Part shown: one piece after another, positions 1-53,105 of the stretch
Position numbering within the stretch: position 1 is the stretch's first letter
How the letters are laid out: each line of letters starts with the position of its first letter
Source: Lachnospiraceae bacterium
Lineage (GTDB): Bacteria > Bacillota > Clostridia > Lachnospirales > Lachnospiraceae
Assembly (NCBI GenBank): GCA_017535945.1
Contig: JAFXTJ010000025.1
Span: 1 to 53,105, forward strand
Length of the DNA stretch: 53,105 bases
Reading direction: 5' to 3'
Notes under the pieces: generated by a model
Told to the model about the DNA's origin: nothing
Databases searched by the model: none
What the model saw: the letters and a program-made list of their open reading frames with translations, nothing else
Program-made: the position numbers and the translations under genes

Positions 1-981
1 GCGATCCTGGAGGGCCGCATCGATCCCGATACGCCGGTGGAGGCACCGACCGGCAAAGCGGATGACGAAGAGTTAAAGAACGCCGAGAGCGCCGGCCCCC
101 TGCCGGATGAAGAGGCGGTACGGGAGGCGATCCAGCCCGCAGAGGAGCCTTCGGAGGATGGCGCCGCGGACAAAGAGAATGCCTCTGCCGATGCGGACAC
201 AGAGGGGGATGAAGGCGAGGACGAGCATGTCCTGCGTGTCATGACGCCGGAGGAAAAGGAACTGTTCGGACCTTATATCCACAGGAAGCGCTCCCGCAAG
301 CAGATCATCCAGGCGATCGATTCCTTAAGCCTCGCACCTTACACCGGCAATGTGATCATCACCGGCGAGGAGGGTGCCGGCACCATCAATCTGGCCAAGG
401 GGCTCATCCGTTCCGTGCAGCTGTCGGATGCGAATTTCTCCGGGCAGATCGCCAAGATCTCCGGCCGCGCGATGAACCGCAAGCGGGTCGACGCGATCGT
501 GGACAAGCTCACCGGCGGCGCGTTGATCATCCAGGGTGCGTCCTCGATGAACAATGAGACCACCAAGGCGCTGTTAAAGGCGCTCGAGAGCGAGAACAAG
601 GGGATCATCGTGGTCCTCGAGGATACCCGCAAGGGCATTGAGAAATATCTGAAGAAGCATCCCGAGATCACGGAGTGCTTCAATGTCCGCGTGGATGTGG
701 AAGCGCTCGCCACGAGAGAGCTGGTGGCTTATGCCAAGCAGTATGCCCTGGATAAGGAATACTCGATGGATGAATTCGCCATGCTGGCGCTGCACAAGCG
801 GATCGACGAGATGCAGACCGCCGAGCACGAGGTGACGATCGCGGAGGTGCGGGATCTGGTGGATGAGGCGATCAGCCGCGCGACCAGAAAAAATCCCTCT
901 CATTTCTTTGATATTTTACTTCAAAAGAGGTATGATGAAGAAGACATGATCATTCTTCGGGAGAAGGATTTCCTGCGATAG
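1..981 (+). CDS. Degenerate AAA+ (SpoVK/CbbX-like) protein, C-terminal part
   Basis: The frame is open from base 1, so the gene starts upstream and only the last 326 residues are seen. An acidic linker (about nt 37-250) precedes a P-loop-type domain. The Walker A position (nt 358-390) reads ITGEEGAGTIN, keeping the glycines but lacking the usual lysine. The Walker B position reads ALIIQGA with no Asp-Glu pair (nt 517-540). Downstream, the pattern of leucine-rich helix, VVLEDT strand, KHPEI and C-terminal helices resembles the lid region of CbbX/SpoVK AAA+ proteins. It is probably an ATPase-dead or regulatory AAA domain. It ends 51 bases before glgB. The exact family is uncertain. Confidence 0.6.
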   Translation, partial: AILEGRIDPDTPVEAPTGKADDEELKNAESAGPLPDEEAVREAIQPAEEPSEDGAADKENASADADTEGDEGEDEHVLRVMTPEEKELFGPYIHRKRSRKQIIQAIDSLSLAPYTGNVIITGEEGAGTINLAKGLIRSVQLSDANFSGQIAKISGRAMNRKRVDAIVDKLTGGALIIQGASSMNNETTKALLKALESENKGIIVVLEDTRKGIEKYLKKHPEITECFNVRVDVEALATRELVAYAKQYALDKEYSMDEFAMLALHKRIDEMQTAEHEVTIAEVRDLVDEAISRATRKNPSHFFDILLQKRYDEEDMIILREKDFLR

Positions 982-1032
982 GTTCTTTGCCGCATCTGCC
1001 GGGTATCGCGGGGATGAAAGGAGACTTGCGGT

Positions 1033-3081
1033 ATGGCGACAGAGCGTGTGTTCATTTCCCAGGACGATGAGTATCTCTTCGGTCAGGGTACCCACTACGA
1101 CATCTATCAGAAGCTCGGTTCCCACCCCTCCGTGGAAAACGGAAAGAAGGGGATCTTCTTTGCGGTCTGGGCGCCCAATGCGGCCAGCGTCCATGTGGTG
1201 GGAGATTTCAACAACTGGAACGATACCATGCACCCCATGCACCGTCAGGGGGAAATGGGGATCTTTACACTCTTTGTCCCCGGTCTGGGCGAGGGAGAAC
1301 TCTACAAGTATCTGATCACGACTCCCGCCGGCGAGCGTCTCTACAAGGCGGATCCTTATGCCAACTGGGCGGAGCTGCGTCCCGGCACGGCTTCCCGGAC
1401 CGTCGATCTCTCGGATTTCAAATGGTCCGACGGCAAGTGGTTCGATCATTTCAAGGGCAAGGACATCTACGAGGAGCCGCTCGCCATCTACGAGTGCCAG
1501 ATCGGTTCCTGGATGAAGCATCCGGACGGGACGGAGGACGGTTTCTACAACTACCGGGATTTCGCCGACCGCATCGTCGATTATCTGAAGGAGATGCGCT
1601 ACACGCACATCGAACTCATGGGTATCGCCGAGCATCCGTTCGACGGTTCCTGGGGCTATCAGGTCACGGGCTATTATGCCCCCACGGCCCGCTACGGGAC
1701 CCCCAAGGATTTCATGTATCTGGTGAACAAGCTTCATAAGAACGGTATCGGTGTGATCCTGGACTGGGTGCCGGCGCATTTCTGTCCGGACGAGCACGGC
1801 CTCTCCCGTTTCGACGGATCCTGCATCTATGAGCATCCCGATCCGCGCAAGGGCGAACATCCCGACTGGGGGACCAAGATCTTTAATTTCGAGCGCAACG
1901 AGGTCCGCAACTTCCTCATCGCCAACGCGCTCTTCTGGATCCGTCAGTTCCATATCGACGGGCTGCGCGTGGACGCGGTCGCTTCCATGCTCTATCTCGA
2001 TTACGGCAAGCAGGCCGGCCAGTGGGTCCCGAACAAGAACGGCGGCAACGAGAATCTCGATGCCATCGCCTTTTTCAAGCATCTGAACAGTGTGGTCCGG
2101 GGCACCTATCCGCAGATCCTCATGATCGCGGAGGAGTCCACGGCATGGCCCAATATCTCCGGCCCCATCGGCGGCGACGGCCTGGGCTTTACCTACAAGT
2201 GGAACATGGGCTGGATGCATGATTTCTGCGAGTATATGAAGCTCGATCCCGTGATGCGGGGCGGCGCCCACCATATGCTCACCTTTGCCATGAGCTACAA
2301 CGGGGCGGAGCAGTATATCCTGCCGCTCTCCCATGACGAGGTGGTGCATCTGAAGTGCTCCATGGTGCAGAAGATGCCCGGTTATGAGGTGGATAAATAT
2401 GCCAATCTCCGCGTGGGCTACACCTTTATGTTCGGGCATGCGGGCAAAAAGCTCCTGTTCATGGGACAGGATTTCGGTCAGGAGAGAGAGTGGAGCGAGC
2501 AGCGGGAGCTCGACTGGTTCCTGCTGGACCGGGACCTGAACCGCGGCATGAAGGAGTATGTGGGCGAACTGCTCGCGCTCTACCGCGACTATCCCGCCAT
2601 GTATAAAAAGGATCACGGCTTCGACGGCTTTACCTGGATCAACGCAGATGACAAGGACCGCAGCGTCTACAGCTTTTACCGCAAGGACGGCACGGGGAAG
2701 AACTGCGTGCTGTTCGTCCTCAATTTCACTCCGATGGAGTGGAAGGGCTACAAGACGGGCGTCCCGGCGGGCGGCGAATACCGGCATGTGCTGGACAGCG
2801 CCGAGACCCGGTTCGGCGGCTTCGGTACCGGAGTCCCCAAAAAGATCAAAGCCGTACAGGAGAACTGCGATTATCTGGATTATTCGCTGACCATGGATCT
2901 GCCGCCTTACGCCGCGGAGGTCTTTGTCTTTGATCTGGAAAAGAAAGCGCCGGCGAAGAAGGCTGTTGCCGCGAAGAAACCTGCCGCAAAGAAGACTGTG
3001 GCAAAGAAAGCGCCGGCAAAGAAACCGGCAGCTAAGAAACCGGCCGTAAAGAAGCCCGCAGCGAAGAAGAAGACCAAATAA
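1033..3081 (+). CDS. glgB: 1,4-alpha-glucan branching enzyme with lysine-rich C-terminal tail
   Basis: This 682-residue GlgB introduces alpha-1,6 branches into glycogen in the cytoplasm. An N-terminal CBM48-type domain (WAPNAASVHVVGDFNNW, about residues 47-61) precedes a GH13 barrel. Visible catalytic motifs are GLRVDAVASM (nucleophile Asp), IAEEST (acid/base Glu) and LSHDEVVH (transition-state Asp), followed by a C-terminal beta domain. From about residue 637 to the end the protein is almost only Lys, Ala, Pro and Val in AAKKPAAKK-type repeats, like a histone H1 tail and unusual for GlgB. The ATG follows GAAAGGAGA at suitable spacing. No other glg gene is in the window; a strong terminator follows. 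Confidence 0.96.
   Translation: MATERVFISQDDEYLFGQGTHYDIYQKLGSHPSVENGKKGIFFAVWAPNAASVHVVGDFNNWNDTMHPMHRQGEMGIFTLFVPGLGEGELYKYLITTPAGERLYKADPYANWAELRPGTASRTVDLSDFKWSDGKWFDHFKGKDIYEEPLAIYECQIGSWMKHPDGTEDGFYNYRDFADRIVDYLKEMRYTHIELMGIAEHPFDGSWGYQVTGYYAPTARYGTPKDFMYLVNKLHKNGIGVILDWVPAHFCPDEHGLSRFDGSCIYEHPDPRKGEHPDWGTKIFNFERNEVRNFLIANALFWIRQFHIDGLRVDAVASMLYLDYGKQAGQWVPNKNGGNENLDAIAFFKHLNSVVRGTYPQILMIAEESTAWPNISGPIGGDGLGFTYKWNMGWMHDFCEYMKLDPVMRGGAHHMLTFAMSYNGAEQYILPLSHDEVVHLKCSMVQKMPGYEVDKYANLRVGYTFMFGHAGKKLLFMGQDFGQEREWSEQRELDWFLLDRDLNRGMKEYVGELLALYRDYPAMYKKDHGFDGFTWINADDKDRSVYSFYRKDGTGKNCVLFVLNFTPMEWKGYKTGVPAGGEYRHVLDSAETRFGGFGTGVPKKIKAVQENCDYLDYSLTMDLPPYAAEVFVFDLEKKAPAKKAVAAKKPAAKKTVAKKAPAKKPAAKKPAVKKPAAKKKTK
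2941..3078 (+). repeat. Lys-Ala-Pro repeat tract encoding the GlgB tail
   Basis: About 46 codons of imperfect tandem units encoding KKPAAKK/KKAPAKK-like motifs at the 3' end of glgB. The frame stays open to a normal TAA, so it is a coded basic tail and not read-through of non-coding DNA. Confidence 0.85.
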
Positions 3082-3110
3082 GTAAAGGAATCGACAGGTT
3101 CAGCCGAAAT

Positions 3111-3149
3111 AAAGTGTGACAGGCACGGATGCCGTCACACTTTTTGCTT
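3111..3149 (+). terminator. Rho-independent terminator after glgB
   Basis: Inverted repeat AAAGTGTGAC (3111-3120) with GTCACACTTT (3134-3143), continued by an inner GGCA/TGCC stem around a CGGA loop and followed by a T-rich tract (TTTTTGCTTTT). The outer A-tract also pairs with the T-tract, so it could work in both directions. Confidence 0.85.
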
Positions 3150-3230
3150 TTCGGGGGATATGCGAAGGGATGCGCAGTCAGGCTCTCCGAGGGACAGGCA
3201 GCACAGCATTCTTCCGAAAGGATAACATTG

Positions 3231-6191
3231 ATGAAGATCAACATGGAAGACCTCAACCAGGGCATCCGTCCGGATCTGCAGGCAGGGAACGCGGCAGCAC
3301 CGTCTCCCCTGTCTTCTTTTGCGCTCGCAAAGGGCGCAGGCGCGGGCAGCGGCCGTGTGCAGGATGTGATCGCGGTGGATCTGACCACCAGCCGCTTCGG
3401 CAGCAACGCCTATGCGGAGCGCAGGCGCGGAGCGGCGGAGATCCCCGGGAACGACGATCAGATCGACATGGCGGAGCGCAATGCCATGATCCTCTTATCC
3501 AATACACTTTCGGGGGAAGATTACGCCAAAGCCATGGAGGACGGCTATCAGCCCGGCGATACCGGGGTCTCGGAGAGCGTCACGATCCTCGATCGGATCA
3601 AGACCGCGATGATCCGCGGCGGTACCGAGGTCGCGGGCTTCACGGACGAGATCGACCGGGAGACCCTTGTGGCGGTCACCGGTTCGGAAGCCACGGCCGC
3701 CGCTCTGGAAAAGAGCTTTGCCGAAAACGATCTCCCCGCCGATGAAGAACTCTTCAAAGAAGCGGCCGACGCGGTGCGGCAGGCAGAGAGTCTGCAGGAG
3801 CCCGCGGGTCCGGCCGTGAAATTCCTCGTTGAGAACCAGATGGATCCCACGATCCGCAACATCTATCTGGCGGAGAGTGCAACCAACGGAGACAATGCCT
3901 CCGCCGGCGGCTTCTACCGGCAGGAGGGCGGCTATTACGCCCGCAAGGCGGACGGGGCCGATATGGACAGGCTCGCCGGACAGATCGACGCCGTGGTGCG
4001 CGAGGCGGGTTTTACGCCGGAGGAAGCGGGAGAGGAGGCCCGGTGGCTCATTTCCAATGATATCCCGCTGACCGGGGAGACGCTGCGGCGCGTGATGGAG
4101 CTGGAGAGCGTGGACTTCCCGGTGACGGCCACAGTCGCGGCCGATGCCGCAGCTGCCGCGCTCGCGGACGGACATCCGGCGCTGGACGGGAATCTGGCGG
4201 ATCCCGTGAGCCTGAACCGCAAGGCGGTCGAACTCCTGAAGAGACAGGATCTCGAGGAGGCGAGACTCTACATGTCCGCGGAGGTGAACCGTCGCCTTCT
4301 GGACAAGGGCGTCCGGATCGATACCCTGCCGATGGAGGAGCTGATCGATGAGTTAAAGAACGCCCGCGCGGAGATCGCCGGGGAACTCTTCCCGGAGGAT
4401 ACCGCCGGCGCGCCGCAGGGGATGCGGACAGCGGAGGAGAAGTATACGCTCTTTGAGGCCTCTCTGGCGGGGGTACAGACGATCCGCACGGCACCGGCGG
4501 CTCTCATCGGAGAGCAGACGGAGACGGTCGCAGCCGGCACCCTGCAGGAGATCGCGACGCTGGGAGAAAGCGCCGCACAGCGGTTCGCCCGAGCGGAGAG
4601 CACCTATGAGGCAGTGGGGACGCAGGTCCGTGCCGATCTGGGTGACAGCATCTCCAAGGCGTTCCGCAATGTGGATGAGATCCTCCGCGATCTCGGGATG
4701 GAGGAGAACGCCGACAATGCGCGCGCGGTCCGGATCCTCGGGTACAACCGGATGGAGATCTCAACGCAGGCCGTGGAAGAGGTCCGCGCAGCCGATGCGA
4801 AGCTCAGGGACGTGACGGACCGTTTAAAGCCGGGTGCTGTGTTATCCCTGATCCGGGACGGCCTGAACCCGCTGAACATGACGCTGAACGAACTCTCCGA
4901 TGCGCTCGGGGAACGCGGGGAGCAGGATGACACGCCGGCGGAGAAGTACGCGCGCTTCCTCATGCAGCTCGAGCGGCATCAGGAGATCACCGGTGCCGAG
5001 CGGGAAAGCTACATCGGGATCTACCGCCTCTTCCGGCAGCTGAAGAAGACGGATCATGCGGCGATCGGCACACTGTTGAATGAAGGCGCGGAGATGACGA
5101 TCGGCAATCTCCTCACGGCGAACCGCTCGCTCAAAACCGCCGCCCGCGGGATCGACGCCAGAGTGGATGACGGGTTTGCCGGGGTGAACGGCGGCTATAA
5201 GACGCCCTCCATTTCGGCGCAGATCGAGTCGGCCTTTGTCTATTACAGTGCGCAGGCGGACAGCGTGTATGAGCATATGGATGCGTCGGCCCTTGCGGAA
5301 GCGGCGCCGACCGATGCGACGACACTGCCGGAGCTGGCTGCCGCACTGGAGCAGAGCGAAGGCAATGTGCAGATTGACAGGGCCGTGGCACAGGAGCAGG
5401 CCCGGTCGGTGCGTGAAGAACTGTCCGGTCCCGCGGCGGAGCGCGCGGCGGAAGAACTGGAGGCATTCGGTGTCCGCCTGACTCCGGATTCGATCGGCGC
5501 GATGCGCGCCCTGCAGCAGGGACGGCGCCGTCCCGGCAGTGTCTGGAACGCGCTCTCCGATCTGGCATCCCGCGCTTCCTCCGGAGACACGCTGGAGCGG
5601 GCCATGGACGAACTGACCGCGGCGGTGAGCGACGGGGCACAGATGGAAGAACTCTACCGGGATAAGACGCAGGAGATGAAGGAAGCGCTGGATGAGATGA
5701 TGGAGGAGACGGAATCCGTCATCGACCTGCAGACCATGATCCTCGCGAAAAAGCAGCTCACCGTGGCAACGGCGCTGGCGGAGAGGAACAGCTACGATAT
5801 CCCCGTCGAGATCGACGGACGGCGGGTGGATCTGCATGTGACACTTGTGTCGGAGGAAGGGACCGGGAGCCTGATGCGCGCGTCGGTGCCCACATCGGAT
5901 CACGGGATGCTCACCCTGTCCCTGGCCATGGGGGAGGAAGGGCTTCGCGGTGTGCTCAATACCGCGGAGCCGGAGAGACCGGATGTGGAGGAGTATCTCA
6001 CGGCACTGCGGGCACATTTCCTCGAGGGGCTCAGGGCGGATACACCCGTCCGGGACGCGTCGGATATCAAGTTCGTCTACCGCGCCGGGGAGGGGACGCA
6101 GCTGTCCGCGGATCCCGGGGAGAGCGTGGGGGACGATGAAATGCTGTTTCTGGCAGGCGCCTTTGTGCGGGCCGTGGCGAAGACGGTATAG
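3231..6191 (+). CDS. Large helical protein upstream of flagellin, FliK-like C-terminus (possibly DUF6240 type)
   Basis: This 986-residue protein has no signal peptide or membrane segment. I chose the ATG at 3231, which follows GAAAGGATAAC; upstream in-frame starts would lie across the glgB terminator. Residues about 1-40 are Ala/Pro/Gly-rich and secretion-tail-like. The middle is a long, acidic, mostly helical region. The last 130 residues form a compact alternating segment (IPVEIDGRRVDLHVTL, then hydrophobic strands and an EYLTALRAHFLEGL helix) whose order resembles the C-terminal domain of hook-length control protein FliK. It ends 56 bases before flagellin, which supports a flagellar role. 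Similar uncharacterised proteins sit by flagellin in Lachnospiraceae. I cannot assign a biochemical function. Confidence 0.6.
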   Translation: MKINMEDLNQGIRPDLQAGNAAAPSPLSSFALAKGAGAGSGRVQDVIAVDLTTSRFGSNAYAERRRGAAEIPGNDDQIDMAERNAMILLSNTLSGEDYAKAMEDGYQPGDTGVSESVTILDRIKTAMIRGGTEVAGFTDEIDRETLVAVTGSEATAAALEKSFAENDLPADEELFKEAADAVRQAESLQEPAGPAVKFLVENQMDPTIRNIYLAESATNGDNASAGGFYRQEGGYYARKADGADMDRLAGQIDAVVREAGFTPEEAGEEARWLISNDIPLTGETLRRVMELESVDFPVTATVAADAAAAALADGHPALDGNLADPVSLNRKAVELLKRQDLEEARLYMSAEVNRRLLDKGVRIDTLPMEELIDELKNARAEIAGELFPEDTAGAPQGMRTAEEKYTLFEASLAGVQTIRTAPAALIGEQTETVAAGTLQEIATLGESAAQRFARAESTYEAVGTQVRADLGDSISKAFRNVDEILRDLGMEENADNARAVRILGYNRMEISTQAVEEVRAADAKLRDVTDRLKPGAVLSLIRDGLNPLNMTLNELSDALGERGEQDDTPAEKYARFLMQLERHQEITGAERESYIGIYRLFRQLKKTDHAAIGTLLNEGAEMTIGNLLTANRSLKTAARGIDARVDDGFAGVNGGYKTPSISAQIESAFVYYSAQADSVYEHMDASALAEAAPTDATTLPELAAALEQSEGNVQIDRAVAQEQARSVREELSGPAAERAAEELEAFGVRLTPDSIGAMRALQQGRRRPGSVWNALSDLASRASSGDTLERAMDELTAAVSDGAQMEELYRDKTQEMKEALDEMMEETESVIDLQTMILAKKQLTVATALAERNSYDIPVEIDGRRVDLHVTLVSEEGTGSLMRASVPTSDHGMLTLSLAMGEEGLRGVLNTAEPERPDVEEYLTALRAHFLEGLRADTPVRDASDIKFVYRAGEGTQLSADPGESVGDDEMLFLAGAFVRAVAKTV

Positions 6192-6213
6192 AAAAACAGG
6201 ATCTGTCCGATAT
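6187..6213 (+). promoter_or_regulatory. Sigma-28 (SigD)-type promoter of flagellin
   Basis: TATA (6187-6190), 14 bases, then GTCCGATAT (6205-6213). This closely matches the Bacillus/Clostridia SigD consensus TAAA-N14-16-GCCGATAT and lies about 35 bases before the flagellin start. The -35 has one mismatch and overlaps the stop of the preceding gene. Confidence 0.65.
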
Positions 6214-6247
6214 ATATTAAGTGAGGATACCGGAAGGAGGTACGTCG

Positions 6248-7456
6248 ATGAGAGTAAACTACAATGTATCCGCGATGGTGGCGCAGAACGCGCTGGCGAA
6301 CAACGACAAGAAGGTCAATGATTCCCTGGGGAGGCTTTCCAGCGGTCTCAAGATCGTGGGCGCCAAGGACAATCCGTCCGGACTGGCCATGTCCCGCAGG
6401 ATGAACGCGCAGATCAAGGCGATGCAGAAGGCCAACGACAGCTCGAGCGACGGGATCAACATCATCAAGACCGCCGACGGCGTGCTCGGCGAGATCCACA
6501 GCATCCTCCAGCGCATGAACGAGCTCGCGGACAAGGCGGCCACGGGCACGCTGCAGGATATCGACCGTCAGTACATACAGGATGAGATTTCCAATCTGAA
6601 GCAGGAGATCCAGCGTATCTCCGACACCACCGAGTTCAACGGACAGAATCTCCTGGACGGCACCTTTGACTATCGCGGCTATGCCACCGTCGGCGGCACG
6701 ACGCATTCGACGATCAAGGTGGCGACTTTCTCCCAGGAGATGGATACGGGCAATTTCCAGATCACGGGTCTTAAGGTGAAGCTCATCGACGAGACCGATC
6801 CCGATCTGCAGATCAAGTTAAAGAACAACGCGTTTGATGACAACGCCAAGGCGCTGGATCCGGAGACGCTCGATGTGAGCGCGCTTAAGATCGTGGATGT
6901 GAACGATCCCTCGCGTGTCATCATGGATGCCGCGACCGATACGATCTCCGCGGTCGTGAAGGGGGATCAGGTGACGCTGCGCAACGATGCCGGCAAGTCC
7001 ATCACGCTGCAGCTCGATGAGGACATCAACGGGACGCAGATCGATGTGGAGCTGACGCACATCGGTTCCATGACGATGCAGGTTGGCGCCAATGAGGGCC
7101 AGACCATCGATATCAAGATCCCCGCGATCAATCTGACAAACCTCGGGATCCGGTTCACGGATGTGTCGAGAGAAGACTGGGCGCGCGACGCCATCAATGA
7201 GATCGAGAGCGCGATCGACTTCGTGACGAGGCTGCGCAGCAATCTGGGTGCTTACCAGAACCGTCTGGAGCATACCGTCTCCAATCTGGATGTGAATGAA
7301 GAAAACCTGACGGCCGCGTATTCCCGTATCGTGGACGTGGATATGGCGGAGGAGATGACGCAGTATTCCACCATGCAGGTCCTGACACAGGCCGGGATCT
7401 CCATGCTGGCGCAGGCCAATCAGCGGCCGGCGGATCTGTTGCAGCTGCTGCAGTGA
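6248..7456 (+). CDS. hag: Flagellin
   Basis: This 402-residue flagellin is the filament subunit exported by the flagellar type III apparatus. The N-terminal D0/D1 region is classical: VNYNVSAMVAQNAL, LGRLSSGLKI, AKDNPSGLAMSRRM, then ISDTTEFNGQNLLDG. The C-terminal D1/D0 region has LGAYQNRLEHTVSNL and ends in QLLQ. The variable central domain (about residues 145-310) is moderate in size and Ser/Thr-containing, so glycosylation is possible but not visible. The ATG at 6248 sits 6 bases after a perfect GGAAGGAGGT. A sigma-28-like promoter precedes it and fliS follows after 61 bases, so the filament subunit and its chaperone are probably co-expressed. Confidence 0.97.
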   Translation: MRVNYNVSAMVAQNALANNDKKVNDSLGRLSSGLKIVGAKDNPSGLAMSRRMNAQIKAMQKANDSSSDGINIIKTADGVLGEIHSILQRMNELADKAATGTLQDIDRQYIQDEISNLKQEIQRISDTTEFNGQNLLDGTFDYRGYATVGGTTHSTIKVATFSQEMDTGNFQITGLKVKLIDETDPDLQIKLKNNAFDDNAKALDPETLDVSALKIVDVNDPSRVIMDAATDTISAVVKGDQVTLRNDAGKSITLQLDEDINGTQIDVELTHIGSMTMQVGANEGQTIDIKIPAINLTNLGIRFTDVSREDWARDAINEIESAIDFVTRLRSNLGAYQNRLEHTVSNLDVNEENLTAAYSRIVDVDMAEEMTQYSTMQVLTQAGISMLAQANQRPADLLQLLQ

Positions 7457-7484
7457 CAGAGTAGAATGAAGCCGTAGTTGTAGT

Positions 7485-7498
7485 GCGGGATCTCCCGC
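7485..7498 (+). other. Short hairpin between flagellin and fliS
   Basis: GCGGGA-TC-TCCCGC with a two-base loop and no T-tract. It may stabilise the flagellin message or reduce read-through into fliS. It is not a standard terminator. Confidence 0.4.
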
Positions 7499-7517
7499 CC
7501 CGGAAAGGAACCGTAAC

Positions 7518-7994
7518 ATGACAGAAGAGCAGAAACAGGCATATACCAGACGGATCACGCAGGCCAACAAGACGCAGCTGGTGACGATCCTCTATGAGAT
7601 GACCGCGGATTACATGAAGGACGCGCGCGCCGCGATCGCGGCCGGCAATAAGGAAGAGACGGATCTGCAGATCAAACACGCGCAGGGCTGTGTGGATCAG
7701 CTGATCCACGGGCTGGACATGAAGGTCGAGATCTCCAACAATCTGCTGCAGCTGTATCTGTTTGCGAAGCAGGAGCTGATCAAGGCGGTGACGGATCACG
7801 ATCCGCAGCATTTCGACAACGCCTCGATCGTCATCGACGGACTGCACGAGACCTATCTCAAGCTGGAACAGATGGATGATTCCGCGCCCGAGATGGAGAA
7901 CACGCAGTCGGTCGTGGCGGGCATGACCTACGGACAGGGCGGGCTCAATGAGGCGCTTGCAAATCCGGACGCGAACCGCGGATTTAAGGCTTAA
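7518..7994 (+). CDS. fliS: Flagellar chaperone FliS family
   Basis: This 158-residue, mostly helical cytoplasmic protein fits FliS, which binds the flagellin C-terminus and prevents premature polymerisation. The N-terminus (YTRRITQANKTQLVTILYEM) has the FliS-type start in which helix 1 is followed by a Q/T-x-L-V-x-x-L-Y-E motif. A second helix pair carries IKHAQGCVDQLIHGLDM. It is slightly longer than typical FliS (about 125-135 residues) because of a C-terminal tail with MTYGQGGLNEAL. The ATG follows GGAAAGGAACC. It comes directly after flagellin and before a strong terminator. Confidence 0.88.
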   Translation: MTEEQKQAYTRRITQANKTQLVTILYEMTADYMKDARAAIAAGNKEETDLQIKHAQGCVDQLIHGLDMKVEISNNLLQLYLFAKQELIKAVTDHDPQHFDNASIVIDGLHETYLKLEQMDDSAPEMENTQSVVAGMTYGQGGLNEALANPDANRGFKA

Positions 7995-8050
7995 ACCGAA
8001 CCTGTCAAAAATGACCCCCTGAAAATCGCATATTTTTGTGCAACTTGCCA

Positions 8051-8078
8051 GCCCCCGGTTTTTTGACCGGGGGCTTTT
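8051..8078 (+). terminator. Rho-independent terminator after fliS
   Basis: GCCCCCGGT (8051-8059), loop TTTTTG, ACCGGGGGC (8066-8074), then TTTT. A 9-bp GC-rich stem with a U-tract closes the flagellar segment. Confidence 0.92.
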
Positions 8079-8131
8079 GCTGTTTTTGAGACTCCGTTTT
8101 TGTGCAATCTGCCGAAAATGCGCAAAGGTAC

Positions 8132-8160
8132 TTGCAATCCGTTTCCGCCTTTGGTAGCAT
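8132..8160 (+). promoter_or_regulatory. Sigma-A-type promoter of the Tad pilus operon
   Basis: TTGCAA (8132-8137), 17 bases, TAGCAT (8155-8160), with an extended -10 TG at 8152-8153. The spacing is ideal and the box lies in the only sizeable gap before the pilus genes, downstream of the fliS terminator. It implies a 5' leader of about 135 bases. Confidence 0.55.
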
Positions 8161-8164
8161 CATC

Positions 8165-8301
8165 CCACCGGCGCCGGTTCCGGCGCGATTCTTCCCACAT
8201 TATGATCATACCGATCGGAGACGGATCCGATCTCACCCGGAGGTTTTCCTCCGGCGGGTCTCTTTCATTTCCTGTCTGTTGATCCCAAGGAAAAAGAGGA
8301 C
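8165..8301 (+). other. Hairpin-rich 5' leader of the Tad operon
   Basis: The 307-base gap after fliS holds the terminator and promoter listed above plus this leader. It contains three hairpins: GCGCCGG/CCGGCGC (8171-8186), GATCGGA/TCCGATC (8213-8232) and CCGGAGG-TTTT-CCTCCGG (8237-8254). The last is followed by a pyrimidine-rich stretch (GTCTCTTTCATTTCC) and looks attenuator-like, although the U-tract is weak. I could not match it to a known riboswitch. Confidence 0.4.
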
Positions 8302-8718
8302 ATGACCATCATCATTCTGAGTTCGCTTCTGCTGGGTGCCGCGGCATCCGATTTCCGGAAGCATAAGATCTATAATCTCTGGGTTCTGCCTCATCTGGCG
8401 GCGGGATTTCTTTTGGCGGTGCGGGACGGGGGAGCGGCCGGCGCGTGGAGTGCGCTTCTCTCCATGGGACTCTCTTTTGCGATGCTGTTCCCCGTGTATC
8501 TGGCCGGCGGGATCGGCGCGGGGGACGTGAAGCTGTTTGCGGCGGCGGCACCTTTTCTGGATCTCCGGGAGGTCGGGATCTGCGTCCTGCTCTCCTTTGT
8601 GATCGGCGGGGTGATGTCCGCGGGCATGCTGCTCGCGGGGAAGGGGAGGAAATACCGGATCCGGTTTGCGATCCCGATCCTCATGAGCGTGGCGTTTATT
8701 TTCGGAGGAAGGATATGA
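8302..8718 (+). CDS. Prepilin peptidase, A24 family (TadV/CpaA-like), first copy
   Basis: This 138-residue polytopic membrane aspartic protease processes class IV/Flp prepilins. The two catalytic Asp motifs are visible: ASDFRKHKIYN with Asp17 and GIGAGDVKL with Asp75. Its size matches the minimal TadV/CpaA form without the methylation domain. The ATG follows AAAAGAGGAC. Its stop overlaps the start of the next gene (ATGA), so translation is coupled with tadZ. A second A24 gene lies at 15903, so the operon has two peptidases. Confidence 0.92.
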   Translation: MTIIILSSLLLGAAASDFRKHKIYNLWVLPHLAAGFLLAVRDGGAAGAWSALLSMGLSFAMLFPVYLAGGIGAGDVKLFAAAAPFLDLREVGICVLLSFVIGGVMSAGMLLAGKGRKYRIRFAIPILMSVAFIFGGRI

Positions 8719-9734
8719 AGGAAGCCGATATCGTGATCATCGATGGCGACGCCGACTACTGCCGCAGACTGGACGGGGCGCTCCGGGCGAGGCTGTCCCT
8801 GCCGGTGCGGGTCCATGATTATACGCAGCCGGAGGCGCTTGCCTCCTATGAGAACAGACAGCAGACCGCCGCCGTCCTCATCGCGGAGCGGGAGATCTGC
8901 CGGACCGACTTAAGCGGGTTTCCGCGGGTGGTCGTCCTGTCGGAGGGGATGCAGGTGCCGCTCGAAGCGGAGACCGTGCGCCGGGTGAACAAATACGGCG
9001 GGGTTAACACGGTGATCCGTGTCATCAACGAACTGGTGTCGGAGATGCCGGATCTGTTTGAAGTCCTGCGGGATCCGGAGAAAGAGCGGGCGAAGCTCAT
9101 CGGCTTCTTTTCTCCTCTGGGGAGATGTCTGCAGACGACGGCCGCCCTTACCTGCGGACAGCTGCTGGCACAGCAGAGCAGGGTGCTGTTCCTGAGCCTG
9201 GAGCCGTTCTGCGGTCATCCGGTCACGGGAGAGAACGGGGGAGGGGATCTCTCGGAACTCCTGTATTATCACGAACTGGAGCCGGAGAAGCTTGCTTTTC
9301 ATGCGGCCCGGGCGAAGATCTCCGTCGGTCCGCTGGATGTGATCCCTCCGCCCGGCGTCTATACGGCGATCACGGAGACGGAGGGGGAGCGGTGGAGGGA
9401 GTTCTTTCTCCGGCTTGCCGCGGACGCGGGGTATGAGGTCATCCTGGCGGATCTGTCGGTGTGTGTCCGGGGATTGTTCGAGCTGATGCGCGAAATGGAT
9501 CTTCTCTACAGGATCTGCCGCGGGGATCCCGTGTCGGCCGCGAAAGAGAGGCAGTATGAACTGACGCTCAAGCGCACCGGGTTCGAGGATCTGAGCGTCT
9601 GCACGAAGCGGCTGGAACTGCCGGTGTTTTCGCGGCTCCCGGCGGATCCCGCACATTACGGGACGGGGGAACTGGCGGGGTACATGAGGCAGGAACTGAT
9701 GCAGGACGGGCTGCTTGGCGGAGGAGAAAGATGA
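8715..9734 (+). CDS. tadZ: TadZ/CpaE-like pilus assembly protein with degenerate P-loop
   Basis: This 339-residue protein has a receiver-like N-terminus (DIVIIDGDADYCRRL, residues 4-18) and a MinD/ParA-type C-terminal domain, the TadZ/CpaE arrangement used to position the Tad machine. The expected deviant Walker A (PLGGvGKTT) reads FSPLGRCLQTT near residue 135, so the glycines and the signature lysine are lost. A hydrophobic strand VLFLSLEPFCG follows. It is therefore probably an ATPase-dead polar-localisation factor. The start overlaps the upstream stop by 4 bases, and RBS GGAGGAAGG precedes it. TadZ family proteins often have atypical nucleotide sites. Confidence 0.8.
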   Translation: MKEADIVIIDGDADYCRRLDGALRARLSLPVRVHDYTQPEALASYENRQQTAAVLIAEREICRTDLSGFPRVVVLSEGMQVPLEAETVRRVNKYGGVNTVIRVINELVSEMPDLFEVLRDPEKERAKLIGFFSPLGRCLQTTAALTCGQLLAQQSRVLFLSLEPFCGHPVTGENGGGDLSELLYYHELEPEKLAFHAARAKISVGPLDVIPPPGVYTAITETEGERWREFFLRLAADAGYEVILADLSVCVRGLFELMREMDLLYRICRGDPVSAAKERQYELTLKRTGFEDLSVCTKRLELPVFSRLPADPAHYGTGELAGYMRQELMQDGLLGGGER

Positions 9735-9767
9735 GCAGATCGGATACGCGGAATGGGAGGGACCGGC

Positions 9768-11006
9768 ATGACGTCACATGAGCAGCTGCGGACGGAACTC
9801 CGGGAGGCTCTGCTGCAGCAGATGGATTATTCACGGGAGATCTCCGATGAGGAGATGTATGAGCAGATCGACCGGCTGATCCTCTCCACGGCCAGAGAAC
9901 AGGCGGTCCCTATCGGGGAGAGGAAGAAGCTTCGGGCGGAGCTCTTTTCATCGGTCCGGCAGCTGGATGTACTCCAGTGTCTGGTGGATGATCCGGGGGT
10001 TACGGAGATCATGGTGAACGGGCCGGATCATATCTTTATCGAGCGGGAGGGCCGGCTTTTCCGTTACGAGACGAATTTTTCCGACCGGGAGAAGCTCGAG
10101 GATGTGATCCAGCAGATCGTGGCCAAGTGCAACCGTGTGGTCAATGAGGCATCGCCCATCGTGGACGCGAGACTGGAGAACGGCTCCCGCGTGAACATCG
10201 TCCTGGACCCCATCGCGCTGAACGGTCCCATCATCACGATCCGCCGTTTCCCCGAGCACCCGATCACGATGGAGAAGCTGGTGGAACTGGGATCCGTCAC
10301 GGGCTATCTGGTGAAATACCTGGGCACACTCGTGCGGGCGGGATACAACATCTTCATTTCCGGCGGGACCGGGTCCGGGAAGACCACCTTTTTGAACGCC
10401 CTGTCGGACAGCATCCCGGCGGACGAGCGGGTGATCACGATCGAGGACAATGCGGAGCTGCAGATCCGGCATGTGCCCAATATCGTGCGGATGGAGGCGC
10501 GCAATGCCAATGTTGAGGGCTGTAAAGAGATCTCCATCCGGGATCTGATCAAGGCGTCGCTGCGTATGCGCCCCGATCGGATCATCGTCGGAGAGGTGCG
10601 CGGGTCCGAGGCGATCGACATGGTGCAGGCGATGAATACGGGGCATGACGGCTCCATGTCCACGGGACATGCCAACAGTGCGGCGGATATGCTCTCGAGA
10701 CTGGAGACGATGATCCTGATGGGGATGGAGCTGCCGCTGCCGGCGATCCGCGGTCAGCTGGCCTCGGGGATCGATATCATCGTGCATCTGGGGAGGCTCA
10801 GGGACCGCACCCGCAAGCTCCTGTCCGTATCGGAGGTGACGGGAGACATCGATCCGGCAAGCGGGAGGATCCGTCTGCGCACGCTGTTTCGTTTCCGCGA
10901 GACAGGAACGGCTCCGGACGGACATGTGCTGGGGGAATTTGTGAGAGAGGAGGAACTGTACAATGTCGGAAAACTACAGGCAGCAGGTGAGAGGCTTCCG
11001 GCCTGA
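9768..11006 (+). CDS. tadA: Tad pilus secretion ATPase TadA/CpaF
   Basis: This 412-residue hexameric type II/IV secretion ATPase powers Flp pilus assembly at the cytoplasmic face. Visible motifs are Walker A GGTGSGKTT (residues about 199-207), the Asp box VITIEDNAELQ, Walker B IIVGEVRG with the catalytic Glu, and the His box GHDGSMSTGHANS. The N-terminal region (VTEIMVNGPDHIFIEREG) is the typical CpaF all-beta entry. ATG 9768 sits 5 bases after GGGAGGGA and is preferred over ATG 9753. Its 3' end overlaps tadB by 44 bases. Confidence 0.97.
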   Translation: MTSHEQLRTELREALLQQMDYSREISDEEMYEQIDRLILSTAREQAVPIGERKKLRAELFSSVRQLDVLQCLVDDPGVTEIMVNGPDHIFIEREGRLFRYETNFSDREKLEDVIQQIVAKCNRVVNEASPIVDARLENGSRVNIVLDPIALNGPIITIRRFPEHPITMEKLVELGSVTGYLVKYLGTLVRAGYNIFISGGTGSGKTTFLNALSDSIPADERVITIEDNAELQIRHVPNIVRMEARNANVEGCKEISIRDLIKASLRMRPDRIIVGEVRGSEAIDMVQAMNTGHDGSMSTGHANSAADMLSRLETMILMGMELPLPAIRGQLASGIDIIVHLGRLRDRTRKLLSVSEVTGDIDPASGRIRLRTLFRFRETGTAPDGHVLGEFVREEELYNVGKLQAAGERLPA

Positions 11007-11715
11007 GCCGGGGGACTGGAAGATCCTGGTAAAGGGGATCGGGATCATCGCTTTGTTCGCGTATTTCTTCTACCGGTCTGCGATCGCTTTTGCGGCGCTC
11101 CTGCCGTTGCTCATCCCGTTCACCATCAAAGAGAAAAGAGATCTCGCGATGAAGCGCTCCCGGGAGATCGGGATCCAGTTCCGCGATGCGATCCTGTCGG
11201 TCTCCACGAATCAGAAAGCGGGATACTCCGTGGAGAATGCGTTCGGAGAGGCGGTGAACGATATGGTGCTGCTCTACGGGAAGAACAGTCTCATTGTGAA
11301 GGAACTCTCCCTGGTCATGAAGGGGCTCCGCAACAATGTGACGCTGGAGCGGCTGCTCACGGATCTTGGAGAGCGATCCGGAAATCCGGATGTGGCGGAA
11401 TTCGCGCAGGTATTTGCCGTGGCCAAGCGAAGCGGAGGCAACATGACGCAGATGATCGGGGATACGGCGGAGGTCATCGGCGAGCGGCTTTCCGTTGAGA
11501 ATGAGATCGATGTCCTGCTCGCGTCCAAAAAGATGGAGGCAAAGATCATGGAGGTGGTGCCGTTTTTCATCATTCTCTATATCGGGATCACCTCACCGGG
11601 TTTTTTTGATCCGCTCTACCACAATATGACCGGGATCCTGATCATGACCGGAGCCCTGGCACTGTATCTGTTCGCGTATCTTCTGTCGGAAAAGATCATC
11701 AGGGTGGAGGTGTAG
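10963..11715 (+). CDS. tadB: TadB-like inner-membrane platform protein (T2SF family)
   Basis: This 250-residue T2SS F-domain protein forms the membrane platform of the Tad machine. An N-terminal membrane segment (IGIIALFAYFFYR, then AALLPLLIPF) is followed by a cytoplasmic helical domain with AGYSVENAFGEAV and AKRSGGNMTQMI, both characteristic of TadB/PilC-like F domains. Two C-terminal membrane segments end the protein (VVPFFIILYIGITSPGFF and ILIMTGALALYLFAYLL). It overlaps the tadA end by 44 bases, with GAGAGGAGGAA as its RBS inside tadA, so translation is likely coupled. Confidence 0.93.
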   Translation: MSENYRQQVRGFRPEPGDWKILVKGIGIIALFAYFFYRSAIAFAALLPLLIPFTIKEKRDLAMKRSREIGIQFRDAILSVSTNQKAGYSVENAFGEAVNDMVLLYGKNSLIVKELSLVMKGLRNNVTLERLLTDLGERSGNPDVAEFAQVFAVAKRSGGNMTQMIGDTAEVIGERLSVENEIDVLLASKKMEAKIMEVVPFFIILYIGITSPGFFDPLYHNMTGILIMTGALALYLFAYLLSEKIIRVEV

Positions 11716-11718
11716 AAC

Positions 11719-13179
11719 ATGTCGTTGATCCCGTTACTGTATCTGATCCCCGGAGCTCTTGTTCTGCTGCTCCTGGTGGCCTCCGGCGGAGAGAAGCTGC
11801 CTCCGGGGGAGGAGGGAAAGGAGCCGGGGCGGTTCACCAGAGCCGGGTGGTATCTGGGAAAGAAGACCGCATTCTTCAACAGAAAGGATGCCGGGATGCT
11901 CGTGTCTGCCAATCTGGCGCTCTTAAAGCCGCGCCGTGATCCCGAGACTTCCAAGCGTCTGTATTACGCGGAAAAGATCGGTCTGCTGCTACTGCTGATC
12001 CTGGCCGGCAGTCTGCTGGCGGCGCTGGTGTCCTGGTCCTCCAGACAGGACCATGTGGTGGAGGACGGCAGGATCCGCCGGCACGGATACGGGGATGCCG
12101 CAAGAGAAGAGAGTCTGGTGCTCACGGCACAGGACGGGACCGTCCTGTCGGAGGAGATGCCGGTCAGCGTGAGCGCGAGGCAGTATACCAGAGCACAGGC
12201 GGATCAGCTCTTTCAGCGCGCGCTGACCGTGCTGCCGGGTGTGATGCGATCGGACAACGCCTCTCTGGATGAGGTCCGCACGGATCTCGTGCTGCCGGAT
12301 CACCTGGACGGATATCCCTTTGAGATTTCCTGGAAGATCGGCAATTATTCGCTGATCCATTCCGACGGACAGATCCAGACGGAGAATGTGCCGCCGGAGG
12401 GAGAGGTCGTGACCCTGACGGCGCAGTTCGCCTATCTGGACATGAACTGGGAGCAGGAGATCCCCATCCGGATCCTGCCGCCCCGGTATACGAAGAAAGA
12501 GCTCTGGGAGCAGGGGATGGAGCAGCTCCTGGAGCAGGCGGATCAGGCGTCGGTTCACGAGGATTACATGGCACTGCCCACACAGATCGGCGGCAGGACT
12601 TATACCTGGGCCGGCAAGGTGCGGGACGATGCGGGCCTGCTGTTCCTCATGGTGCTTGCGGCGGCCGCGGCGGTCTTTGTGATGAAGGATAAGGATCTGG
12701 AGAAACAGGCAGCCGAACGCGCGGACGAACTGATCCGGGACTATCCGGGTTTTGTCTCCAAGCTCACGCTGTATCTGGGTGCGGGAATGACCGTGCGCAA
12801 TGTTTTTCTGAAGCTCGCGTCAGACTATGCCGTGAAGAGGGAACGCGGCGAACTCCGGTTTCTCGGCGAGGAACTCTCCCGTGCGGTGAACGAGCTGGAG
12901 AGCGGTGTTTCGGAAGGGACGGTTTACGAGCATTTCTCTCTGCGCTGCCGTTCCCAGCCTTATACGAGGCTCTGCACGCTGCTCACGCAGAATCTCCGCA
13001 AGGGCAACGGCGCGCTTTTGCCGCTCCTCAGGGAGGAGTCGCGCAAGGCGCTCAATGAGCGCATGGATCATGCGAGGAAGCGGGGGGAAGAAGCAGGCAC
13101 CAAGCTGCTGCTGCCGATGATGCTGATGATGGTCATCGTCATGGTCGTCATCATGATCCCGGCATTCCTGTCCATTTAG
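11719..13179 (+). CDS. tadC: TadC-like platform protein with extracytoplasmic insertion
   Basis: This 486-residue protein ends in a T2SF half (about residues 330-486: DYPGFVSKLTLYLGAGMTV, TLLTQNLRKGNGALLPLL, then a Met/Val/Ile membrane helix), which identifies the second Tad platform protein. Before it lie an N-terminal membrane segment (residues 3-20), a cytoplasmic linker, a second membrane segment (about 88-105), a 190-residue beta-rich region (about 115-305) and a third membrane segment (LLFLMVLAAAAAVFVM). The beta region should face outside. Classical TadC proteins are about 300 residues without such a domain. It starts 3 bases after tadB. The platform role is secure; the insertion's role is unknown. 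Confidence 0.88.
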   Translation: MSLIPLLYLIPGALVLLLLVASGGEKLPPGEEGKEPGRFTRAGWYLGKKTAFFNRKDAGMLVSANLALLKPRRDPETSKRLYYAEKIGLLLLLILAGSLLAALVSWSSRQDHVVEDGRIRRHGYGDAAREESLVLTAQDGTVLSEEMPVSVSARQYTRAQADQLFQRALTVLPGVMRSDNASLDEVRTDLVLPDHLDGYPFEISWKIGNYSLIHSDGQIQTENVPPEGEVVTLTAQFAYLDMNWEQEIPIRILPPRYTKKELWEQGMEQLLEQADQASVHEDYMALPTQIGGRTYTWAGKVRDDAGLLFLMVLAAAAAVFVMKDKDLEKQAAERADELIRDYPGFVSKLTLYLGAGMTVRNVFLKLASDYAVKRERGELRFLGEELSRAVNELESGVSEGTVYEHFSLRCRSQPYTRLCTLLTQNLRKGNGALLPLLREESRKALNERMDHARKRGEEAGTKLLLPMMLMMVIVMVVIMIPAFLSI

Positions 13180-13255
13180 CGGTTACGCCTCCGTCCGGAC
13201 ACCCGGGAACCGGCGGAGTGTGCATAACAAATTCAGGAGAAAGGAGGAGGAAGAG

Positions 13256-13465
13256 ATGGATCTGATCCTACAGGCCGCAAGGCGGATGCTCACACGTGCC
13301 GGCTCGTTCTTCAAAGATGAAGACGGTATGGGTACGGTGGAGGTCATATTGATCATCGTTGTGCTGATCGGGCTGGTCATCGTGTTCAAACAGCAGATCA
13401 GCGGGATCGTGGAAAGTGTATTCCAGACGATCAACGAGGAAAAGAACGCAGTCACGGGCGGTTGA
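13256..13465 (+). CDS. flp: Flp-type pilin (major subunit candidate)
   Basis: This 69-residue prepilin is the likely structural subunit of the Tad fibre. A basic N-terminal leader is followed by DEDGMGTVEV and a continuous hydrophobic helix (ILIIVVLIGLVIVF). Cleavage after the Gly of DG would put Glu at mature position +5, the hallmark of class IV prepilins processed by A24 peptidases. The ATG at 13256 follows AAAGGAGGAGGAAGAG, the strongest ribosome site of the operon, which suits a highly expressed subunit. An upstream in-frame start (13220) would place a charged KEEEEE stretch in the leader. Confidence 0.9.
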   Translation: MDLILQAARRMLTRAGSFFKDEDGMGTVEVILIIVVLIGLVIVFKQQISGIVESVFQTINEEKNAVTGG

Positions 13466-13473
13466 GGAACAAG

Positions 13474-14904
13474 ATGAAAAAAGGGTATCTGACGGTATTT
13501 CTGTCACTCACGATCACGATCATGCTCTCTCTGATCCTGGCACTTTTATGGAGTGCGCGGATCGGTGCGATCAGGATGAAAACGGAATGTGCAACGGACA
13601 TTTCCATGAATTCGGTGCTGGCCGAGTATAACAGGGCGCTGTTCGAGCAGTATGACCTGCTTCTCACGGACTGCTCCTATCAGACGGTCACACCGTCCAT
13701 GGCGAACGTGGAGGAGCATCTGAAGTATTTCATGCGGGGCAATCTCCACACTACCGTCGAGGGACGGATTACCGGTACAAGAACCATGACTGCAGCGGAG
13801 TGTACGGAAGCGGTCATTCCGGCATACTCCTTTGCGACTGACGGAAACGGGGCTGTCTTAAGACGCCAGATCTTAGCCTATATGGAGGGAGAACCGGTCA
13901 CGGAGGCGGTCGCAGAAGCGGCCTCCAATCTCGCGGTCATCACTGCCAACGGATACGATACACACGACGTGGAAGCCGAAGCCGCGGAAAACTGGAAGCG
14001 GCTCAATGAGATCGAGATCCCGGAGCAGGAGGGCGAGGACGGGGAGGAGCATGAGCCGATCCCCGACAATCCGGCAAATGCGGTGGAATCCCAGAAGGGC
14101 ATCGGCGTCGTCAATCTGGCAGTCCCCGACCCGTCCGCCGTATCAACAAAAACGGTCAATCTGGGTCAGTTTACGTCCCACCGGCAGAAGAACCGGGGGA
14201 CGGGCCTGGATGAAGGAGAATCGCTGAGCCTCGTGGACCGGCTCCTGCTCGATCAGTATATGACGGAGAAGACGGGGTGTTTTACAGACCTCAAGGAAGG
14301 CAGCCTGCTGCAGTATCAGATGGAGTATCTGATCGCGGGCAAAGACAGCGATTTCGACAATCTGGAGCATTGCGCCAGGATCCTGCTCTTCTGGCGGGAG
14401 GCGGCGGATTTTGCCTATCTGGTGAGTGATGAGGCCAAGGTGGCGGAATGCGAGGCGCTGGCAACGATCATCTCGGCGATCCTCCTGTGCCCGGCACTGT
14501 TGGATCCGCTGAAGTGGTCCATGATCTTCGCCTGGTCTTTTGCGGAGGCGATCAGCGATATGCGGATCCTCTACACCGGCGGACGGGTGCCGCTCATCAA
14601 GACCGCGGAGAACTGGCATATTACATTTTTGAACCTGGCATTCTTCCGGGATCATCTGGGAGGAAACGGAGACAGCGGTCTGACCTATCAGGATTATCTG
14701 CGGATGCTCCTGCTGCTTCAGTCCGTGGAGGATAAGACGGACCGGATGGGGGATCTGATCGAGATGGATGTGAGGCAGACACCCGGGAACGGCCATTTCC
14801 GGCTGGACTGGTGCCTGGATATCTTTACGGCACAGCTGACCGTGGTGAGCCGTTCGGGCTTTCGCATGGAGATGGTGAGGACATACGGATATGAATCGGA
14901 GTAA
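13474..14904 (+). CDS. DUF5702-like pilus-locus pseudopilin
   Basis: This 476-residue protein starts with a short basic leader (MKKGYLTVFLSL) and one hydrophobic helix to about residue 30 (MLSLILALLWSARIG). The rest is long, presumably extracellular and helix-rich, with no enzyme motif. Proteins of this type recur in Tad loci of Lachnospiraceae (DUF5702) and are thought to be minor pilus-associated components. ATG 13474 has GAGGA 5 bases upstream; an in-frame TTG at 13462 overlaps the pilin stop and is less likely. It overlaps the next gene by 14 bases. The assignment rests on length, N-terminus and context. Confidence 0.75.
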   Translation: MKKGYLTVFLSLTITIMLSLILALLWSARIGAIRMKTECATDISMNSVLAEYNRALFEQYDLLLTDCSYQTVTPSMANVEEHLKYFMRGNLHTTVEGRITGTRTMTAAECTEAVIPAYSFATDGNGAVLRRQILAYMEGEPVTEAVAEAASNLAVITANGYDTHDVEAEAAENWKRLNEIEIPEQEGEDGEEHEPIPDNPANAVESQKGIGVVNLAVPDPSAVSTKTVNLGQFTSHRQKNRGTGLDEGESLSLVDRLLLDQYMTEKTGCFTDLKEGSLLQYQMEYLIAGKDSDFDNLEHCARILLFWREAADFAYLVSDEAKVAECEALATIISAILLCPALLDPLKWSMIFAWSFAEAISDMRILYTGGRVPLIKTAENWHITFLNLAFFRDHLGGNGDSGLTYQDYLRMLLLLQSVEDKTDRMGDLIEMDVRQTPGNGHFRLDWCLDIFTAQLTVVSRSGFRMEMVRTYGYESE

Positions 14905-15853
14905 AGGAGAACAACGGGAACGGGCGGGGACGGCTTTCTTCCGCGGGATCATACACAGGATCAAGCCGCTCCGGGCAGTCGACAGGATCCGGGAACCAAA
15001 GACGTCCCCGCGCGGTTCCGTGACGGTGGAGGCGGCGATGGCTCTGCCGCTGTATCTGTTCTTCTTCGTGAATATCCTGACGGCCTTTGACATCCTCCGG
15101 ATGCAGGATGACCTGACGGCGGCGCTGCACCAGACCGGGAATCATATCGCGTTTCATGCGTTTGACATGAAATACGCGGATGATGTGGTGGACTATCTGA
15201 CCGGGACTGAAGCCGGCGGAGCGAGCGGCAGTGTGCTGGATGAGGTCGGCACGACGATCTACTCGGCCGCCTATGCCCACGGCAGGATACGGGATTATCT
15301 GGGGGAGGAATATCTGGCGCACAGCTGCGTGAGGGACGGTGCGGACGGGATCAGTCTCCTGCGCTCCAAGATCATGCTGCGGGCGGACGAGATCGATCTG
15401 GTGGCATCCTGCCGGGTGAAGCCGTTTTTTCCGGGGATCATCGCTTTCCGGGATTATCCGATCGAAGCGCGTTATTTCGGCCATGCCTGGACAGGATTTG
15501 AGCCCGGCGGCGCGGGGACGGCAATTGATACGAGGGACGATCCCATCGTCTACATCACGGAGACCGGTACGGTGTATCACACCAATCTGAACTGTACGCA
15601 TTTAAAACATGCGGTCCGGGCCGTGTCGCCGGAGGAGGCAGGGGAAGCCCTGAATAATGAAGGGAGGAAGTACACGCCTTGTGAGATCTGCGGAGGGTAC
15701 AGCAACGGGCGCGGGATCGTCTACATCTCCGACGGAGGGGACCGGATCCATTCCACGGTGAACTGTCCGGGCCTCAAGCGCACGATCTACTATATCCATC
15801 TGTCGGAGGCGGGGGGCAGGCCACCGTGCTCGAAATGTGCGATGGGGCCGTGA
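14891..15853 (+). CDS. TadE-like minor pilin with two His/Cys modules
   Basis: In this 320-residue protein a 40-residue basic N-terminus precedes GSVTVEAAMALPLYLF (about residues 41-56), the TadE/TadF signature with conserved Glu. The rest would be extracytoplasmic. The C-terminus holds a duplicated metal-site-like module: His230-x4-Cys235 with Cys264-x2-Cys267, and His287-x4-Cys292 with Cys313-x2-Cys316, each CxxC preceded by Pro. Related H-C...CxxC pairs occur as small zinc-binding tails in other proteins, but their use on a pilus subunit is unusual. It overlaps the preceding gene by 14 bases, and RBS AGGACA lies within that gene. Confidence 0.82.
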   Translation: MNRSKGEQRERAGTAFFRGIIHRIKPLRAVDRIREPKTSPRGSVTVEAAMALPLYLFFFVNILTAFDILRMQDDLTAALHQTGNHIAFHAFDMKYADDVVDYLTGTEAGGASGSVLDEVGTTIYSAAYAHGRIRDYLGEEYLAHSCVRDGADGISLLRSKIMLRADEIDLVASCRVKPFFPGIIAFRDYPIEARYFGHAWTGFEPGGAGTAIDTRDDPIVYITETGTVYHTNLNCTHLKHAVRAVSPEEAGEALNNEGRKYTPCEICGGYSNGRGIVYISDGGDRIHSTVNCPGLKRTIYYIHLSEAGGRPPCSKCAMGP

Positions 15854-15902
15854 GCGGATGCGTGCCGGAACTGTGAATTATCATGAGAAAGAGGTGATCC
15901 GG

Positions 15903-16343
15903 ATGATCCAGAACATATTGAAATGGGGAGGGGTGCTGTTGCTTCTCATCGCGGCGATCCATGATATCCGCAGGCGCACGGTCCCGCGGTGGATGCTTGC
16001 GGCAGCGGGTGCTCTGTCCGCGGCGGCAGTCACGGCCGGGCTGCTGTCGGGGAGTACATCACCGGTGTATCTTGCGTTCGCGTTGCTGCCCGGGATCCTG
16101 CTGCTGTCCCTGTCCTTTCTCTCCGGAGAGGGAATCGGCTACGGAGACGGGCTGATGGGACTGTGTATCGGGCCGGTCTTCGGCGCGGAGGCCATGGCGG
16201 CCGGGATCTGCATGGCGTTTTTCTCAAGCGCGCTGCTGTCGGCGGTGCTGCTTGTTTTGCGCCGTGCGGACAGGAAGACCAGGCTGCCGTTCATTCCTTT
16301 TCTGGCGGCGGCGATGGGAGGTGTTTGTGTTGTACTGGGATAA
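15903..16343 (+). CDS. Prepilin peptidase, A24 family, second copy
   Basis: This 146-residue polytopic membrane protein has the A24 aspartates: AAIHDIRRRTVPRW with Asp21 and GIGYGDGLMGL with Asp82. The second motif has Gly-Leu in place of the usual Val/Ala-Lys after GD. ATG 15903 follows GAAAGAGGTGATCC. It is clearly different from the first A24 peptidase at 8302, so this is not a recent duplication. One may process the Flp pilin and the other the TadE-like proteins or the DUF5702-like pseudopilin. It overlaps the next gene by about 17 bases. Confidence 0.88.
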   Translation: MIQNILKWGGVLLLLIAAIHDIRRRTVPRWMLAAAGALSAAAVTAGLLSGSTSPVYLAFALLPGILLLSLSFLSGEGIGYGDGLMGLCIGPVFGAEAMAAGICMAFFSSALLSAVLLVLRRADRKTRLPFIPFLAAAMGGVCVVLG

Positions 16344-16830
16344 GAGAAAAGAGGGAGAACCCGGCGCCTACTTCACGGTCGAGATGTCGCTCGTCTTTCC
16401 GATCGTGCTCTTCGTGATGGTGCTCCTCATTCATTTCACCTTTTATCTGTACGGGCGGTGCATCCTGTCCCAGGATACCTATCTGATTGCCTTCCGCGCA
16501 AGCATCCTGCGGGGCGAGGCGGCGGAGGACCGCACCGGGTATATCGAAGGGATCGCGGGCACCCAGTTCGGGAACAAGTATTTCGGTCACAGGATCCCCT
16601 CACTGGAAATCGAGGCCGGAGACAAAGAGGTGGTGCTGCATGCCGAAACGGAGGCATCCCACCGGGCGATGAGTGCTTCGGATCTCATGCCGGTGGGTTC
16701 CTGGGTTCACGGGGCGGGCGCCCGGGCGGAGATCATCGATCCGGCGGCCCGGATCCGTCGGATCGACCGGATCGGCGATGTGGCGAAAGGGCTTTATGAA
16801 TCGGCGAAGGATAAAGGGGGAGAGGAATAA
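16327..16830 (+). CDS. TadE/TadF-like minor pilin
   Basis: This protein is about 167 residues long with one hydrophobic helix after AYFTVEMSLVFPIVLF, the TadE-type Thr-Val-Glu motif, and a soluble extracytoplasmic C-terminus with several conserved-looking Gly/His positions. No ATG fits; GGGAGG at 16316-16321 supports GTG 16327 or TTG 16330. It overlaps the preceding peptidase gene and is followed after 2 bases by the FHA gene, so all are in one operon. It probably acts as a minor or priming subunit of the Flp fibre. Confidence 0.8.
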   Translation: MLYWDKRKEGEPGAYFTVEMSLVFPIVLFVMVLLIHFTFYLYGRCILSQDTYLIAFRASILRGEAAEDRTGYIEGIAGTQFGNKYFGHRIPSLEIEAGDKEVVLHAETEASHRAMSASDLMPVGSWVHGAGARAEIIDPAARIRRIDRIGDVAKGLYESAKDKGGEE

Positions 16831-16832
16831 AG

Positions 16833-18431
16833 ATGGAGATCAGGTTTGACAGGGATCTGCGGCATAACTACATGGTGCTGTGCGGCCTGCGGGTGACGGG
16901 GGATTACCGGCTGCGGATGCTCTCGGAGAACACACCGGCCGGGCTGCTGCGGTGCAGTATGCGCAGCATCAACGGGGACGGGTATCTTTACTATGAGATC
17001 GATTCCAGACAGCCTTTAAAGAACCGTTATGCGGACGGCAAATTCGGCTCGGAGGATCTGCGGCGGCTTCTTGCGGGGATCCGGCAGCTCGGAGACACGC
17101 TGGAGGAATATCTGCTCGATATGGAGCATGTGCTCTTTTCGACGGATCACATCTATGTGGACATCCGTACCGGAGAATTCCTGTTCGCCTATTGTCCGTT
17201 TTCCGAAGGGGAGGAGGAGACGGACCGGAGACAGGCATACGGTTTTGCTTCTTTTGCGGAGGAATTGCTGGAGCTGCTGGATCCGGACGATGCCCGGGCG
17301 GCACAGACGGCCTATCTGATCTGTGAACTGGCCGGGCGCGGGGACATGCTGCTCAGGGATATCCTGCAGGCCGCAAGAGAGGATCTGGAGGAGGCGGACG
17401 ATGTCCCTGCGCCCGGAGAAACGGGTGGCAGCGATGCCCGGGGGATCGTTCCGGAGGATGCGGGCGAAAACGGCTGCCGCGGGAGAGAGGACGGATGCGT
17501 GCGGGATCCCGGGGGATATCCGGGTACAGATCCCTTCCCGGAGAGACCTGCGGGAAACAGGCCCGGTTCTCAGGGAGCTGATATGCTCCGGACGGGAGCC
17601 TCATTTTATGATCTGCCGGATGACGACGATGATCCGGAGGAGGATGATCCCGCGAAAAAGGGCGGACCCGGAGGGATCCTGCTCGCGGTCCTGTTCGCCG
17701 TGGTATTTGCCGTCAATCTCTACATCAGAAAAGCCTATGTGCTGAACACACAGGAAAACATACTCTCTCTGGCCGTTGCCAGCGTGAGTCTGTTTCTGGC
17801 GGTGCTGTCCCTGCTCATGATGTTTTTCGGGAAGAAAGGAGATCAGGAGACCGGCAGCCGCCGGGAGCGGGAGGAGGACGATGCCGGTTCCCGCGGATAT
17901 GAGGGGAGGACCGGCAGTGCGGGCCGCCGGAGCAGACGGGGAACCGGTGCGGCGGAGGAAGAGACCGGTGCCTGGTTATGCGGTGAGACGGAAGAGGCCG
18001 GGCTGGTGGGCGCCTTTCCCACCGGTGCGCCGGACGGCAGGAGTACACCGGTCGCCCGCCGTACGGCGGCAGACCCTACCGCGGCTGCCTTTGATGAGGA
18101 GACCACGATCCTGGATGCGGCCTCCATGCCTTTCGGGCGCAAGCTCTACGGCCGCAACCCCGGTGTGTCCGTCAACATTCCGCTCGACAAACTCCCGCTG
18201 ACGGTCGGGAAGCTCAGAGGCTGTGCGGAATTTGTTATCGACAACCCCTCCATCAGCCGCCTTCACGCCCGGTTCTTTTCGGATCCCTCCGGCATGACGA
18301 CCCTGATGAAGGACTTAAACTCCACCAACGGCACCTATCTGAACGGCCGCCGCCTGAACCCCAACGAGACGGTCTCCATCCGCGAGGGCGACGAGATCGG
18401 CCTCGGACAGCTTGTGTTTGAGATGTTCTGA
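16833..18431 (+). CDS. DUF6382-like / FHA-domain membrane protein of the Tad locus
   Basis: This 532-residue protein has an N-terminal conserved domain (residues about 1-175, DUF6382-like, with VLFSTDHIYVD and GEFLFAYCPF), then a low-complexity Gly/Asp/Glu-rich linker. Two adjacent membrane helices follow at about residues 280-330 (ILLAVLFAVVFAVNLYI and LAVASVSLFLAVLSLLMMFF), then a second disordered linker. A C-terminal FHA domain (about 455-532) carries the phosphothreonine-binding pattern ISRLHARF, DLNSTNGTYLNG and EGDEIGLGQ. Both soluble ends would be cytoplasmic. It may couple Tad activity to Ser/Thr phosphorylation; no kinase gene is in the pilus locus. It is the last gene of the operon, and I see no terminator after it. 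Confidence 0.85.
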   Translation: MEIRFDRDLRHNYMVLCGLRVTGDYRLRMLSENTPAGLLRCSMRSINGDGYLYYEIDSRQPLKNRYADGKFGSEDLRRLLAGIRQLGDTLEEYLLDMEHVLFSTDHIYVDIRTGEFLFAYCPFSEGEEETDRRQAYGFASFAEELLELLDPDDARAAQTAYLICELAGRGDMLLRDILQAAREDLEEADDVPAPGETGGSDARGIVPEDAGENGCRGREDGCVRDPGGYPGTDPFPERPAGNRPGSQGADMLRTGASFYDLPDDDDDPEEDDPAKKGGPGGILLAVLFAVVFAVNLYIRKAYVLNTQENILSLAVASVSLFLAVLSLLMMFFGKKGDQETGSRREREEDDAGSRGYEGRTGSAGRRSRRGTGAAEEETGAWLCGETEEAGLVGAFPTGAPDGRSTPVARRTAADPTAAAFDEETTILDAASMPFGRKLYGRNPGVSVNIPLDKLPLTVGKLRGCAEFVIDNPSISRLHARFFSDPSGMTTLMKDLNSTNGTYLNGRRLNPNETVSIREGDEIGLGQLVFEMF

Positions 18432-18465
18432 TGACTTCGCAGGAATGGATGAGCGGCGCGAACTC

Positions 18466-18494
18466 TTGACATATACGCATAAAAGGCGCATTAT
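18466..18494 (+). promoter_or_regulatory. Promoter with direct-repeat operator candidate upstream of the hicB-like gene
   Basis: Perfect -35 TTGACA (18466-18471), 17 bases, CATTAT (18489-18494). Two copies of CGCAT (18476-18480 and 18487-18491) lie 11 bases apart inside the spacer, about one helical turn. That fits a site for autorepression by the HicB-like product. Confidence 0.55.
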
Positions 18495-18530
18495 ATGAAA
18501 GAATAAATATGGAAACGCGGGAGGAATGAC

Positions 18531-18944
18531 ATGACAGTCGCATATCCTGTATATATCAAGAAGAGTGATGACATGTACGCGGTCTGTGTGCCGGATTTTG
18601 ACGGCTTCACGCAGGGAAAGGATTTCTGCGATGCCATGAAGATGGCGCGTGATTATATCGGCGGGATGATCGTGGGGCCCAAAGGAGATGAAACCAATCT
18701 GCCGGAACCATCCTCTCCCGAACAGGCTGCGGAAAAGATGAAGCGGGCGGATGACTGGTATTCGGACGGTACGATGACCTACATCGATGTGGATGTGGAA
18801 GCGCATCGGGCTCTCGTCAGAAACCTTTCCGTCAAAAAGAACTGCACGCTGCCGTACTGGCTGGAGCAAATGGCAGAAGAGGCGGGAGTGAATTTTTCGC
18901 AGGTATTGCAGGAGGCGTTGAAACAGAAACTGGAGATCGCATAG
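18531..18944 (+). CDS. HicB-family antitoxin-like protein, no HicA partner
   Basis: This 137-residue protein has the HicB partial RNase H-like fold (YPVYIKKSDDMYAVCVPDFDGF, then a helix with CDAMKMARDYIGGMI). The C-terminal segment LEQMAEEAGVNFSQVLQEAL has the ribbon-helix-helix look of DNA-binding HicB proteins. In a HicAB system it would neutralise the HicA RNase and repress its own promoter. The 99 bases before and 70 bases after cannot hold hicA, so it is an orphan. RBS GGGAGGAA precedes the ATG. It could be a solitary regulator or a remnant. Confidence 0.85.
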   Translation: MTVAYPVYIKKSDDMYAVCVPDFDGFTQGKDFCDAMKMARDYIGGMIVGPKGDETNLPEPSSPEQAAEKMKRADDWYSDGTMTYIDVDVEAHRALVRNLSVKKNCTLPYWLEQMAEEAGVNFSQVLQEALKQKLEIA

Positions 18945-18964
18945 GCCGGCCGGGGGATTTTTGG

Positions 18965-18994
18965 TTGGATTTTGTGCCATTCCCGTGCTATCAT
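18965..18994 (+). promoter_or_regulatory. Putative promoter of the flavodoxin-SCP2 gene
   Basis: TTGGAT (18965-18970), 18 bases, TATCAT (18989-18994), with the RBS AGGAGGG at 19001. The untranslated leader would be very short. Moderate match only. Confidence 0.4.
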
Positions 18995-19014
18995 AACGGG
19001 AGGAGGGTTTTGAT

Positions 19015-20022
19015 GTGAAGATCAATATCTACTATGGCGGCCGGGGCATGATCGACGATCCGACGCTGACGGTACTGTCGGTGATCCGCGGTGTGCTCAC
19101 GGAACTGGATGTCCAGGTGGAGCAGTTCAATCTCTATGAGGACAAGAACAATATCACTTCGCTGCCGGGGACGCTCAAGCAGGCGGACGGGATCATCCTC
19201 GCCGGTACGGTGGAATGGTACGGGATCGGCGGCTATCTGATGCAGTTCCTCGATGCCTGCTGGCTTTACGGGGATAAGGACAAGATCTCCGGCCTGTACA
19301 TGGCGCCCGTGGTGATGTCCACGACCTACGGGGAACGGGAGGGCAAGACCAATCTCGAGAGTGCCTGGGAGATCCTGGGCGGTCTCGTTTGCAGCGGGAT
19401 CTGCGGCTACATCGCCGACACCTCGGTGCTCGAGAACAGTATCGAGTATAAGAAGCTGATCGAGAAGAAAACGGAGAATATCTACCGCACCATCAGTCAG
19501 AAGATCGCCTGTCTCCCCGCCAGCAACCAGGCGGTGAAGCAGAAGATCTCGATCCCCAGGGGAGCGGATCTCACCCCGCAGGAATCGGAGCAGCTGGCGC
19601 ACTATGTGTCCGATGACAACTATGTCCGGACCTCCAAGGAGGATATCAGCGAGCTGACGGATTTCTACCGCGGCATGATGGACCAGGGACAGAAGTCGGA
19701 CGAAAGCGGCGAACTGCTCACGCAGTTTGAGAACCGTTTCCATCCGATGCCGGGGGTCCGGGCGAAATACCGGATCATCGTCACGGATAAGCCCCAGATG
19801 AAGCCGGTCTTTCTGGCGGTGGACGGAGCCAGATGCGAGTGCACCGAGAATGAGGACGCACCCTGTGATGCCACGCTCTCCCTCACCATGGACCGTCTCC
19901 GGGAGATCATGGACGGCCGGATCACCTTCCAGCGTTCCTTCATGGAGGGCAGCATCAAGATGAAGGGGGACTTCACCCTGTTAAGGAATCTGGATCAGAT
20001 CTTTGCATTTAAGGAGCACTGA
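19015..20022 (+). CDS. Flavodoxin/NAD(P)H-reductase-like protein fused to an SCP2 domain
   Basis: In this 335-residue cytoplasmic protein the N-terminal half (about 1-175) has a flavodoxin-like Rossmann pattern: KINIYYGG strand, then ADGIILAGTVEWYGIGGYL, the FMN-reductase-type loop, and MSTTYGEREGKTNLESAWEIL. The C-terminal 110 residues (VRAKYRIIVTDKPQMKP, DATLSLTMDRLREIMDGRITFQ, SIKMKGDFTLL) match the SCP2 sterol/lipid-binding fold. The GTG start is set by AGGAGGG 7 bases upstream; an ATG two bases earlier is out of frame and stops at once. The substrate is unknown. The HIT gene follows after 15 bases. Confidence 0.72.
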   Translation: MKINIYYGGRGMIDDPTLTVLSVIRGVLTELDVQVEQFNLYEDKNNITSLPGTLKQADGIILAGTVEWYGIGGYLMQFLDACWLYGDKDKISGLYMAPVVMSTTYGEREGKTNLESAWEILGGLVCSGICGYIADTSVLENSIEYKKLIEKKTENIYRTISQKIACLPASNQAVKQKISIPRGADLTPQESEQLAHYVSDDNYVRTSKEDISELTDFYRGMMDQGQKSDESGELLTQFENRFHPMPGVRAKYRIIVTDKPQMKPVFLAVDGARCECTENEDAPCDATLSLTMDRLREIMDGRITFQRSFMEGSIKMKGDFTLLRNLDQIFAFKEH

Positions 20023-20037
20023 GGAGGAAAGAGACCG

Positions 20038-20448
20038 ATGATCAAGGATGACTGTATTTTCTGCAAACTGGCAAACGGCGTGTTCCCCACAAATACGGTC
20101 TACGAGGATGCGCATTTCCGTGCGATCCTGGACAACGGCCCGGCCACGAAGGGGCATACTCTGATCCTCCCCAAGGAGCATTATGACGATCTCTTCGCCC
20201 TGCCGCCGGAAACTGCGGCGGAAGCGATGAAGCTCGCGAAGAAGCTGGCGGCACATTTAAAAGAGACTCTTTCCGCCGACGGGATCAACATCGTCCAGAA
20301 TAACGGTGCGGCGGCCGGCCAGACCGTGATGCATTATCATCTGCACGTGATCCCGCGCTATGAGGACGACGGGCAGAAGATCCTGTGGGATCCCACGGCG
20401 CCTGCGGAGGAGGAACTCAAGGAGATCTGCCGCTGGGTCGCCCTTTAA
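20038..20448 (+). CDS. HIT-family nucleotide hydrolase
   Basis: This 136-residue histidine-triad protein of the HINT/Fhit branch hydrolyses nucleoside phosphoramidates or related AMP conjugates in the cytoplasm. The triad HYHLHVIP (His99, His101, His103) is intact. An N-terminal CIFCKLANG supplies the Cys pair that often binds zinc in bacterial HIT proteins, and NGPATKGHTLILPKEH is the typical substrate-side segment. GAGGAGGAAAG precedes the ATG. It is probably co-transcribed with the flavodoxin-SCP2 gene. Confidence 0.95.
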   Translation: MIKDDCIFCKLANGVFPTNTVYEDAHFRAILDNGPATKGHTLILPKEHYDDLFALPPETAAEAMKLAKKLAAHLKETLSADGINIVQNNGAAAGQTVMHYHLHVIPRYEDDGQKILWDPTAPAEEELKEICRWVAL

Positions 20449-20462
20449 CCCTGCGGTTTTTC

Positions 20463-20491
20463 TTGCAACCGTGCGGCGGTTGTGCTAATGT
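20463..20491 (+). promoter_or_regulatory. Promoter with inverted-repeat operator candidate
   Basis: TTGCAA (20463-20468), 17 bases, TAATGT (20486-20491). The spacer contains CAACCG-TGCGG-CGGTTG (20466-20482), a 6-bp-arm inverted repeat overlapping the -35, well placed for a dimeric repressor. It drives the 20547 gene. Confidence 0.5.
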
Positions 20492-20546
20492 AAAGTAGAA
20501 GAACTCTCTTTTGTTACACCGTCTACAGAGAAAAGAGGTGATCTCT

Positions 20547-21407
20547 ATGGCAAGAGCAGATCTGATCACACAGGCAAACAGGATCCCTTCACCGGTTCAG
20601 GAGCAGATGGCTTCTCCCGTTAAGCCGGTCCGCGAAGTCAAGCCGGAGGTCCGGGAACAGGAACCGGTCGCGAAGCCCACAGGCAGGGAACCCGAAGAAC
20701 TTGATCATGTCATCGCGGTCTCCAAGGACGGAGATACCGTGCAGGCCAGTGATGAGGCGATCCGTGAGCTGGACGAGGAGGAACAGATCGGCCGCATGAT
20801 CAGCGACCCGGATAACGCGCGTATCCGCAAGGAGCAGGAGGAGAAGGGTCCTCAGACGAGAGAGGAGCTCCTGGAGCTCGAACTGGAGCGCAGCGAAGAG
20901 ATCCGCAAGGCGCAGATCGAGCAGGTGCAGGAGGAGAGCAAGGAGCGCCGCGAGGCGGCCCTGCAGCAGGCCACGGAGGATGAGGAACCCGCCGGTCCGC
21001 AGGAGGAGCCCAATGCGGTCCTCGCCGACGAGAAGCAGACGATCGCGGAGCAGGGGCAGGTCAGTTCCTTCATCGGGTATTCCGATGCGGAACTGGAGCG
21101 GATGTATCTCCAGGGCAATATCTCCAAGCACGATTACGATCAGGAGATGGAGAACAGGGCAGCGAAAGAAGAGGCCCGGAAAGAGGAGCTGGCGGATTTC
21201 TCGATCGATACGACATCAAATATTGCGGAAGCCGAAGAGACAGAGAGGGCGGGACAGGAGATCGAGCAGGCCTTTTCCGACGAGGCCAACGAACGGCTTG
21301 ACGCGGCCACCAGAGCGCAGGTCCTGCAGACCATGCAGCGTACGCAGGCGCCGGAGGACAATGACCCCAATTCCGTTACGGCTCTCACCAATTTCGCGCT
21401 CACGTAA
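20547..21407 (+). CDS. Acidic coiled-coil protein of unknown function
   Basis: In this 286-residue protein a Pro/Val/Lys-rich N-terminus (about 1-50) precedes a long Glu/Arg/Lys-rich helix (about 70-145, e.g. REELLELELERSEEIRKAQ) with heptad-like leucines. A short ordered patch (SSFIGYSDAELERMYLQGNI) and further charged helices follow. There is no signal peptide, membrane segment or catalytic motif. ATG 20547 follows AGAGGTGATCTCT. It is monocistronic, with its own promoter and a strong terminator. I do not recognise a family. A cytoplasmic scaffold or cell-envelope-associated protein is possible. Confidence 0.7.
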   Translation: MARADLITQANRIPSPVQEQMASPVKPVREVKPEVREQEPVAKPTGREPEELDHVIAVSKDGDTVQASDEAIRELDEEEQIGRMISDPDNARIRKEQEEKGPQTREELLELELERSEEIRKAQIEQVQEESKERREAALQQATEDEEPAGPQEEPNAVLADEKQTIAEQGQVSSFIGYSDAELERMYLQGNISKHDYDQEMENRAAKEEARKEELADFSIDTTSNIAEAEETERAGQEIEQAFSDEANERLDAATRAQVLQTMQRTQAPEDNDPNSVTALTNFALT

Positions 21408-21430
21408 CATCGCGGACACAGGCATTTTTC

Positions 21431-21462
21431 GGACCGCAGCCGACCGGCTGCGGTCCTTTTTT
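21431..21462 (+). terminator. Rho-independent terminator
   Basis: GGACCGCAGCC (21431-21441), loop GACC, GGCTGCGGTCC (21446-21456), then six T. A perfect 11-bp stem. Confidence 0.95.
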
Positions 21463-21466
21463 ACAG

Positions 21467-21496
21467 TTGCAAAAACCACCCCGGTTATGATAAAAT
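21467..21496 (+). promoter_or_regulatory. Promoter of the muramidase gene
   Basis: TTGCAA (21467-21472), 18 bases, TAAAAT (21491-21496) with extended -10 TGA (21488-21490). It lies between the terminator and the TTG start at 21541. Confidence 0.6.
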
Positions 21497-21540
21497 AACA
21501 AGAATTATTTTAATGTCGAAAGACACGAGGGAAGGATACT

Positions 21541-24500
21541 TTGCGCAAATTCGGTAAACCCGGAAAACCCGGTAAAAAAAGAAGAAGAAGCTCCTTTGAT
21601 ACGATCCGCTTCGATGAAGAAGATCTGCTCGAGCTGGACGAGGAGTGGGAGTTCATCCGCCCGGATGCCGATCAGATCGAGGACGAGGAAGATGACGATG
21701 AGGATGAAGAAGAGCCCATCGAGGATCTGGCGGAGAGTCTGGACGCGGACACCTATGACCGCGCCGGAGCGGAGGAGAGCCTGACGGAGGAAGCGGAGCA
21801 GGAGGCCGACGAGGAGGAACTGCTGACGGACGAGGAAGTCCGCTCGTTTACACAGGAATTTGAGAAGATCCCCGAGGACATCACGGATCTGGAAGCCGGT
21901 GAGAAAGAAAAAGAGCCGGAGGAATATGATGCCTACGAGGAGGAGTATTACGACGAGGATGATGAGGACGAGTACACGGACCCCATCGAGGATGAGGAGC
22001 CGGACCGCCCTGTCCGCAGCCGGGAAAGAGAGCGGGAGCATGAGAAAGCACCTGCCGTAAAGCCTGCGGAGAGATCCCGCAGAGAGCGTGCGGTGGATGA
22101 CGCTCCCCGGAAAAAACACGCGGACAAGGCGCATCATGAGCATTCCTCCGCTGTCGGACACGGGAAAAAGCACGACCGCAGAGAGCGGACAGGCAGACAC
22201 GAGTCCGGTTCCAAAAAGAAAGCGGCAGCCGCAGCCGGCAGGAAGAAGGAGAAAGGGAAGATCAAACTCACGGTCTTTGAGTGGACGGCGATCGTGATGA
22301 GTGTGATCCTCGTGTTCACGGCCGTTTCCCTCGGGATGATGGTGCTCCGGGTGCGGAAACAGACAGCCCAGGTGGAGGCCTATGGCAGGATCGGTGCGGA
22401 TCTCACCGATCTCAAGGTCATCGGGGAGAGCGGTCTGATCGCCATGCGGGATGCCGCTGCCCTCCGGCTTGCCCTGCAGCAGCAGGAGGAGGAAGAGGAA
22501 GAACCCGCGGAAGAGCCGGAGGAGCCTGTCGTGAAGGAAGAGATCGTCGAGGTGCAGATGAACCTCACGACCATCAAGAAGGATCTGAAGATCAAATTCG
22601 TCAATTCCGCCACCGGCAAGCTCGTCCCCAATCTCCCGTTCACTGTTGAGGCCAAGGCGCCGGACGGCAAGACCTCCGAATGGAAGGATGATGACGGGGA
22701 CGGGATCATCTACCGGAGTGATATCGCTGCCGGTGTATGGAGCGTGACTCCCAAAGCGCTGGAGGAAGCTTATTCGGAGCGGTTCCGGCTGGATCTGAAG
22801 CCGAAGACAGCCTCCGTCAAGGATACCATCGCCTATAAAAAGGTGGATGTCACCGATGAGATCAAAAAGGAATCCCAGATCAACGTGGCTGCGGAGGATA
22901 CGCAGCCCAAGGAGGCAGCGGCGGTAGAGTCCGTCAATGTGGATACCGTGGAATGGGTGGAATCCTCCGTGGAGGAGGTCGCCGATGATTCCGCCGGTAC
23001 CGTCTATAGCAAGGTCGAGAAGTCCGAGATCGTCGTGCCCGGCACGACAGCAAGGCTGAAACTGTCGGATATCGTACGCTTTGCGGAGGTCCTGCAGACG
23101 CTGTCCCTGTCGGTCCCCTCTTCCACGATCCGGGTCGGCGAGAGCTGCTCCCTGACACCGATCCCCTCCGGGTTTACGGAGGAACCGGCCTGCACCTATG
23201 CGAGCAGTGACACGGCGATCGCCACGGTATCATCCGACGGCAAGGTGACCGGCGTCTCCGTGGGGACCGTCACGATCACCGCCACAGCGGTATCCGGCGA
23301 GGAGAAAGCGACCGCCACCTGTGAGATCACGGTGGAGGCGGAGAAGCCCACGATCTCCCTGTCCGAGAAGACAGCAGAGATGACCGTCGGTGACAGCAAG
23401 ACCTTTACCGTCAAGGCGACCGGATATCAGGAGACGCCGACTTATGTCTGGAAGAGTTCGGATGAATCCGTCGCCACCGTAACGGACGGGACGGTCAAAG
23501 CCGTCAGTGCCGGCCGCGCCGAGATCACCGTGACCGCGGGAGAGGAGAGCGCCACGCTGGAGGTCACGGTCAAAGAACCGGAGGAGCAGACGGAGCGGAA
23601 GCTCACGGTCACACCCGCAAAGCTTGTTCTCAGTGTCGGCAAGACCGGTACGCTTTCGGCTTCCCATTCCGGTTATAAAGATCCGGAAGTCACCTATACC
23701 TCCGGAGATACAGCCATCGCCACCGTGTCGGATTCCGGTACCGTGACGGCAGTCAAGGCCGGAAAGACCAAGGTGACGGTGACCGTGACCGAAAAGGGCG
23801 GTGCGGAGAAAAAGACCGCCGAATGCGAGATCACGGTCGCGGACGGCAGGATCCTGAAGACGAAGAACGGCGAGACCGTGTATGTCAAGGACGGGGACGG
23901 CTACCGCGAAGCAACGGTGGACGATTATGAGTCGGCGGAGACCTTCTACCTCCAGAAGAGCAACAAGAAATTCATCTACCACGGCTGGCAGACGATCGAC
24001 GGCAGCACCTATTTCTATGATAAAAACGGCAAATATGTGACCGGCGAGCAGACGATCCTCGGCGTGAAATATCATTTCAGCGCGGAAGGCATCCTGTCCA
24101 AGAGCGACGGCGTGCTGGGGGTCGATGTCTCCAAATGGAACGGCAATATCGACTGGACGGCGGTGAAGAATTCCGGTGTCACCTATGCCATCATCCGCTG
24201 CGGATACCGCGGGACCGCTACCGGTGTACTGGTCGAGGATCCTTCCTTCCGGACCTATATCCAGGGCGCCCAGAAAGCGGGATTAAAGGTGGGTGCCTAC
24301 TTCTTCTCCGCGGCCGTCAATGATGTGGAAGCGGTTGAGGAGGCCTCCATGGCGGCTTCCCTGTGCAGCGGATACAAGCTGTCCTACCCCGTCTTCCTCG
24401 ATGTGGAGAAGAGCAGCTCCGGCAACGGACGAGCGGATCATATCAGCAAGGCGGACCGTACGGCAGTGATCCGGGCGTTCTGTGAGACCATGAGCAACTC

Positions 24501-24714
24501 CGGTTACCGGACGGGGCTTTATTCCAACAAGACCTGGATGGAGGAGATGATCGACACGCCGTCCCTTACGGGATACAAGCTGTGGCTGGCACAGTATGCC
24601 GCGCAGCCTTCCTACACCCGGACGCGGTATGACATGTGGCAGTATACCTCCAAAGGTAAGATCGCCGGTATCTCCGGCAACACGGATCTGAATATTTCGT
24701 ATCTCGGTTACTGA
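21541..24714 (+). CDS. Membrane-anchored GH25 muramidase with EF-hand-like domain and three Big2 domains
   Basis: This 1057-residue protein begins with a very acidic cytoplasmic region (about 15-180) and a basic His/Lys/Arg stretch, then one membrane helix (about 248-270). Outside lie a short helix, a beta domain at about 340-430 with an EF-hand-like loop (Asp383-Asp394), and three Big2 Ig-like domains (about 521-597, 602-677, 686-768). A glucan-binding-type repeat region (GWQTIDGSTYFYDKNG) precedes the GH25 lysozyme domain (858-1057). GH25 residues Asp862 (GVDVSKWNG), Asp954 and Glu956 (FLDVEKS) are present. It should cleave muramic acid-GlcNAc bonds at the cell surface. The TTG start is set by GGGAAGG; no nearby ATG fits. 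rfbB follows after 18 bases. Confidence 0.92.
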   Translation: MRKFGKPGKPGKKRRRSSFDTIRFDEEDLLELDEEWEFIRPDADQIEDEEDDDEDEEEPIEDLAESLDADTYDRAGAEESLTEEAEQEADEEELLTDEEVRSFTQEFEKIPEDITDLEAGEKEKEPEEYDAYEEEYYDEDDEDEYTDPIEDEEPDRPVRSREREREHEKAPAVKPAERSRRERAVDDAPRKKHADKAHHEHSSAVGHGKKHDRRERTGRHESGSKKKAAAAAGRKKEKGKIKLTVFEWTAIVMSVILVFTAVSLGMMVLRVRKQTAQVEAYGRIGADLTDLKVIGESGLIAMRDAAALRLALQQQEEEEEEPAEEPEEPVVKEEIVEVQMNLTTIKKDLKIKFVNSATGKLVPNLPFTVEAKAPDGKTSEWKDDDGDGIIYRSDIAAGVWSVTPKALEEAYSERFRLDLKPKTASVKDTIAYKKVDVTDEIKKESQINVAAEDTQPKEAAAVESVNVDTVEWVESSVEEVADDSAGTVYSKVEKSEIVVPGTTARLKLSDIVRFAEVLQTLSLSVPSSTIRVGESCSLTPIPSGFTEEPACTYASSDTAIATVSSDGKVTGVSVGTVTITATAVSGEEKATATCEITVEAEKPTISLSEKTAEMTVGDSKTFTVKATGYQETPTYVWKSSDESVATVTDGTVKAVSAGRAEITVTAGEESATLEVTVKEPEEQTERKLTVTPAKLVLSVGKTGTLSASHSGYKDPEVTYTSGDTAIATVSDSGTVTAVKAGKTKVTVTVTEKGGAEKKTAECEITVADGRILKTKNGETVYVKDGDGYREATVDDYESAETFYLQKSNKKFIYHGWQTIDGSTYFYDKNGKYVTGEQTILGVKYHFSAEGILSKSDGVLGVDVSKWNGNIDWTAVKNSGVTYAIIRCGYRGTATGVLVEDPSFRTYIQGAQKAGLKVGAYFFSAAVNDVEAVEEASMAASLCSGYKLSYPVFLDVEKSSSGNGRADHISKADRTAVIRAFCETMSNSGYRTGLYSNKTWMEEMIDTPSLTGYKLWLAQYAAQPSYTRTRYDMWQYTSKGKIAGISGNTDLNISYLGY

Positions 24715-24732
24715 CGACAGGAAAGGAGCGGT

Positions 24733-25818
24733 ATGAGAACTTATCTGGTAACAGGCGGCGCGGGCTTCATCGGCTCGAATTATATCCATTACATGTTCCG
24801 TAAGTACGGCGATGAGATCCGGATCATCAATGTGGATGTACTGACCTATGCGGGCAATCTCGAGAATCTCCGTGAGGTGGAGGGAAGAGACAACTACACC
24901 TTCATCCGGGCCAATATCTGCGACAGGGAGGCGATCGAGCGGATCTTTGCGGAGAATGAGATCGACCGCGTGGTGCATTTCGCGGCGGAGAGCCATGTGG
25001 ACCGCTCCATCGTGCATCCGGAGGTCTTTGTCGAGACCAATGTGCTCGGTACGGCTACGATGCTGAATGCGGCCAGAAAGGCATGGGAACAGCCGGACGG
25101 CTCCTATCCGGAAGGGAAGAAATTCCTCCATGTCTCCACCGATGAGGTCTACGGCTCCCTGCCGGATGAAGAGGGTGCCTATTTCTATGAGACCACGCCG
25201 TATCAGCCGCACAGCCCGTACTCCGCGAGCAAGGCCGGCTCCGATATGCTGGTCCGCTCCTATATGGACACCTATGGGTTCCCGGCCAATATCACCAACT
25301 GCTCCAACAATTACGGACCGTATCAGTTCCCCGAGAAGATGATCCCGCTCATGATCCACAATGCGCTGGAAGGGAAAAAGCTCCCGGTGTACGGCGACGG
25401 CCGCAACGTCCGGGACTGGCTCTACGTGGAGGATCACGCCAAGGCCATCGATCTGGTGCAGGAGAAGGGCAGGCTCTTTGAGACCTACAATATCGGCGGA
25501 CACAATGAGAAGCGCAACATCGAGATCGTGAAGATCATCATCGCCACACTGCAGGAACTGCTCCCGGCGGACGATCCGAGGCGTGCCCATATCAACGAGG
25601 ATCTCATCACCTTTGTGGAGGACAGAAAGGGCCACGATCTGCGCTATGCGATCGCACCGGATAAGATCAAAGCGGAACTTGGCTGGGAGCCCGAGACGAT
25701 GTTCGCCGAAGGCATCAAAAAGACGATCCGCTGGTATTTCGAGCACGAGGAGTGGCTTGCGCATGCCACCAGCGGTGCCTATCAGGAATACTACGAGAAA
25801 ATGTACGCCGGGAGGTAG
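24733..25818 (+). CDS. rfbB: dTDP-glucose 4,6-dehydratase
   Basis: This 361-residue extended SDR enzyme converts dTDP-glucose to dTDP-4-keto-6-deoxyglucose. The NAD-binding GGAGFIGSNY is at residues 8-17, the active-site Thr-Asp-Glu in STDEVYGSL, and the YSASK catalytic pair at Tyr163/Lys167. RfbB hallmarks NNYGPYQFPEKMIPL and NVRDWLYVEDH are intact. AGGAAAGGAGCGG precedes the ATG. It follows the muramidase gene with no terminator between, while rfbA has its own promoter, so rfbB may be transcribed mainly with the muramidase. Confidence 0.97.
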   Translation: MRTYLVTGGAGFIGSNYIHYMFRKYGDEIRIINVDVLTYAGNLENLREVEGRDNYTFIRANICDREAIERIFAENEIDRVVHFAAESHVDRSIVHPEVFVETNVLGTATMLNAARKAWEQPDGSYPEGKKFLHVSTDEVYGSLPDEEGAYFYETTPYQPHSPYSASKAGSDMLVRSYMDTYGFPANITNCSNNYGPYQFPEKMIPLMIHNALEGKKLPVYGDGRNVRDWLYVEDHAKAIDLVQEKGRLFETYNIGGHNEKRNIEIVKIIIATLQELLPADDPRRAHINEDLITFVEDRKGHDLRYAIAPDKIKAELGWEPETMFAEGIKKTIRWYFEHEEWLAHATSGAYQEYYEKMYAGR

Positions 25819-25827
25819 GCGGGACTT

Positions 25828-25855
25828 TTCAGACATCGGAGAAACATGGTAAAAT
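25828..25855 (+). promoter_or_regulatory. Promoter of the glycan operon
   Basis: TTCAGA (25828-25833), 16 bases, TAAAAT (25850-25855) with an extended -10 TGG just before. It lies in the 75-base rfbB-rfbA gap, the largest gap in the whole glycan region. Confidence 0.55.
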
Positions 25856-25893
25856 AATATGTTACTGATGTTGTACAGGAAAGGAAAAACAGC

Positions 25894-26763
25894 ATGAAGG
25901 GAATCATTCTGGCCGGCGGCAGCGGCACCCGGCTGTATCCGCTGACCAAGGCTGTGTCCAAGCAGATCCTGCCGGTATATGACAAGCCGATGATCTACTA
26001 TCCGCTTTCGACGCTGATGCTTGCCGGGATCCGGGAGATCCTGATCATCTCCACGCCCAGAGACCTGCCGGTATTTGAGGATCTCTTCGGTACGGGAGAA
26101 CAGCTGGGGCTGTCCTTTTCCTATGCCGTGCAGGAAGCACCCAGAGGATTGGCGGATGCCTTCATCGTGGGGCGGGAGTTTATCGGAGGAGACCGTGTCG
26201 CGCTGGTCCTCGGGGATAATATCTTCTACGGTCAGAGTTTTTCAAAGCTTCTGAAGGAGGTCTCTTCCCGTACCGAGGGTGCGACGATCTTCGGTTATTA
26301 TGTGCGGGACCCCAGGGAATACGGCGTTGTGGAATTCGGCGAGGACGGCCGGGCTATTTCCCTCGAGGAGAAGCCTGAAAAGCCGAAGAGCAATTATGCG
26401 GTGCCGGGACTGTATTTCTATGACAACGATGTCGTGGATATCGCGGCATCCATCAAGCCCAGTGCCCGCGGGGAACTGGAGATCACCACTGTCAATAATG
26501 TGTATCTCTCCCGGGGGAAGCTCTATGTCGAGACCATGGGCCGGGGATTTGCCTGGCTCGATACGGGGAATCACGATTCGCTGTTGGATGCCGCGGATTT
26601 CGTGTCCGCCTTCCAGAAGAGACAGGGACTGTACATTTCCTGCATCGAGGAGATCGCCTATAAGAGGGGCTTTATCACCAGAGAACAGCTTCTGGCCCTG
26701 GCGGAGCCGCTCATGAAGACGGATTACGGCAAGTATCTGACGGAGGTAGCCGGTGGACTCTAA
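25894..26763 (+). CDS. rfbA: Glucose-1-phosphate thymidylyltransferase
   Basis: This 289-residue nucleotidyltransferase makes dTDP-glucose from Glc-1-P and dTTP. The signature [13 protein letters not shown] (residues 6-18) with catalytic Arg, [21 protein letters not shown] and [18 protein letters not shown] are all present; length matches RmlA. GGAAAGGAAAAACAGC precedes the ATG. It is the first gene of the operon and feeds RfbB. Its 3' end overlaps the next gene by 11 bases. Confidence 0.97.
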
Positions 26764-27517
26764 GTCCGTAAGACTGGCGATCCTGTTATCCGTCACGGCT
26801 TTTGCGCTGATCCTGCTGGTGGTCTATGCCACCAATCAGGGCCGCAGAAGAGGCGGACAGACGGAACCGGACACCGCTTCATCGCAGGAAGCCGGGATGG
26901 CCGCGGAACCGGATGAGTCGTATCTGCATACCATCGGAGAGAGTTTTTACGCTTACGGCGATCAGATCGGCAGCCAGCCCAAGGGCTTCATGTATGACGA
27001 GAACTTCTTCGACCCGATGCACGATGTCGGAGCCGGTATCAGCGACGGGGACGAGGAAGTCCTCAATATGCAGGCCACCGTCAGCGGAGACAGGATCCAC
27101 ATCTCCGTTATGAATTCCCGGGGCGGGCTGGAGTCCGGTGTGGCTTTTCAGGTGTCCGCAGAGCAGATCCGCGGAAGCAGGGACAGGACCTGGACAGATA
27201 CGGACCGTGACGGGCAGATCGATCTGACGGATCTGGAGAACGGCAGCTACCGGCTGCGTCTTTTGCAGGTCAGGGGTTACGAGGTGCCGGCCACGCCCAT
27301 CGTGGTACAGATCAAAGAGGGCAGGCAGAGGACGGACGCCGGAGCGGGTGCCACGGGCGGTCGGGAAGCGACGTCGGGCAGCAGTACGGCCACGGGAGCG
27401 CCGGGATGGGATCCGGATGATCCCGCGAACGGAAGCAGCGCTTCGACGGCGGTGACGGTGGAGCAGATGCCGGAAATGGGTACCACCAATCCGGATATGG
27501 GGACAGCGGATAACTGA
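26753..27517 (+). CDS. Membrane-anchored extracytoplasmic protein with EF-hand-like loop
   Basis: This 254-residue protein has one N-terminal membrane helix (about 7-26, [18 protein letters not shown]). An extracellular region ([17 protein letters not shown], then a beta domain at about 110-195) ends in a Gly/Ala/Ser/Thr-rich low-complexity tail. The beta domain contains Asp149-x-Asp-x-Asp-Gly-x-Ile-Asp-x-x-Asp160, a canonical 12-residue EF-hand loop. The surrounding pattern matches the domain at residues 340-430 of the GH25 muramidase at 21541. The GTG start is set by GGAGGTAGCC and overlaps the rfbA end. Its place between rfbA and rfbC suggests a cell-surface role in the glycan system. I do not recognise a named family. 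Confidence 0.72.
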
Positions 27518-27554
27518 TCCCGGGAGCGATCAACGGACAGACAGGAGGACGGAA

Positions 27555-28118
27555 GTGAAGATCACGGTAGAACAGGACTGCGGCGGTATCAAGGGATTGA
27601 TGGTCGTCACCCCCAAGGTTTTCGGCGATGCCCGGGGATATTTCATGGAGACCTATCACGAAGCGGAATTTGCCGAAGCGGGGATCACCGAGCATTTTGT
27701 TCAGGATAACCAGTCCTATTCCTCGAGAGGTGTCCTCCGGGGGCTGCATTTCCAGAAGGAGTATGCGCAGGCCAAGCTGGTGCGGGTGCTCTCCGGCGAA
27801 GTATACGATGTCGCGGTGGATATCCGCAGGGGATCCCCGACCTACGGGAAGTATTTCGGAGTCCTGCTCTCGGCGGAAAACAAGAAGCAGTTCTTCATCC
27901 CCAGGGATTTCGCTCACGGTTTTCTCGTTCTGTCGGAGACGGCGGAATTTGCCTATAAATGCACGGAGTTCTATCATCCCGATGATGAAGGCGGGATCCG
28001 CTACAACGATTCCAAGATCGGCATCGAATGGCCGATCCCCGCGGATATGGAACTTAAACTCTCCGACCGGGATACGAAATGGGGAGATATCGACAGCATC
28101 GGAGGCGGCAGGGCGTAA
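27555..28118 (+). CDS. rfbC: dTDP-4-dehydrorhamnose 3,5-epimerase
   Basis: This 187-residue RmlC cupin epimerises C3 and C5 of dTDP-4-keto-6-deoxyglucose. Visible hallmarks are DNQSYSSRGVLRGLHFQ with the catalytic His, YDVAVDIRRGSPTYGK, FIPRDFAHGFLVLSE and YHPDDEGGIRYND. The GTG start follows GGAGGACGGAA. Rhamnose synthesis also needs RfbD, which I do not find here; it may lie elsewhere or the pathway may branch to another 6-deoxysugar. Confidence 0.96.
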   Translation: MKITVEQDCGGIKGLMVVTPKVFGDARGYFMETYHEAEFAEAGITEHFVQDNQSYSSRGVLRGLHFQKEYAQAKLVRVLSGEVYDVAVDIRRGSPTYGKYFGVLLSAENKKQFFIPRDFAHGFLVLSETAEFAYKCTEFYHPDDEGGIRYNDSKIGIEWPIPADMELKLSDRDTKWGDIDSIGGGRA

Positions 28119-28121
28119 GAG

Positions 28122-29132
28122 ATGAGTGCCGAGCAGGTGGTGCCGGGGATCCGGTATAAACGCCCCATCATAGCGGTCTTTGTGCTGGTGGCTCTGGGAC
28201 TGGCCCTTGCCGTCGTTCTTCACAATAATCCGCTGGCGGATCCCGAGACAGAGCGGCTGAAGAAGATCTGCACCTGTGTGCTGCTGGCACTGGCGGTGTT
28301 TGTATTTACCGCTTTTTATGACCGGTGGATGATCCTGCCGGTGGAGCTGTTCCATTCCAGACGGCTGATCGTGCGGCTGTCGGTCAATGATTTCAAAAAG
28401 CGTTACGCGGGCTCCTATATGGGAGTCGTATGGGCGCTGCTGCAGCCGGTGGTGACGGTCGCCATGTACTGGTTCGTGTTTGACCGGATCATGCATGCCA
28501 GACAGGAGATCGCGGCGGCGGATATCGAGGTCCCTTATGTGCTCTTCCTGACAGCGGGGCTCGTGCCCTGGTTCTATTTCCAGGAAGCCCTCATGAACGG
28601 GACCACGGCACTTCTGGAGTATAACTACCTGGTCAAGAAGGTGCTCTTCAAGATCAGCATCCTGCCGCTCATCAAGATCATCGCCGCGACATTTATCCAT
28701 GTGTTTTTTATCGCGGTGTGTCTGGCGGTGGCGGCGATGTACGGGTATCATCCGTCCCTCTATACGCTGCAGATTCTGTACTACGGCTTTTGCGAGTTTT
28801 TCCTGGTGCTGGCGATCTGCTATACGACCTGCGCCGTGGTGGTCTTTTTCCGGGATCTGACGCAGATCGTGGCCATCGCGCTGCAGCTGGGGACCTGGGC
28901 GACGCCGATCCTCTGGGACATCAACGGGATCGGGGATCAGTACAAATGGATCGCCAAGCTCAATCCCATGACCTATATCGTCGAGGGATACCGGATGTCG
29001 GTCTACGGGCAGGAATGGTTCTGGCAGCATTTTTATTCCTCGACGTATTTCTGGATCGTATCCGTGTCGCTGTTTTTGTTCGGATCGCTGGTGTTTAAGA
29101 GGAGCAAGATCCATTTCGCGGACGTATTGTAG
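28122..29132 (+). CDS. wzm: Polysaccharide ABC exporter permease (Wzm-like) with N-terminal extension
   Basis: This 336-residue integral membrane protein has the ABC-2 polysaccharide export architecture. It has the cytoplasmic entry RRLIVRLSVNDFKKRYAGS, then MGVVWALLQPVVTVAMYW, the typical LNPMTYIVEGYR near the end and about six core helices. The first 85 residues add two extra hydrophobic segments (RPIIAVFVLVALGLALAVV and TCVLLALAVFVFTAFY), so it is about 75 residues longer than common Wzm proteins. Together with Wzt it should export lipid-linked glycan across the membrane. It starts 3 bases after rfbC. Confidence 0.92.
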   Translation: MSAEQVVPGIRYKRPIIAVFVLVALGLALAVVLHNNPLADPETERLKKICTCVLLALAVFVFTAFYDRWMILPVELFHSRRLIVRLSVNDFKKRYAGSYMGVVWALLQPVVTVAMYWFVFDRIMHARQEIAAADIEVPYVLFLTAGLVPWFYFQEALMNGTTALLEYNYLVKKVLFKISILPLIKIIAATFIHVFFIAVCLAVAAMYGYHPSLYTLQILYYGFCEFFLVLAICYTTCAVVVFFRDLTQIVAIALQLGTWATPILWDINGIGDQYKWIAKLNPMTYIVEGYRMSVYGQEWFWQHFYSSTYFWIVSVSLFLFGSLVFKRSKIHFADVL

Positions 29133-29149
29133 AGGCGCAGGAGTAACGG

Positions 29150-30427
29150 ATGGAAGAGCGGGCCGCGGAGGCGATCGTCGTCTCTGGTGTCACGAAAAAG
29201 TATAAGCTGTATGCCAAGCCCACCGACAGACTGCGGGATGCCCTGCATCTGACGAGGCGCCGGCTTTATCATGAGCATCTGGCACTGGATCATGTGGATC
29301 TCCGGATCCGGCGGGGGGAGACCGTCGGGATCATCGGGACCAACGGTTCCGGCAAGTCCACGATCCTGAAGATCATCACCGGTGTGCTCACCCCCACCGA
29401 AGGAGAGGTGACGGTGGACGGCAGGATCTCCGCCCTGCTGGAGCTGGGCGCCGGCTTTAACATGGAATACAACGGAATCGACAATATTTACTTAAACGGG
29501 ATGATGATCGGTTTCTCGGAGGAGGAGATCCGGGCCAGACTGGATGATATCCTCTCCTTTGCGGATATCGGCGATTATGTGTACCAGCCGGTGAAGACCT
29601 ACTCGAGCGGCATGTTCGTCCGCCTTGCGTTTGCGGTGGCCATCAATATCGATCCGGAGATCCTCATCGTGGATGAGGCGCTTTCCGTCGGTGATGTGTT
29701 TTTTCAGGCGAAATGCTATCACAAATTCGAGGAGTTCAAGGAACAGGGCAAGACGATCCTCTTTGTGTCGCATGACCTCTCCAGTATCAGCAAGTACTGC
29801 GACCGCGCGGTGCTGCTGCATAAGGGCAGGAAGCTCGGAGAGGGCACGCCCAAGAAGATGATCGATCTCTACAAGCAGGTGCTGGTCGGACAGGAACCCG
29901 TACAGGGGACCGGGGAGAAGAGCCTGCTGGATGACGAGGAGATCCGTGAAGCCGCCAGACGTGCGGTGGACGGCGGTGACACGGGAGAGGAACTGCAATA
30001 CGGCGACGGTAGTGCGCGGATCGCTTCCGTGGCACTTCTGGATGACAGAGGGCGGAAGACACATGCCATCATCAAAGGCAGTGAGTGCACGATCACCATG
30101 GAGGTGGAGATCCTCAGGGATATCGCGAAACCGATCTTTGCGTTTACCGTGAAGAATGCGCTGGGGATCGAGATCACCGGGACCAACACCATGATCGAAA
30201 AGGCGTTCCTCGACGGGGTGAAGGCCGGAGAGAAAAAGAAGATCAGCTTCCGCCAGCGGATCGATCTCCAGGGAGGGGATTATCTGCTTTCCTTTGGCGT
30301 GACGGGATTCGAGGGGGATGATTTCACGGTATACGAAAGACGTTATGATGCGCTGTCCATGACCGTGGTGTCCGACAGGAACACGGTGGGTTACTATGAC
30401 ATGAATTCAAGGATCGAGATAGAGTAG
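29150..30427 (+). CDS. wzt: Polysaccharide ABC exporter ATPase with C-terminal glycan-binding domain (Wzt-like)
   Basis: In this 425-residue protein the nucleotide-binding domain has Walker A GTNGSGKST (Lys69), the Wzt/TagH-type signature YSSGMFVRLAF (about 151-161), Walker B with Asp175-Glu176 and the His switch VSHDLSS. Residues about 285-425 form a beta-rich domain (ITMEVEILRDIAKPIFAFTV, TNTMIEKAFLDGVKAG) matching the Wzt C-terminal carbohydrate-binding module. In Wzt exporters of that kind the module recognises the modified end of the finished chain. The gene lies directly between the permease and a putative chain-capping enzyme. Confidence 0.94.
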   Translation: MEERAAEAIVVSGVTKKYKLYAKPTDRLRDALHLTRRRLYHEHLALDHVDLRIRRGETVGIIGTNGSGKSTILKIITGVLTPTEGEVTVDGRISALLELGAGFNMEYNGIDNIYLNGMMIGFSEEEIRARLDDILSFADIGDYVYQPVKTYSSGMFVRLAFAVAINIDPEILIVDEALSVGDVFFQAKCYHKFEEFKEQGKTILFVSHDLSSISKYCDRAVLLHKGRKLGEGTPKKMIDLYKQVLVGQEPVQGTGEKSLLDDEEIREAARRAVDGGDTGEELQYGDGSARIASVALLDDRGRKTHAIIKGSECTITMEVEILRDIAKPIFAFTVKNALGIEITGTNTMIEKAFLDGVKAGEKKKISFRQRIDLQGGDYLLSFGVTGFEGDDFTVYERRYDALSMTVVSDRNTVGYYDMNSRIEIE

Positions 30428-30435
30428 AGAGGCCT

Positions 30436-32568
30436 ATGCAGCAGCAAATCTTTAAAATCGGAGATGTAACGCTCAATTTCAGGCACTATTCCGGGATGGA
30501 TCTCTACAGCGACGGTGATGTGGAGGACGAGATCCTCAGCATCGTGCGCAATCACAGGGAAGAGGAATATCCCGAGATCATCGAACAGGAGAGGAGCTGG
30601 CCGATCTTCTACCATCTCTCCAGAGAGCGCGCCAATATCGTGGAGTGGATCCCCATGACCGGCAGGGAGCGCGTCCTGGAGGTGGGAAGCGGCTGCGGCG
30701 CCATCACCGGGATGCTGGCCTCCAAGGCGGCGGAGGTGACCTGCGTGGATCTCTCCCGCAAGCGCAGCGAGATCAATGCCGTGCGCAATAACACCTGCGG
30801 CAATGTGACCATCCATGTGGGGAATTTCCGCGATATCGAACCGGATCTGCCGAACCACTACGATTACATTTTCCTGATCGGTGTTTTTGAATACGCTCAG
30901 GGGTATATCGGTACCGAGAAACCGTATGAGAATTTCCTGCGCATGCTGTTCCGGCACCTCACGCCGGGCGGCCGGATCGTCATCGCGATCGAGAACCGGC
31001 TGGGGCTCAAGTATCTCGCGGGCTGCGCGGAGGATCATCTGGGCACGTATTTCTCCGGGATCCAGGGGTACCGGCCGGATTCCGATGCCACCACATTTTC
31101 CAGGAACGGGCTGATCCGGATCCTGAAGACGATGGGGATCCGGAACTATCATTTCTACTATCCGTATCCGGATTACAAGTTCATGAACCTGCTCTATTCC
31201 GACCAGTATCTGCCGCATGCCAGCGATCTGCTGGACAACGTCTACAATTTTGACAGAGACCGGCTGATCCTGTTCAATGAGAAGCAGGCCTATGAGAATC
31301 TGATCCAGGACGGCATGTATCCCGCTTTCGCCAATTCGTTTGAACTGGTGATCGGTCCGGGATTCCCCACCATATTCGCCAAGTATTCCGGGGACCGGGC
31401 GGAGCCGTTCCGTATCCGGACCGACATCACGGTGGATGCCGCCGGACGCCGGCTGATCGAGAAGCATCCGCTGACACCGGCCGCGGTGGGTCACATACAG
31501 TCCATGTACTCGGCATATACGGCGCTGTCCGCACGTTTCCGCGGGAGCGATCTGGAGATCAACGACTGCCGTCTCGATCAGACGGGGAACATCGCGCGTT
31601 TCTCGTATGTCTCCGGGATCCCGCTGTCCGAGCTGCTGGATTACTGTCTCTTCAAGGACGATATGGAGAGCTTCCACAAGCTGTTTGACGAGTATCTGCG
31701 CAGGATCCGGTTCGGAGAAGAGGAGGCGGTATCGGATTACGATCTGATCTTCTCCAATATCATGGTGAGCGGGCCGATCTGGACGGTCATTGATTATGAG
31801 TGGACCTGGGGCAAACGGATCCCCTCCAGGGAGATCGCTTTCCGTGCGCTCTATTGCTACCGGCTGGAGGACAGGAAACGGCGGATCCTGGATCCGAGAC
31901 CGTTCTATCAGCAGCTTGGCCTGACCGTGGAGGATGTGGACCGGCTCATATCGGAGGAGGCCGATTTCCAGAAATACGTGACAGGGGAACGGCTGAGTCT
32001 GGTGGAGATCTGGCGTGCATTGGGACGCAAGGCCGTGATCCCCGCGGAGCTGGAGACCGAGCCGGAGATGCCCGGCGAACGGGATCCGCTGACAGTCCAG
32101 GTATACAGTGATATCGGGGAGGGATTCTCCGAGGAGAATTCCTATTACGCACAGGAACGCTATAACAGACATCATGCCATTACGCTGGAGATCGATCTGC
32201 TGCCCGGCACACGCGCGATCCGGATCGATCCCGCTTTTGCCCCCTGTCTGGTGACACTGCAGCTGGTGGCCTGGAACGGAGTATCGGTGAATGAGAGACC
32301 GCCGGTCGTCACGATCCATCCCAACGGGCGCTGGATCGGTTCCGACAGCGTGCTCTTCGCCACGGACGATCCGGGGATCGAATTCGGCATCGCCGTGAAC
32401 GAACGGGAAAACAAGAATCATGTCACCGTCACGATGACGACGGCGCTGCTTCCGGCTGAGGTGGCCGATTCCGTGGACGAGGGGCTCAATGAGGAAAAGG
32501 GACTGAGCCGTCTGGAGGAGCCGCAGAGCAAACGGCGCGGCGTGTTCGGCAGACACAGGAAACACTGA
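30436..32568 (+). CDS. Methyltransferase-kinase fusion, WbdD-like glycan chain terminator candidate
   Basis: This 710-residue protein has a class I SAM methyltransferase (about 55-250) with motif I VLEVGSGCG (80-88), VTCVDLS acidic loop and LTPGGRIVIAIEN. Residues about 310-470 look kinase-like: Lys343 in RRLIEKHPLTP, hinge FSYVSGIPLSELLD (389-402), a catalytic loop DYDLIFSN with Asp436 and Asn441, and IDYEW with Asp453 in the DFG position. A beta-rich domain (about 540-690, GFSEENSYYAQERYN, RIDPAFAPC) and a basic tail follow. WbdD enzymes combine methyltransferase and kinase to cap chains exported by Wzm-Wzt. No long C-terminal coiled coil is seen, unlike WbdD. It starts 9 bases after wzt. 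Confidence 0.72.
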   Translation: MQQQIFKIGDVTLNFRHYSGMDLYSDGDVEDEILSIVRNHREEEYPEIIEQERSWPIFYHLSRERANIVEWIPMTGRERVLEVGSGCGAITGMLASKAAEVTCVDLSRKRSEINAVRNNTCGNVTIHVGNFRDIEPDLPNHYDYIFLIGVFEYAQGYIGTEKPYENFLRMLFRHLTPGGRIVIAIENRLGLKYLAGCAEDHLGTYFSGIQGYRPDSDATTFSRNGLIRILKTMGIRNYHFYYPYPDYKFMNLLYSDQYLPHASDLLDNVYNFDRDRLILFNEKQAYENLIQDGMYPAFANSFELVIGPGFPTIFAKYSGDRAEPFRIRTDITVDAAGRRLIEKHPLTPAAVGHIQSMYSAYTALSARFRGSDLEINDCRLDQTGNIARFSYVSGIPLSELLDYCLFKDDMESFHKLFDEYLRRIRFGEEEAVSDYDLIFSNIMVSGPIWTVIDYEWTWGKRIPSREIAFRALYCYRLEDRKRRILDPRPFYQQLGLTVEDVDRLISEEADFQKYVTGERLSLVEIWRALGRKAVIPAELETEPEMPGERDPLTVQVYSDIGEGFSEENSYYAQERYNRHHAITLEIDLLPGTRAIRIDPAFAPCLVTLQLVAWNGVSVNERPPVVTIHPNGRWIGSDSVLFATDDPGIEFGIAVNERENKNHVTVTMTTALLPAEVADSVDEGLNEEKGLSRLEEPQSKRRGVFGRHRKH

Positions 32569-32600
32569 CGGGTATCATTCCGTGAATGAGGAGATCACAG

Positions 32601-34841
32601 GTGGGGATCAAGGATAAGGTACGCGGCATACTCATCGGGCGGCAGGACAGGCTGTACGCCAGACGGCTGGAGGAGCTCAGCGAGGATCATGACCGCTGGG
32701 AAAAACGCCGGGAACTGGAATTCGGCCTCACGGTGAGCTGTACGATCCGCTACTTCGGGGAGATGGTGCCGGAACCTCCGGCAGAGGAACCGGTTTCCGA
32801 TACGCAGAGCGGAGTCGCGCAGGACGCACCGCGGGAAACGGCGGAGCTGTTCTGCGTGCTCTATTCCGATATCGAGAAATATATCGAGAGCGGGGAACTG
32901 CTGAAATGCGGCGACAGCGAGATCGTGGTCTTTGCCCGCAAAGAGGGCCGGCTGTCGGCCGGTGCCGGTGCGCTGATCCACAGGTGGTTCACGGAGCATC
33001 CGACCGGCAAGGTGGTCTACGGGGATGAGGATGTGCTTCTCGCCGACGGCAGTTATGAGGCGCCGTATTTCAAGCCGGACTGGTCTCCGGATACCTATTC
33101 GACCTGCTTCTATATCGGCAGTGTATTTGCGGTGCGCGGGAGCGTGCTGAAGAACGCCCTGCTCCATGCGCCGTCCGAGAATCTCTCCGAGGCGCAGAAG
33201 GCTGTCAGAGGAAAGCTGCTGGGAGGGCTGCCGGATGCGTTGTTCCTGAAGCTGGTAACGGCCGTGGGAGGGAATCTCCGGCACGCCGGCATGGAATTCC
33301 CGATCGGCCATATCCCGGAGATCCTCTTCCATCTGGAGGAAGGGCAGGACCTGTTCTGCGGGAGGCGTTATCCCGCGGCGGCTGAGGCGCGCATGGATAA
33401 ATTCTTCCTGCCGATGCCGGATCTGCAGGACACTGCCGGGGATCTGGTTTCGATCATCATCCCGAGCAAGGATAATCCGGCTGTCCTGAAGGAATGCCTT
33501 GCATCGATCCGTGCCACCTGCGGGAATGAGTGTCCCTATGAGATCCTGGTGGTGGACAACGGCAGCACGGGGTATAACAAGCTGCTCATCGCCAATTTCC
33601 TGAAAGCGATGGAGCGGGGCAACGGGCTGACGCAGGTACGCTATATCCATGAGCCCATGGATTTTAATTTCTCCCGGATGTGCAATCTGGGTGTGAAGAA
33701 CGCGAACGGGAATCTGCTCCTGTTCCTGAACGACGATATCACGGCGCCGTCCGCGGGATGGCTTAAGGAAATGGCGCTTATGGCCGGGAGACCGCACGCG
33801 GGCGCAGTTGGGGCCAAGCTCCTCTATCCTCCGGCAAAAGAGGGACAGGAGATCCGGGATCCGAGGGATATGGGAGAGGTGCCGCGCAAGATCCAGCATG
33901 CGGGTGTAACCAATGTCCGGCTGGGCCCCATGCACAAGCTTCAGTACCTGAGCGATGAGCGTGCCCATTATTTCGGTTTCAACCGGGGGATCCGCAATCT
34001 GCTGGCCGTCACGGGCGCCTGTCTGATGATCGACCGGGCCAAATACGAAGAGGCGGGCGGGCTGCCGGAGGATATGGCAGTGGCCTTTAATGATGTGGAT
34101 CTGTGCTATGCCCTGTTTGAGCGGGGATATTACAACGTGCAGTGCAATCATATCGCCCTGCTGCATCACGAATCGCTCTCCAGAGGGCTGGATACGCTCG
34201 ATCCCGCCAAGATGGAACGGCTGGCAGGCGAGCATGAAAAGCTCATGGGACGGCACGGAGCGCTGTATAATGTGGATCCCTTCTACTCGATCCATCTGGT
34301 GGAGGACGAGCATGTCAGCGAGATCGTGCCGCTTTATGAGGTGAAGACGCCGGAGGAACTGCTGCCGGGGAATCTGTCACTGCATGCGGAGGGGCTGCAG
34401 GATATCCCTGTCGACCCGGTCCTCAGGGTGGGCGTGGAATATGCGGATACGCTGGAATACTGGTGCACCGGCAAGCGGGCGGATGCCCGCGAGGGTTATT
34501 ATATCAAGGGGTATGCCTTTGTGATCGGCGCCGACAACGCCTGCTATGACAGACGGCTGCTGCTTCGCAGGCTGGACCGTAGGGCATCGGCCGACGGCGG
34601 CACGGAGGTCATGGTACCGGAAACCGGCGTGTATTCCGTCCCTGTGGGGGACTGGTACCGGCCGGATATCCGCGGGAAGCTCGCGGATCAGATCCATGTG
34701 GATCTCACCGGTTACCGTGTGCGCCTGGCCAAAGGGGAGCTGGCACCGGGCGTCTATCAGCTGGGGATGCTGGCGATCGACCAGACGTCCAGACAGAGAC
34801 TCATCAACTGGGTGGAAAACCGGATCACCATCGGAGAGTGA
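32601..34841 (+). CDS. GT2 glycosyltransferase with truncated first GT-A-like unit
   Basis: This 746-residue cytoplasmic protein starts at GTG 32601, preferred because GAGGAG lies 8 bases upstream; ATG 32586 lacks an RBS. The first third holds the acceptor half of a GT2 unit (VVYGDEDVLL, YFKPDWSPDTY) without the N-terminal nucleotide-binding strand. A full GT2 domain follows from about residue 284 (VSIIIPSKDN, LVVDNGS, LFLNDDIT with the metal-binding Asp pair, FNDVDLCY). The last 170 residues form a beta-rich domain (EYWCTGKRADA, YSVPVGDWYRPDI, APGVYQLGML). Such paired GT2 units occur in rhamnan and other repeat-polymer synthesis. The sugar is unknown. Confidence 0.86.
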   Translation: MGIKDKVRGILIGRQDRLYARRLEELSEDHDRWEKRRELEFGLTVSCTIRYFGEMVPEPPAEEPVSDTQSGVAQDAPRETAELFCVLYSDIEKYIESGELLKCGDSEIVVFARKEGRLSAGAGALIHRWFTEHPTGKVVYGDEDVLLADGSYEAPYFKPDWSPDTYSTCFYIGSVFAVRGSVLKNALLHAPSENLSEAQKAVRGKLLGGLPDALFLKLVTAVGGNLRHAGMEFPIGHIPEILFHLEEGQDLFCGRRYPAAAEARMDKFFLPMPDLQDTAGDLVSIIIPSKDNPAVLKECLASIRATCGNECPYEILVVDNGSTGYNKLLIANFLKAMERGNGLTQVRYIHEPMDFNFSRMCNLGVKNANGNLLLFLNDDITAPSAGWLKEMALMAGRPHAGAVGAKLLYPPAKEGQEIRDPRDMGEVPRKIQHAGVTNVRLGPMHKLQYLSDERAHYFGFNRGIRNLLAVTGACLMIDRAKYEEAGGLPEDMAVAFNDVDLCYALFERGYYNVQCNHIALLHHESLSRGLDTLDPAKMERLAGEHEKLMGRHGALYNVDPFYSIHLVEDEHVSEIVPLYEVKTPEELLPGNLSLHAEGLQDIPVDPVLRVGVEYADTLEYWCTGKRADAREGYYIKGYAFVIGADNACYDRRLLLRRLDRRASADGGTEVMVPETGVYSVPVGDWYRPDIRGKLADQIHVDLTGYRVRLAKGELAPGVYQLGMLAIDQTSRQRLINWVENRITIGE

Positions 34842-34856
34842 CGGATCAGAGGATCT

Positions 34857-36875
34857 ATGGAAGACGATAAGAGAGTTGCCACGCGGGAGTTTGACGCGCT
34901 GGCCAGAGAAAAACTGAAGAGCGCGGCACTGGCGGAACGCGTGGCCGTCCTGGAGAATGAGAAGCGGGAACTGGAATACGCGCTGAACCGGATCAAGAGC
35001 AATCCGATATGGAAGGCGTCTGCTCCCGCCAGAGCAGTGATGCACTGGTGTATCCGGCAGATCGACAGGGTCCGCAATCAGGGGAGCCTCCGCGGGGTCA
35101 TCGCCAAGATCCGGTACAAAAAGAAGGAGCGGCAGGCCTTTGCCTATTACGGCACACAGAGCTTTCCGGATGAGGAGAGGCGCAGAGAGGAGTCCCAGGC
35201 GCATTTCGCCTCCATGATCAAGATCAGCATCCTGACCCCGCTCTATAATACGCCGGAAAAGTATCTGCGGGAGATGATCGAATCCGTACAGGCGCAGACC
35301 TACCCGAACTGGGAGCTCTGTCTGGCGGACGGCTCCGATACGGATCATGCGGCGGTGGGACTCATCGCCAGGGAGTACGCGGAAAACGATGACCGCATCA
35401 TCTACCGGCATTTGCCGGAGAACAAGGGAATCTCGGGCAATACCAACGCCTGTCTGACGCTCGCGGAGGGGGATTACATCGCTCTGCTCGATCACGATGA
35501 TGTTCTGCATCCTTCGGCATTATACGCTTATGTAAAGGAGATCAACGAGACCGGCGCGGATTACCTCTACTGTGATGAGGCCACCTTTAAGGGCGATGAC
35601 ATCAACCGCATGATCACGATGCATTTCAAGCCGGATTATGCGATCGACAACTTAAGGGCCAACAACTATATCTGTCATTTCTCCATGTTCCGGCGTTCCC
35701 TCCTCGAGGGGACGGAACTGTTCCGTCCGCAGTACGACGGCAGTCAGGATCATGACATGATCCTGCGGCTTACGGACAGGGCGGATAAGATCGTGCACGT
35801 CCCGAGACTCCTGTATTACTGGCGTTCGCATGCGGGCTCCACGGCTTCCAATATCGAAGCCAAGCATTACGCGATCGAAGCAGCCAGAGGCTCCGTGGCG
35901 GATCATCTGCGTAGGCACGGCTTCGAGCATTTCCAGATCACCAGCACCAGGGCTTTTGAGACGATCTTCAAGATCAGCTATGAGATCCTGGGCGAGCCGA
36001 TGATCTCGATCATCATCCCGAACTGCGACCACGCAAAAGATCTGAAGCGTCTGGTGGATTCCATCTATACGCGTTCCACCTGGGACAATTATGAGATCAT
36101 CGTTGTGGAGAACGGCAGCAGGGAGAAGGAGACCGCGAGACTCTACGAGTCCTTTAACGACGGTCCCATGCGGGAGCGGGTCCGCGTTCTGGATTTCCAC
36201 CGGGAAGAGAACGAACCGTTCAATTTCTCTGCCGTCATCAATTTCGGCGTGCGGCAGGCCAGAGGGCAGTATGTGCTGCTCCTCAACAATGACACGGAAG
36301 TCATCACCATCAACTGGATGGAGGAGATGCTGATGTATGCCCAGCGGCCCGATGTGGGTGCCGTGGGGGCCAAACTCTATTTCCCGGACCGCCGGATCCA
36401 GCATGCGGGCGTGGTGCTCGGCCTCGGGGCACACCGCACAGCCGGTCATATCCACTACAAGCAGGCGGGGCAGAATCTGGGCTATATGGGACGGCTCTGC
36501 TACGCGCAGGATATGTCCGCCGTAACGGCTGCCTGTCTGATGGTGGAGCGCAGGAAGTATGATGAGGCGGGCGGCTTTGACGAGCATCTGGCTGTGAGCC
36601 TCAATGATGTGGATTTCTGTCTGAAGCTCAGGCAGAAGGGATATCTCAATGTGTTCACCCCCTTTGCGGAGCTGACTCACTATGAGTCGCTCTCACGCGG
36701 CGAGGATCTGACGGGGGAGAACGCAAGGCGATATGACAGGGAATGTGAGCTGTTCCGGGAGCGCTGGCACGATGTACTGGAGGCGGGAGATCCCTATTAT
36801 AATCCCAATTTCTCCCTGGACCGTTCCGATTTCTCGTTAAATGTGGAGGGCTATTCCTCCCTCAGAATACAATAA
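34857..36875 (+). CDS. Tandem-domain GT2 glycosyltransferase
   Basis: This 672-residue protein has an N-terminal coiled coil (about 5-50, LENEKRELEYALNRI) followed by two complete GT2 domains. The first starts near residue 120 (KISILTPLYNT) with metal motif LLDHDDVLH and FKPDYAIDNL. The second starts near 381 (MISIIIPNCDH) with LLNNDTEV, IQHAGVVLG and LNDVDFCLKL. Two active sites in one chain suggest it adds two sugars or alternates linkages in a repeat. It is co-transcribed with the preceding GT2 gene (15-base gap). The donor sugar cannot be read from sequence; dTDP-rhamnose or UDP-HexNAcA are candidates from context. Confidence 0.9.
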   Translation: MEDDKRVATREFDALAREKLKSAALAERVAVLENEKRELEYALNRIKSNPIWKASAPARAVMHWCIRQIDRVRNQGSLRGVIAKIRYKKKERQAFAYYGTQSFPDEERRREESQAHFASMIKISILTPLYNTPEKYLREMIESVQAQTYPNWELCLADGSDTDHAAVGLIAREYAENDDRIIYRHLPENKGISGNTNACLTLAEGDYIALLDHDDVLHPSALYAYVKEINETGADYLYCDEATFKGDDINRMITMHFKPDYAIDNLRANNYICHFSMFRRSLLEGTELFRPQYDGSQDHDMILRLTDRADKIVHVPRLLYYWRSHAGSTASNIEAKHYAIEAARGSVADHLRRHGFEHFQITSTRAFETIFKISYEILGEPMISIIIPNCDHAKDLKRLVDSIYTRSTWDNYEIIVVENGSREKETARLYESFNDGPMRERVRVLDFHREENEPFNFSAVINFGVRQARGQYVLLLNNDTEVITINWMEEMLMYAQRPDVGAVGAKLYFPDRRIQHAGVVLGLGAHRTAGHIHYKQAGQNLGYMGRLCYAQDMSAVTAACLMVERRKYDEAGGFDEHLAVSLNDVDFCLKLRQKGYLNVFTPFAELTHYESLSRGEDLTGENARRYDRECELFRERWHDVLEAGDPYYNPNFSLDRSDFSLNVEGYSSLRIQ

Positions 36876-36890
36876 GCAAAGGAGAGAGTC

Positions 36891-38207
36891 ATGAGTCTGT
36901 ATCAGGATCTGAAGGACAAAAAAGCAAAGCTGTCGCTGGTCGGGCTGGGGTACGTCGGCATGCCGATCGCCCACGCTTTTGCGGGGAGCATCGACGTGAT
37001 CGGGTTTGATATCAGCAGCGAGAAGATCAAACTCTATCAGAGCGGGATCGATCCCACCGGTGAAGTGGGGGACGAGGAGATCAAAAAGACCGCGATCGAC
37101 TTTACTTCGGATCCCGCCAGGCTGAAAGAGGCGCGTTTCCATATCGTGGCGGTCCCGACGCCCGTCAACGATGATCACACGCCGGATCTGACGCCGGTGA
37201 TCGGTGCCACCACCACGCTCGGAAAGAATCTCACCAAAGGATCCATCGTGGTCTACGAGTCCACCGTATATCCGGGTGTCACGGAGGATGTCTGCGTGCC
37301 GATCCTCGAGCGCGAATCGGGACTTAAATGCGGCACGGATTTCAAGGTCGGGTATTCCCCCGAGCGCATCAATCCCGGCGATAAGGTCCACCGCCTGCAG
37401 ACCATTGTGAAGATCGTCTCCGGGATGGACGAGGAGACGCTCGAAGAGGTCGCCAATGTCTACAGCATCGTGGCGCTGGCCGGTGTCTACCGCGCCGGCT
37501 CCATCAAGGTGGCTGAGGCTGCCAAGGTCATCGAGAATTCCCAGCGGGATATCAATATCGCTTTCATGAACGAGCTGTCCATGATCTTCCACCGCATGGG
37601 GATCGATACCAAAGAGGTGCTGGCGGCGGCCGGGACCAAGTGGAATTTCCTGCCCTTCTCCCCCGGGCTTGTGGGCGGCCACTGCATCGGTGTGGATCCT
37701 TACTATCTCACCTACAAGGCGGAGGAACTGGGGTATCATTCCCAGATCATCCTGTCCGGCAGACGGATCAACGATGATATGGGCAAGTATATCGCGGAAT
37801 CCCTGGTAAAGCGGCTGATCGCCGCCGATATCCCGGTGAAAAAAGCCCGGGTCGGCATCCTCGGCTTCACCTTTAAGGAGAACTGTCCGGACACCAGAAA
37901 CACCAAGGTGATCGATATCATCCGGGAGCTCAGGGAATACGGGATCGATCCCGTGGTCTCCGACGAGACGGCGGATCATGCGGAGGCGGAGAGACTTTAC
38001 GGCCTGAAGATCGCGGATGCTGCTTCCGTCCATGATATGGAAGCCGTTGTTGTGGCGGTGGCACACGAATATCTGGCAAAGAAGACACCCGAAGAGATCG
38101 CTGCCTTATACGCAGCCGCAAACCGGACGAAGATCCTGTTTGATGTGAAGGGCATCTACGACAAACAGCTGTATACCGCACCGGAATACGATTACTGGAG
38201 ACTGTGA
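36891..38207 (+). CDS. UDP-N-acetylhexosamine 6-dehydrogenase (TviB/WbpA-like)
   Basis: This 438-residue nucleotide-sugar dehydrogenase oxidises C6 of a UDP-HexNAc to a uronic acid with two NAD. It has LSLVGLGYVGMPIAHAF (NAD site, about 15-31), YESTVYPGVTE, GYSPERINPGD and catalytic Cys265 in GGHCIGVDPYYL, with GFTFKENCPDTRN in the UDP-binding domain. The GYSPERINPGD/PDTRN form is typical of TviB/WbpA/WbpO (HexNAc) enzymes rather than UDP-glucose dehydrogenases. The 4-epimerase at 41396 would complete synthesis of UDP-GalNAcA or the Glc form. Confidence 0.9.
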   Translation: MSLYQDLKDKKAKLSLVGLGYVGMPIAHAFAGSIDVIGFDISSEKIKLYQSGIDPTGEVGDEEIKKTAIDFTSDPARLKEARFHIVAVPTPVNDDHTPDLTPVIGATTTLGKNLTKGSIVVYESTVYPGVTEDVCVPILERESGLKCGTDFKVGYSPERINPGDKVHRLQTIVKIVSGMDEETLEEVANVYSIVALAGVYRAGSIKVAEAAKVIENSQRDINIAFMNELSMIFHRMGIDTKEVLAAAGTKWNFLPFSPGLVGGHCIGVDPYYLTYKAEELGYHSQIILSGRRINDDMGKYIAESLVKRLIAADIPVKKARVGILGFTFKENCPDTRNTKVIDIIRELREYGIDPVVSDETADHAEAERLYGLKIADAASVHDMEAVVVAVAHEYLAKKTPEEIAALYAAANRTKILFDVKGIYDKQLYTAPEYDYWRL

Positions 38208-38209
38208 GC

Positions 38210-38968
38210 ATGCGGATCGCGATCCGTCTGGATGATATCGCTCCCGTCATGCACTGGGAGAATCTCTCGCGGATGATCGCACTTCTGGAGGAGCGGAACG
38301 CAATGCCGCTTCTCGGAGTGATCCCGCTCTGCGAGGATCAGAAGCTGATGCATCTGCAGGGAGTGTCGGAGCGGCCGGAGGAGGAATTCCTGCGGTTTGT
38401 GAAAGACCTCGAAACACGCGGCGCGGTGATCGCGATGCATGGCGTGCACCATGTCTACCGGACGGAGGACGGAGGCATGTTCCCGCTGAATGACCGCGCG
38501 GAGCTGGCCGGTCTGCCGCTTGCCGAGCAGGAGGATATGCTGGAAGAGGCGCGGCAGCAGATGGAGGAATGGGGATTCGATACGGATATCTTCATGGCAC
38601 CGGCGCACAGTTATGATGAGAATACGCTGACCGCATTGAAGAGGCTGGATTTCAGGCGCATCACCGACGGGTTCGGCAGATCGCCGTACCGGTACCGGGA
38701 AATGACCTTTTATCCGATCGCTGTCCTCAGGGAACGGGCGGCAAAGAGCCGGGCAAAGGGGAGTGTGACACTCGTTTATCACGTGAATACCATGAGCGAT
38801 GCGGATTTTGAGGCCGCGGCGGCGCTTTTTGACAGGGCGGAACTCATCCCGTACCGCACGCTGCTTGAAGAACCGACAAGCCGGCGCCCGTCCGCCCTGA
38901 TGCGGGCAGAGCATTATGCCGCACGGGCCAAGCGGTTCCTCGCCGCAAGAAAGCGTAAGAAGAAATGA
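38210..38968 (+). CDS. DUF2334-like polysaccharide deacetylase-fold protein
   Basis: This 252-residue protein has no signal peptide. IRLDDIAPVMHW near the N-terminus (Asp8-Asp9), GVIPLCED, IAMHGVHHVY and MAPAHSYDENTL follow the DUF2334 / carbohydrate esterase 4-like order of metal Asp, His pair and Pro-Ala-His loop. It could remove acetyl groups from a cytoplasmic lipid-linked intermediate or be a structural relative with another role. ATG 38210 is 9 bases after GGAG; GTG 38204 is too close. It overlaps the next gene by 4 bases (ATGA). Confidence 0.78.
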   Translation: MRIAIRLDDIAPVMHWENLSRMIALLEERNAMPLLGVIPLCEDQKLMHLQGVSERPEEEFLRFVKDLETRGAVIAMHGVHHVYRTEDGGMFPLNDRAELAGLPLAEQEDMLEEARQQMEEWGFDTDIFMAPAHSYDENTLTALKRLDFRRITDGFGRSPYRYREMTFYPIAVLRERAAKSRAKGSVTLVYHVNTMSDADFEAAAALFDRAELIPYRTLLEEPTSRRPSALMRAEHYAARAKRFLAARKRKKK

Positions 38969-40227
38969 CGGAGCCGATCCGGGTATTACATGTGTTCGGC
39001 CGCACCGGACGCGGCGGAGCCGAGAGCAGGATCATGGACATCTACCGCCTGTTGGACCGGTCCCTTGTGCAGTTTGATTTTCTGGTGCATGCGGATGCCG
39101 CTCCCACAGGGAAGAAGGCGCCCGGTTCGGAAGAACTCATGGCGCACCGCGCGCCCGATGATCTGGATGAGGAGATCCTCTCCCTGGGAGGGCATATCTA
39201 TGCGCTGCCCCGTCTGTCGATGTCTTTTTCGGGAACCGGGATCGGTGCCTACAGGAAGGCCTGTGAGCGGTTCTTTTCGGAACACCGGGATATCTGGCAG
39301 GTCGTTCAGGGACATATGACCAGCACGGCTGCGATCTATCTGCCTGCGGCCGTCCGGGGAGGTGTCCCCGTCACGATCGCGCATGCGAGGAGCGCCGGGA
39401 CCGATCCCGGCCTCAAAGGGCTTCTTACGAGATTCCTGCGTCTGCCGCTCGGCCGGGAGACGTGGCGGATCCGCGGCGCGGACGGCAGGAAGCGGCCGGT
39501 CATCGATCACCGTTTTGCCTGTTCCGCGGATGCTGCCAAAAGTGTATTCCGGAGCGCTTCCGTAAGGATCCTGCCCAATGCTGTTCTGCCGGAGGTTTTC
39601 CGTTTCGATCCGGGCGCACGCACGGAGATCCGTGAAGCCCTGAAACTCGGAAAATGCCGGGTCATCGGCCATGTGGGCAGCTTCCGTTACGCGAAAAATC
39701 ATGAATTCCTGCTCCGGGTGTTCCGGAAACTGCTGGACCGGTCGGGAGATCCCGGACTCCGGCTCATGCTCTTAGGCAGCGGGGAACTGTACGAGGAAAT
39801 GCAGGCGCTGGCCGTCCGGCTGGGGATCCGGGAATATGTCCTGTTCCTCGGCAACCGGCAGGGCATCGCGGATTACTATCAGGCGATGGATGTATTTGCC
39901 TTTCCCTCCCGTTATGAAGGCCTGCCCGGCAGTGTGATCGAAGCGCAGGCAGCCGGTCTTCCCTGTCTGATCTCGGATACGGTCACACCCGAGGTCGATG
40001 CGACGGAACTGGTTTCCAGAGAGGGGATCGGTGAAGCGGGAGAGGATCCCGGAGCGGCGGAGGACCGCTGGGCGGAGCGACTCAGGGAACTCCTCGGGAA
40101 AACTCCGCCGGGAGAACGCATGAGCCGGTCGGAGACAGCCTGCAGACAGCTGGCGGAGGAGGGATTTGACGCGCGCGGGCAGGCGGCGCTGCTCGAGAAG
40201 TTTTATCTCACGGGGGCGTTTTCATGA
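38965..40227 (+). CDS. GT4-family glycosyltransferase
   Basis: This 420-residue GT-B enzyme begins with VLHVFGRTGRGGAESRIMDIYR, the donor-independent GT4 entry. It carries GHVGSFRYAKNHEFLLRVF at the second Rossmann domain, MLLGSGELYEEM, and the donor-site FAFPSRYEGLPGSVIEAQA with the E-x7-E pattern. It retains anomeric configuration by family. The acceptor and sugar are unknown. Start and stop both overlap neighbours by 4 bases (ATGA), so translation is tightly coupled. Confidence 0.93.
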   Translation: MTEPIRVLHVFGRTGRGGAESRIMDIYRLLDRSLVQFDFLVHADAAPTGKKAPGSEELMAHRAPDDLDEEILSLGGHIYALPRLSMSFSGTGIGAYRKACERFFSEHRDIWQVVQGHMTSTAAIYLPAAVRGGVPVTIAHARSAGTDPGLKGLLTRFLRLPLGRETWRIRGADGRKRPVIDHRFACSADAAKSVFRSASVRILPNAVLPEVFRFDPGARTEIREALKLGKCRVIGHVGSFRYAKNHEFLLRVFRKLLDRSGDPGLRLMLLGSGELYEEMQALAVRLGIREYVLFLGNRQGIADYYQAMDVFAFPSRYEGLPGSVIEAQAAGLPCLISDTVTPEVDATELVSREGIGEAGEDPGAAEDRWAERLRELLGKTPPGERMSRSETACRQLAEEGFDARGQAALLEKFYLTGAFS

Positions 40228-41399
40228 AGCGCCGGCTCATGCTGATGCTTCCGATGCTGCACCAGGGCGGCTTTGAGCGGGTCGCCGTGGCGACGGCGCG
40301 GCTCCTTGCGGACGATTACGATGTGGCGCTGTGTATCTTCAGCGATAAGAACATCCATTACGATGTGAGCGGTCTCAGGATCATCAATCTGGATGTGCCA
40401 AGCAGCAAAAACCGCGCGAGGAAGGTGTTCAACGTTCTGTTAAGGATCGTCCGGGCGCATTGCGTGAAGCGCAGGGAACGGATCGACATCACCTATTCCT
40501 TCGGCAATACGGCCAATCCCGTCAACATCTTCTCCCGGGCGGGCGACCGGGTGATCACGGGCCTGCGCTGCGGGACGGATCTGGAGACGCCGGGGATCGT
40601 GAGAGCCTGTGTGCGCCGTTCGGATCTGGTCCTGTCCTGCTCCAAAGAGATCCTGGCGCTTTTGAAGCGCGATTTTGCCTGTGGCGGCGGAGCATATCTC
40701 TACAATCCGCTGGACGTGGAGGATATCCGCAAAAAGGCGGCGGAGCGGCAGGTAAAGCGCGAGGACGGGACCTTCCGTATCGTGACCATGGGACGGGACG
40801 ACGTCATCAAGGCGCACTGGCATATGATCAAGGCCTTTTATCTCGTGTCGCGGGAACTGCCCGAAGCCAGGCTTTCTGTGATCGGCGCGGGGAAATACGA
40901 GGCGTGGCGGCGGCTCGCGGAGGAACTGGGGATCGCGGAACGGGTGACCTTTACGGGGAATCTCACCGATCCGTTCCCGGAGATCGACGCGGCGGATCTC
41001 TATGTGCTGCCCTCCAACAGAGAGGGTTTTCCCAATGCCCTGCTGGAGACGATGGCGCTGGGAAAACCGGTCATCGCGACGGACTGCCGCACGGGTCCGA
41101 GGGAGATCCTGTTAGACGATGCGGAACTGGAGGAACTGTTAAAGAAGTATCCTTACGGCACGTCGACGGCGGAGACGGTGGAGGGACAATACGGCATCCT
41201 GATCCCGGACATGTCCGATACACCGGATCCCGATCCGTCGCATCTGTCGGAGGAGCGCGTCCTGGCCGATACGATCCTGAAAATGGCGCAGGATACGGAC
41301 TACAGGGAGAAATACGCGGCGCGTGCCGCAAAACGGGCGGGAGATTTCTGCCCGGGTAACTACAGAAAAGATCTGATCAGGATATTGGAGGGAGTATGA
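40224..41399 (+). CDS. GT4-family glycosyltransferase
   Basis: This 391-residue GT-B enzyme starts with LMLPMLHQGGFERVAVATARL. It contains ITGLRCGTD, FRIVTMGRDDVIKAHWHMIKAF, LSVIGAGKYEAW and the C-terminal donor site LYVLPSNREGFPNALLETMALGKPVIATDC. The GRDDVIKAHW turn replaces the more common GRL..KG, a small deviation. ATGA overlaps on both sides place it inside a coupled set of three genes between the deacetylase-fold gene and the epimerase. Confidence 0.93.
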   Translation: MKRRLMLMLPMLHQGGFERVAVATARLLADDYDVALCIFSDKNIHYDVSGLRIINLDVPSSKNRARKVFNVLLRIVRAHCVKRRERIDITYSFGNTANPVNIFSRAGDRVITGLRCGTDLETPGIVRACVRRSDLVLSCSKEILALLKRDFACGGGAYLYNPLDVEDIRKKAAERQVKREDGTFRIVTMGRDDVIKAHWHMIKAFYLVSRELPEARLSVIGAGKYEAWRRLAEELGIAERVTFTGNLTDPFPEIDAADLYVLPSNREGFPNALLETMALGKPVIATDCRTGPREILLDDAELEELLKKYPYGTSTAETVEGQYGILIPDMSDTPDPDPSHLSEERVLADTILKMAQDTDYREKYAARAAKRAGDFCPGNYRKDLIRILEGV

Positions 41400-42373
41400 G
41401 CTTTCAGGAACTGACATTTCCGGAGGACAGTGTATTTCTGGTGACCGGCGGAGCGGGCTTTATCGGCTCCAATCTGTGCGAGGCGCTCCTGGATAAGGGA
41501 TATACGGTGCGCTGTCTGGATAATCTGTCCACCGGGCACCGGGAGAACATCGAGCCGTTTCTTGCAAACCCGCGGTTCACTTTTATCGAGGATGATATCC
41601 GCGACATTGAGGCCTGCAAAAAGGCCACGGAGGGTGTGCGGTATGTCCTCCATCAGGCAGCCTGGGGCAGTGTGCCGCGCAGCATCGAGATGCCGTTATT
41701 GTACGAGGACATCAATATCCGCGGGACGCTCAACATGATGGAGGCCGCAAGGCAGAACGGCGTGCTGAAATTCGTCTACGCCTCCTCCTCCTCCGTATAC
41801 GGGGATTCCACGGAGCTGCCCAAGAAGGAGGGCGGCGAGGGAAATCTCCTCTCTCCCTACGCACTGACCAAACGGACGGATGAAGAGTACGGCAAGCTGT
41901 ATTTCAAGCTGTATCATCTGGATACCTACGGTCTCCGGTATTTCAATGTGTTCGGCAGGAGACAGGATCCGAACGGCGCTTATGCCGCGGTGATCCCCAA
42001 ATTCCTGCGGCAGCTTTTAAACGGCGAACGGCCCACCATCAACGGGGACGGCAGACAGAGCAGGGATTTCACCTACATCGACAATGTTATCGAAGGAAAT
42101 CTCCGGGCCTGTCTGGCTCCTTCCTCCGCGGCGGGAGAAGCTTATAATATCGGTGCCGGCGGCAGGGAATATCTGATCGATGTCTACAATGATCTGTGCG
42201 AGGCGCTGGATATGGAGGTGGAGCCGGTCTATGGACCGCCCCGCGCCGGGGATATCCGGGACTCCAATGCCGATATTTCCAAGGCGAGAGAGAAGCTGTT
42301 CTACGATCCCTCCTATGACTTCCGTGCCGGGATCGGACTCGCGATCGAGTGGTATAAGGAAAACCTGAAGTAA
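41396..42373 (+). CDS. UDP-HexNAc(A) 4-epimerase (TviC/WbpP-like)
   Basis: This 325-residue extended SDR epimerase has VTGGAGFIGSNLCEALL and the diagnostic HQAAWGSVPRSIEMPLLYEDINI-type block (in two parts: HQAAWGSVPRS and DINIRGTLNMMEAA), close to the HQAAlGSVPRSI found in WbpP/TviC. Catalytic residues are Ser in ASSSSVYGD and Tyr155-Lys159 in YALTK. With the 36891 dehydrogenase it would interconvert UDP-GlcNAcA and UDP-GalNAcA, the Vi-antigen precursor route. Whether it acts before or after oxidation cannot be told from sequence. Confidence 0.9.
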   Translation: MSFQELTFPEDSVFLVTGGAGFIGSNLCEALLDKGYTVRCLDNLSTGHRENIEPFLANPRFTFIEDDIRDIEACKKATEGVRYVLHQAAWGSVPRSIEMPLLYEDINIRGTLNMMEAARQNGVLKFVYASSSSVYGDSTELPKKEGGEGNLLSPYALTKRTDEEYGKLYFKLYHLDTYGLRYFNVFGRRQDPNGAYAAVIPKFLRQLLNGERPTINGDGRQSRDFTYIDNVIEGNLRACLAPSSAAGEAYNIGAGGREYLIDVYNDLCEALDMEVEPVYGPPRAGDIRDSNADISKAREKLFYDPSYDFRAGIGLAIEWYKENLK

Positions 42374-42382
42374 GGAGCGGGT

Positions 42383-43375
42383 ATGCATTACAGGGTTGTT
42401 GTATTCGGAGTCAAGGATTCCTCCGAGGTCACCATCGATCATATCCGGGAGAATCTCTGTCCCGTGGATCTGCTGGTCACGGTGGATCCGGATGTGACGA
42501 AGAAAAATCATATCGCGGGCTACAAAGGGCTGACGGATCTGGAGGAGAAATACGGGATCCCGGTCTTTGCGGCGAAAAGCTATTATCTGCGGGATGATGA
42601 AACGGTCGCGTTCTTTGCGGAGAACACCTTTGACATCGGTGTCGTGGTGGGGTGGCAGCGGCTCATCCCGAAGCATGTGCTCGACGCGTTTAAGCACGGG
42701 ATCTTCGGTTTCCACGGCAACGCGGGATATCTGCCCTTCGGACGCGGGCGCTCGCCTTTAAACTGGTCGATGATCCTGGGAGATACGCGGTTTCATCTGA
42801 ACCTCTTTAAGTATGACGAGGCGGCCGATTCCCCCAATATCTTCGGCACGGAGCTCTTCTCCATCAATGTGCATGACGATATCCGCACCGCCCAGTATAA
42901 GAACATGATCTGCGCCAACCGCCTGATCGACCGTCTTCTCACGACATACTTAAGCGGAGAGGAGATCGTGATCCGCACGGAGTCCCGGGATTTCGATTCC
43001 TGGTATGACAAGCGCACGCCGGCGGACGGCCGGATCGACTGGCATGCCCGCACCAGACAGATCTATGATCTGATCCGCGGTGTGGCGGCACCTTTCCCCG
43101 GTGCCTTCTGCATGGCGGCATCCGGGGAGGAGCAGGAGGACCTCGCCGCGTATATGGCGGGCAGAGAGCCTGCGCCTGCGGGGGATGACGATCACCGCGT
43201 GACGATCTGGCAGGTCAGGCCTTTTGACGAGATCATCGATTTTTCCGCGGCGGCGCCCGGAGAGATCATCGAGATCTTTGACGGCCGTCCCATTGTGCGG
43301 ACGGTGGACGGGTCGATCCTGATCGACCGGTATGAAAGCGGCAGGGAACTGACAGCGGGGATGCTGCTTTACTGA
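42383..43375 (+). CDS. Formyltransferase-family protein (probable sugar N-formyltransferase)
   Basis: This 330-residue protein has a methionyl-tRNA-formyltransferase-like catalytic fold: ENTFDIGVVVGWQRLIPKHV, then GFHGNAGYLPFGRGRSPLNW at about residues 108-127, matching the HPSLLPxxRGxxP block. FKYDEAADSPNIFGTELF replaces the D-x-G segment, and YDLIRGVAAPFPGAF lies in the C-terminal part. The usual N-x-H order is altered to F-H-G-N, a divergence worth noting. It has no tRNA-binding C-terminal domain of standard length. Context points to N-formylation of an amino sugar using 10-formyl-THF. RBS AAGGAGCGGGT. Confidence 0.8.
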   Translation: MHYRVVVFGVKDSSEVTIDHIRENLCPVDLLVTVDPDVTKKNHIAGYKGLTDLEEKYGIPVFAAKSYYLRDDETVAFFAENTFDIGVVVGWQRLIPKHVLDAFKHGIFGFHGNAGYLPFGRGRSPLNWSMILGDTRFHLNLFKYDEAADSPNIFGTELFSINVHDDIRTAQYKNMICANRLIDRLLTTYLSGEEIVIRTESRDFDSWYDKRTPADGRIDWHARTRQIYDLIRGVAAPFPGAFCMAASGEEQEDLAAYMAGREPAPAGDDDHRVTIWQVRPFDEIIDFSAAAPGEIIEIFDGRPIVRTVDGSILIDRYESGRELTAGMLLY

Positions 43376-43385
43376 GCGCGGACGG

Positions 43386-44528
43386 ATGCAGGAGACGGCG
43401 GAGAAAAAACAGAGGTCCATCGCGTTTCATCTAAACTGCCTCGGGCAGGGCGGAGCGGAGCGCGTGGTATCCAATCTCGCCAACGAATTCGCCGGCCGCG
43501 GCTATCGCGTACTGGTCGCCACCGAGTGGCAGGAGGAGGAGGAATTCGCGCTGGATCCGCGTGTGGAACGCGTGCATGTGGGCCTGCGTCCGGGCGATGA
43601 AAAGAAGGGCCGTGTCACGCAGTTCTTCCTCCGCGTGCGGTATCTGCGGGAGTTTTTACGCGAACACCGCCCGGATGTGCTGGTGCCCTTTGCCCAGCGA
43701 GCCAATTACCGGGCGCTCATGGCGGCAAAGGGGACGGGGATCCCCGTGGTGGTGTGCGTGCGGACCGATCCCGTGGGGCATTACGATGCCCTGTCGGATA
43801 AGATCCAGATCCGCCTTCTTTTCCCGCGGGCGGCGGGAGCCGTGTTCCAGACGGGACTGCAGCGGGCGTTTTTCAGGCCGTATCTGCAGGAGAATTCGAC
43901 CATCATCCTGAATCCGGTGAATCCCAAGTATTTCGGCGTGGAGCGGCCGCCGGTGCGGGACAGGAGCGTGGTGCACCACGCGCGTCTCGTGGATTTCAAG
44001 AATCAGCCCATGCTGTGCCGGGCTTTTGTCCGGGTCCATGAGGAGCATCCGGATTATGTGCTCCGGATCTACGGGGCGGACAGTCATGACGGGACAAAGG
44101 AGATCCTGGACGGGATCATTGCGGAAAACCATGCGGAGGATTATATCCTCCTGATGGGCGGGAGCGATTCGCTGGAGCAGGAGCTGCCGAAGGGTGCGGT
44201 CTATGCCTTTACCTCCGACTGGGAGGGCCTGCCGAATTCCCTGCTGGAGGCGATGGCACTCGGAATGCCCATTGTTGCCACCGACTGTCCGTGCGGCGGA
44301 CCGGCGGAGGTCATCACGGACGGGGAGAACGGCCTGCTCATCCCCATCAAGGATGAAGATGCCCTGGTGAAAGGCTTGAACCGTCTGATCGGTGATGAGG
44401 AACTGGCGGAGCGGCTGGGGAAAAAGGCAAGAGAGATCGAAAAGCGCACCTCGGGGGAGGCGGTATTCGCCCTGTGGGATGCGTATCTGAATAGGATCAT
44501 CGAAAGCACTCATAAAAAGGAGGAATGA
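43386..44528 (+). CDS. GT4-family glycosyltransferase
   Basis: This 380-residue GT-B enzyme opens with FHLNCLGQGGAERVVSNLANEF. It has a second-domain entry VVHHARLVDFKNQPMLCRAF, LRIYGADSHDGTKE and a donor site FTSDWEGLPNSLLEAMALGMPIVATDC with GGPAEVI. The pattern is that of capsular/LPS GT4 enzymes. It starts 10 bases after the formyltransferase gene, and its stop overlaps the next gene by 4 bases. Confidence 0.93.
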   Translation: MQETAEKKQRSIAFHLNCLGQGGAERVVSNLANEFAGRGYRVLVATEWQEEEEFALDPRVERVHVGLRPGDEKKGRVTQFFLRVRYLREFLREHRPDVLVPFAQRANYRALMAAKGTGIPVVVCVRTDPVGHYDALSDKIQIRLLFPRAAGAVFQTGLQRAFFRPYLQENSTIILNPVNPKYFGVERPPVRDRSVVHHARLVDFKNQPMLCRAFVRVHEEHPDYVLRIYGADSHDGTKEILDGIIAENHAEDYILLMGGSDSLEQELPKGAVYAFTSDWEGLPNSLLEAMALGMPIVATDCPCGGPAEVITDGENGLLIPIKDEDALVKGLNRLIGDEELAERLGKKAREIEKRTSGEAVFALWDAYLNRIIESTHKKEE

Positions 44529-45283
44529 TGTTCTCATTTGAAGATTATCGAGAGATCCTGCGGCTGGTGAAGGAGTCCGGGCGCTATGCGACCTACGGGG
44601 AGGCACTTGAGCGGGAGGAATTCATCATCATGCGGCACGATGTGGAATACTCGGTGGACAGGGCCTACGCGCTCTCCCGCGTCGAGGATTCCATGGACTT
44701 CCGGTCCAATTATTTCTTCCAGTGGACCAACAATTCCTACAATATCCTCTCCCGCAAAAACCGGGATCTGCTGACGGATATGCATGAAAGAGGCCATATG
44801 ATCGGCCTGCATTTTGCCTTGAACGGCATGACGGATATGGAACTCATCAGGCGCCGGATCCGGCAGGAAATGGACATGTTAAGCGACATGCTGGGCTTTG
44901 CCGTGAACACCTTTTCCATTCACCGGCCGTCTCCCGCGGTGCTGGCGGAGAATATCAAGCTGCCCGGGATCCTCAATGCCTACCAGGATGAGTTCTTCTC
45001 CTTTGATCCCAAGGCGGGTCCGGATTCCGCACTGAGGGTCAAATATCTGTCGGATGCCAATCATATCTGGCGCTACGGGTATCCGGACGCGGAGACGATC
45101 GCGGCGCATCCGCGGATCCAGATCCTGGCGCACCCCTTCGCCTGGACGAAGAAGGGGTATGAGAATGAGGAGAATTACCGGACGCTGATCCGGGAGAAAT
45201 ATGCGGAGATGATCGATTCCATCGACGGGGAGTGTAAGGATTTCTCACCGTACAGGGAAGGCTTTATGGGGATGCTCACATGA
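44525..45283 (+). CDS. Polysaccharide deacetylase-fold protein
   Basis: This 252-residue protein has no signal peptide. IIMRHDVEYSVDRA (about residues 35-48) carries the Asp typical of the CE4 metal site, HMIGLHFAL the His-x-x-x-x-His-like pair, SIHRPSP a second conserved block and ILAHPFAW the C-terminal His. It probably acts on a cytoplasmic glycan or nucleotide-sugar intermediate. It starts with ATGATG overlapping the GT4 stop and ends overlapping pseI by 4 bases, so it is translated with the pseudaminic acid gene. A deacetylase role is inferred; the substrate is unknown. Confidence 0.76.
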   Translation: MMFSFEDYREILRLVKESGRYATYGEALEREEFIIMRHDVEYSVDRAYALSRVEDSMDFRSNYFFQWTNNSYNILSRKNRDLLTDMHERGHMIGLHFALNGMTDMELIRRRIRQEMDMLSDMLGFAVNTFSIHRPSPAVLAENIKLPGILNAYQDEFFSFDPKAGPDSALRVKYLSDANHIWRYGYPDAETIAAHPRIQILAHPFAWTKKGYENEENYRTLIREKYAEMIDSIDGECKDFSPYREGFMGMLT

Positions 45284-46329
45284 ACAGGATCGCGATCGGA
45301 GACCGGTTTGTCGGGGAGCGGGAGCCCGTGATGATCGTCGCGGAGCTCTCCGGCAATCACAACGGGGATTATGAACGTGCGGTGGCGCTGGTGCACGCGG
45401 CGGCGGAGGCCGGTGCCGATGCGGTGAAGCTTCAGACCTATACGGCGGATACCATCACGATCGACTGCGACAAGCCGTATTTTCAGTTAAACCGCGGCAC
45501 GCTGTGGGACGGCACCACGCTCTACAAGCTGTATCAGGAGGCTTATACGCCATGGGAATGGCACGAGGGTCTGGCTGCGGAGGCGAAGAAGTGCGGGATG
45601 CTCTGCTTCTCATCGCCTTTTGATCCGACGGCGGTGGATCTGATGGAGCGTCTGGAGATGCCGGCTTTCAAGATCGCGTCCTTTGAGATCACGGATGTGC
45701 CGCTCATCCGATATGCGGCATCCAAAGGGAAGCCGGTGATCCTGGCAACGGGCATCGCGCACGCGGAGGATATCCGGGCCGCTGTCGATGCCATCCGGCA
45801 GCAGGGCAATGAGAATATCATTCTCCTGAAATGTGTGTCCGCCTATCCCACGCCCTATGAGGATGTGAACCTCAGGATGATGCCCGGACTGGGAGAGACC
45901 TACGGTGTGCAGTACGGCCTGTCCGATCACACACCCGGGAGCACCGTGGCGGTCGCGGCCGCGGCGATGGGGGCGAGGATGATCGAGAAGCATCTGACGC
46001 TGAAGCGTGCGGACGGCGGTCCGGATGCCGCATTTTCCATGGAACCGGAGGAATTCGCGGATATGGTGCGGCAGGTGCGGATCGTGGAGAAAGCGCTGGG
46101 ATCCGCCGGATACGCACTCACGGAGAAGCAGGAGACGGAGCGGGCACTTGCCAGATCGCTCTTTGTCGTGCAAAATATCAGAAAGGGCGAGGTGTTTACG
46201 GACCGGCATGTCCGGTCGATCCGTCCGGGTTACGGGTTATCTCCGGCACGGCTGGATGAAGTGCTTGGAAAGAAAGCCACCCGGGATATCGAGCGGGGAG
46301 AACCCTTGCGGGAAGGAGATTTTGAATGA
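45280..46329 (+). CDS. pseI: Pseudaminic acid synthase
   Basis: This 349-residue NeuB-family enzyme condenses a 2,4-diacetamido-trideoxy-altrose with PEP to make pseudaminic acid. VMIVAELSGNHNGDYERAV and DAVKLQTYTADTITID are NeuB-family blocks. TLWDGTTLYKLYQEAYTPWEWHE is PseI-like rather than sialic/legionaminic synthase-like (seen as two parts TLWDGTTLYKL and YQEAYTPWEWHE). IEKHLTLKR and a C-terminal SAF antifreeze-like domain (SLFVVQNIRKGEVFTDRHV) complete it. It overlaps the preceding gene and the acpP-like gene by 4 bases each. PseB, PseC, PseH and PseF are not in the window. Confidence 0.9.
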   Translation: MNRIAIGDRFVGEREPVMIVAELSGNHNGDYERAVALVHAAAEAGADAVKLQTYTADTITIDCDKPYFQLNRGTLWDGTTLYKLYQEAYTPWEWHEGLAAEAKKCGMLCFSSPFDPTAVDLMERLEMPAFKIASFEITDVPLIRYAASKGKPVILATGIAHAEDIRAAVDAIRQQGNENIILLKCVSAYPTPYEDVNLRMMPGLGETYGVQYGLSDHTPGSTVAVAAAAMGARMIEKHLTLKRADGGPDAAFSMEPEEFADMVRQVRIVEKALGSAGYALTEKQETERALARSLFVVQNIRKGEVFTDRHVRSIRPGYGLSPARLDEVLGKKATRDIERGEPLREGDFE

Positions 46330-46571
46330 CCAGAGAGGAGATTTACGAGCAGCTGCAGCCGGTATTCCGGGATGTGTTCGATGACGAGTCCATCACGGTA
46401 AATGATGCGACGACAGCAGCGGATATCGAGGACTGGGATTCCCTGGAGCATATCAATCTGGTGAATGCCATCGAGAAGACCTTTCACATGAAATTCACCA
46501 TGGCGCAGGTCCTTGAGATGAAGAATGTGGGCGATATGGTGGATATCCTGACAGAGAGTGCGCAGCCGTGA
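46326..46571 (+). CDS. Dedicated acyl carrier protein
   Basis: This 81-residue ACP has a four-helix pattern and the phosphopantetheine serine Ser39 in DWDSLEHINL. The motif is D-S-L-E-H rather than the D-S-L-D/E-x-V of fatty acid AcpP, as in carrier proteins of accessory pathways. It is embedded between pseI and a MaoC gene with 4-base overlaps on both sides, so it is expressed with the glycan genes and not with fatty acid synthesis. It would need a holo-ACP synthase from elsewhere and probably carries a small acyl or glyceryl unit. Confidence 0.92.
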   Translation: MTREEIYEQLQPVFRDVFDDESITVNDATTAADIEDWDSLEHINLVNAIEKTFHMKFTMAQVLEMKNVGDMVDILTESAQP

Positions 46572-46990
46572 ACGATTACCGTTTCGAGGATATCTCACAG
46601 GGACAGACGGAGCGTTTTACCCGCAGGATCACCGGAGAGATGATGGAGGATTTCCGCGCGCTGACGGGGGACGAGAATCCGCTCCACACGGATGCGGAAG
46701 CCGCAAGGGAAAGAGGGTTTAAAGACCGCGTCTCCTACGGGATGCTCACGGCCTCCATGATCTCCACACTGGCCGGCATGTTCCTGCCGGGACGCAACTG
46801 TCTGCTGATGGAGGTGAACTCCAAGTTTGCCAGACCCGTCTATGCGGGGGATGAACTGACGGTCACCGGCAGCGTGACGAAGATCGATCCGATCTTCCGC
46901 ACCATCGATGTGAAGACCGCGATCACCAATGACCGCGGGGAAAAGGTGTACCGCGGATCTTATCGCGCGGGCTTTTTTGAGGAGCCGTAG
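46568..46990 (+). CDS. MaoC-like (R)-specific hydratase/dehydratase
   Basis: This 140-residue single hot-dog-domain protein of the MaoC/PhaJ type reversibly hydrates enoyl thioesters to (R)-3-hydroxyacyl thioesters. The hydratase-2 motif is visible as RALTGDENPLHTDAEAARERGF with Asp and His in the expected positions (DENPLH), followed by SYGMLTASMIS. The GTG start overlaps the ACP stop by 4 bases, so acyl-ACP is the likely substrate. It is followed by a ketoreductase-like SDR. Confidence 0.92.
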   Translation: MNDYRFEDISQGQTERFTRRITGEMMEDFRALTGDENPLHTDAEAARERGFKDRVSYGMLTASMISTLAGMFLPGRNCLLMEVNSKFARPVYAGDELTVTGSVTKIDPIFRTIDVKTAITNDRGEKVYRGSYRAGFFEEP

Positions 46991-46993
46991 AGA

Positions 46994-47740
46994 ATGAGCG
47001 GAACGCTGTTTGTGCCGGGGGCTTCATCGGACATCGGACGCGCACTGATCGGACTGATCGGTGCGCGCTATGATAAATGCATCGCGCACTGTTTCCGCGG
47101 GGCGGAGCGTCTGCAGGAGACAGCCTCCGCGGCGGGACTTTCCGTTACCGGGCTGCGGGATGCGGGAGGGATGACGATCCTGTCCGCAGATCTGACGAGC
47201 GCGGAGGAGACGGAAAATCTCCTTACGGAGCTTACGCAGGCCGGGATCGTACCGGATGACATCGTTTATCTGCCCTCCGCGCCTTTTTCCTACTGCCAGT
47301 TCAAAAAACTCGAACCTGTGTCGTTTGAGGATGCGCTCTCCCTGACGCTGATGCCTGCCGTCCGGATCCTGCATGCCCTTCTGCCTGCCATGGCAAAGCG
47401 CGGCAGCGGTCATGTCGTGACCATGCTCTCGGCGGTCACGGACGGGATGCCACCGAAATTCCTCTCTGCGTACACCACGGCCAAGTATGCGCTTCTGGGC
47501 CTGATGAGATCCCTTGCCGCGGAATACGGCGAAAAGGGGATCCTGATCAACGGGATCTCGCCGGTGATGACGGATACCCGGTTCCTCGCGCAGGTGCCGG
47601 AGAAGATCCGCGAGATCGCGGCAGCAGACCGCCCGGACGGCAGGCTCCTGTCTCCGGAGGAAGCAGCGCAGGCGATCGCTGTCCTGCTGGAGGCATCCGG
47701 AGCGGATGCTCCCTGCGGCACCAACCGGGTGATCGCATAG
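46994..47740 (+). CDS. SDR-family oxidoreductase (FabG-like)
   Basis: This 248-residue classical SDR has a nucleotide site FVPGASSDIGRALI (GxxxDIG in place of GxxxGIG, so one glycine is replaced). Active-site residues are Ser in MLSAVTDGM, Tyr160 and Lys164 in YTTAKYALLGL, and the C-terminal segment resembles 3-oxoacyl-ACP reductases. Proximity to ACP and MaoC suggests it reduces a 3-oxoacyl-ACP, giving (R)-3-hydroxyacyl-ACP. A sugar substrate is also possible. It starts 3 bases after the MaoC stop. Confidence 0.88.
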   Translation: MSGTLFVPGASSDIGRALIGLIGARYDKCIAHCFRGAERLQETASAAGLSVTGLRDAGGMTILSADLTSAEETENLLTELTQAGIVPDDIVYLPSAPFSYCQFKKLEPVSFEDALSLTLMPAVRILHALLPAMAKRGSGHVVTMLSAVTDGMPPKFLSAYTTAKYALLGLMRSLAAEYGEKGILINGISPVMTDTRFLAQVPEKIREIAAADRPDGRLLSPEEAAQAIAVLLEASGADAPCGTNRVIA

Positions 47741-47758
47741 GGGCATAAGGGGATACGC

Positions 47759-49297
47759 ATGGAACTGACCTCCTTTCGATTTCTGAATTTCTTCGCCCTG
47801 CTCCTGTTCGTGTACTACGCACTTCCCCGGCGGATCCGCGGCTGGCTTCTGCTTCCTGCGGGGGCCGTCTTTTATCTGGCGGGGACATGGGAGAGGCCGT
47901 GGATCATCGTGTTTCCGCTTCTTGCCGTCATGGCAAGCTTTCTTTTTGCCCGGTTCCTTCCGTCCGCGGATCTGACGGGGAAACGGGAGAAACTCCTGCG
48001 CCGCGTATTTCTGTTTTCGGAACTTCTCCTGTTGCTGGGGATGCTGGGATATTTCAAATATCGCGGCCTTTTCGGGTTTTCCGCGGCCGGCGGATCGCCG
48101 GAGATCCTGCCTGCGGGGATCTCCTTCTACACGTTTATCCTGCTGGGTTATTTCCTGGATGTATATCTCGGGATGCGGCCCGCCGAGACCAACCCGGTCC
48201 GGCTGCTCGCCGGCGGGCTGTATTTTCCGCTCCTGGTATCCGGTCCCATCGTCCGTTACGCGGACATGAAGCAGGAACTGTTCACACCGCATCCGCTGTC
48301 TTACGGGAATCTGACTGCCGGTCTGCAGCGCATGCTGTGGGGCTTTTTCAAGAAGCTGGTGATCTCCGCGAGACTTGCACATGTCGCCGATGCGGTCTTT
48401 GATCCGGCGTCGACCCTCGGCGGGGCGAATGTCCTGATCGGGGCGGTCTGCTTCACGCTGCAGCTTTATACGGACTTTTCGGGCTGCATGGATATCGTGC
48501 TCGGGCTTTCCGAAACACTCGGCATGACGCTGCCGGAAAACTTCCGGACGCCGTTTTTTTCGGAGACGGTTGAGGAATTCTGGCGCAGATGGCACATCAC
48601 GCTGGGGCTGTGGCTGAGGGACCGGCTCTTTTACCCGCTTCTCAGGAGCCGCCTGTTTCTGTGGCTGTCGGAGCGTTTTCGCGCGCTCTTCGGTAAGAAA
48701 AGAGGGAAGCAGGTCTACACCTGGCTCGCGATGCTCGTCCTCTGGGCGGCGATCGGCCTGTGGCACGGCGGGGCCTGGAAGTATGTCATCGGCACCGGTC
48801 TGCTGCAATGGTGCTATATCGTTGCGGGTGAGTGTCTGTCCCCGCTGTCGAAGCGGCTGACCGGATGGAGCACGCGCCGGGGACTCGGCGGCGTGCTGCG
48901 GTTTCTCAGACGGCTCCGGACCTTCCTCCTCCTCTCGGCCAGTTTTGTGTTCTTCCGGGCGGCCTCCGCGGGCCAGGCGGCGGAGCTCTTCGCTGCCCTG
49001 CTGCATCCGGCGGGCGCCCGCATGAATACGGGGATCGGACCGCTCACGGAGGTTCTTTCTCCGGTTGAAGCGGCGGTCGCCCTGACCGGGCTTCTGCTGT
49101 TACTGGCGGCCGGGATCCTGCAATACCGTGCGGAACAGGAGGGAAAGGAGCCTTCCCGTGCGGTGCGGGAGCGGATCGCCGGATGGCGTCTTCCCGTCAG
49201 ATGGGCTGTATGGATGCTTCTGCTGTTTGGCGTGATCCTGCTGGGGGAATACGGATCCGGGACCAGCGCGCAGGAGTTCATTTACAGGGGATTTTAG
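47759..49297 (+). CDS. MBOAT-family O-acyltransferase (AlgI/DltB-like)
   Basis: This 512-residue polytopic membrane enzyme transfers acyl groups to extracellular glycans or lipids. Visible MBOAT features are FYTFILLGYFLDVYLG, GPIVRYADMKQEL, MLWGFFKKLVIS, FWRRWHITLGLWLRDRLFYP (His279) and the catalytic IGLWHGGAWKYV (His336). The N-terminus starts SFRFLNFFALLLFVYYAL. Followed after 1 base by an SGNH-type protein, the usual partner arrangement (DltB-DltD, AlgI-AlgJ/X). The acyl donor is probably the local ACP or its product. Confidence 0.95.
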   Translation: MELTSFRFLNFFALLLFVYYALPRRIRGWLLLPAGAVFYLAGTWERPWIIVFPLLAVMASFLFARFLPSADLTGKREKLLRRVFLFSELLLLLGMLGYFKYRGLFGFSAAGGSPEILPAGISFYTFILLGYFLDVYLGMRPAETNPVRLLAGGLYFPLLVSGPIVRYADMKQELFTPHPLSYGNLTAGLQRMLWGFFKKLVISARLAHVADAVFDPASTLGGANVLIGAVCFTLQLYTDFSGCMDIVLGLSETLGMTLPENFRTPFFSETVEEFWRRWHITLGLWLRDRLFYPLLRSRLFLWLSERFRALFGKKRGKQVYTWLAMLVLWAAIGLWHGGAWKYVIGTGLLQWCYIVAGECLSPLSKRLTGWSTRRGLGGVLRFLRRLRTFLLLSASFVFFRAASAGQAAELFAALLHPAGARMNTGIGPLTEVLSPVEAAVALTGLLLLLAAGILQYRAEQEGKEPSRAVRERIAGWRLPVRWAVWMLLLFGVILLGEYGSGTSAQEFIYRGF

Positions 49298-49298
49298 G

Positions 49299-50381
49299 AT
49301 GAAGCGCACGGAGATCACAAAGTGCATCGCGTTCCTGCTCCTGTTTCTGGTGCTGCTCACCGGGATCAGTTACGCGGTCCGGATGAACGGTGACGTCAAG
49401 GACCGTTTCGTGGGATTCTACGCGGAGAAGAGGAACACGCTGGATGCGGTCCTCATCGGCTCTTCACCGGTGTATCCGGCTTTTGCGACGCCGGAGATCT
49501 ACGGGGAACAGGGGATCGCGGTCTATCCGCTTTCCTCCAACATGCAGCGGCCGAAAGCCGCCGTCTGGCTCACCAGAGAGGCGCTGAAATACCAGGATCC
49601 GGCGCTCATGATCTATGAAGTGCGCATGTTCACGATGCGGGATGAGGAACTGCTCGGCAACATGGCGCATACCAGGGAGGTGACGGATAATCTGCGCTAC
49701 TCCGTAAACCGCCTTCAGGCGATCCGGGCACTGGTGGAGGATCCGGACGAACGGCTCACGTATGATCTGGATATTTTTAAATATCATTCCAACTGGAAGA
49801 CACTGGCGCTGCCCTCGCAGCTGAAGACCTGTTTCTATGCCTGGCCGGAAGGATTGAAAGGTCATGAGCCGCTCACCGATGTGGGACCGGCAGAAGGCAC
49901 ATTGCCGTCCGCGGGTACGGATATCGTCCCGATCCCGGAGGAGGAGGAACAGGCGCTGACCGAGCTTTGCGCTTATCTCCGGGAGAGGGAACTGAAGGCA
50001 CTGTTTGTTGTCGTGCCGCATACGACGAAGATGCCGGAGACGGATGCGCAGTACCGTTATCTCTCGCAGCTCGTGACCGCGCAGGGTTTTGCTTTTCTCA
50101 ACATGAACGATCTTGCGGAGACAGAGATGGGCATCGATCCGGACTGTGATTTCCGGGATTACGGGAATCATCTGAATGCCGTCGGCGCCGGGAAGCTTTC
50201 CGGATGGTTCGGCAGATATCTCAAAGAGCAGTATGGCCTGCCCGATCACCGGGGGGATACCCGCTATGCTTCCTGGGATGCGGCATATGCGAAATGGCAG
50301 GAGGAATACGGCAGGGCGGAACAGCTCATCGGACGGCATGTGGCGGAGGGCAGTTATTATGTGGTCCCCGAGGAGGAATGA
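49299..50381 (+). CDS. SGNH-fold membrane-anchored partner of the MBOAT (DltD/AlgX-like role)
   Basis: This 360-residue protein has an N-terminal membrane helix (about 8-25, CIAFLLLFLVLLTGISYAV) and an extracytoplasmic SGNH-like domain. LDAVLIGSSPVYPAF (Ser55/Ser56, nucleophile candidate) and DYGNHLNAVG (Asp287 and His291, D-x-x-x-H) form the likely catalytic set. ALFVVVPHTTKM is a core strand. The block order is that of DltD/AlgJ-type O-acyl transfer partners. It starts 1 base after the MBOAT stop. It probably completes transfer of the acyl group to the glycan outside the membrane. Confidence 0.84.
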   Translation: MKRTEITKCIAFLLLFLVLLTGISYAVRMNGDVKDRFVGFYAEKRNTLDAVLIGSSPVYPAFATPEIYGEQGIAVYPLSSNMQRPKAAVWLTREALKYQDPALMIYEVRMFTMRDEELLGNMAHTREVTDNLRYSVNRLQAIRALVEDPDERLTYDLDIFKYHSNWKTLALPSQLKTCFYAWPEGLKGHEPLTDVGPAEGTLPSAGTDIVPIPEEEEQALTELCAYLRERELKALFVVVPHTTKMPETDAQYRYLSQLVTAQGFAFLNMNDLAETEMGIDPDCDFRDYGNHLNAVGAGKLSGWFGRYLKEQYGLPDHRGDTRYASWDAAYAKWQEEYGRAEQLIGRHVAEGSYYVVPEEE

Positions 50382-50384
50382 GAG

Positions 50385-51350
50385 ATGATCGTCGGGATCC
50401 GCTGTGACGGGAATGATAAGGTGGCCTCCGGGCATGTGACACGCACGCTCACCATTGCGGAGGCGCTGCGCCGGCAGGGAGCGGAGGTGCGGTTTTTCGC
50501 TGCCGATGACAGCACCCTCCGGATGCTGCGGTTGCGCATGGATCCGGCATCGGACTATCCGGTCACGGTGCTTGGCACGGACTACCGCGATCTGTGCGGG
50601 GAACTGCCTGTTCTGACGCGGGAGCTGACCGCATGCGGAGCGGAGGTTCTCCTCATTGACAGCTATTTCGCCGACGCGGCTTATGCGGCCGGATTGAAAA
50701 AATCCTGTCCTTCCCTTAAGATGGCATGGATGGATGATACGGGGGACGCGCCTGCGGGGATCGGACTCATCGTGAATTATGTCGCGCCGGAGACCGCCCG
50801 GATCGGGACGGCGGACGGAGGTACGATCCTGAAGGGGCCGGCTTACACACCCCTGCGGGAGCAGTTTGCGGATGCGCGCATGCCGGTCCGGGAGACGGTC
50901 CGGACGGTCTTTGTTTCCACCGGCGGAAGCGATCTCTATGGATTTGCGGCAGCGCTTTCCGTCCGTGTGGAAGAGGTCCTGCCGGGGGTTGCCTGCAGAA
51001 TTCCGCAGGGCATCCGGGAGATGGCAGCCTATATGGCGGAATGCGATCTCGCCGTGAGTGCGGGAGGCACGACGGTGTATGAGCTGTGCGCCGTCGGCGT
51101 GCCGACGGTATTCTATACCATGGCGGACAACCAGCTGGCATTGGCGGCCGGCATTGGCGCGAGTGCGGAAAACGCGGGGGATATCCGGGATCCGCAGGAC
51201 CGCGCAGCGGCTCTCGACCGGATCGGCGAATGGCTCCTGCGCATGGCCGGCTCCGCGGAAGCGCGCAGGACGGCTTCGCTCCGGGAGCGGCAGCTGACGG
51301 ACGGGGCCGGTGCGGACCGCATCGCGCTGGAGATCCTCCGGCTGCATTGA
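50385..51350 (+). CDS. pseG: UDP-2,4-diacetamido-2,4,6-trideoxy-beta-L-altropyranose hydrolase
   Basis: This 321-residue GT-B-like hydrolase releases UDP from the PseH product, the step before PseI. The N-terminal IRCDGNDKVASGHVTRTLTIA (two parts: IRCDGNDKVASGH and VTRTLTIAEAL) contains His17, equivalent to the catalytic His of known PseG. VFVSTGGSDLYGF and the UDP-binding AVSAGGTTVYELCAVGVPTV follow. It starts 3 bases after the SGNH gene and is separated from pseI by five acyl-tailoring genes, so the two sets are physically interleaved. Confidence 0.9.
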   Translation: MIVGIRCDGNDKVASGHVTRTLTIAEALRRQGAEVRFFAADDSTLRMLRLRMDPASDYPVTVLGTDYRDLCGELPVLTRELTACGAEVLLIDSYFADAAYAAGLKKSCPSLKMAWMDDTGDAPAGIGLIVNYVAPETARIGTADGGTILKGPAYTPLREQFADARMPVRETVRTVFVSTGGSDLYGFAAALSVRVEEVLPGVACRIPQGIREMAAYMAECDLAVSAGGTTVYELCAVGVPTVFYTMADNQLALAAGIGASAENAGDIRDPQDRAAALDRIGEWLLRMAGSAEARRTASLRERQLTDGAGADRIALEILRLH

Positions 51351-51383
51351 TCCGCGGAGCCACTGCAAAAAAGGAAGAAACAT

Positions 51384-53105
51384 ATGAAAGAACTGGAATA
51401 TCCCTTTGACGGGGATCTGATCCTGCAAAAGGCGAAACGTCTGAAGAGAGAACTGCTCGCGCAGGATACGCCGCGTCTCAAAAAGAAGATCGCCATGCTG
51501 GGCGGGTCCACGACACACGATATCCTGCGGGTGCTGGAACTGTTTCTGCTGCAGGAGGGGATCGAGCCGGAATTCTACGAATCGGAATACGCCGCTTACT
51601 GGCAGGACGGGATGTTCCCGGGGGAGGAGTTGTCCTCCTTTGCTCCGGACCTCATCCTCGTCCATACCACGCGGGTCAACCTCCCCCGTACACCGCGCGT
51701 AACGGACACGCCGGAGGCCGCTGAGGAAGCGTACGCGGAGAGCCTGTCGCATTTCACTTCCCTGTGGGATTCCCTCGAAGCTCATTTCCATTGTCCCGTG
51801 ATCCAGAATAATTTCGAATATCCGCCGGTGCGTCTGCTGGGCAACCGGGACGCGGTGGATCCGCGCGGTCTCACGGCTTTTGTGAGCCGGATGAACGCGG
51901 CTTTTGCTGCGGAGGCCGCAAAACGCGAGAGTCTGTATCTGTGCGATATCAACTATCTCTCTGCCAGGATCGGTCTGGATGTCTGGGACGATCCCGTTTA
52001 CTGGCATATGTACAAATACGCGCTGTCCATGCAGGCGATCCCGCAGCTGGCCTATCAATATGCCTGCCTGATCAGGGCGATCTACGGAAAAAACAAAAAG
52101 GCGCTGGTGCTGGATCTGGACAACACGCTCTGGGGCGGTATCGTGGGCGATGACGGACCGGATGGTCTCGAGATCGGGCAGGAGACCAGCCTGGGCCAGC
52201 TGTACCATGCGTTTCAGGGGTATGTGCGCGCGCACAGGGATCTGGGCGTGATGCTGGCGGTGGATTCCAAGAACGATCCGGAGAATGCGCTCGCGGGACT
52301 GAACCATCCGGACGGAGTCCTGCGGCCGGAGGATTTTGTCTGCATCCGCGCCAACTGGGAGCCCAAGAGCCGTAATTTCGGAGAGATCGCCGCACAGCTG
52401 GGGATCCTGCCGGAATCGATGGTCTTTGTGGATGACAATCCGGCGGAGCGTCTGATCGTGGCGCAGGAGTATCCGGGTGCGGCCGTGCCGGAGCTCGGGG
52501 AACCCGCAACCTATATCCGCACGCTCGATCATGCGGCGTATTTTGAGAACATCACGCTCTCCGAGGACGATCTGCGCCGCGGGGAGATGATGCGGGAGAA
52601 TGTGCTGCGCAGGGAGGCACAGGAGAGCTTCACGGATTACGGGGAGTATCTGCGCTCTCTTCAGATGACGGCGAGGATCGCACCTTTTGAGGATCTGTAT
52701 TATCCGCGGATCGCACAGCTGACCAACAAGAGCAATCAGTTCAATGTGACCACGAAGCGCTACACGGTGGAGGAGATCCGGCAGGCGGCGGAGGATCCGG
52801 AGAGGATCACCCTGTACGGCAGGCTCGAAGACCGCTTCGGAGACAACGGGATCGTCGCCCTGACCGTCGGGCGGATCGTGACGGCGGACGACGGGGTGCG
52901 GGAGCTTGCGATCGAGCTCTTCCTCATGAGCTGCCGGGTGCTCAAGCGCGACATGGATTTCGCCATGCGGGATGCGCTGATCGATGCCGCTCTTTCCCGC
53001 GGTGTCGGGCGGATCACCGGCACCTATCTCCCCACGGCCAAAAACCGCATGGTGGCGGAGCTTTATGAGCAGTTCGGCTTTACCCGACTCTCCGCCGAGA
53101 CAGAC
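51384..53105 (+). CDS. HAD-IIIC / FkbH-like protein with C-terminal acetyltransferase-like domain, partial
   Basis: The gene is open to the window end (574 codons seen); GGAAGAAAC precedes the ATG. An N-terminal SGNH-like region (MLGGSTTHDILR, about 37-48) is followed by a HAD domain with VLDLDNTLWGGIVGDDG (Asp244, Asp246), AVDSKND and FVDDNPAER. A GNAT-like tail (QLTNKSNQFNVTTKRY, FLMSCRVLKRDMD) completes the FkbH architecture. FkbH proteins load a glyceryl unit from 1,3-bisphosphoglycerate onto an ACP. The local ACP at 46326 is its likely partner. It may continue with further tailoring genes downstream. Confidence 0.9.
   Translation, partial: MKELEYPFDGDLILQKAKRLKRELLAQDTPRLKKKIAMLGGSTTHDILRVLELFLLQEGIEPEFYESEYAAYWQDGMFPGEELSSFAPDLILVHTTRVNLPRTPRVTDTPEAAEEAYAESLSHFTSLWDSLEAHFHCPVIQNNFEYPPVRLLGNRDAVDPRGLTAFVSRMNAAFAAEAAKRESLYLCDINYLSARIGLDVWDDPVYWHMYKYALSMQAIPQLAYQYACLIRAIYGKNKKALVLDLDNTLWGGIVGDDGPDGLEIGQETSLGQLYHAFQGYVRAHRDLGVMLAVDSKNDPENALAGLNHPDGVLRPEDFVCIRANWEPKSRNFGEIAAQLGILPESMVFVDDNPAERLIVAQEYPGAAVPELGEPATYIRTLDHAAYFENITLSEDDLRRGEMMRENVLRREAQESFTDYGEYLRSLQMTARIAPFEDLYYPRIAQLTNKSNQFNVTTKRYTVEEIRQAAEDPERITLYGRLEDRFGDNGIVALTVGRIVTADDGVRELAIELFLMSCRVLKRDMDFAMRDALIDAALSRGVGRITGTYLPTAKNRMVAELYEQFGFTRLSAETD

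Follow-up and report, generated by a model that had tools for sequence, protein, structure and literature searches.

The window analysed in this study is the whole 53,105-nucleotide stretch of a Lachnospiraceae contig. Between 45280 and 53105 eight plus-strand genes lie head to tail in the order pseI, ACP, MaoC, SDR, MBOAT, SGNH-like, pseG-like and FkbH (Table 1), and the gaps between successive genes from pseI to FkbH are -4, -4, 3, 18, 1, 3 and 33 bp, which is operon-like. The contig end falls inside FkbH, which has no stop codon. An earlier sequence-only reading had placed ACP, MaoC, SDR, MBOAT and FkbH in one operon, and all of these were found on the plus strand in a Pfam/NCBIfam scan that covered 23 window proteins, all encoded beyond position 24732. 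The set had also been described as wrapped around pseI, which does not hold because pseI sits at the upstream edge, just outside the span proposed. Long minus-strand ORFs opposite the set (up to 1213 aa) were rejected as genes and taken for mechanical ORFs.

Table 1. Positions of the gene set and of one context gene in the window, with the matches that identify them.
Feature	Position	Strand	Evidence
Formyltransferase-like gene, same cluster, outside the acyl set (context)	42383..43375	+	PF00551/PF02911
pseI, pseudaminic acid synthase (NeuB family + SAF)	45280..46329	+	TIGR03586 493.1 bits, cut-off 340.25
Dedicated acyl carrier protein (ACP)	46326..46571	+	PF00550 25.3 bits, cut-off 20.8; WDSLEH serine present
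MaoC-type (hot-dog) hydratase/dehydratase, proposed glyceryl-ACP dehydratase	46568..46990	+	PF01575 66.9 bits, cut-off 27
SDR, proposed pyruvyl-ACP reductase	46994..47740	+	PF13561/PF00106; YxxxK present
MBOAT membrane O-acyltransferase, DltB-like	47759..49297	+	PF03062 47.8 bits, cut-off 27
SGNH-like partner of MBOAT, weak assignment	49299..50381	+	Alignment residues; weak GDSL/AlgX matches
pseG-like nucleotide-sugar hydrolase	50385..51350	+	TIGR03590 120.4 bits, below cut-off 153.55
FkbH, HAD-IIIC glyceryl-ACP synthase-like	51384..53105	+	TIGR01686 254.6 bits, cut-off 146.65; PF21211

Family assignments and conserved residues

FkbH belongs to its family by the TIGR01686 score, and its HAD catalytic aspartates D244 and D246 and its C517 are invariant in 23 sequences including the window's. 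C517 corresponds to the cysteine conserved in the C-terminal half of FkbH proteins. A solved relative is BF1531 (3slr). The window ACP lies in the same gene run about 4.8 kb upstream of FkbH, scores below the cut-offs of all six NCBIfam models of ordinary ACPs that it matches, and is up to 71% identical to ACPs adjoining FkbH elsewhere. MaoC carries a GDENPLH motif with D35, N37 and H40 invariant (n=7 sequences), so that PF01575 and the D, N and H of the GDxNPxH motif together place it in the (R)-hydratase fold. By sequence its closest solved structures are (R)-specific enoyl-CoA hydratases, and it falls in a distinct clade. In the SDR, Y160 and K164 are invariant (n=6 sequences), and its nearest NCBIfam models, YmfI and FabG, are both far below their cut-offs.

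The MBOAT scores 125.3 bits against the DltB model TIGR04091 and fails the cut-off of 375, its two matches among PDB sequences are both DltB, and H279 and H336 are invariant (n=13 sequences). An SGNH partner had been proposed as well; a gene is present at that place, but its identity as an SGNH protein is weak, as it has no Pfam or NCBIfam match of its own. In an alignment of 10 sequences G54, S56 and H291 are invariant and D287 is nearly so, Lipase_GDSL_2 matches 2 of the 10 (best E 0.0027), and a profile search of PDB with the family gave AlgX at E 0.59 and CgnD at E 0.0013 over 50 columns only. No DltD model matched the window gene or any of the 10 aligned sequences. No adenylating enzyme DltA was found among the 23 window proteins scanned, and the operon may run past the contig end.

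FkbH, its carrier protein and the MaoC clade in other genomes

FkbH is present in 52 of the 391 genomes of the class. Its neighbourhood was compared in 38 family loci, which are those fetched at length from 46 family match rows with the window's own excluded; G016, G087, G157, G054, G000:C18, two G097 rows and the second G107 piece were left out, the last of which lies inside an already fetched locus. In 32 of these loci an ACP lay no more than 700 bp from FkbH, and FkbH with its ACP is the stable core of the gene set. A same-strand MBOAT lay no more than 6 kb away in 20/38, making it a frequent neighbour, as its proposed place in the set would have it, while MaoC was found in 6/38 and an SGNH-like match near FkbH in just 5/38. 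Such variation of acyltransferase partners around a constant donor block is as expected of a donor cassette. The window's own genome has one FkbH-ACP-MBOAT-SGNH set on contig C125, where no MaoC or SDR match was found beside it, and a set with MaoC and SDR on contig C67.

A scan of genome contigs for the MaoC clade found 69 loci, and FkbH was present in all 69 genomes, within the locus in 43 and elsewhere in the genome in 26. FkbH was on the same strand within the locus in 41/68 by HMM, a count that leaves L148 to BLAST, which found it there too. Searches of the remaining 27 genomes found FkbH in 27/27, outside the locus in 26 and inside it on the opposite strand in L125. One caveat of this survey is the fact that the scan pattern was derived from MaoC genes picked beside FkbH, and that 6 of the 69 loci are alignment seeds; with the seeds removed FkbH was found in 63/63. 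The 69 are also not independent cases, since 41 are titled Gemmiger, Faecalibacterium or Fournierella. Additionally, among 200 family genomes the MaoC clade (at least 161 bits) was found in 12, and FkbH in 12/12 of those compared with 42/200 overall. Seven of these 12 supplied seeds chosen beside FkbH, and in the five that did not FkbH was found in 5/5 (chance about 1.5e-4). In family genomes with a lower-scoring MaoC (81-112 bits) FkbH was found in 4/15. The MaoC clade depends on FkbH.

An ACP was within 1.5 kb of MaoC in 64/68 MaoC-clade loci and an SDR within 2.5 kb in 57/68, two of the SDR matches being weak (L090, which is cut, and L144, which is generic). These surveys support a functional coupling of FkbH, ACP, MaoC and SDR, and the dedicated ACP route that had been proposed. 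No SDR match was found within 2.5 kb in 11/68: L097 and L145 lie at contig ends, L135, L138 and L140 have an aldo/keto-reductase-like gene instead (by Pfam for L140 only), and neither gene was found in L129, L132, L142, L146, L151 and L155. The locus gene lists come from ORF picking done for this study, and gene names given as by eye rest on inspection. A MaoC-SDR fusion in L148 was rejected as proof of consecutive action. A 389-residue open frame spans both genes in the record, but the joint coincides with a G homopolymer and a second frame resembles the ordinary MaoC end; a frameshift, an assembly error or a phase-variable tract is as likely.

On the FkbH tree, from which sequences under 500 aa were left out, MaoC is scattered: it changes 17 times, well-supported branches forcing at least 9 of these, compared with a shuffled mean of 17.3. 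Rows G193, G163, G052 and G079 of the tree are labelled MaoC-less despite a MaoC elsewhere in the genome, and L181 is labelled MaoC on account of one elsewhere in its genome. Such scatter would be expected if MaoC were an optional step added to a core that stays constant.

A proposed route from glyceryl to lactyl

The finding of FkbH in the genomes of all 69 MaoC-clade loci suggests that MaoC most likely acts on the FkbH product, glyceryl-ACP. With a probability of about one half, the six genes other than pseI and pseG are a cassette for carrier-protein acylation in a surface-glycan cluster, leading from glyceryl to lactyl to glycan. FkbH would move the glyceryl group of 1,3-bisphosphoglycerate onto the dedicated ACP, a step established for its family, and MaoC would dehydrate glyceryl-ACP across C2-C3 to 2-hydroxyacrylyl-ACP, which would tautomerise to pyruvyl-ACP. 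The SDR would then reduce pyruvyl-ACP to lactyl-ACP, and the MBOAT and the SGNH-like protein would carry the acyl group across the membrane to a glycan hydroxyl in the manner of DltB and DltD. PseI and PseG would supply a sugar of the same glycan and stand outside the acyl route. The product is perhaps lactyl, as follows solely from the reaction types of this putative chemistry.

It is unlikely, though conceivable, that the transferred group is glyceryl, either as such or after oxidation or epimerisation, with MaoC and SDR doing another reaction such as C3 oxidation or a C2-inverting dehydration-rehydration. MaoC would contribute nothing to an oxidation, its conserved hydratase residues favour dehydration or hydration, and the dehydrogenases of the methoxymalonyl-ACP routes are not known to include SDR or MaoC proteins. 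However, FkbH-ACP sets often have MBOAT but lack MaoC, as the counts of 20 and 6 in the 38 loci indicate, a VOC (glyoxalase fold) gene adjoins FkbH-ACP in L059 (Pfam) and L069 (similarity), and methoxymalonyl-ACP routes are described in part of PMC7489565 as oxidising glyceryl-ACP twice via dehydrogenases.

The lactyl scheme has no need of transketolase, so the transketolase-like genes beside MaoC in five loci (a transketolase N/C pair by Pfam in L154; L135, L138, L140 and L176 by eye) are a point against it. These genes would fit a longer or branched ACP product, made by extension of the MaoC/SDR products by fatty-acid enzymes or transketolase, as would L144 with its synthase III, acyl transferase domain and second ACP-like gene. 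However, no such enzymes were found in the scan of the window proteins encoded between 42383 and 53105, and the transketolase pair was noticed in only those five loci whereas ACP and SDR are near MaoC in most, which makes an extended product quite improbable.

Pseudaminic acid genes and the acceptor

PseI is above its cut-off and is the sole NeuB match in the assembly, which is 81.9% complete; the best PseC match has 227.8 bits (cut-off 423.5) and the best PseH match 73.9 bits (cut-off 93.1), and each of these two families has a match on contig C114. A genome of the same genus, G420, has a syntenic glycan cluster with ACP-MaoC-SDR-FkbH-MBOAT-SGNH in which pseI and pseG are absent, its pseI being on another contig; the formyltransferase-like gene has a 66% identical copy in that cluster. 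This suggests that the acceptor need not be pseudaminic acid. PseI was above cut-off in 0/10 tested genomes of the 69 with the MaoC clade, and in 7 of the 10, which may produce a different nonulosonic acid, NeuB-like matches scored 230-311 bits. On these two results the set was rejected as a pseudaminic-specific pathway, contrary to the earlier suggestion of a route to a pseudaminic-acid-containing glycan. The acid-making half also occurs in many other gut bacteria, untied to pseudaminic acid.

The same results bear on the idea that pseudaminic acid is N-acylated from (R)-3-hydroxybutyryl-ACP, which MaoC and SDR would produce out of fatty-acid intermediates, while FkbH serves otherwise. Hydroxybutyryl groups are known on pseudaminic acid, and the nearest relatives of MaoC and SDR, (R)-specific enoyl-CoA hydratases and the YmfI/FabG models, would suit it. 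However, FkbH is in the genomes of all 69 MaoC-clade loci, a ketosynthase is absent from the 23 window proteins scanned, the locus gene lists inspected showed a single synthase III, that of L144, and the set occurs both in genomes without PseI above cut-off and in a pse-less cluster. This reading is improbable. The sequence-only reading had named an unusual ACP-bound acid, either glyceryl, hydroxybutyryl or a derivative; of these, hydroxybutyryl became less likely.

More tentatively, the set may be a free-standing route from glycolysis to activated lactyl-ACP, which would be a donor of general use in lactylating surface glycans or other targets in the cell. Such a cassette would work with whatever acyltransferase adjoins it, in many gut Gemmiger, Faecalibacterium and Fournierella genomes. 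Ester and amide decorations alter the charge of surface glycans and their recognition by phages and the immune system, and the donors of many non-acetyl glycan groups are not known. If the lactyl scheme is true, a small carrier-protein line draws on a glycolytic intermediate and makes a product that would be predictable from the tailoring genes at FkbH-ACP (none for glyceryl, MaoC and SDR for lactyl, a VOC gene perhaps for an epimer), and many gut-bacterial glycan clusters would become readable. The C125 and C67 sets would be a natural test pair in one genome.

Comparison with known systems

The bryostatin loading module, in which FkbH, DH and KR give a lactyl starter, has the same three reaction types, but in a polyketide loading module. 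This FkbH-lactyl-bryostatin precedent was not found in the literature search among the matches listed, and the search found nothing linking FkbH to both acyl carrier protein and pseudaminic acid, to polysaccharide and MBOAT, or to glyceryl and capsular polysaccharide. ACP-FkbH-MBOAT sets are also found on alphaproteobacterial plasmids (Sinorhizobium meliloti pSymB, CP140955; Rhodobacteraceae SC52, CP049034), where MBOAT, ACP and a HAD-IIIC/FkbH-like gene are close together as in the window, but MaoC and SDR are not annotated beside them and SC52 has a VOC gene. Capsule export genes are nearby in S. meliloti, whose MBOAT resembles that of the window (E 2e-33); there a gene annotated as a TonB-dependent receptor separates MBOAT from ACP and aligned poorly with the SGNH-like family (probability 0.6%). 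The SC52 gene that follows MBOAT does align with that family (hhalign 92.4%).

DltABCD D-alanylation likewise has a carrier protein, a DltB-like MBOAT and a membrane-anchored partner. However, in the window FkbH replaces the adenylating DltA, the MBOAT is far below the DltB cut-off and the partner matches no DltD model. Sections of PMC7489565 and PMC4979870 describe FkbH as yielding glyceryl-ACP, on which other enzymes then act. The tetronate and methoxymalonyl-ACP routes described there also use FkbH and a stand-alone ACP followed by enzymes on the three-carbon unit, but that unit enters a polyketide, whereas here the genes are in glycan clusters with MaoC, SDR and an acyltransferase.

The earlier statement that no described pathway has this gene set was too strong in view of Campylobacter jejuni, whose flagellar glycosylation locus has an fkbH-domain gene, cj1302, and whose pseudaminic acid carries dimethylglyceric acid, according to parts of PMC7099621 and PMC3068675. 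As given in parts of PMC7099621, dimethylglyceryl-pseudaminic acid is found in strain 11168 and was undetected in strain 12664, which carries cj1302 as a pseudogene; strain 12661, which lacks cj1301 (annotated as an epimerase), is also without dimethylglyceryl forms, yet 12664 is described as the only strain to have lost cj1302. The putative link between cj1302 and dimethylglyceric acid is drawn by this study and not by that paper. The C. jejuni locus is like the window in having an fkbH-domain gene among glycosylation genes and unlike it in that MBOAT, MaoC and SDR go unmentioned in the relevant sections of PMC7099621. The closest known systems are FkbH/ACP loading in the tetronates, the dimethylglyceryl-pseudaminic acid of Campylobacter, and Dlt-like acylation.

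The FkbH-ACP core and its changing partners

The window is one entire contig of an assembly that counts 144 contigs and 2.65 Mb, with a completeness of 81.9%. A head-to-tail series of eight genes occupies the end of the window, as judged from ORFs and Pfam/NCBIfam matches: pseI, ACP, MaoC, SDR, MBOAT, an SGNH-like gene, a pseG-like gene and FkbH, whose reading frame is still open where the contig stops. Upstream and in the same direction lie genes for glycosyltransferases, a formyltransferase-like protein, a TviB-like dehydrogenase, an epimerase and a Wzm/Wzt-like exporter, together with rml genes, and this gene content marks a surface-polysaccharide cluster.

The window FkbH used as a query matched 42 of 200 family genomes, and 38 FkbH loci, including the second copy of the window's own genome (contig C125), were taken for neighbourhood counts. 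In 32 of the 38 an ACP stands no more than 700 bp from FkbH, and on the same strand within 6 kb there was an MBOAT in 20, a MaoC in 6, an SDR in 5 and an SGNH-like gene in 5. FkbH and ACP are the core of the gene set. Beside the C125 set, no MaoC or SDR match was found within the 19.9 kb examined.

The FkbH-ACP-MaoC-SDR donor block is constant and the acyltransferase varies. An MBOAT follows the block in locus L178, and an MBOAT and an SGNH-like gene share a single run with it in L062 and L154. After the block comes a GNAT in L046 and L175, and in L044 a PglD-like hexapeptide transferase (all by Pfam). In those Gemmiger, Fournierella and Faecalibacterium loci whose genes were read, the protein in that position is an unnamed one of about 330 residues, which in L117 had no Pfam match. 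No SDR match was found in L053, which reads FkbH-ACP-MaoC-GNAT. When the MaoC label was mapped on a tree of 54 FkbH proteins, 17 changes were required, of which well-supported branches force at least 9, compared with 17.3 when labels were shuffled; therefore MaoC and SDR are swapped in and out around one FkbH core.

Positions of the window genes and of features at the loci compared (L, locus)
Locus	Position	Feature	Basis
Window	42383-43375	Sugar formyltransferase-like gene; 66% conserved in the pse-less cluster of genome G420	
Window	45280-46329	pseI	
Window	46326-46571	ACP	
Window	46568-46990	MaoC	
Window	46994-47740	SDR	
Window	47759-49297	MBOAT	
Window	49299-50381	SGNH-like	
Window	50385-51350	pseG-like	
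Window	51384-53105	FkbH	
L032 (C125)	5854-10974	Second FkbH-ACP-MBOAT-SGNH set of the window's genome; upstream genes resemble rnf electron-transport genes	Upstream genes by eye
L154	5998-7739	Two-subunit transketolase pair beside MaoC, MBOAT close by	Pfam
L135, L138, L140, L176		Transketolase pair beside MaoC, MBOAT nearby	By eye; Pfam for L140
L059	8400-8813	VOC (glyoxalase fold) gene near FkbH-ACP	Pfam
L144	8431-8847	VOC gene near FkbH-ACP	BLAST
L205	11347-11775	VOC gene near FkbH-ACP	Annotation
L144	3364-10434	FkbH-ACP-MaoC adjoining acyl transferase domain, synthase III, SDR and ACP-like second gene	
L172	10176-10898	SIR2-like deacylase gene after MaoC	Pfam
L174	8962-9717	SIR2-like deacylase gene after MaoC	By eye
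L148	8001-9170	Single open frame spanning MaoC and SDR through a G run	
L137	6891-8004	FkbH split over two separate ORFs, Selenomonadaceae genome	
L204 (MT835480)	12001-13707	FkbH 57% identical to the window's; unverified record labelled bacteriophage, human faeces	
L202 (Sinorhizobium meliloti pSymB)	10375-15410	Consecutive MBOAT, "TonB-dependent receptor" gene, ACP and HAD/FkbH-like gene, near capsule export genes	

Among these records, L204 may be a mislabelled bacterial piece, and the receptor annotation of the second gene in L202 looks doubtful. The joined frame of L148 may equally be a true fusion, phase variation or a sequencing error.

Association of the MaoC clade with FkbH

The clade that holds the window's MaoC was recognized with A1, an alignment of seven MaoC sequences all taken from FkbH neighbourhoods. 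A1 matches in the 200 family genomes were of two kinds, at 161-224 bits in 12 genomes and at 81-112 bits in 15, and FkbH was present in 12/12 of the former compared with 4/15 of the latter. When the seven seed genomes were removed, FkbH was found in 5/5 high-scoring genomes versus 35/193 (chance about 1.5e-4). FkbH and MaoC were on separate contigs in four of those five non-seed genomes (G193, G052, G079 and G163). Both genes of G163 are close to contig ends and are possibly neighbours; with that genome set aside, the link is therefore not one of neighbourhood in at least three genomes.

Across 391 class genomes, of which 52 have FkbH, A1 scored at least 176 bits in three, and all three carry FkbH, though two are kin (the window's own genome and its genus-mate G420). 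Matches of 81-123 bits occurred in 32 class genomes, five of them with FkbH; among these five, G294, G357 and G458 have MaoC and FkbH less than 1 kb apart by coordinates. The same-genus genomes G225, G542 and G576 have FkbH without any A1 match. The MaoC clade depends on FkbH, whereas FkbH also occurs without this MaoC.

Applied to named genomes, A1 returned 69 loci, of which 41 were titled Gemmiger, Faecalibacterium or Fournierella and the remainder came from Lachnospiraceae, Selenomonadaceae, Erysipelotrichaceae, Desulfovibrio, Myxococcaceae, Reyranellaceae and a Pacearchaeota bin. Six are seed loci (L114, L119, L141, L146, L150 and L152). By HMM, the 68 loci with a MaoC ORF had an ACP within 1.5 kb in 64 cases, an SDR within 2.5 kb in 57 and a same-strand FkbH within 9 kb in 41, and L148, the 69th locus, had FkbH alongside by BLAST. 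Searches of whole genomes for the other 27 loci found FkbH encoded in 12/12 and 15/15, with a best match of at least 460 bits each and a fragmented copy in G607; the gene was within the locus on the opposite strand in L125 and outside the locus in 26. FkbH is present in the genomes of 69/69 A1 loci (63/63 minus seeds), counts to be read with the facts that the loci are not independent and that the scan started from MaoC genes picked beside FkbH. The 26 loci with FkbH elsewhere in the genome were not picked for FkbH.

Relation to pseudaminic acid

The sequence-only reading proposed a dedicated route that puts an unusual ACP-bound acid onto a pseudaminic-acid-containing surface glycan, and the comparison speaks against a tie to pseudaminic acid. 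Genome G420 shares the window cluster (tviB 75%, epimerase 84%, formyltransferase-like 66%, GT4c 71%, HP252 80%), followed by an asparagine-synthase-like gene (by eye), ACP (60%), MaoC (45%), an SDR whose best match is that of L062 (34%), a glycosyltransferase and FkbH (60%), and ending in a second asparagine-synthase-like gene, MBOAT (43%) and SGNH (52%). No pseI or pseG match was found across 38.5 kb of this cluster; the PseI of G420 is on another contig (C2), in a pseF-pseI-pseG operon common to the other four same-genus genomes. Genome G379, also of this genus, has a pse operon, and a search at E 1e-20 detected no FkbH in it. Since the formyltransferase-like gene is also conserved in this pse-less cluster, it probably serves the core glycan and not pseudaminic acid alone. 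PseI exceeded its cut-off in 0/10 MaoC-clade genomes tested (of 69). NeuB-like matches at 230-311 bits in seven of those ten make a related nonulosonic acid possible there. Among 12 genomes searched, PseI matches were absent from G163 and G274, both of the MaoC clade. The acyl set is not tied to pseudaminic acid.

Some 13 kb of locus L195 (genome G094) hold pseF/pseI, pseG and the FkbH-ACP-MaoC-SDR block together, so the combination in the window is not unique. Among the 38 family loci, on the same strand as FkbH and within 6 kb of it, pseI was found in 6 and pseG in 3. In L065, L067 and L068, FkbH-ACP has a pseF-like gene (by eye) on one side and, on the other, a GNAT (by Pfam in L065) with pseI after it; L069 has pseI, pseG and a GNAT-like gene close to the pair. 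Together with the pse-free loci, this means that FkbH-ACP is used both inside pseudaminic operons and outside them.

Proposed chemistry and known systems

The HAD aspartates and C-terminal Cys of FkbH are invariant in 23 sequences, and the MaoC catalytic motif is retained throughout A1. The beta-hydroxyl of glyceryl-ACP is that on C3; loss of this hydroxyl with the C2 hydrogen through MaoC would give the enol of pyruvyl-ACP, which the FabG-like SDR could reduce to lactyl-ACP. Lactyl-ACP would be the simplest product that employs FkbH, MaoC and SDR in sequence. The transketolase-like genes of five loci, the VOC genes and the synthase III variant found in L144 hint at further acids being produced on this one FkbH-ACP core. 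With the transketolase pair, a larger carrier-bound acid may be assembled (in L135, L138 and L140 an aldo/keto-reductase-like gene is present and no SDR was matched), the VOC gene is possibly an epimerase of the glyceryl-ACP alpha-hydroxyl, and the L144 gene set suggests a chain-extended acyl group.

No report in the open-licence literature was found to combine FkbH and polysaccharide with MBOAT, FkbH and acyl carrier protein with pseudaminic acid, or FkbH and glyceryl with capsular polysaccharide. An FkbH-like domain is described within a DH-MT-FkbH-ACP module (PMC4552970), and passages on Enterobacteriaceae flagellin islands report ACPs, FabG-like genes and LuxE/LuxC with no mention of FkbH (PMC4875605). 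C. jejuni 11168 carries dimethylglyceric acid on pseudaminic acid (PMC3068675; PMC7099621), and the C. jejuni locus includes cj1302, a gene with an fkbH domain, which strain 12664 has as a pseudogene (PMC7099621). Dimethylglyceryl forms were not detected in 12664 nor in 12661, the loss of cj1302 is described as unique to 12664, and the paper makes no connection between the gene and these forms (PMC7099621). Transfer by MBOAT and SGNH as in D-alanylation had also been proposed. Judged by its lack of clear DltB, DltD and DltA counterparts, the window operon does not qualify as a Dlt system, yet the transfer logic is alike, and following it the MBOAT and SGNH-like protein would carry out the final acyl transfer.
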